Part shown: positions 1-24,174 of the stretch, piece by piece
Layout: each line of letters starts with the position of its first letter
Position numbering within the stretch: position 1 is the first letter of the stretch
Source of the DNA: a virus
Strand: one strand, 5' to 3'
Length of the DNA: 24,174 bases
Virus record (IMG/VR): IMGVR_UViG_3300020172_002670
Location: 1 to 24,174 of that record
Made by a program: the position numbers and the translations under genes
The notes under the pieces: generated by a model
Database searches by the model: none
Seen by the model: only the letters and a program-made list of their open reading frames with translations
What the model was told of the DNA's origin: nothing

Positions 1-438
1 ACGCAATAGCCCGTCCTACCCAGCTCGGGCACAATTTAACTTTCTCAAACGCAGGGATGCTGTGTCCAGAGTATCTGTCCCTCACACAGGTACGCTGGAC
101 AGAGCCCGTAGAGTTCTTTCTACGGTCATCGTCTCTGCCAGTCAGGCCCGCAAGCTTTTAAGTTTGCAGGTTTGGCACAATTTAATAGCTTTTGTGCGCA
201 TTATGTGCACCATAACTGACTTTAATTTGGGGTCAGTTTCCCGAAATCACTCTTTAGTGGGGCCTGGTATTACCTACCGGGCTCTACTTAGGGGTGGGTT
301 TCTGTGTATTCGTGATCACATTTGATCATGGTGCAAAGTTTCGTTTCTGCGTTTGTGTGCGACGCTCTCCCTGTGCGCTACAGTGCACACTGAGGGCCTC
401 TACCCTCACCGTTTACAACAGTTTCACAGGTACATCGT
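1..438. promoter_or_regulatory. Repeat-rich region without a convincing gene, upstream of the small-gene cluster
   Basis: No credible protein is seen here; an open frame from GTG 62 to 325 has an unconvincing composition. The region holds repeated words: GGCACAATTTAA at 28-39 and 174-185, TGTGCGC-N4/5-GTGCAC at 193-210 and 372-388, TTCTACGGTCATC at 118-130 (again at 3461-3473), and TGATCATG at 323-330. A stem GTGTGC/GCACAC (355-360 with 385-390) is followed directly by a hairpin TGAGGG/CCCTCA (391-396 with 403-408). It ends 31 bases before the first clear gene. I infer a leader or control region for the plus-strand cluster, but no consensus sigma70 promoter could be assigned. Confidence 0.45.
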
Positions 439-744
439 ATGACTGAACTGACAATTAAGACCAACAATCAACCACGTCCGCTGTTCAACCCCTGCGAACT
501 TTCGCAGCCTCAGCGTGCCAAATTGCGTCGCCAATTTGACTGGATGGGTGATGAAGAGTTTGACCATAACTGTTCATTCTTTCTCTATCGCGGTTGGTAT
601 TACAACCTCTGCGACTTCCTGACTAACACTAACCCTGACGGTATGTTTAAGGGTTGGCACGCTATCGCTAGCGACTCTTATTTCACAGGAACGCTAGTCA
701 GACTGTGCGGCAACGATGTCGTCGTTGGTCGTTATTCTTCCTGA
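439..744 (+). CDS. Conserved small phage/cyanobacterial-type protein, function unknown
   Basis: A protein of 101 residues starting at ATG 439, the first convincing gene of the window. It is rich in aromatic residues: the middle reads FDWMGDEEFD, then FFLYRGWYYNLCDF, and the end DSYFTGTLVR...VVVGRYSS. From memory, small proteins with a similar FDWM-DEE / FxYRG / SYFxGxLVR layout occur in cyanophages and cyanobacterial plasmids, but I cannot name a family. There is no signal peptide or membrane segment, so it is probably a compact cytoplasmic protein. No Shine-Dalgarno is visible; the bases before ATG are ACATCGT. The stop lies in TGATCACTG, and a 31-base gap separates it from the next gene. 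Confidence 0.75.
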   Translation: MTELTIKTNNQPRPLFNPCELSQPQRAKLRRQFDWMGDEEFDHNCSFFLYRGWYYNLCDFLTNTNPDGMFKGWHAIASDSYFTGTLVRLCGNDVVVGRYSS

Positions 745-775
745 TCACTGTAACTAACACCATCGCAATTTGATC

Positions 776-1045
776 ATGTATTTCCAACACCTTTGCACAC
801 ACAATGATCACAACGGCAACCCTCGCCGTTTGTATGTTCTAGTTGTTGACGGTGAGCGTATCGCTGCATGGGATGAAGGCTACCTAGGCAATCTCGCTGT
901 GCCAGGCATTTGGCGGGAAGCTGCATACAATGCTGAACATGTAGACTGCACAGTTACACTCTATCGTGATCTAAAGCGTACACTTCCTTCACCTGATTGG
1001 GCGCACGATGTGCCTGGTTTTGCACACCTTCGCGAACTTGTTTGA
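776..1045 (+). CDS. Hypothetical protein (89 residues)
   Basis: Starts at ATG 776 inside TGATCATG (771-778); a TTG at 770 is in frame, but the ATG fits the start pattern of neighbouring genes. The protein begins MYFQHLCTHNDHNGNPRR followed by a beta-rich stretch LYVLVVDGERIAAWDEGY, and later has a second acidic/aromatic part. A small alpha/beta fold is plausible; function is not recognised. Its stop TGA (1043-1045) is part of another TGATCATG, placing the next start two bases downstream, so the two are probably translationally coupled. No Shine-Dalgarno, signal peptide or membrane segment is seen. Confidence 0.65.
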   Translation: MYFQHLCTHNDHNGNPRRLYVLVVDGERIAAWDEGYLGNLAVPGIWREAAYNAEHVDCTVTLYRDLKRTLPSPDWAHDVPGFAHLRELV

Positions 1046-1047
1046 TC

Positions 1048-1302
1048 ATGAACTACACTTACACCCCTGCACATTTCCCCAACAATGTCAGTTGGTATCG
1101 CGAACTTGTACACCTTGATGGTGAACTTGTCGGCGAGATCAGTGAACCGACTGACTCTACATCTGCACACAGAATCTATCGAGTCGGTAAGTATGTTCCC
1201 TTTCAAGTTGCCGATGGTTTTGTAGATCTTGTCAGCCTTGTGGCTAGGTTTGATTCAGTTTCTGAGTGCAAAGACTTCATCAACAACGGAGGTATCAAGT
1301 GA
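1048..1302 (+). CDS. Hypothetical protein (84 residues)
   Basis: The chosen start is ATG 1048, two bases after the upstream stop in TGATCATG. The frame is open further upstream, but that would overlap the previous gene by about 50 bases. The protein starts MNYTYTPAHFPNNVSWYREL and contains HLDGELVGEISEPT, resembling the beta-strand-turn (DGE) layout of the gene before it, so the two may be distant paralogues; this is an impression, not an alignment. The end SECKDFINNGGIK overlaps the next gene's GTG by four bases (GTGA). Function unknown. Confidence 0.65.
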   Translation: MNYTYTPAHFPNNVSWYRELVHLDGELVGEISEPTDSTSAHRIYRVGKYVPFQVADGFVDLVSLVARFDSVSECKDFINNGGIK

Positions 1303-1559
1303 ACATTCAAACACGTTTAGACGAGCTTACTGATCAGCTCAACGTACTAGCCACGCGGCAACTTAACGCTCGCAAGAATCAGGAATGGGATCTTGTGAAC
1401 GAGTTGTATTTAACGATGCGGCTACTTGAGCAGGAGCAAGACAACATTACGCAACGATTGCAGCATGAAGCTGACATGCAAGCTATGGATGATTGGTATG
1501 ACGATGACAAGAATCGTGACGCATACAACGAACGTATCGTAAGCCTCTACCTTGATTGA
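1299..1559 (+). CDS. Small coiled-coil protein, unknown function
   Basis: The start is GTG 1299 in a GTGA overlap with the upstream stop. One of the few clear Shine-Dalgarno sequences of the cluster, GGAGG (1288-1292), lies six bases before it, which decides the start. The 86-residue product is almost entirely helical and charged: TRLDELTDQLNVLATRQLNARK, then LRLLEQEQDNITQRL with heptad-like leucines, then an acidic DDWYDDDKNRD. A coiled-coil homodimer or adaptor is plausible. The stop lies in TGATCATG, two bases before the next start. Confidence 0.7.
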   Translation: MNIQTRLDELTDQLNVLATRQLNARKNQEWDLVNELYLTMRLLEQEQDNITQRLQHEADMQAMDDWYDDDKNRDAYNERIVSLYLD

Positions 1560-1561
1560 TC

Positions 1562-1723
1562 ATGCAACCCATTCCTCTCTTCAACTTCGTTAATCGTCGT
1601 GAGGTTGAGTTCACTCTCGCCGCACTTAATCGACTCGCACAGTCTGGTGATGTCGATCCTATAGAACAGGAAGACTTCTACAACTTCCTTGATGCTTTCC
1701 AAACATTCGCCCTGCAAATCTGA
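1562..1723 (+). CDS. Small protein (53 residues), unknown function
   Basis: A short gene filling an otherwise empty stretch. It starts at ATG 1562 in TGATCATG and ends with TGA at 1721-1723, three bases before the next ATG. The product begins MQPIPLFNFVNRREVEFTLA and continues with an amphipathic helix (LNRLAQSGDV) and an acidic end (DPIEQEDFYNFLDAF). Codon use and composition look like those of its neighbours, and the spacing on both sides is tight, which is the main support for it being real. No homologue is recognised. Confidence 0.7.
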   Translation: MQPIPLFNFVNRREVEFTLAALNRLAQSGDVDPIEQEDFYNFLDAFQTFALQI

Positions 1724-1726
1724 ACA

Positions 1727-2041
1727 ATGACTCACACAATCGACACAGTTGCTGCACGTGAGCTAGAAGTGTACGCAGTCAACTTCTCATCTGTTCACTA
1801 CAACGATGTAGGCAAGACTCTATCTAAGTTCTACAAGCAAGGTACGTTTAATCTCGACCGGGCTGTTGCTTACATCGAGCGTTATTTACTTGTGCCAGCT
1901 GCTAAGGATTACAAACTGTGTTATGGCTCTATGTCTACAGCATGGAATCAAATGTTCCCCAAGCCCGAGCGATTCATGGCTGCAGAATCTATCGCCCACG
2001 CCTTTGTATCTGAGTTTCGTCTAGGTAACTTCTGGGACTGA
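1727..2041 (+). CDS. Phage-type conserved small protein (LxKxYxxGxxxxxxAxxYIxxxxxxAAKxY pattern)
   Basis: A protein of 104 residues. The core reads TLSKFYKQGTFNLDRAVAYI, followed by AAKDYKLCYG, then ERFMAAESIAHAFVSEFRLGNF. From memory this resembles a widespread family of small phage proteins with a G-x-[YF]-[DN]-x-x-x-A core, an AAK-x-Y segment and a C-terminal LGNF/GNFR, usually encoded in early clusters and of unknown function. It is helical and cytoplasmic. The start ATG 1727 lies three bases after the previous stop, without a Shine-Dalgarno. Its first codons overlap a partial copy (1730-1741) of the CTCACACAATC word found in the leaders at 2269 and 3096. Confidence 0.7.
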   Translation: MTHTIDTVAARELEVYAVNFSSVHYNDVGKTLSKFYKQGTFNLDRAVAYIERYLLVPAAKDYKLCYGSMSTAWNQMFPKPERFMAAESIAHAFVSEFRLGNFWD

Positions 2042-2043
2042 TT

Positions 2044-2256
2044 ATGTACAACCACATTCGAGACTTCCACAAAGACCAACTTTTGCACACACTCAACAAC
2101 TACATGTCGCAAGAGATGCGCAGACACTTAATGCGTGAGTGTCCTGCTGCATACAACGCACTGTGTGGCCGAATAGTTATCACCTCACATGTAGAAGATA
2201 CAGGCGACAAAGTTATCCAGCGCCCTGTAGATGTAGATCTCAAAGACTTTGACTAA
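2044..2256 (+). CDS. Hypothetical protein (70 residues)
   Basis: ATG 2044 lies two bases after the previous stop, so translation is probably coupled. The protein has a helical N-terminal half, LLHTLNNYMSQEMRRHLMRE, followed by CPAAYNALCGRIVIT and an acidic end (DVDLKDFD). The R-x-x-LM-x-x-x-PxAYNxL pattern is reminiscent of other small phage/cyanobacterial proteins, but no function can be given. A compact GC hairpin and a repeated leader follow its stop codon. Confidence 0.65.
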   Translation: MYNHIRDFHKDQLLHTLNNYMSQEMRRHLMRECPAAYNALCGRIVITSHVEDTGDKVIQRPVDVDLKDFD

Positions 2257-2286
2257 CCGCTTCGCGGCGCCAACTCACACAATCAC
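2257..2286 (+). repeat. Intergenic hairpin plus 18-base leader repeat, copy 1
   Basis: Directly after the stop codon comes a small hairpin, CCGC-TTC-GCGG (2257-2267), then the 18-base word GCCAACTCACACAATCAC (2269-2286), nine bases before the start of the next gene. The same arrangement (GC hairpin, identical 18 bases, 11 bases, ATG) recurs at 3082-3113. There is no T-run, so it is not a classical terminator; an mRNA processing or stability element, or a translational signal, is inferred. Confidence 0.7.
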
Positions 2287-2295
2287 AACAACATC

Positions 2296-2490
2296 ATGGC
2301 TATCACTAACTACAACGCAGATCGTGACTTCATGCGTCGCATGATTCGTGCATACGAACAGGATCTCCTGCAACTGATTAGCGAAACTCCAGATCATCCT
2401 GGTGGCGATTGGGCAAAGCATGATCTAACCCAGCTTGAGTATCTACGCACCAAGACTTTCTCTGACACTGAGCAAACCATCACGTTCTGA
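2296..2490 (+). CDS. Hypothetical protein (64 residues)
   Basis: Starts at ATG 2296 after the repeated leader (hairpin plus CAACTCACACAATCAC). It reads MAITNYNADRDFMRRMIRAY, then a helical EQDLLQLISETP and a hydrophilic C-terminal half. No domain recognised. The stop lies two bases before the next ATG (TGACTATG), so it is coupled to the following gene. Confidence 0.6.
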   Translation: MAITNYNADRDFMRRMIRAYEQDLLQLISETPDHPGGDWAKHDLTQLEYLRTKTFSDTEQTITF

Positions 2491-2492
2491 CT

Positions 2493-2708
2493 ATGTTTAA
2501 GCAACTCAAAGTAGATCTCACAGTCTCCGCTGAACAACTCGAACTCTTGCACTTTCTTCTATGTAACGACCGCATGAGAATTATGCGTGACAATCCAGAC
2601 TCATTCAACAATCCTGGCTCTTATGCAGAACAGATCGAACAACTGTGGGCTTTAGTTACTCACACTCGTGACAACAACTTAACTACATCTAACGAATGGG
2701 AGGACTGA
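2493..2708 (+). CDS. Hypothetical protein (71 residues)
   Basis: ATG 2493 follows the upstream stop by two bases. The protein begins MFKQLKVDLTVSAEQLELLH and is mostly helical, with a polar C-terminal part (YAEQIEQLWALVTHTRDNN). Function not recognised. The stop TGA at 2706-2708 belongs to TGATCATG, and its last codons (GAATGGGAGGAC) contain the Shine-Dalgarno GGGAGG that serves the next gene. Confidence 0.65.
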   Translation: MFKQLKVDLTVSAEQLELLHFLLCNDRMRIMRDNPDSFNNPGSYAEQIEQLWALVTHTRDNNLTTSNEWED

Positions 2709-2710
2709 TC

Positions 2711-2878
2711 ATGTACTACATCCAACGTCGTTCAATCAACCACAACTACTTAGAAACTGTGGACGAGTTCGAGTCTCACAAGGAGGCTAAGTCCACGCTG
2801 CACGAGTATCGAATCTGTGACTACTCAGCTGATTACTACATCAGCTCACGTTGTTGTAAAGCATGGAAGGAATCATGA
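2711..2878 (+). CDS. Small conserved protein with ETVDEFxxxKEAxxxLxEYR pattern
   Basis: Start chosen at ATG 2711 in TGATCATG because a strong GGGAGG (2698-2703) sits seven bases upstream; the frame is open back to 2696. The 55-residue product reads MYYIQRRSINHNYLETVDEF, then a helix with KEAKSTLHEYRICDYSADYYI and a basic SSRCCKAWKES end. Small proteins with the layout 'beta-strand, D-x-F-x-x-x-K-E-A-x-x-x-L-x-E-Y-R, S-A-x-Y-Y-I-S' are, from memory, common in phages and cyanobacteria and of unknown function. It overlaps the next gene by four bases (ATGA). Confidence 0.7.
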   Translation: MYYIQRRSINHNYLETVDEFESHKEAKSTLHEYRICDYSADYYISSRCCKAWKES

Positions 2879-3081
2879 AGCGCTCCACTAATCTCGACAA
2901 GGAACACCAACTAACTAATGATCTGTGGCTACTACTTCATGACGCCGAGCAACTTGTGGTCAACCATGAGAATCTTCACCATCGTATCCACAAACAACTC
3001 CTTCAATGTCTTAGCGCCGTTGAGGCTTATCAGAACGCAGTTCTTTTCCTAATCGACAAACAGAATCACCCTGAAGATTAA
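2875..3081 (+). CDS. Small helical protein (68 residues)
   Basis: Two starts are possible: ATG 2863 and ATG 2875. I chose 2875 because it forms an ATGA overlap with the upstream stop and has GGAAGGA (2865-2871) just in front. The product is helical and histidine-rich: LWLLLHDAEQLVVNHENLHH, then RIHKQLLQCLSAVEAYQNAV. A coiled coil or helical hairpin is likely; function unknown. A GC hairpin and the second copy of the leader repeat follow. Confidence 0.65.
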   Translation: MKRSTNLDKEHQLTNDLWLLLHDAEQLVVNHENLHHRIHKQLLQCLSAVEAYQNAVLFLIDKQNHPED

Positions 3082-3113
3082 CCCGCTAGCGCGGGGCCAA
3101 CTCACACAATCAC
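3082..3113 (+). repeat. Intergenic hairpin plus 18-base leader repeat, copy 2
   Basis: Immediately after a TAA stop, the hairpin CCCGC-TAGC-GCGGG (3082-3095) is followed by the identical 18-base word GCCAACTCACACAATCAC (3096-3113), 11 bases before the ATG of the RlpA-like gene. It differs from copy 1 in the stem sequence but keeps the stem, which suggests the structure matters. There is no T-run. Confidence 0.7.
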
Positions 3114-3124
3114 TTCAACCTCAC

Positions 3125-3442
3125 ATGAAACGATTGCTTCTGTTGTTCCCTATTATGTTCACCAATCCAGTTAATGCTCGCCCAGTAACTGCAACTGTCT
3201 ATCACGAATGGTACCACGCAAGAGAAACTTATTGTGGGCATACGTATCAGCACTGGGGTGTGTCAGCTGCTCACCCTTGGTTACCTTGTGGCACACAAGT
3301 TCGTGTTAGTCACAAAGGACGTGTGCTAACTGTACCTATCACAGATCGTTGTGATTGTAACTCGATCGACTTGTCAGCTGGTGCTGCTCACCGTCTAGGT
3401 GTTCCTATTGACGGGATCGCAACAGTCTCAATCACTTACTAA
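3125..3442 (+). CDS. Secreted RlpA-like double-psi beta-barrel protein
   Basis: A 105-residue protein with an N-terminal signal peptide (MKRLLLLFPIMFTNPVNA, likely cut before R19) followed by one double-psi beta-barrel domain of the RlpA/expansin type. Supporting motifs are ATVYHEWY (23-30), YQHWGVSAAHPWLPCGTQVRV with the conserved CGTxVRV strand, and VPITDRCDCNSIDLSAGAAHRLG, matching the family's V-x-D-R-x-x-x-x-x-x-DLS-x-x-A-x-x-L-G. Asp74 is at the position of the conserved Asp of the family. Four cysteines (37, 55, 76, 78) could form disulfides outside the cytoplasm. RlpA proteins bind or cleave denuded glycan strands, so a periplasmic cell-wall role is inferred; lytic activity is not proven. 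It lies among early small genes, not beside a holin or endolysin. Start ATG 3125, no Shine-Dalgarno, repeated leader upstream. Confidence 0.85.
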   Translation: MKRLLLLFPIMFTNPVNARPVTATVYHEWYHARETYCGHTYQHWGVSAAHPWLPCGTQVRVSHKGRVLTVPITDRCDCNSIDLSAGAAHRLGVPIDGIATVSITY

Positions 3443-3483
3443 CACAACACGCGAAAACTTTTCTACGGTCATCACTTCTCATC

Positions 3484-3708
3484 ATGCTAAATCACATCCC
3501 TTACGATCTTTACACCTTGGATTGGCACTCTCTCGCATACCATTCGCTCGCTCGCTTTAAGCAAATCGTGCAGCGTGACAACATGCTGCCCGCCGATGTA
3601 TGTGAGCAGATCGAAGACAACATCATTCCCGCGCTGGAGTATCTCGAAGGGTGGGAACCTACTGATGACATGATTCAAGCTCACATCGACTCTCACGGAA
3701 TGATCTGA
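3484..3708 (+). CDS. Hypothetical protein (74 residues)
   Basis: ATG 3484 follows a 41-base gap that holds TTCTACGGTCATC (3461-3473), also found at 118-130. The protein is helical with an acidic second half: HSLARFKQIVQRDNM, then DVCEQIEDNIIPALEYLEG, ending in ahistidine-containing tail (AHIDSHGMI). No family recognised. The stop overlaps the next ATG by one base (TGATG), implying coupled translation. Confidence 0.65.
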   Translation: MLNHIPYDLYTLDWHSLAYHSLARFKQIVQRDNMLPADVCEQIEDNIIPALEYLEGWEPTDDMIQAHIDSHGMI

Positions 3709-3911
3709 TGATTCAACTTGTTGTAGATGATGAGTATGGCGTACCTTTCGCCATCGACACATTCCTAACCGTGGACGATGCTCGTGCAACACTCAATCAA
3801 CTAGAGTGCTCTCTCGAAGATTGCATGACATCATCTCGTGCTCACTATTTAATCAAAGCAATCGACCAACTCAAAGCTTCAATCGCAGATCATGAAGATG
3901 GTGACGATTAA
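3708..3911 (+). CDS. Hypothetical protein (67 residues)
   Basis: ATG 3708 uses the last base of the upstream stop. The sequence reads MIQLVVDDEYGVPFAIDTFL, TVDDARATLNQLECSLED, then a helix YLIKAIDQLKASIADHEDGDD with an acidic end. A small alpha/beta protein is plausible; function unknown. It overlaps the following gene by 20 bases if that gene starts at 3892. Confidence 0.65.
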   Translation: MIQLVVDDEYGVPFAIDTFLTVDDARATLNQLECSLEDCMTSSRAHYLIKAIDQLKASIADHEDGDD

Positions 3912-4263
3912 CACTAACGAAGGTGCTTTCAAGATTCCTACTAAATGGATGGGAGAGGCCCTCGCTGTCCACCGGCCCGTTGTTGGTTTCGGCGGCAAAC
4001 TTAGCAACGAGAAACGCATCTGGACGATTACTCACATCGAGTCAGGAATGACTGCGGGTAGATACAACGGTTCCATGCACGAAGCAATCAAATTAGCTAA
4101 AGCGTGGGATCTCACGTTCAGAGATGAACTAGCTGGCCCAGAACCTGATGCACAATCATGGGTACATAAAGACCAATGGCTTAGCCAAGTTCGCCAGTTC
4201 AGTCCGATTGCCTCACCTAATTCCTTTGAAGCTGTAATCAACCACTACACCACTGAATCATGA
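3892..4263 (+). CDS. Hypothetical protein (123 residues)
   Basis: Two ATGs are possible (3892 and 3898). I prefer 3892 because it is preceded by GATC, as many starts here are. The protein has a beta-rich N-terminus (TINTNEGAFKIPTKWMGEAL), a central ITHIESGMTAGRYNGSMHEA followed by a helix IKLAKAWDLTFRDEL, and a tryptophan-containing C-terminal part. The 'intention to a G-R-Y-x-G-x-x-x-E-A-I-x-L-A-x-x-W' stretch suggests a compact fold, but no function can be named. It overlaps the next gene by four bases (ATGA). Confidence 0.65.
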   Translation: MKMVTINTNEGAFKIPTKWMGEALAVHRPVVGFGGKLSNEKRIWTITHIESGMTAGRYNGSMHEAIKLAKAWDLTFRDELAGPEPDAQSWVHKDQWLSQVRQFSPIASPNSFEAVINHYTTES

Positions 4264-4625
4264 GAACCATCGAAAAGAAGATGCTCAGCGCAATTATCGA
4301 GCGCAAGCACTTCAGCCTGGATAACACTCGCGTTGAGTGTATTCACTTCCCACATCCTGTGGACTCCGAAGACCGCATTATCGACCGATGCAATGTTTAT
4401 CTGCATGACAACCTCATCGCCACAGTGACTCCTGATGATGTAACAGTCAACAACTGTGGCTGGCGCAGCAATACGACTAAGTCTCGCCTGTGCGTTATCT
4501 TGCGCGAGTTCTGCGGCGCATGTGTGTCACAAACTAATTTTGAGTGGTTTCTAACTACTGGTAACGACGTGATCCCTATGCAGGACAAGCAGGATTACAC
4601 TGTTAGCCGCGTTCCTATGTACTAA
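4260..4625 (+). CDS. Conserved small phage protein (YLHxNxIAT / CGWxxNTTKSRL pattern)
   Basis: A 121-residue protein starting at ATG 4260 in an ATGA overlap. It contains MRTIEKKMLSAIIERKHFS at the N-terminus, then NVYLHDNLIATVTPDDVTVN and NCGWRSNTTKSRLCVILREF. From memory this layout (short helix, N-T-x-V, YLHxNxIA, GW-x-T/N-TTKSR-x-N/C-A-L) is typical of a small protein family shared by phages of very different hosts, with unknown function. The expected core of that family seems complete; an additional C-terminal segment (VIPMQDKQDYTVSRVPMY) follows. Its stop codon TAA overlaps the stop of the antisense gene (CTAA, 4622-4625). Confidence 0.75.
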   Translation: MRTIEKKMLSAIIERKHFSLDNTRVECIHFPHPVDSEDRIIDRCNVYLHDNLIATVTPDDVTVNNCGWRSNTTKSRLCVILREFCGACVSQTNFEWFLTTGNDVIPMQDKQDYTVSRVPMY

Positions 4626-4828
4626 GCACCTTTAACTACAACACCGCTAATCTGATCCATCAACTGTTTCATCGTACCTTCACCTGGATTAGGTATCTCG
4701 CCTTTACGAATCATGTCGTAAATCAAGCGAGCTTCTTCACGATGCCGAGACCTTTCTTCAGGTGTCGTCGCTACAGCATCTGAATCCATACCAACCATGT
4801 AATCGCTCAAGAACGCATTAGGATCCAC
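4622..4828 (-). CDS. Putative antisense small protein (68 residues)
   Basis: This minus-strand frame occupies the only long gap in the plus-strand cluster. It ends with TAG inside CTAA, sharing bases with the stop of the plus-strand gene, the compact tail-to-tail contact expected of two real genes. The product is credible: MDPNAFLSDYMVGMDSDAVA, TTPEERSRHREEARLIYDMI, then RKGEIPNPGEGTMKQLMDQ. The start is GTG 4828; an ATG at 4798 would give 58 residues. No Shine-Dalgarno is seen. On the other strand, four AACC words (4839, 4848, 4860, 4871) lie between it and the next gene. Function unknown. Confidence 0.55.
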   Translation of the reverse strand: MDPNAFLSDYMVGMDSDAVATTPEERSRHREEARLIYDMIRKGEIPNPGEGTMKQLMDQISGVVVKGA

Positions 4829-4874
4829 GGCTGGTCTTAACCACTACAACCAGCATACCAACCATTCCTCAACC

Positions 4875-5129
4875 GTGGCTTCTCTCAGTCTCAGAACCAA
4901 CCAACGCAACATTTTACGTTTAGTGGCGCAACATGAACAGCGTTATCCTGAAGAACCTTGCTATCTCGGTAAGGTTACAGCTAGCAGGCAAAACGTTTTC
5001 CTTAAAGCCGTTCACTCTTTAGAAGAAAGGCAACTTGTACAGATACACCGTACAAGTGATAACTTCAGGGCTTGGACAATTAAACTCTTGATTCCACTAG
5101 AGGATGTGATTCCTCAATCTCTCAACTAA
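4875..5129 (+). CDS. Possible winged-helix DNA-binding protein
   Basis: Start GTG 4875; no in-frame ATG nearby. The 84-residue protein reads LRTNQRNILRLVAQHEQRY, then CYLGKVTASRQNVFLKAVHSLEERQLVQIHR followed by a short beta segment FRAWTIKLL. The order helix, helix-turn-helix-like V-T-A-S-R-Q-N-V-F-L-K-A-V-x-x-L-E-E-R-x-L-V, then a strand pair, is typical of a winged helix where a recognition helix precedes 'L-E-x-x-x-L-V'. I infer a small transcriptional regulator; confidence in the fold is moderate and no family is named. Confidence 0.55.
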   Translation: MASLSLRTNQRNILRLVAQHEQRYPEEPCYLGKVTASRQNVFLKAVHSLEERQLVQIHRTSDNFRAWTIKLLIPLEDVIPQSLN

Positions 5130-5131
5130 CC

Positions 5132-5356
5132 ATGAAGCTCCTTACTTCCTTACTTCCTTACTCCTTTCTTCCTTCGCTTCGTTCCTCATCGCCGCGCCGG
5201 CTAAAGCCGCCGAGCTTGGAAGAACCTACGGACAAAGAGCTAGCAGAGCTGTACCGCAAATCGTATTACGAGTGCGAAAACAGACAAGGTGACGCTGCCC
5301 AAGTGTTTGCCCTTCGCGCCGTTCTCGCCCGCTGGGGCAAGCTCAACGGAGAGTGA
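5132..5356 (+). CDS. Small protein with a possible frameshifted signal peptide
   Basis: From ATG 5132 the frame gives 74 residues. Its second half is protein-like (PTDKELAELYRKSYYECE, then AAQVFALRAVLARWGKLNGE), but the segment SFLPSLRSSSPRRLKPPS is odd. In the frame two bases ahead, the same DNA encodes FLSSFASFLIAAPAKAAELG-like residues, a textbook signal peptide with an AKA cleavage site. The shift lies in 2.9 copies of an 8-base repeat, TTACTTCC (5142-5164), whose third copy lacks one T. Restoring that T would join MKLLTSLL to the signal peptide. The gene may have lost its signal by a one-base deletion, or switch by repeat slippage. Function unknown. Confidence 0.5.
   Translation: MKLLTSLLPYSFLPSLRSSSPRRLKPPSLEEPTDKELAELYRKSYYECENRQGDAAQVFALRAVLARWGKLNGE
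5142..5164. repeat. Tandem 8-base repeat TTACTTCC, 2.9 copies
   Basis: TTACTTCC occurs at 5142-5149 and 5150-5157, followed by TTACTCC (5158-5164), which lacks one T. It lies four codons after the start of the 5132 gene. A change of one unit (8 bases) shifts the reading frame, so it could vary expression by slippage; with so few copies this is only a possibility. Confidence 0.6.
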
Positions 5357-5454
5357 GGCACTAGCGGATCTATCGGCCTTGAAGACACTGACGCAACTGT
5401 AAAACTTGTTACGTGGATCAAGCACTTCAACGTATATAAACTCATCGTTCAGTC

Positions 5455-5616
5455 ATGATGCGCACCACCTATCAGAAGCTGCAAGTTCTTGCTCTAATCT
5501 TCTCTGCCTCAGTTCTTCTGAGCGCCGTAATGAAAGGCGGCACTGTCGCTAAAACTGATTCGATGCAATGCCCTGTGGCCCCGAACGGAAAACTCTATTA
5601 CGGGCCTGCCTGCTAA
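5455..5616 (+). CDS. Small exported or membrane-anchored protein (53 residues)
   Basis: A short gene with two adjacent ATGs (5455 and 5458); the first is listed. After a basic start (MMRTTYQKLQ) comes a hydrophobic helix, VLALIFSASVLLSAV, then the tail MKGGTVAKTDSMQCPVAPNG with two cysteines (39 and 53), the last residue being Cys. This looks like a signal peptide or single membrane anchor with a short outside domain closed by a disulfide. An A/T-rich TATATAAA lies at 5433-5440, but no matching -35 is seen at normal spacing. No homologue recognised. Confidence 0.65.
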   Translation: MMRTTYQKLQVLALIFSASVLLSAVMKGGTVAKTDSMQCPVAPNGKLYYGPAC

Positions 5617-5659
5617 TGATGATCCAACCCTAAACTCAACTCGAAACCTACAGCTGCTT

Positions 5660-5830
5660 GTGACTTCCCCAATCACCATTGTTTTGCACTCACAGATTAG
5701 CAGCAAGCACATAACTTACACAAATGTAAATGCAAGTACGCTGCTCGCTGTAGTCAAAGGAAGTAAAAGCAAGCACGCTCGTGAGTTAGCAAACCGACTT
5801 ATCCCAATCCTGGAGGACCTAGCCAAGTAA
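5660..5830 (+). CDS. Small basic protein (56 residues), unknown function
   Basis: An open frame with good composition: TSPITIVLHSQISSKHITYT, then NASTLLAVVKGSKSKHAREL and ANRLIPILEDLAK. The start is uncertain; GTG 5660 is the most likely, since upstream codons run back without an ATG. The alternation of a beta-rich N-terminus and a helix R-E-L-A-N-R-L-I-P-I-L-E-D-L suggests a small folded protein. It sits between two exported peptides but has no signal peptide of its own if it starts at 5660. Confidence 0.55.
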   Translation: MTSPITIVLHSQISSKHITYTNVNASTLLAVVKGSKSKHARELANRLIPILEDLAK

Positions 5831-5853
5831 ACTTCACCTGAGCACTCACCTTC

Positions 5854-5976
5854 ATGAAACCTCTCATCAAATTCCTTCTGGTGTCACTCAGCCTTATTTC
5901 TTTTAGCTCTGTGGCAGCCCACGCGCATCACGCAGGACAACACCTTGACACTCAGCCAAACCAATGCCAGAAGTAA
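5854..5976 (+). CDS. Small secreted histidine-containing peptide (40 residues)
   Basis: ATG 5854, preceded by CCTTC. The first 23-24 residues form a clear signal peptide: MKPLIKFLLVSLSLISFSSV, then AAHA as cleavage site. The mature part would be only about 16 residues, HHAGQHLDTQPNQCQK, with three histidines and one cysteine; metal binding is possible but speculative. It overlaps the next gene by 13 bases. Too short for family assignment. Confidence 0.6.
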   Translation: MKPLIKFLLVSLSLISFSSVAAHAHHAGQHLDTQPNQCQK

Positions 5977-6161
5977 ACTTCACGCTAAGGGACATCCTTA
6001 CACTCAGACGTGCCCTTAATGCTTTAGTTGTTCGACAAGAGCTCAACTCACTGTCGGCTTCTGAGTCGATGAAAGAAGAGATCTCGGCGACATTACTTGA
6101 GCTACATGATCTTGATGTTAAATTACTACAACTAAAACCTGAATGCTCTCGCAAGCAATAG
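5964..6161 (+). CDS. Small helical protein (65 residues)
   Basis: ATG 5964 lies inside the end of the previous gene. The protein reads MPEVNFTLRDILTLRRALNA, then LVVRQELNSLSASESMKEEI and LLELHDLDVKLLQL, so it is essentially one or two amphipathic helices, consistent with a coiled coil. It overlaps the MarR-type gene by 19 bases, suggesting co-translation with the regulator. Function unknown. Confidence 0.6.
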   Translation: MPEVNFTLRDILTLRRALNALVVRQELNSLSASESMKEEISATLLELHDLDVKLLQLKPECSRKQ

Positions 6162-6457
6162 AACCCTTTGCTAGGTACAATCCGCGTGAAGTATCTTGTA
6201 CCACATTACTTATCTTTCTCGCCGTAGGGGAGTCTCAAGAGGGGCTCCTTCAGACGGACGTTGCCAGGAAGCTAGACATTCCAAAGTCAAGCGTTAGTAG
6301 AAACTGCAGCATCCTGGATTCACAAACTCAAAAGGGTGAACCCGGTATGGGCCTCATCAGCCGGGAGCCCTGGCACGCAGATCAAAGAATCAAGTTTGTG
6401 AAACTAACAGAGAAAGGTCGCGCACTCTTTGATGAAATTCACAGCAAACTGAGTTAG
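6143..6457 (+). CDS. MarR-family winged-helix transcriptional regulator
   Basis: A 104-residue protein with a standard MarR fold. The helix-turn-helix is at 36-58 (LQTDVARKLDIPKSSVSRNC), where 'S-S-V-S-R' forms the recognition helix. The wing follows as GLISREPWHADQRIKFVKLT, and the family's LTEKGRALFDEI closes it. MarR proteins bind DNA as dimers and often respond to small ligands. It is shorter than typical MarR (about 140 residues), missing part of the N-terminal dimerisation helices. It overlaps the upstream gene by 19 bases and is 25 bases ahead of the dCTP deaminase-like gene, so it may control that gene or the cluster. Confidence 0.85.
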   Translation: MLSQAIEPFARYNPREVSCTTLLIFLAVGESQEGLLQTDVARKLDIPKSSVSRNCSILDSQTQKGEPGMGLISREPWHADQRIKFVKLTEKGRALFDEIHSKLS

Positions 6458-6482
6458 TCTCTCTGTCAGCTTATTGCTTCTT

Positions 6483-6998
6483 ATGGTGCTTCCGGACTGG
6501 CGGATCACAGCTCTTTGCCAAGGTGGAATGATCGAACCGTTCGATCCCAAGATGGTTAACCCGGCCAGTCTGGATATAACTCTCGGAACAAACATCTTTG
6601 TAGAGGTTGAAGACGGCGGTCTACTACCTAAAGACATCTCAAACCACACAAGATCTAATCCGTACCTACTACTTCCTAACGAGTTTATCCTGGCTCAAAG
6701 CGCGGAAGTCTTTAACATCCCAGACTTTATCTGTGCTCAGTTTGCGCTTAAGTCATCCCTCGCCCGTGCAGGATTAGAGCACCTGATGGCGGGCTACATC
6801 GACCCAGGCTTCAATGACTCTGTTCTGACTCTCGAGTTCAAGAACGCTAAAGGGTTTAGTGCTTTCCCTCTGTGGCCTGGTATGCGTTGCGGTCAGATTA
6901 TCTTTACTGAAATGTCTGACACACCTCAGCTTAGCTACAGATACACAGGCAGATACAATCATGATGCAAAGGTATCCAGATCGAAAGGTATCCTCTGA
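6483..6998 (+). CDS. dcd: dCTP deaminase-like protein (Dcd/dUTPase superfamily)
   Basis: A 171-residue protein of the trimeric dCTP deaminase/dUTPase fold. It would deaminate dCTP to dUTP (and in some members hydrolyse it to dUMP), feeding dTTP synthesis for phage DNA. Motifs, from ATG 6483: PASLDITLG (28-35), NEFILAQSAEVFNIP, KSSLARAGL (90-98; Ser91/Arg95 region), AGYIDPGFNDS (103-113) and VLTLEFKN with Glu118 at the catalytic glutamate position. The tail YTGRYNHDAK resembles the Dcd C-terminal nucleotide lid. Lys90 replaces the usual Arg/Gly-Arg. Whether it is mono- or bifunctional cannot be told. A TTG at 6474 is in frame, but ATG 6483 is preferred. Confidence 0.85.
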   Translation: MVLPDWRITALCQGGMIEPFDPKMVNPASLDITLGTNIFVEVEDGGLLPKDISNHTRSNPYLLLPNEFILAQSAEVFNIPDFICAQFALKSSLARAGLEHLMAGYIDPGFNDSVLTLEFKNAKGFSAFPLWPGMRCGQIIFTEMSDTPQLSYRYTGRYNHDAKVSRSKGIL

Positions 6999-7005
6999 TC
7001 TAGAC

Positions 7006-7025
7006 GGATCTCCGCAAAGAGATCC
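7006..7025 (+). other. Hairpin behind dcd
   Basis: A perfect 7-bp inverted repeat, GGATCTC / GAGATCC, with a 6-base loop (CGCAAA), starts eight bases after the dcd stop. No T-run follows, so it is not a standard intrinsic terminator, but it ends the upstream cluster and may protect its mRNA 3' end. The next 140 bases are AT-rich and carry no gene. Confidence 0.5.
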
Positions 7026-7167
7026 CATAAGACTCAGATGAAAAAGATAAAAGTAGTTAAGTATGTCCAGGTTTGTTGATAATCTTTTTATAGAAAAAGA
7101 AATTTAACTATGAAAAGTTACACATAGTACCCCGCCAAGCGTGTACAGATAAATTTCTGCACAGGGG

Positions 7168-7196
7168 TTGACACGGTGAGCTGAGTGATGTACATT
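7168..7196 (+). promoter_or_regulatory. Sigma70-type promoter for the AAA+/VWA operon
   Basis: TTGACA (7168-7173), exactly 17 bases, then TACATT (7191-7196): a full consensus -35 with a good -10, the best promoter seen in the window. Transcription would start near 7203-7204, about 50 bases before ATG 7254. The AT-rich sequence upstream (7080-7130) could act as an UP element. It implies that host RNA polymerase with its principal sigma factor transcribes this operon. Confidence 0.75.
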
Positions 7197-7206
7197 GCTC
7201 TGCATG

Positions 7207-7235
7207 GGCGGCACCGGCCCTAAACGTGGTGCGCC
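7207..7235 (+). other. GC-rich hairpin in the 5' leader
   Basis: GGCGGCACC (7207-7215) pairs with GGTGCGCC (7228-7235) with one bulged G, and an internal 12-base loop. It starts a few bases after the predicted transcription start and ends 18 bases before ATG 7254. It could stabilise the transcript or hold back translation; no Shine-Dalgarno is visible next to the start. Confidence 0.4.
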
Positions 7236-7253
7236 TCCTTCGAATCACATCAA

Positions 7254-7679
7254 ATGACTAAGGTCACTACACAATCCCTGGTCGAACAGGGGCGCATCAG
7301 TGCAGAGCGTTACGATGCGTGCGACAACGCCCTGGCCGAGCTAAACGGAAGTTTCGGGACAGAGTACGAAGCTGCTCGGAGCAACCTCACAACCATGCTC
7401 TGCCACGCGGATCACTTCGGGTTGGATCTATCCGTCTTCAAGGGCGACGACTCCCTGTTTAAGTTTCCTGAGTTTCGTACGAACATTGTTGTACGTATCG
7501 ACCGGAGCCCCTCGCCTCACAGCAAACTCGACAAGATCAACGACAAGATCGCAGACCTGGAGCGCAAGCTGAAGCTGGCCAAGATCGAACGCGACAGCTT
7601 GATTAAGCAACTCGACTTGACCGGGGCAGTCGATCTGGTCACTGACAAAATCACCGCAGTCTTCCGTCGTCTTAAGTGA
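7254..7679 (+). CDS. Coiled-coil protein, first gene of the AAA+/VWA operon
   Basis: A 141-residue protein of unknown function. Residues 1-75 are a mixed fold (TQSLVEQGRISAERYDACDN, later ADHFGLDLSVFKGDDSLF). Residues 90-122 are a charged coiled coil (LDKINDKIADLERKLKLAKI), followed by a short C-terminal helix. It is the first gene after the promoter at 7168. Its stop TGA is part of TGATCATG, so the next gene starts two bases later. The coiled coil suggests it may be an adaptor of the machine encoded downstream (inference from position only). Confidence 0.7.
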   Translation: MTKVTTQSLVEQGRISAERYDACDNALAELNGSFGTEYEAARSNLTTMLCHADHFGLDLSVFKGDDSLFKFPEFRTNIVVRIDRSPSPHSKLDKINDKIADLERKLKLAKIERDSLIKQLDLTGAVDLVTDKITAVFRRLK

Positions 7680-7681
7680 TC

Positions 7682-8893
7682 ATGAATAACGAAAAGATCT
7701 TCCTGATTCACTGCTCTGTGAGTGCCTCTGTTCGACAGAGCACTCAGATAAAGATGGCAGACCTACAACTGCCTGGTGCTGTTATCGACGTACTCGAGAA
7801 ACAACAATCAGTCTCAGTGCGCCCTACGCTCTCTGGAAGACTGAAAGAGTTCCTTAATCTTCTGAGGATCGAACAACGTAAGTTGTACGACGAGTGCACA
7901 ATTCACAACGGTGACATTCACTTCCTCCACGAGGACTACTTCGAAGAAGCTATGGAGCGCATCGCCAAGATTCGTTCTGACGCTGCGAAGTACAACGAAC
8001 AGCTGAATGAACTTTGGCTGGAAGAATACACTCGCTGGTCGAACACAGTCGAAGGCTTTCTTGAGCCGTTGTTCCGTGACGACCCCGAAGGTTTCAAGCT
8101 AGCTAAAGAAGCTTACTTAACTATCTTTCCTACCAAGCAAGAGTTCGAGAATCCAATCAGAGTCTTTGTGGTCGGACCAAACCCAGTCAGCTTGGTTGTT
8201 TCTGAAAACAAAGAGGAGCACTCCATTTCCACGGCGATCCAGGAAGCCGCTCTGTTCAACACAAACGAAGTTCTCGAAGCTGCCCGTGAGGGTGCTGCTG
8301 ATCGGGCATTGGCTAAAGCAGCCGAACTTCTCGATGACTTAGACGTTCGGGTCTCCTCTAAGGTTGGTGAGCGCCAAACCGGCGGAGCTCGGCGGCGCGG
8401 TTCGTGGCAGATCACAGCGGAAACTCTGCAGCTGATCACTAGACACTGCCCAGGTTTCGAAGATCTATTCAGACTTTCGGAGGATTTACTCGATGTAGGT
8501 GTAAGGCTTCAGAGTGATTCTGCAAAGGTAAAGAACCAAGCCTTTAAAGATTATGCAGATCTGAAGGGCAAGATTCGTAATGAGCTTGAATCAATCGTCA
8601 GCTCTCGAAACTCCAGCGACGGACTCGAGTCCCTGAAGAAATCGCTGGCTCTTTCTAATACTTATCGCGACCTACTCACGAAGATAAACACAGCAGAAAC
8701 ACAAGAGCGACTAGACGAGCTCCACCAGGAACTCCAAGTAGAAAAAGATGTCTACCAACAGCGAGCTAAGCATCTACAAACTCTGTTCGACCAACGAACT
8801 GAGCTAGTGAAAGCTCAATCAGCAAACCTGGATGATCTGATCGACGAGGTGAAAACCATTGAAGCAGAAACCACCGATGACCTTGACTTCTAA
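7682..8893 (+). CDS. 403-residue partner of the AAA+/VWA pair, possibly DUF3150-like
   Basis: Start chosen at ATG 7682 within TGATCATG (GTG 7676 is in frame). The N-terminus (NEKIFLIHCSVSASVRQSTQ) reads like a beta strand; residues 60-150 are helical with aromatic and charged positions; around 225-245 lies a basic ERQTGGARRRGSWQ segment; residues 250-400 are strongly helical/coiled coil, and the protein ends in the acidic tip TTDDLDF. Its length, position before a MoxR ATPase and a VWA protein, and N-terminal layout recall DUF3150 proteins that accompany CobS/CobT-like genes in phages and integrative elements; this is from memory and uncertain. Possibly the substrate-recognition subunit of the complex. 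It overlaps the next small gene by 17 bases. Confidence 0.75.
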   Translation: MNNEKIFLIHCSVSASVRQSTQIKMADLQLPGAVIDVLEKQQSVSVRPTLSGRLKEFLNLLRIEQRKLYDECTIHNGDIHFLHEDYFEEAMERIAKIRSDAAKYNEQLNELWLEEYTRWSNTVEGFLEPLFRDDPEGFKLAKEAYLTIFPTKQEFENPIRVFVVGPNPVSLVVSENKEEHSISTAIQEAALFNTNEVLEAAREGAADRALAKAAELLDDLDVRVSSKVGERQTGGARRRGSWQITAETLQLITRHCPGFEDLFRLSEDLLDVGVRLQSDSAKVKNQAFKDYADLKGKIRNELESIVSSRNSSDGLESLKKSLALSNTYRDLLTKINTAETQERLDELHQELQVEKDVYQQRAKHLQTLFDQRTELVKAQSANLDDLIDEVKTIEAETTDDLDF

Positions 8894-9017
8894 TCTGGAT
8901 CAAAAAGCAATCGTTCTGCTGCTAGCAACAAAAAGCTTGAGTGGACCTTATTGCGATACGCGTAAGAAAAACTTCTTCAAGACTCTCGCCAAGACCCTTT
9001 ACAAAATCTTCGACTGA
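8877..9017 (+). CDS. Very small basic protein (46 residues) inside the AAA+/VWA operon
   Basis: An open frame from ATG 8877 to TGA 9015-9017, bridging the gap between the 403-residue protein and the MoxR ATPase. It overlaps the first by 17 bases and the second by one base (TGATG), a tight coupling that supports reality. The product reads TSNLDQKAIVLLLATKSLSG, then a cysteine and a lysine-rich helix (RKKNFFKTLAKTLYKIFD). It could be a small regulator of the ATPase or simply a coupling peptide. No homologue recognised. Confidence 0.65.
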   Translation: MTLTSNLDQKAIVLLLATKSLSGPYCDTRKKNFFKTLAKTLYKIFD

Positions 9018-10201
9018 TGAACGACACTCTCTTTGCAAACCTTCAAGGCTTCCGCTCTTCACTTAACACCAGCTTCCTGGAGCGAGAAGACATTGTCGAC
9101 GGACTTCTGGCTTCGCTCATCACTAAACAAAATTGCTTCTTGTTTGGATTGCCTGGTACGGGTAAATCCGAATTGGTGCGGGCTGTTTCGAACGGATTCA
9201 AAGGATCTCAGTTCTTTGGTTATCTGCTCTCGCCCACAACGGACCCGAGTGAACTGTTTGGCCCAGTTGCAGTTTCGAAGCTTCTAAAAGATGAGTATGT
9301 TCGTGATGTGTCTGGATACTTACCTAGTGCCAACATTGCATTCTTAGATGAGTTGTTCCGTGGTAGTTCTGCTGTACTTAACTCTCTCCTGACTATTCTC
9401 AACGAGCGTATCTTCAACAACGGTCGTGAGGTAATCGAAACTCCGATTCAATCAATCGTTGCTGCTACGAATAGTTTCCCTCAAGAGGAATCTCTTCAAG
9501 CCTTCTGTGATCGATTCTTGTTTAGACCGACAGTAGATCTTCTCAAGAAACCCACATCGAAGCGCACGCTTGACGCATGGGCACTCGGTCTTAAGGACAG
9601 ACCGACCGTTACGTCAGGTCTAACTTTCGAAGATCTTCAAAAGTTACAACAAGAAGTTGTATCAATCAAAGCTAGCGATGAGTTTCTTGATTCTTTCTCG
9701 CAAGTAATTGACCTTCTGGCCACGCGGGGGATCGCGATCAGCGACCGCCGCCGAGTTCAGATTCTTAAGTTCCTGCGTGGTTGGGCGCTTGTGCAAGGAG
9801 ATGAAGAACTCTATCCAGAGCACCTGCACAGATCCTTAGTGCACATTGTGTACCAAACACAAGATGATGTACAAGTAATCAAGGAAGTTCTAGAGCAAGC
9901 AGTACCTACAGCAGAGCGTCTCCTGGAAAGCATTAAGCGTGCTCACAGCGGGATCCTGACGGAATACCACGCGGTTCACTCACAAGAATCTAAAAGCGTA
10001 GAGGATCTGAATCGGCTGGTAGGTAAGCTGCGAAAGATGCACCGTGATCTGGATACACTCTCTAACAAACTAGACAACATCTTAGAATCAGGTCAGTATC
10101 GAATCAGTGCAGGTGCTAGACAAACTGCTACCAAGCTCGCCCAAGCAATCGAATCCTCCTCTCAATCTGTAGCTACATCCATCTCGAACCTCTCCTCATG
10201 A
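9017..10201 (+). CDS. MoxR-family AAA+ ATPase, RavA-like
   Basis: A 394-residue ATPase that should form hexamers and remodel protein complexes. Walker A is GLPGTGKS (44-51), Walker B NIAFLDELF (106-114), followed by LNSLLTILNERIFNNG, sensor 1 in VAATNSFPQEES (Asn152) and DRFLFR (165-170) with the arginine-finger region. The FLDE-x-x-x-x-x-x-x-LN-x-LLT-x-x-NER-x-F-x-NG signature and ATN-x-x-P-x-E-x-x match E. coli RavA and its relatives better than CobS or GvpN. The usual C-terminal LARA domain of RavA is not evident; residues 295-394 are coiled coil instead. It is fused by a four-base overlap (ATGA) to a ViaA-like VWA gene, the classic MoxR/VWA pair. Confidence 0.85.
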   Translation: MNDTLFANLQGFRSSLNTSFLEREDIVDGLLASLITKQNCFLFGLPGTGKSELVRAVSNGFKGSQFFGYLLSPTTDPSELFGPVAVSKLLKDEYVRDVSGYLPSANIAFLDELFRGSSAVLNSLLTILNERIFNNGREVIETPIQSIVAATNSFPQEESLQAFCDRFLFRPTVDLLKKPTSKRTLDAWALGLKDRPTVTSGLTFEDLQKLQQEVVSIKASDEFLDSFSQVIDLLATRGIAISDRRRVQILKFLRGWALVQGDEELYPEHLHRSLVHIVYQTQDDVQVIKEVLEQAVPTAERLLESIKRAHSGILTEYHAVHSQESKSVEDLNRLVGKLRKMHRDLDTLSNKLDNILESGQYRISAGARQTATKLAQAIESSSQSVATSISNLSS

Positions 10202-11739
10202 AAACAAACACCGAGTTCCTCCGCCTGATAAACAACGAACCTTTGGTTCTTGCTGTTTCTCCACTGTCGGACTTCCTGTGGGATGACTTTGTTCGGGACA
10301 CTCGGCCAATCGTTAAGTATCTGGAGGATCGATACAACATCAAACAGCTCTCTCGTTTCGGGAAAGAGTTGTTTGATTTCCTGTACAACGGCGGTCAATG
10401 CACTACGGTCATCACTCTGGATGAAGCTGAAACGTACTTTCGTGCGAAACAGAACGGCCAGAACCCAGAGTTCCCGAAGGGTTACAAGCCTGAATCAGCT
10501 TTTTGGGTGAGCCTATTCATTCAAGTGTGTGAGTCACCGGCATGGCCACGGCTGATGGGTCTTTCGGTCGGCGACCAGTTCACTGCAGGAAACAATGCTG
10601 TCAGTGTGCTCAATGAACTGAGTGAAGTAATCGAATCTCAAATCGAACAGGGGATTCTTGACGTCGCACTATTGGCAGACGCAGGCAAAGAGCTGCAGGA
10701 CATCCGAGAGCAGTTCATGGCCGCTAAAAAAGAAGGGGATAACACAAAGGCAGCTCAACTCCGCCAGAAAGGAAAGGAGCTAGGTCAGCAGCTCGAAGAG
10801 TCTGTCCAACGAGCAGGCGAAGCTCTCCAGCCACAGGTGGATAAAGCGATTGATAAAGCGCACCAAAGCGCTAAGGACACTCAGGAAGCAATGAGCCAGC
10901 TTGCTGGTTCCGAAGCAGGGAGGGGCGTGGCGCTGAACGACCTGGAGCAGAAACGCAAGCTTGCACGGAGGCTTAGTGCAAACCCTGGCCTTAAGCAACT
11001 GGTCCGGAAGTTAGGTGCACTGCGTCAAGCTTGGGCGGATCGGAAGCGTGCACGTAAAGCACAGACAAAATACAGTGACATCGTTGGAGCGAAATTCTCT
11101 GATGAAGTCATCAAAGCGTACCCAGCTGAGATTGCGCTAGCTGCCACAGAGCAAGGGCGTGCCTTATTTGCTCTCAAGTACAGCCAAAAGACTCTGCTCA
11201 CTAAGGACTACGAAGCAAAAATCAAAGAGCTCGATAAAGGTCCTGTTGTTATGTACATTGACATCAGCGGATCGATGGCGGGTGAATCAGAGCTCTGGTC
11301 GAAAGCTATGGCTTATGTCATCGCAGAGGAATGCTTGAAGCAAAACAGGGCAACACACATTCACCTATTCGACACGGTGGTTCAGAAAAGTATTCATCTA
11401 GAGAAAGACAGAGCCGACAACGAAAAGCTTCTGAACTTTGTTCTTAGCTGGACAACGAAAGGTGGAACTTCGTTTTGTTCCGTCATCGATCACGCGCTCG
11501 CAAAGATTAACTTTGTTGAGAAAGCAGACATACTGATGATAACTGACGGCAATGCAGAGGTGTCAGATCCATTTGTGCGCCGCTTGAACGCGTTCAAACA
11601 GGAACACGGCGTGCAGTGGAACAGTTTCTGCATCGGAAGACAATCACGTGTCCTGAAAGAGTTCAGTGATAATGTACACACTGTAGATCCTTCAGACGAT
11701 CCGAGTAGTGCCGAACTGTTTCAAGAAGCGATGCGGTAA
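10198..11739 (+). CDS. ViaA-like VWA-domain protein
   Basis: A 513-residue partner of the AAA+ ATPase. Residues 1-150 are helical; 150-300 are long charged helices (KGKELGQQLEESVQRAGE). At 305-345 a segment with EVIKAYPAEIALAATEQ and LLTKDYEAKIK resembles the linker of ViaA (E. coli YieM). The C-terminal von Willebrand A domain has an intact metal site: DISGS (355-359), GGT (Thr424) and MITDGNA (Asp450). VWA partners of MoxR ATPases recruit substrates to the hexamer, so the pair probably acts as one chaperone-like machine. ViaA is about 480 residues, close to this length. CobT or CbbO-type identity is less likely from the motifs but cannot be excluded. Confidence 0.85.
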   Translation: MKTNTEFLRLINNEPLVLAVSPLSDFLWDDFVRDTRPIVKYLEDRYNIKQLSRFGKELFDFLYNGGQCTTVITLDEAETYFRAKQNGQNPEFPKGYKPESAFWVSLFIQVCESPAWPRLMGLSVGDQFTAGNNAVSVLNELSEVIESQIEQGILDVALLADAGKELQDIREQFMAAKKEGDNTKAAQLRQKGKELGQQLEESVQRAGEALQPQVDKAIDKAHQSAKDTQEAMSQLAGSEAGRGVALNDLEQKRKLARRLSANPGLKQLVRKLGALRQAWADRKRARKAQTKYSDIVGAKFSDEVIKAYPAEIALAATEQGRALFALKYSQKTLLTKDYEAKIKELDKGPVVMYIDISGSMAGESELWSKAMAYVIAEECLKQNRATHIHLFDTVVQKSIHLEKDRADNEKLLNFVLSWTTKGGTSFCSVIDHALAKINFVEKADILMITDGNAEVSDPFVRRLNAFKQEHGVQWNSFCIGRQSRVLKEFSDNVHTVDPSDDPSSAELFQEAMR

Positions 11740-11792
11740 AGCACAGACCGCATAAACCAGGTTTAAATTAGGCAGCAAATGCTGTCTTTAAA

Positions 11793-12221
11793 GTGAACCG
11801 ACAAGCTGAAGCAGCGGCCATCAAAAGACTAGAGGCGGAGTATTCTCCAGCAACGGAAAGATTCGAGCTTGAAGACTGGATCGCTACTCAGTTATTTGAC
11901 ACATACCACGGGTTGACTGGAGGTGACTCGGCATTATTTAGGTTTAGGGAAGCAGTTATTATTTATATCCCAGCGACAGAGCTGTTCAATATAACAGTAT
12001 TAGTAGACAAAGACATAGTGGAATCTTGTATCCTCCTCAAGAATTTTCTACACAAGAACTACGGGGTAAAGAAGCTGAGTAATAAAGCTGACGTAGAGAT
12101 GGCTTTAATGCTTAGTGAACATGACTTTGAACTGATGTCAATGCAGATCGTGACTGACATGCTCGGCTGGTATGACGTCATAACACTGGCGAAGGAGGTG
12201 CTGACTAAGAAACTTCAGTAA
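11793..12221 (+). CDS. Hypothetical acidic protein (142 residues)
   Basis: Starts at GTG 11793, 53 bases after the VWA gene; no Shine-Dalgarno and no ATG in frame nearby. The protein has a helical, charged N-terminus (EAAAIKRLEAEYSPATERFE), then beta-like stretches (FREAVIIYIPATELFNITVL) and a helical C-terminal half (LLKNFLHKNYG, later TDMLGWYDVITLAKEVL). It may be part of the AAA+/VWA operon since no terminator is clear in the gap; a small CAGCA/TGCTG inverted repeat (11773-11784) with only two bases between the arms is present. No family recognised. Confidence 0.65.
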   Translation: MNRQAEAAAIKRLEAEYSPATERFELEDWIATQLFDTYHGLTGGDSALFRFREAVIIYIPATELFNITVLVDKDIVESCILLKNFLHKNYGVKKLSNKADVEMALMLSEHDFELMSMQIVTDMLGWYDVITLAKEVLTKKLQ

Positions 12222-12301
12222 CTGAAACCTTAAGATAATCTGAAGTATTCAGGCGTTCGTGCATTGGAAAGATAGGCTTCTCTTGTTCCACCTTTCATTA
12301 C

Positions 12302-13114
12302 ATGAACTTCAAGTTCAAAATCGGCGAAACCAGTCTTGACAACAACGAAGCTCGCGCTCTGTTGAGTGCCGCAGGTCGTGAGAGCGCAATTGTCGTCGAC
12401 ATTGCCGAGCACGTTGATCTAACAATGATTGACGCCAAAAAGCTCTTCTCCATCAGCGTGGCAACGAAGAATCCCACGCTGGCATCCTTAGCTGCACGCT
12501 TCGCTATCGAGGGTGTTGAAACACCTAAGAAACGTACGTACACACGTACGGATGCTAATCGAATCTCAAGGATTGAGGTTAAAGAAACTTTCAACCACCC
12601 TGCTCAGGTAATCGAGGCTCTCTGTAAAACGACGAGCCTGAAATCGATCGGAGCAGCCATGATCCTGGAGGGTGTGTCTGACGGCAACAGCCGTACCTTG
12701 CGGCAGATCGCCACTACCTGCATCAACGCTATGGCTTATCGGGGTTCTGTAAGCCCTGACTCGCAATGTTTTATGGGTTTTGTTAAAGACGCAGACGGGC
12801 ACTACAGAACCCTGAACCAAGGACCTAACACCCCTCGGTCCATCTGCTACCACGCGTCACCCGTATACAACGCTATCCGGGACGGCGCCGCTCTCCTTAA
12901 GGAGTGGGGGTTGATCGAGATGAACGAAACGATCGAGTTTGGTAGTAAAGACAAAGATATGGATGAGAACAGCCGCCAACTGCGCCGGACTGTTTACGCT
13001 GTGTCTCCTACTGCGATGGGCCAGAAGGTAGCGCACGAATGGGGCGACATCGCTGACTTCATCAGTCACCGTTGGAGCAGCCGTATTCGTGACAGAAGGG
13101 TCTACGCTGCTTAA
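12302..13114 (+). CDS. Possible DNA-binding protein with C-terminal winged-helix signature
   Basis: A 270-residue protein of unknown function, ending just before an intrinsic terminator. The N-terminal third (SLDNNEARALLSAAGRESAI) is helical, with a segment ending in basic PKKRTYTRTDANRISRIEV. The C-terminal part reads VYNAIRDGAALLKEWGLIEM, then RRTVYAVSPTAMGQKVAHEW, a pattern of helix, 'L-L-K-E-W-G-L-I-E', strand pair and helix that is common in winged-helix regulators. A DNA-binding or replication-control role is inferred. It follows an 80-base gap without an obvious promoter. Conserved cysteines are not arranged as a zinc site. Confidence 0.65.
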   Translation: MNFKFKIGETSLDNNEARALLSAAGRESAIVVDIAEHVDLTMIDAKKLFSISVATKNPTLASLAARFAIEGVETPKKRTYTRTDANRISRIEVKETFNHPAQVIEALCKTTSLKSIGAAMILEGVSDGNSRTLRQIATTCINAMAYRGSVSPDSQCFMGFVKDADGHYRTLNQGPNTPRSICYHASPVYNAIRDGAALLKEWGLIEMNETIEFGSKDKDMDENSRQLRRTVYAVSPTAMGQKVAHEWGDIADFISHRWSSRIRDRRVYAA

Positions 13115-13140
13115 AGCTTCATCCGACAACCTCAATAACG

Positions 13141-13163
13141 GGGCGTCGCAAGGCGCCCTTTTT
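13141..13163 (+). terminator. Intrinsic terminator before polA
   Basis: GGGCGTC (13141-13147) and GGCGCCC (13152-13158) form a 7-bp stem with one T-G pair and a GCAA tetraloop (GNRA type), followed by TTTTT (13159-13163). It lies 27 bases after the stop of the 12302 gene and eight bases before the start of polA, so polA probably needs read-through or a promoter inside the preceding gene. Confidence 0.85.
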
Positions 13164-13170
13164 AAGTCAC

Positions 13171-15060
13171 ATGCAGATTCGTTACATCACAAGCAACAGC
13201 GACTTTCAAGAAGCACTGAGGGAACTGCAGCTAATCCCCAAAGTGTGCCTTGACTTCGAGACAACCGGCCTGGACTCCCACGTGGCCAAAGCTCGACTAC
13301 TTCAGCTGTGCACAACAGAAAACATAGAAAGAACAGTATATGTTCTGGACCTGTTTAAAGTAACTGATATTGCTGGGTTGAAGGAGTTCATAGAAAGCCG
13401 TGAGATGCTTCTTGGTCATAATTTAAATTTTGACTTTCAGTTTTTACTATCGCTAGGTATCGACTACAAAGGAAAAGTATTCGATACATATGTGGCCGAG
13501 CGCTGTCTAAGAGCAGGGTTCAAAGAGAAAAAGGTAAGCCCAAAGCTACAGAAACCTTACTTCGATGACGTCAGTTGTTCGTTGAAGGCAGTTGTAGAAA
13601 GACGTTTAGAGATTGAGATCAGTAAAGAACAACAGGTGTCTGACTGGAGTAAGCCTGAGTTGGATATTGCGCAGATTGAATACGCAGCAAAAGATGTTGA
13701 CTTACTTCCTCTGATCGCGGCAGATCAACTTAAAGAGCTAGCAGAAGAAGCTTTGCTTGATGTTTACTCGCTTGAGTCCAAGTGCGTACGCCCTGTAGCG
13801 CAAATGTGTCACAAGGGATTTAACGTAGATGTTACTAAATTAATAGCCCTGAAGCATACAGTTGAGAAAAAACTAGATGATATTACTTTAGAGTTTTGCA
13901 CTAAGCTTGACCACGCTCTCCCAGAAGACCTGAAGCTGCCGAGGAGTATCGATGGATCACTGGCAATTGGAAAAAACTTACGCAAAGAATTTAATCCTGG
14001 ATCTGGCGTACAGTGCACAAAATGTTTCGAAGCACTTGGCGTTGCGCTACCAACAAATCCAGGAACAGGAAAGAGCACTCTTAATCAGATCCAGCTCGCG
14101 GAGTTCGATTCGGATGACCCACTTCTCAACCTCTACAGAAAGCGAACAAAAATCGAAACTCAGTTAGAGCATGTAGAAAAATTGATCGCAAACATAAACC
14201 CCATAACGCACAGAATACACTCAGGTTACAACCAGTATGGGGCTAACTCAGGAAGATTTACTTCAAGCGGAGCTAAAAAAACAACCGCAAAAAAAGTAAA
14301 GAACCAGTTCGCTATCAACGCACAGCAGATCCCCAGAGACAAAGAGTTCAGGGAATGTTTCGTAACCACGCCAGGGCACAAACTGATCATCTGTGACTTT
14401 AGTCAGATCGAACTCCGCCTCGGCGCCGAGCTGATTGGAATTCCGCAAATGATTGAAGCGTTCAAGCAAGGGCACGATCTACATACAGTTACCGCAAGCT
14501 TGATCTACGGGGTACCTCTGGAAGAAGTTCAGAAAAACCAAAGGCAAGAAGGTAAAACACTTAACTTCGCGTTACTGTATGGCATGGGCTTCCGTAAGTA
14601 CAAAACTTACGCAGCCCAGAGCGGCAAAATTATCTCTTTGTCAGAAGCGAAAGTAGCTCACACTGCGTTCCACAGCGCTTACCCTCGTTTAAGACAGTGG
14701 CACCGGGAGCGTGCTGCAATGGTCGAAGACGGTTGGACCTTTGTTAGGACACCATTGGGCCGGAGACGTCTCCTCTCTTATTCAGATGCGACCATGACTG
14801 CCTGTGCCAATACGCTTATACAAGGGGCTGGTGCTGATATCCTGAAGCTGTCCTTAGCGAAGCTCAGTCCTTTTTTGGGTGATGAAGCTTACTTGATCGC
14901 CTGCGTCCACGATGAAATCGTTTTAGAAGCAGTAGAAACAAAGGTCGAGTACTACAAAGAAGTACTTGAGCGCTGTATGAAAGAAGCTGCTGAAACGATT
15001 TTGAAAGAGGTGCCAGCGAAAGCAGACGCTAGTTACGGAGAAACCTGGTCCGAAAAATGA
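13171..15060 (+). CDS. polA: Phage DNA polymerase I (family A) with 3'-5' exonuclease
   Basis: A 629-residue replicative polymerase. The N-terminal third is a DEDDy 3'-5' exonuclease: LDFETTGL (Asp28, Glu30), GHNLNFDFQF (Asn84, Asp88), IEYAAKDVDLL (Tyr171, Asp175). The polymerase core carries motif A CDFSQIELR (Asp409), motif B RQEGKTLNFALLYG (Arg458, Lys462, Phe466, Tyr470) and motif C VHDEIVLE (His580, Asp581, Glu582). The 5' nuclease domain of bacterial Pol I is absent, as usual in phages. Phe466 occupies the position of E. coli Phe762, which affects nucleotide discrimination. All catalytic residues are present, so it should be active. ATG 13171 follows a terminator; the next gene overlaps by four bases (ATGA). 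Confidence 0.97.
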   Translation: MQIRYITSNSDFQEALRELQLIPKVCLDFETTGLDSHVAKARLLQLCTTENIERTVYVLDLFKVTDIAGLKEFIESREMLLGHNLNFDFQFLLSLGIDYKGKVFDTYVAERCLRAGFKEKKVSPKLQKPYFDDVSCSLKAVVERRLEIEISKEQQVSDWSKPELDIAQIEYAAKDVDLLPLIAADQLKELAEEALLDVYSLESKCVRPVAQMCHKGFNVDVTKLIALKHTVEKKLDDITLEFCTKLDHALPEDLKLPRSIDGSLAIGKNLRKEFNPGSGVQCTKCFEALGVALPTNPGTGKSTLNQIQLAEFDSDDPLLNLYRKRTKIETQLEHVEKLIANINPITHRIHSGYNQYGANSGRFTSSGAKKTTAKKVKNQFAINAQQIPRDKEFRECFVTTPGHKLIICDFSQIELRLGAELIGIPQMIEAFKQGHDLHTVTASLIYGVPLEEVQKNQRQEGKTLNFALLYGMGFRKYKTYAAQSGKIISLSEAKVAHTAFHSAYPRLRQWHRERAAMVEDGWTFVRTPLGRRRLLSYSDATMTACANTLIQGAGADILKLSLAKLSPFLGDEAYLIACVHDEIVLEAVETKVEYYKEVLERCMKEAAETILKEVPAKADASYGETWSEK

Positions 15061-15953
15061 GTGACACCAAAAAGCGCCAACGAACTCTCTCACCCAGCAA
15101 ACTCAAAATCGGTGACAGAGTAACTCTGGGTATCAAGAACATCACTTGCTACAGTGAGTTCTCCGATCAGAAAGTTAAAGACAAAATTGCTAGCTATGTG
15201 AACAACACACGGCTAGGAACGGTGAAAGAGGTTTTCGTTAAAACGAACAAACGAGGTGATCGGAGGCACTACGCTTCTGTTCTGTGGGACGGAATGAAAT
15301 CGTCGACCGAGCATGAACAGAATCGTCTGAAGGTCCACGAGGCTTCTCTTGTTGCACAGGAGTTAGAGCAGCCTATCAAGGTAGACGTAGTACCCAAGCA
15401 AAGTAAAAAGAAATCAGGAACTGCTGTGACTATCTTCAATCTGAAAATGGTTGAGGGTAAAGAGGTGTTCACTGCGAAGACTGAAAACGGTTACGTTGGT
15501 TGTGCTCGCACAGTCAGTGGAATTTGTTTCACGTCTGACATTTTCTCAAGTGCACTGGAGGCAGCTAACAAAGCACGAAGCTTAAAGAGGCTCCTGGAGA
15601 ACCCGACAGAGCAAGATTGTAAAGAAACCAAAAAAAAGACAAAAGAAACTACGAAATGTGTAGTCAAGAAAACTAATAAAAAGGTAACCTTAAGGTCGAG
15701 ACTGTACACACTCGACGAGACCAAGGCGATGCCGCTCCTGCGTTTCCAAGAGGTGTGGGTAATAATCAAGGATTTGATGTTTGTAAGCGAATGCTTAGAT
15801 AAAGAAAGACGGAACTTAGTGAGCTACACACCGAATAAAGAGAAGGCTATGTACTTCACATGCCACGAGAAAGCTAAAATGACAATGCGAGTGCTGAAGA
15901 GCACCGTGGGCCCTGGGTTTGACCTTAAAAGGTTTTTTATCGAGAATAAGTAG
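15057..15953 (+). CDS. Lysine-rich protein with N-terminal SH3-like fold, unknown
   Basis: A 298-residue protein coupled to polA by an ATGA overlap. Residues 15-95 (LKIGDRVTLGIKNITCYSEF, then LGTVKEVFVKTNKRGDRRHY and VLWDGMKSSTEHE) have the strand pattern of a small SH3-like or KOW-like barrel. A lysine-rich, probably disordered linker (ETKKKTKETTKCVVKKTNKK) separates it from a C-terminal domain of about 85 residues. The linker is encoded partly by a run of eight A bases (15630-15637), a possible slippage site. The basic charge and polA linkage suggest nucleic-acid binding; function not known. Confidence 0.65.
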   Translation: MSDTKKRQRTLSPSKLKIGDRVTLGIKNITCYSEFSDQKVKDKIASYVNNTRLGTVKEVFVKTNKRGDRRHYASVLWDGMKSSTEHEQNRLKVHEASLVAQELEQPIKVDVVPKQSKKKSGTAVTIFNLKMVEGKEVFTAKTENGYVGCARTVSGICFTSDIFSSALEAANKARSLKRLLENPTEQDCKETKKKTKETTKCVVKKTNKKVTLRSRLYTLDETKAMPLLRFQEVWVIIKDLMFVSECLDKERRNLVSYTPNKEKAMYFTCHEKAKMTMRVLKSTVGPGFDLKRFFIENK

Positions 15954-15978
15954 AATTTAAGGACTGGGGTTTTTACAA

Positions 15979-16242
15979 ATGGCGGTCAGGTACGCGGGTG
16001 ATTACTTCGGGATCTCCTTGGCTGACTCGGGAGGTAAGTCCTCGGTTCTTTTGGATTACTACCCGGAGCTGCGGTCTCCAGCAAAAAAGTCTGAGGCATC
16101 TCCCACGGGGGCTCGTTCCGTGGGAGGGGCTGAAGCTGCAAAGGTATTTACCGGATTTAAAACCTTCGAAGAAAAACAGGGGCCTAAAGCCGCTGCTCCT
16201 GTGTTCTCGGGATTCAAAACAATCGAAAAACCAAAACCGTGA
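15979..16242 (+). CDS. Short protein with two FxGFKTxE repeats
   Basis: An 87-residue protein, ATG 15979. After a folded-looking start (MAVRYAGDYFGISLADSGGK) it becomes Ala/Pro/Lys-rich with a repeated motif VFTGFKTFEEK and VFSGFKTIEKP, about 20 residues apart. Such repeated short motifs in disordered regions often bind a partner protein. A competing frame at 15998-16270 exists, but its composition (many Trp, Arg and Cys) is worse. Inside the gene lies a strong 9-bp hairpin (16100-16126). Function unknown. Confidence 0.6.
   Translation: MAVRYAGDYFGISLADSGGKSSVLLDYYPELRSPAKKSEASPTGARSVGGAEAAKVFTGFKTFEEKQGPKAAAPVFSGFKTIEKPKP
16100..16126 (+). other. Strong hairpin inside the 15979 gene
   Basis: CTCCCACGG (16100-16108) pairs perfectly with CCGTGGGAG (16118-16126) across a 9-base loop. 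It lies within codons for TSPTGARSVGG-like residues. No T-run follows, so it is not an intrinsic terminator; it may be an mRNA regulatory element or a protein-binding palindrome. Confidence 0.5.
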
Positions 16243-16288
16243 CGAGCCTCGTACAAACGTCTACGCTTGAACGGTTACCGGAAAGAGA

Positions 16289-16426
16289 GTGGTGAAACTT
16301 TTTAAAAAGCTGTTGGAGGGTAGGCTCGGCAGGTGGCTGAACCTCTACCCAATATTTGCCGCTAACGAGGAAGACCGCAGGCGTATCTTAGAAGCGGCCG
16401 ATTTCCTACCCAACGATGTCTACTAG
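16289..16426 (+). CDS. Very small protein (45 residues)
   Basis: An open frame from GTG 16289 (or GTG 16292) to TAG 16424-16426, with GAAAGAGAG just in front as a weak Shine-Dalgarno. The product reads VKLFKKLLEGRLGRWLNLYP, then IFAANEEDRRRILEAADFL and PNDVY: a basic amphipathic helix followed by an acidic one. It overlaps the next gene by 11 bases. Coding character and the fit between neighbours support it; no family is recognised. Confidence 0.6.
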   Translation: MVKLFKKLLEGRLGRWLNLYPIFAANEEDRRRILEAADFLPNDVY

Positions 16427-16973
16427 TTACTGCTTAGTACTAGGTAAGGCGGAATGCAGTTTAGAGATAGCCGTTTCGGCTAATGACGCGGGCCACGCGC
16501 AGGCGCAGGCTTCTGATATTGCAAGAGCTCTCCAAGCAGATACGTTCGCTCTAACTTATAAAAGTGTGAATGAAAGTAAGTTATCGTGCTTGTTCAGACG
16601 CTTAGCTACCAGCGACTTCAAGCACGAAGAATGTGATGAGTGGTGGGGCAAGTTTTGTAACAAGTCTCCAGTCATTTACACACTAAAACAGAAATACTAC
16701 GTACGCCCACTAATACTAGATTACCTGGAAATAAATAAGGATGGTTGTGTGAAGCCATCCTGCTCTAACCCATTGTGTGTAAACCCATACCACAATTCTT
16801 ACAAAAAAATGAAGGCGTCGAAACTGGGGGACGCGGACGTGAATTTGGTACTAGCCTTCTCCAGCCGAGGCGTCCCGGCAAGGGAGATCGCCAAAGCACT
16901 CAACGTACACCGCTCAACGATTTACCGGACGTTAAACCGTGAACATTTTCACACTCGGGCTTCGCGTCACTGA
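16416..16973 (+). CDS. Zinc-binding HNH-like protein with C-terminal helix-turn-helix
   Basis: A 185-residue protein with two recognisable parts. Residues 111-126 hold CVKPSCSNPLCVNPYH, the C-x4-C-x4-C-x4-H 'CxNPxH' cluster typical of small phage HNH endonucleases. Residues 139-175 (NLVLAFSSRGVPAREIAKAL, then NVHRSTIYRTLNRE) form a resolvase/Hin-type helix-turn-helix. The N-terminal 110 residues are not assigned. In homing HNH enzymes the catalytic histidine normally precedes or lies in the cluster, and I cannot confirm it. It could be a homing endonuclease or a regulator keeping only the zinc fold. The last 35 bases overlap the SSB-like gene. Confidence 0.7.
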   Translation: MSTSYCLVLGKAECSLEIAVSANDAGHAQAQASDIARALQADTFALTYKSVNESKLSCLFRRLATSDFKHEECDEWWGKFCNKSPVIYTLKQKYYVRPLILDYLEINKDGCVKPSCSNPLCVNPYHNSYKKMKASKLGDADVNLVLAFSSRGVPAREIAKALNVHRSTIYRTLNREHFHTRASRH

Positions 16974-17586
16974 CGGCGCCGATACCGACGAAAACAAAGT
17001 TACTCACGTACTCGCTGAGTCCCTCCCTTCAAGCGACAAACGAGTAGCAACAAAAGTCCAACTCTCAATGAAGGAGGATCATTACGTTGGAAAGATCCTC
17101 AAAACTCTTGAAGAGAATCAAACAATTCTTGCGATTGGTCCAACCAAAACGACTCCTGATGGAGTGCTGCAAATGCAGCCGATGTTGGTTGTCACCGACA
17201 AGAACTGGGATGACTTGCTGGCTGTAAATCTATTTATATCCACGGGTGGTCTTGGTCCTGCCGCTGAAGAGACTCAACTCGGCGACAACACCGTCACCAA
17301 TCGCTCGCTTGCCTGGCAAGACGAAAAGGGAGAAACGGCTTGGTTCAAGCTGACGGCTTGGGACAGCCTCTCTACTCAACTTGCTGAGCTCGCGCCAGGC
17401 ACGCCAACGATTGCCGTGGGTCGAGTCAGCACTTCCGAAAAGGAAGAACGCAAGTATCTTAATTATGGCGTGGAGAAAATTCTCTATCTGCCACGCAGCA
17501 AGAAAGCTGCACCCGCCAAAGCGGCAGACCCCGATAAAGGGCGCGTCTCTACGGCTGCTCTCGGATCACTGGACTTCTCTCTCTGA
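16939..17586 (+). CDS. SSB-like protein, apparently two OB folds in tandem
   Basis: A 215-residue protein starting at GTG 16939, inside the end of the previous gene. The second half has an SSB-type OB-fold pattern: NRSLAWQDEKGETAWFKLTAWD, then LAPGTPTIAVGRVSTSEKEE and YGVEKILYLPRS. The first half shows a similar order: TKVQLSMKEDHYVGKILKTL, then NQTILAIGPTKTTPDG and QMQPMLVVTD. I therefore read it as an internal duplication. An Ala/Lys-rich linker follows, and the tip is SLDFSL, in the place where SSB tails recruit partners. It probably coats single-stranded DNA for the polymerase and primase of this window. No Shine-Dalgarno. Confidence 0.7.
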   Translation: MNIFTLGLRVTDGADTDENKVTHVLAESLPSSDKRVATKVQLSMKEDHYVGKILKTLEENQTILAIGPTKTTPDGVLQMQPMLVVTDKNWDDLLAVNLFISTGGLGPAAEETQLGDNTVTNRSLAWQDEKGETAWFKLTAWDSLSTQLAELAPGTPTIAVGRVSTSEKEERKYLNYGVEKILYLPRSKKAAPAKAADPDKGRVSTAALGSLDFSL

Positions 17587-17595
17587 TTAACAATC

Positions 17596-18426
17596 ATGGT
17601 TTTTATTGCTGGCAAATTCTCGGCTGATGAAATCCTCTGCCAAATTCCGCCTCACACACTCAGGATCGATCTTCAAGCGCGTCGTTGGAAATCCGATAAT
17701 GACCCTGACGCGGCCATCACGGACTCTAACGACAACGGTATACCGATTGAATTCATCCTTCTTGGGTTCACGCCGTACTTCGGTAACCTCGGTATGCGGT
17801 CGCACGAAGAGTTTATTCGTATTAGTTACATTGGTGTCACACCTTCTCATCGTTTGCTTCCTCCACGCTGCGTATGCACTAGCATCATCAGCGGCAAATC
17901 GAGTCAGAAGAACTTTATCTCCTACTTCCAGACGCTCTACAACAACCGGATTAACGTTGGTGAGGTAATCACATCAACTAAATTCGTACAGAAGTCCTTC
18001 AATGAGAGGGACCCGATGACGGGAGCTGATGGAGCCAAGATCAACTACAACGCACTCGAGTTCAAAGATCGGCCCGCGCAAACAGATGAAGAGCGCAAGC
18101 TCATCGAAGACATTGCAGCGTGGCTTGATGCTGGTTCAGGAGATCTGGTGGCATCTGCACTACGTTCTTCTATCCCCGGCTCGAATCTGGTTGAGCTACC
18201 TCTGGGGGAAGACCACGCGGCAATTAAAGAAGCCTTTGTAGAGGCGAACCCTAAGCGTCTAGAGGGGGCAGCACCTGCGGGGTTAGCTGCTCTACCGGCT
18301 GGCGCCGGAACACCGGGGGCTAAACCTGAGGTCTCTGAACCGCCGGCTCCTAAGAAAGCCGCCGCTAAGAAGGAGCTAACAGAAGAGCAGAAAGCAGCTC
18401 TGCAAGCAGCTGGTCTCGATTTCTAA
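17596..18426 (+). CDS. Replication/recombination-associated protein with flexible acidic-tip tail
   Basis: A 276-residue protein nine bases after the SSB-like gene. Residues 1-170 form a mixed fold with beta stretches (NGIPIEFILLGFTPYFGN, then CVCTSIISGKSSQKNFISYF). Residues 225-262 are Ala/Pro/Lys-rich (GLAALPAGAGTPGAKPEVSE) and act as a linker, and the end reads ELTEEQKAALQAAGLDF. The tail layout (flexible linker, last residues LDF) is like SSB proteins and like the end of the protein at 7682-8893. I infer a single-stranded DNA-binding or recombination mediator role from position and tail only; no family is named. Confidence 0.65.
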   Translation: MVFIAGKFSADEILCQIPPHTLRIDLQARRWKSDNDPDAAITDSNDNGIPIEFILLGFTPYFGNLGMRSHEEFIRISYIGVTPSHRLLPPRCVCTSIISGKSSQKNFISYFQTLYNNRINVGEVITSTKFVQKSFNERDPMTGADGAKINYNALEFKDRPAQTDEERKLIEDIAAWLDAGSGDLVASALRSSIPGSNLVELPLGEDHAAIKEAFVEANPKRLEGAAPAGLAALPAGAGTPGAKPEVSEPPAPKKAAAKKELTEEQKAALQAAGLDF

Positions 18427-18447
18427 TCAGATCTTCGCTAAGCACTC

Positions 18448-18476
18448 AAAAGGACGCTCCAGTAGCGTCCTTTTTT
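18448..18476. terminator. Bidirectional intrinsic terminator between the SSB companion and nblA
   Basis: AAAAGGACGCT (18448-18458), loop CCAGT, AGCGTCCTTTT (18464-18474), with the T-run 18471-18476. The stem is 11 bp including the A-T pairs, with a GC core of seven. Because A4 precedes the stem, the minus strand also gets a T-run. It lies 21 bases after the plus-strand stop and four bases beyond the nblA stop, serving both convergent transcripts. Confidence 0.9.
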
Positions 18477-18480
18477 GTGG

Positions 18481-18714
18481 CTACATATCTATGAGATCAC
18501 CAAAAGAAGGGAGGTAAACACCGTATGCGACGCAGTACTCTATGATCTTTTCGAGTATTTTGCCGCGAATCAAGTAATTTGCATATACAATCTCAAGAAC
18601 CTCGCGAGCTTCCTGTGGGCTCAGCTTTTCAAAGCCGTCTAGAAACGCACGGTGCGTAAAGTTCTGCTCAAGAGTCAGGTGTGATTTAAGTTTATCCAGT
18701 AACGATTTAGACAT
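18481..18714 (-). CDS. nblA: NblA-like phycobilisome degradation protein
   Basis: A 77-residue minus-strand protein. Its core reads LTLEQNFTHRAFLDGFEKLS, then PQEAREVLEIVYANYLIRGK and ILEKIIEYC. This is the NblA pattern: L-x-LEQ-x-F-x-x-R-x-F, about ten residues, S-x-x-x-A-x-x-x-L-x-x-x-Y, then an R-x-x-x-x-x-x-I helix. NblA is a small helical adaptor that brings phycobilisomes to the Clp protease. Known phage copies (Microcystis phage Ma-LMM01, Planktothrix phage PaV-LD) are thought to free amino acids or limit light damage during infection. An N-terminal basic helix (SKSLLDKLKSH) and a C-terminal YGVYLPSFGDLIDM tail are extra. Start ATG 18714 lies in the palindrome ACATGT shared with the divergent plus-strand gene; TTG 18720 is in frame but less likely. 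It is one of only two minus-strand genes. Confidence 0.8.
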   Translation of the reverse strand: MSKSLLDKLKSHLTLEQNFTHRAFLDGFEKLSPQEAREVLEIVYANYLIRGKILEKIIEYCVAYGVYLPSFGDLIDM

Positions 18715-19249
18715 GTCCAATTTCTACACCGTTCCTCGCTATGTCTTCGATCCTATCGGGAACAGCAACTTGGTCGAAGGTGTGGTTTTACTGCCTTGCG
18801 ACTTCAGTGGACAGCTGGAAAAACAAATCAGAAAGAAAGGACTGACGGATGTTAGGTCAAACGATAACGAAGAGAACCTTGTAGACCTGGATTGGTGGAG
18901 CACGTACAAGGGCAAAGTGGATTGGACTATTGCAATTACGCAAGGTATGAAAGACTACACAAAATGGATAACAGAATGTGGACTACAGATATCTAGAAAA
19001 GGTGTGTGCATACTAGATCGTCTTACGTTCTTAGAGCCCACACGGGCTCGAGAAGATTTCTTACAGGACTCTTCTCTCACAAACATTAAGATTCTGAGCC
19101 CCAGACCTTCATTTCGTGCTGATGGTACAACTGCAAAAGATCCTGTGACTTCTGCGTGGTTTGTTTTTCAGAAGGCAGGAGCGGCTGCTGTCAATACACA
19201 AATAGATTTCGAAGTAGGCTGGCACCGCCCTCAAGACCTAAAGCTGTGA
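18713..19249 (+). CDS. Dam-like N6-adenine methyltransferase fold with degenerate motifs
   Basis: A 178-residue protein. The order of elements matches small phage Dam-type methyltransferases. VVLLPCDFSGQLEKQIRKKG sits where 'D-P-C-x-G-x-G-x-x-x-x-x-L-x-x-x-G' binds SAM. VRSNDNEENLVDLDWW matches the 'TND...LDA' region. VDWTIAITQGMKDYTKWI stands where '(D)W-x-V-TNPPF' catalyses. CILDRLTFLEPTRAREDFL and ILSPRPSFRADGTTAKDPVT...AWFVF complete the fold. The SAM-loop Asp-Pro/Gly pattern and the NPPF motif are both changed (LPCDFSG, ITQG), so it is probably catalytically inactive or altered; perhaps a DNA-binding or protective decoy. Its ATG lies in ACATGT, shared with nblA. Confidence 0.6.
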   Translation: MSNFYTVPRYVFDPIGNSNLVEGVVLLPCDFSGQLEKQIRKKGLTDVRSNDNEENLVDLDWWSTYKGKVDWTIAITQGMKDYTKWITECGLQISRKGVCILDRLTFLEPTRAREDFLQDSSLTNIKILSPRPSFRADGTTAKDPVTSAWFVFQKAGAAAVNTQIDFEVGWHRPQDLKL

Positions 19250-19566
19250 GCAAGCGCCTGTACAAGCAGCTCGATCATCTTATTGAACTTCAAAAAGAGC
19301 AGAACATATTACTAGATAAAATCAGTGCGCTGCTTGTCGGTCAACAGCTTTTGACTGAGTGCGTCGATTATCAAGGCAATCCACGCTCGCCAGAAGACTG
19401 CGCGGACATTACTATCGAAAGTTTCTCTGCTGCCCTCTGCCTGATGTCTGAGCTCGAGCAACGCAATAGGGATTATCAGTATCAAAAGCAAGAATTCTTC
19501 CTCGGTGGTGATGCCGAGGAGGATGAAGACGAAGACGAAGGAACTATGATCTCAAGTTCATTCTAA
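19246..19566 (+). CDS. Coiled-coil protein with acidic tail
   Basis: Start chosen at GTG 19246, overlapping the upstream stop by four bases (GTGA); an open frame further upstream would overlap the previous gene by about 90 bases. The 106-residue product has a coiled-coil N-terminus (LYKQLDHLIELQKEQNILLD), a middle segment with DYQGNPRSPEDCADITIESF and a highly acidic stretch DAEEDEDEDEGT before SSSF. Acidic tails of this kind often mimic DNA or bind basic partners, which would fit the neighbouring DNA enzymes; this is inference. Confidence 0.65.
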   Translation: MSKRLYKQLDHLIELQKEQNILLDKISALLVGQQLLTECVDYQGNPRSPEDCADITIESFSAALCLMSELEQRNRDYQYQKQEFFLGGDAEEDEDEDEGTMISSSF

Positions 19567-19592
19567 GCTGAGAAAGAATTGACACCTTTATT

Positions 19593-20372
19593 GTGTCCGA
19601 TACTCGCGTAACGGTTAATGGTTTAAGGCACTACGTTTGTAACGGCGTACCAAAACCCCTACCCTCAGTAACCTCGATCCTCAGCGCAACGCAGACAGAA
19701 GCCACGCGGGCAAAGCTGGCTCACTGGAACGCGTTAAATCCAGGAGTTGCCGACGCAGCAGCTACTAGAGGAACTTGGATTCACAACAGCGTCGAAGATT
19801 ACTTAAAAGGGCTCCGAGTAATACCATCAGAGCAATACAAACCGTACTGGGAGGGTGTACCAGAACTTCTGGACGATCTTCTGGAGGGAGGGCGTGTTCT
19901 GTGGTCGGAAAAACCTTTTAATCAGCCGCGTTGGGCTAGATACGTTGGTGACGACGGTGTCGGCAGAATTCATTATTACGATGAGAAGACAGGACACGGC
20001 TATGCAGGGTGCTGCGACCTCATTTATATGAATTCAAACGCTGAAATTATCCTTGCCGACTTCAAGACTAGCAACGGACCTTACTCAGCCCGTTTCCCAA
20101 ATAAAAACCAGAACATCGACGAAAGAACTCGTAAGGCTCTCATATCCGGTGTATTTAGAACTAAAAAGACACGACTTCAACTGGCTGCTTACAAAGCAGC
20201 TGCAGAAGCTTGCCTAGGAATTAAAATTAGTAAAACACAAATTATTGTCACTACGGCAATAAAAGAGTTCAATACTCAGATATTTACGTTTGGAGGTGAA
20301 GAAATAGAAAAAGACGAAGAAAGTTGGTTCCAAGTTGTCAAACAGTACTACGAACTAAACCCGGCAGCGTAG
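19593..20372 (+). CDS. PD-(D/E)XK nuclease, RecB/MGME1-like exonuclease
   Basis: A 259-residue nuclease of the PD-(D/E)XK superfamily. Visible motifs: LPSVTSILSATQTEATRAKL (23-42), RGTWIHNSVEDYL with His64, GYAGCCDLIYM (Asp142), EIILADFKTS (Asp156-x-Lys158) and LQLAAYKAAAE (Gln197, Tyr200). The early 'PSVTxIL' and 'RGTxxH' blocks are typical of MGME1/RecB-like phage exonucleases of about 250-300 residues. Substrate is probably single-stranded or end-processed DNA with metal-dependent cutting. Start GTG 19593; a TTGACA at 19579 has no -10 at normal distance. It lies ahead of the primase-helicase, so a replication or recombination role is likely. Confidence 0.85.
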   Translation: MSDTRVTVNGLRHYVCNGVPKPLPSVTSILSATQTEATRAKLAHWNALNPGVADAAATRGTWIHNSVEDYLKGLRVIPSEQYKPYWEGVPELLDDLLEGGRVLWSEKPFNQPRWARYVGDDGVGRIHYYDEKTGHGYAGCCDLIYMNSNAEIILADFKTSNGPYSARFPNKNQNIDERTRKALISGVFRTKKTRLQLAAYKAAAEACLGIKISKTQIIVTTAIKEFNTQIFTFGGEEIEKDEESWFQVVKQYYELNPAA

Positions 20373-20474
20373 AATCAATCGCACCGGAAGGCAGGCGGGT
20401 CCTGGGTTCTTCAACTTTTCTTAGGCTCCAAAAGCCCCAAACCAGGTCATACTAGAAGCGCTCAGCGACAACCC
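20373..20474 (+). promoter_or_regulatory. Leader of the primase-helicase gene
   Basis: A 102-base gap without a gene. CCTGG (20401-20405) and CCAGG (20442-20446) can form an outer stem, with GGCT/AGCC (20424-20427 with 20433-20436) inside it; there is no T-run. A CATACT at 20448-20453 could be a -10, but no -35 fits. A structured leader or weak promoter is possible. Confidence 0.3.
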
Positions 20475-23246
20475 ATGAAGTTCATTTGCTCTGTAAACCT
20501 CGGGGTGGTCCCGCACCTGCACCCCGAGCTGGGCAAGATCGCTGATGGCGGAAATTTCTCAGCTTTCAACTCGAACTGGGATGCTTGCGAGCTGTCCACG
20601 GGGGAGCTTGCGTCTGTTTTAGGCCAGCAAGCAGGTCTCTGCGCCTGGCATATGCAAGATGGTAAGAGACAAAAAAATTCGACTGGGGTTATAAAAGCTG
20701 GTCTGATCATTGTCGATATCGATAACCAGGCAGATCATAAAGATAAAGACGGCAACAAAGTACAAAAACAGGAGCTAACTGTAGAGCAAGCTCTAGAACT
20801 TGATATCTGTAAGAAGTATCTCACGCTTGGGTATTACTCGCCGTCCACGCGGGAAGGTTGGCCTCGGTTTCGTCTGGTCTTTGGATTAGAGACTACGGTC
20901 ATCAACGCTAATTTCTACCAGTGGTTCTGTAAGCAGATCTATTCGCAGATTCCCGGTTCGGATATACGAGCAACTACCGTACCGAATCTTTTTTATGGTC
21001 CAAAAAATAAAGAAGCTATTTTCGCAACACCAGGTAAATACATACCTAAAGAAAAAATCTCTGAAGCCATCAGAGCATTTGCTGCGCTTCCTGCTGACGA
21101 AACTGATTTAGGAGGTGACCCTTCTGAATACTTAAACCAGGTAACTATCAGAGAAAATGGGATGGACCTGGAAAGGCTCGTCTCGAATACTGTTCGGTCT
21201 GTCCTTGAAGGTGAAGAGGTTGGGGACCGCAGCTCAACCATGGCTGCAGTATTTAAAGAGCTCTTAGGTTGGGCCAACTGGTGCGAGTCAAATAAAATCG
21301 CTTTATGTGTCTCACCCTTGACAGTAGCGCATCGTGCGTTCTATAACATATATGGCTATCCGCACGACATCGATGGTAAATTCGACCGCATCCTCAATTC
21401 GATCAGAAACCCGGAAGAACTACTGCCTGCTGTAGCCCTGGCCTCTGAGCTCGGCGAGCTAGGGACCTGGAAAAAGATCAGGCGAATCAGCCGATCTGTT
21501 TTCGACACACACGCTTCCGACGAAGTTAAGGAAGCACTGGTTCAAGCAAAACGAGAAGCAGCTGTTAACGCTGTGCTCGATATGTCTGAATTTGACCTCG
21601 GCGCACCTGAGGTAACAACATCAAAATCAACAACAAAAATTAAACAAAAAACTGAAGACATGAACACACCCTCTACGCCCACGCAACTTGTAAATCTTCA
21701 AGGCGGGACAAAGAATAGAGAATTTTCTGAAAACGATGTAGCTGATATTATCGTTACAAATCAAGGAGATCAGTTTATATACGACAGCTACTTAGACCAG
21801 TTTTATCACTACGATGAAGACCAAGATATTTGGTATCATCAAGATGAGCAGCACATTAAGCGCCGAATTGTAAAAGCTCTCGATTCTTTTGTAACAGCTG
21901 GCGTGTTGTCTAAGTACAACGCAGCCATGATCAACAGTGTATTTTCAATCCTGAAAGCTAAACTGCTTCGCTCAGCTGACGGAGGGCGTAGAAGTATTTG
22001 GACAAAGGCTCGTGGTTGTATACCTTTTAAAAATGGTGTTCTGGATACGACGACTCTTGAGTTCGAGGAAGGGCGTCACAAAGAACTTTATCTGCGTCAC
22101 AAACTACCTTATGAATATGACGCCAGAGCTCAGTGCCCCGAGTTCATGCGCTGGATTACCTCTGCACTGGATAAAGGGCAAGAGGTTTTAATCCAGGCTT
22201 TTGCTCGTGCTTTGCTAACTGGCTACACAGCTGGTGAAAGGTTTTTGCACTTAGTCGGTCCTGGAGGTACCGGCAAGTCAACCATGCAGCAGCTGATGGT
22301 AGCTCTCGCCGGTTTCCACGGCACTCACACCTCAAGTCTTGAGGTGATCGAAACTAATAAGTTTGAGAGCTATAACCTCATAGGTAAGAAACTTTTACTC
22401 CTTACCGACGAATCAAACTACAACCGTCGAATGGACGTTTTGAAGAAGCTGACCTCAGCTTCTGATACGCTTCGCGCAGAACGAAAGTACGGAAAAGAAA
22501 TCATCAGTTTCAAGCCAGAATGTCTGGTTTGTATTGCGAGTAACGAGCACATCACATCTAACGATTCGAGTAGTGGTTTAGAGCGGCGACGCCTGACCAT
22601 CGTGATGGATAAGGTTGTAGATCCTAGTTTGCGTAAAGAACTAATCAGCGTATTCGACGATCGGATCGAAGGTGCTTTTGTTCCGGAGATGAGCGGGATT
22701 GTGACGTGGGCTTTGTCAATGCCTTATGTCACGATGAAGGACGTTCTGGCAAACCCAACAAAACACGTTCCGTCTTTAAACAAAACAAATATCGAGGCGC
22801 TTCTTTTCAATAATCAATTTGTGGCATGGCTTCACGACTGCTGCCTGTACGCGCCTAACAGTATTACTCCTGTCGGTCAGGGTGCGAGGAAACCAAATAC
22901 AGACGAAGCTGAAAAGGGCATGTATGTAGCCAACGCTTATGGTGCTCTGTATCCTAGCTACGCTAACTTCTGTAAATCATGCGGCTACAAACCTGCGGCG
23001 AAACATCGTTTTGTCGAAAGAACTAAGGAGGCTATGACAAACATCTTGAAAGTACCAAACGTAAAAGTAGTGTTAAATGATGGCATTCCTGGTATAAAGG
23101 GGCTTCGGATCAAGGCTTTTGACTTACAATCCGACCGCGCGGCTAAAGGACCTGACCGACTGCCTTCTCCCGTGGAGTTCGCTCAGGACATGAACAGCAC
23201 TCGTTGGGACACAGCTTTTCAAAAACATGACCCGGTCAAATCCTAA
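20475..23246 (+). CDS. Bifunctional primase-helicase: AEP-like N-terminus, D5-type SF3 helicase
   Basis: A 923-residue protein, the largest of the window. The N-terminal quarter has GLIIVDIDNQ (Asp81-x-Asp83) and YYSPSTREGWPRFRLVFGLE, the layout of archaeo-eukaryotic (PrimPol-like) primases; the usual S-x-H is replaced by an STR sequence, so priming activity is not assured. Residues 350-410 are a charged linker. From about 450, a D5_N-like region (FIYDSYLDQFYHYDEDQDIW) leads to a superfamily 3 helicase: Walker A GPGGTGKST (595-603), Walker B LLLLTDE (Asp645, Glu646), and CLVCIASNEHITS (Asn690) followed by ERRRLTI. It should unwind and prime DNA for PolA. The next gene overlaps by 20 bases. 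Confidence 0.92.
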   Translation: MKFICSVNLGVVPHLHPELGKIADGGNFSAFNSNWDACELSTGELASVLGQQAGLCAWHMQDGKRQKNSTGVIKAGLIIVDIDNQADHKDKDGNKVQKQELTVEQALELDICKKYLTLGYYSPSTREGWPRFRLVFGLETTVINANFYQWFCKQIYSQIPGSDIRATTVPNLFYGPKNKEAIFATPGKYIPKEKISEAIRAFAALPADETDLGGDPSEYLNQVTIRENGMDLERLVSNTVRSVLEGEEVGDRSSTMAAVFKELLGWANWCESNKIALCVSPLTVAHRAFYNIYGYPHDIDGKFDRILNSIRNPEELLPAVALASELGELGTWKKIRRISRSVFDTHASDEVKEALVQAKREAAVNAVLDMSEFDLGAPEVTTSKSTTKIKQKTEDMNTPSTPTQLVNLQGGTKNREFSENDVADIIVTNQGDQFIYDSYLDQFYHYDEDQDIWYHQDEQHIKRRIVKALDSFVTAGVLSKYNAAMINSVFSILKAKLLRSADGGRRSIWTKARGCIPFKNGVLDTTTLEFEEGRHKELYLRHKLPYEYDARAQCPEFMRWITSALDKGQEVLIQAFARALLTGYTAGERFLHLVGPGGTGKSTMQQLMVALAGFHGTHTSSLEVIETNKFESYNLIGKKLLLLTDESNYNRRMDVLKKLTSASDTLRAERKYGKEIISFKPECLVCIASNEHITSNDSSSGLERRRLTIVMDKVVDPSLRKELISVFDDRIEGAFVPEMSGIVTWALSMPYVTMKDVLANPTKHVPSLNKTNIEALLFNNQFVAWLHDCCLYAPNSITPVGQGARKPNTDEAEKGMYVANAYGALYPSYANFCKSCGYKPAAKHRFVERTKEAMTNILKVPNVKVVLNDGIPGIKGLRIKAFDLQSDRAAKGPDRLPSPVEFAQDMNSTRWDTAFQKHDPVKS

Positions 23247-23796
23247 TCTGGTAATTGCTCTGGCTGCTACTGCGGCAGTCGGCGTCGCCACAGCTCTCAC
23301 AGCTCCCCAGTTTGTGGGGGCTCCCTTAGCTTTTGCAGGCGGTTTAATCGGAGGCGCCGGGATCGGGCGGGAGCGTGCACTACGTAAGCAGAAGGTCGAT
23401 GAGGCCTCCACACGGGTGACCTCCTGTTTCACCGCTCTGTATGAATCAAATCGCGGAATCGTCGATCCAGCTCAGCTTGGACTTTTGGCGAATATTTCCG
23501 GCGAACAAGCACACGCGTTTTTAAATAATTTGGCTGAGACCACGAACGGTCAAAAAATTACCGTCAGACAGGGAGGAGGGGTGGTTTTTGCTTTCCCTCA
23601 CTCGCAATCGGCACTCGATGAGTTAACTGCAAATGCTAGGAAGTGGGCAGAAGCGCAAACGCAGCAACTTACTGCTGAGCTGAATCAACACAAACAAGCT
23701 CTGCAATACATGCAACTTCAACAAGCAGCGGCAACGGCTCCTAAGTCACCAGCTCCTATTAGTGAGATTAGCCCTTGGGAAAATGTAAACCCTTAA
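23227..23796 (+). CDS. Membrane-anchored protein with winged-helix-like middle
   Basis: A 189-residue protein, ATG 23227, overlapping the primase-helicase by 20 bases. The first 50 residues are Ala/Gly-rich and hydrophobic (LVIALAATAAVGVATALTAP, then FAGGLIGGAGIGRERAL), enough for one or two membrane helices. Residues 58-115 (STRVTSCFTALYESNRGIVD, then LANISGEQAHAFLNNLAETT and VVFAFP) read like a small winged-helix domain. A Gln-rich coiled coil (TAELNQHKQALQYMQLQQ) and a Pro-rich tail follow. It may tether replication proteins or a nucleoprotein complex to the membrane; that is only an idea from layout and position. Confidence 0.6.
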   Translation: MTRSNPNLVIALAATAAVGVATALTAPQFVGAPLAFAGGLIGGAGIGRERALRKQKVDEASTRVTSCFTALYESNRGIVDPAQLGLLANISGEQAHAFLNNLAETTNGQKITVRQGGGVVFAFPHSQSALDELTANARKWAEAQTQQLTAELNQHKQALQYMQLQQAAATAPKSPAPISEISPWENVNP

Positions 23797-23822
23797 AAAC
23801 TATAAGTATTAAATCATTCTAT

Positions 23823-23852
23823 TAGATCTACACACTACGAGGTTCAACAATG
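23823..23852 (+). repeat. Leader repeat, copy 1
   Basis: A 30-base block (TTAG-A, then the 26 bases TCTACACACTACGAGG + TTCAACAATG at 23827-23852) including the start codon of the following gene. GAGG at 23839-23842 lies seven bases before ATG and is a credible Shine-Dalgarno. The same 26 bases recur at 24076-24101, with one difference in the flanking four. Confidence 0.85.
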
Positions 23853-24074
23853 ACTGAAGAACAGCTAGATGCTTTGCGTCATCTGATTAAACAAGAGATC
23901 GACGCTGCCCGGATCGACGGTATGGAACACGGTGCATGGGGGTGGGCAGATAAACAATTAGAAGAAGGATGGCGAGATCTTAAAGCTAGCTTTAACGAAG
24001 CTCGTGCTCTAAGTGCACTCACAGATCTTTATGCCAATAACGACAAGGGATTGAAAGATCTGGCTAACAGTTAG
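23850..24074 (+). CDS. Small acidic helical protein (74 residues)
   Basis: Starts at ATG 23850 after the repeated leader with a GAGG Shine-Dalgarno. The product is helical and acidic: TEEQLDALRHLIKQEIDAAR, then HGAWGWADKQLEEGWRDLKA and FNEARALSALTDLYANNDKG. The pair of tryptophans in an otherwise charged protein suggests a compact helical bundle. Not recognised. The next gene follows after 24 bases with the same leader. Confidence 0.7.
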   Translation: MTEEQLDALRHLIKQEIDAARIDGMEHGAWGWADKQLEEGWRDLKASFNEARALSALTDLYANNDKGLKDLANS

Positions 24075-24101
24075 TTCTACACACTACGAGGTTCAACAAT
24101 G
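24071..24101 (+). repeat. Leader repeat, copy 2
   Basis: TTAG-T followed by the same 26 bases as copy 1 (24076-24101), ending in the ATG of the last, truncated gene. The repeat therefore precedes two consecutive genes and includes their Shine-Dalgarno and start codon. Confidence 0.85.
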
Positions 24102-24174
24102 CGACGCTATCTCCGAAGCCTTGCCCACCATCCTGGACTATTTTATGCGTCTTTTTTCACAGCTATGGGTGCAG
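24099..24174 (+). CDS. Partial gene, N-terminus of a possibly membrane protein
   Basis: The start of a gene running out of the window: ATG 24099, then MRRYLRSLAHHPGLFYASFF followed by TAMGA at the window end. The basic start followed by hydrophobic/aromatic residues (GLFYASFFTAMGA) suggests a membrane segment. The start is supported by the repeated leader with GAGG. Nothing more can be said from 25 codons. Confidence 0.55.
   Translation, partial: MRRYLRSLAHHPGLFYASFFTAMGA

Follow-up and report, generated by a model that had tools for sequence, protein, structure and literature searches.

In cyanobacterial hosts, NblA serves as an adaptor between ClpC and phycobilisome proteins (PMC7966870), and its C-terminal end has been reported to bind phycobiliproteins (PMC4103541). 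The gene is also carried by phages, including the freshwater phages Ma-LMM01, MaMV-DC and PaV-LD as well as marine and estuarine phages, and those phage NblAs that have been tested caused a loss of phycobilisomes when expressed in cyanobacteria (PMC9602691, PMC4103541). The marine and estuarine examples come from cyanopodoviruses and cyanomyoviruses (Nadel 2019; S-SCSM1, described in PMC9602691). The initial annotation of the locus studied here, which placed nblA in a few freshwater cyanophages, was therefore right that the gene is known in phages but outdated as to its range (PMC9602691). As described, the marine and estuarine genes encode divergent phage NblAs, some of them estuarine, and in this they resemble the gene considered below.

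The window, the whole stretch of viral DNA that was analyzed (24,174 nucleotides; IMG/VR record IMGVR_UViG_3300020172_002670), has an nblA-like open reading frame on the minus strand at 18481–18714. It encodes 77 residues (18484–18714), with its ATG starting at 18714 and its stop codon at 18483–18481; the coordinates originally assigned were correct, stop included, and the residues quoted with them are present. An NblA pattern over about 50 residues had been proposed, and the profile search bore this out: the protein matched Pfam NblA (PF04485) over residues 13–57 with 28.1 bits (E 2.8e-6), above the curated cut-off of 25 bits. This core domain (18544–18678, minus strand) has the pattern LTLEQxF...R.F...L..E..E.L...Y....R and corresponds in a profile match to residues 6–54 of host NblA. 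All 21 distinct close homologues also matched NblA in Pfam. Close homologues scored up to 35.8 bits, and two divergent relatives were at or below the cut-off (24.9 and 12.8 bits). The NblAs of Ma-LMM01 and PaV-LD, which likewise belong to the phage-borne NblA family, differ in having much higher Pfam scores (51.8 and 46.8 bits).

Profile comparisons pointed the same way. In hhalign, a profile built from 16 proteins of the widened phage family aligned with a profile of 10 host and two phage NblAs over 49 columns (97.4% probability, E 1.5e-11), with about 24% identity between host NblA and the phage family across these columns. When the phage-family profile was searched against all PDB sequences, the top three entries were NblA structures (1ojh, 2q8v and 2qdo), of which only 1ojh was clear (E 0.001). 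A phage profile built without host sequences found matches, many of them weak, in 96 of 386 cyanobacterial genomes. The best of them fell on canonical NblA genes (type MSNSMELSLEQQFNLRSFQTQVDKMSREQAKEFLLKLYEEMLVRENVYKDVLKHQWGLGD), and there the alignment covered the same columns. Simple sequence searches were uninformative: tblastn of the 77-residue protein against 50,697 phage records gave a chance match only, the sole match among cyanophage records was to S-TIP37 (E 0.4), and the 1ojh fragment used as a BLAST query returned nothing. Because both the protein and the 1ojh-fragment searches failed, BLAST is too weak here, and profiles are needed.

The likeness to host NblA (PF04485; 1ojh of Anabaena PCC 7120) comprises the LTLEQxF start, the R and F of helix 1, the L..E...L...Y....R of helix 2 and the two-helix prediction. 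Within the alignment of the family, TxEQxF is invariant and aligns with the corresponding host block. The AlphaFold monomer of the window protein was a helix-loop-helix (helices at residues 21–29 and 33–64; pLDDT 83, pTM only 0.57), in agreement with the two-helix hairpin expected of an NblA. Foldseek searches of the early and late gene models against the PDB gave nothing below E 3 and no NblA match, and we regard such two-helix monomers as uninformative in a search of this kind. The absence of a Foldseek match, together with the modest Pfam score and the location in a replication cluster, could be cited in favor of a short, helical phage protein whose likeness to NblA is accidental or goes back to very remote ancestry and whose role lies elsewhere, for example in replication. 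We consider that explanation very unlikely, given the 97% profile-profile match, the reciprocal retrieval of host NblA and the three NblA entries at the top of the PDB profile search. The assignment to the NblA family is thus backed by the Pfam match, the Pfam matches of the homologues, the host-genome retrieval, hhalign and the PDB profile search, and the gene very probably encodes a divergent NblA relative.

Successive scans of IMG/VR yielded 9, then 41, then 63 loci in overlapping sets; pooled with the window, they amount to 65 loci and 34 distinct proteins of 77–90 residues that fall into three clades. Compared with its nearest relative, the window gene had a dN of 0.040 and a dS of 0.78 (dN/dS about 0.05), and the differences were mostly at third codon positions. 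The low dN/dS and the third-position bias mark the open reading frame as protein-coding and subject to purifying selection. Its orientation, opposite to that of the surrounding genes, might suggest a chance antisense frame of a plus-strand feature rather than a gene. We give this reading practically no credence, as no plus-strand frame is open across the nblA-like frame, and it is refuted by the dN/dS, the codon-position pattern and the 34 distinct homologous proteins.

The phage proteins depart from host NblA at their C-terminus. The window protein, which is also several residues longer at its N-terminus, carries a PxFGDL tail instead of the host KHxWG. This phage-specific tail (residues 66–74, VYLPSFGDL; 18493–18519, minus strand) includes a PxFGDL motif that was present in all 34 distinct phage proteins and missing from the sampled host NblAs; conversely, KHxWG was found in none of the 34. 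The most strongly conserved blocks of the phage family, YANYLIR and PxFGDL, are not host NblA motifs, and the phage-specific YANYxIR of helix 2 is invariant. At the position aligned with host K53, most relatives have K and the window protein has E. In the gene tree, whose small number of columns left it poorly resolved and which served only to judge the coherence of the early and late phage groups (the late group is described below), each of these groups was coherent, and the phage proteins formed one group on a long branch. The gene was not copied recently from a canonical host nblA, as the missing host-type C-terminus and the long phage branch show.

These differences raise the question of cargo. 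The retained LTLEQxF, the loss of KHxWG in 34 of 34 proteins in favor of an invariant PxFGDL tail, and the invariant YANYxIR would all suit an adaptor of NblA fold that kept its ClpC-facing side, acquired a different cargo surface and sends another host or phage protein, or a single phycobiliprotein such as phycoerythrin, to Clp. We view this as rather unlikely. The loss of KHxWG does not exclude normal function, since by alignment the NblA of PaV-LD likewise has no host-type C-terminus but reportedly brings about phycobilisome degradation (PMC4103541), and the present data indicate no other cargo. We retain the more conventional reading, in which the gene product is probably a phage-encoded NblA family member that dismantles host phycobilisomes through ClpC/Clp. 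Counting against it are the missing KHxWG end, the E at the K53 position, the non-host conserved blocks, the Foldseek result, the relatives at or below the Pfam cut-off and the promoter searches described below, which found no site for nblA.

The phage lineage was examined through a relative of the window. An 85-kb relative (G001) has 20 proteins in common with Synechococcus phage S-EIV1, versus one with PaV-LD and none with Ma-LMM01, making S-EIV1 (KJ410740) the closest isolated relative among the phages compared and placing PaV-LD and Ma-LMM01 in different lineages. The primase of the window also had its best phage-record match in S-EIV1. This kinship supports a phycobilisome-bearing picocyanobacterium as the host without reliance on nblA itself, from which the host had originally been deduced. 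Searches of window positions 4200–24174 against 386 cyanobacterial genomes for DNA and CRISPR-type matches gave marginal matches only (84–91% over 32–49 bases) and no host match. Two other features of the window were noted. At 9017–11739, inside the replication cluster, a gene for a MoxR-type AAA ATPase is followed by one for a VWA protein, with best NCBIfam matches to RavA/ViaA that are far below the cut-offs. At 16092–16334 there is a short block in which the nucleotide alignment with two relatives (L007 and L008, 69–75% identical) breaks off.

The nblA-like gene alone runs against its neighbors in this part of the replication cluster, both in the window and in the 85-kb relative. The isolated antisense position described in the initial annotation was to that extent accurate, but a 2-base overlap with the start of the divergent neighbor had been overlooked. 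The two genes share a CATG at 18712–18715, in which the nblA ATG occupies 18714–18712 on the minus strand and that of the divergent gene 18713–18715 on the plus strand. This shared CATG was found in every scorable homologous locus, across all three clades, and was kept even at 44–52% identity (e.g., L172, with the nblA start at 1453 and that of its partner at 1454). Phage nblA genes were already known; the strictly conserved head-to-head start overlap is what is unusual here. The divergent neighbor (18713–19249, plus strand, 178 residues) gave a weak match to a family of phage DNA methyltransferases, and its homologue lies beside nblA in relatives. Its product reads ITQGM at the point where one might look for an NPPY-type motif, and could be a methyltransferase fold without catalytic activity.

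As both genes start on one CATG, there is no promoter between them for either, and each would have its promoter within the other gene or on the far side of it. Transcripts of nblA and its partner that cover both starts would be complementary. A sigma-70 scan upstream of nblA revealed no promoter-like site, and synonymous-site conservation, taken as a sign of an embedded promoter, was not significant (lowest windows p 0.10 for nblA and 0.13 for the partner). On the other side of nblA is a convergent plus-strand gene of 276 residues with no assigned function (17596–18426), which is kept beside nblA in relatives. Between it and the nblA 3' end we identified a stem-loop (18452–18470) followed by six T residues (18471–18476), a predicted plus-strand terminator. 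This hairpin had been called a bidirectional terminator; it is real, but only marginally bidirectional in the window, with six T on the plus side and four on the nblA side. Nor is bidirectionality conserved in the relatives. Of 26 distinct loci, 23 had the T-run on the plus-transcript side, and in the other three an A-run was visible by eye where the hairpin picker had taken another stem; on the nblA side, a T-run was found at one locus of the 26, the window itself. The hairpin (18452–18476) would stop plus transcripts from 17596–18426 before they run antisense through nblA. Separate timing of nblA, as originally suggested from the antisense layout, is possible.

Relatives of the window, which itself ends short of the late region, revealed a second NblA-like gene. 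In three near-complete relatives (84–86 kb) and two contigs (G005 and G008), the early gene was accompanied by a second, weak NblA match 28–31 kb away, in the virion/lysis region. An 82-kb relative (G006) had a low-scoring early gene and a late homologue by tblastn, and a 70-kb contig (G007) had the late gene only, its early region possibly missing because it is a fragment. In both relatives examined in detail the second gene was beside a lysozyme/endolysin-like gene. Late genes were found at 25 IMG/VR loci (L057–L081; other examples are L055:1468–1701, plus strand, and L056:1432–1671, minus strand), with products of the type GLTLEDDFTL... NblA was among the Pfam matches of 15 of 16 members (best E 3.8e-4, below the Pfam cut-off), the family profile matched the host and phage NblA set at 83.5%, and the modeled protein was a two-helix hairpin. 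Based on these profile matches and the model, the late protein is likely a member of the NblA family. A ferritin/Dps-like gene adjoins the late gene at one locus (L055:229–768, minus strand), and S-EIV1 has a related ferritin-like gene. No early antisense nblA turned up in S-EIV1, whose one weak NblA match, at 17.4 bits, lies beside its own lysozyme. The S-EIV1 protein annotated as hypothetical beside the lysozyme (L050:1453–1782) has NblA as its only Pfam match (16–17 bits, below the cut-off); hhalign of the late NblA-like genes against the S-EIV1 match gave no support, the likeness being one of position only.

From homology, we infer ClpC-dependent phycobilisome degradation by the window protein. 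By analogy with host and tested phage NblAs, it would dimerize into a four-helix bundle, and its N-terminal part, which has the L[ST]LEQxF block reported to contact ClpC, would dock on the host ClpC chaperone while its second helix docks on phycobiliproteins. Host Clp protease would thereby take the phycobilisomes apart in the infected cell, so that amino acids are released and less light is absorbed. A more elaborate scheme, which we put forward as a speculation with little chance of being correct in full, is that S-EIV1-type phages have two NblA-type adaptors of different timing. The early one would have its start locked head-to-head with a replication-cluster gene, with mutual exclusion by antisense transcription, and would have given up its phycobiliprotein-binding end in favor of a phage-specific tail, thereby redirecting ClpC; the late one would belong to the virion/lysis module.

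Together, these sequence comparisons would extend phage-borne phycobilisome degradation to the relatives of S-EIV1, a lineage of picocyanobacterial phages. The conserved phage tail could show a remodeling of the cargo end of the adaptor. In addition, the locus offers a clean case of two opposite-strand genes with common start codons, in which the timing of the transcripts is directly testable.
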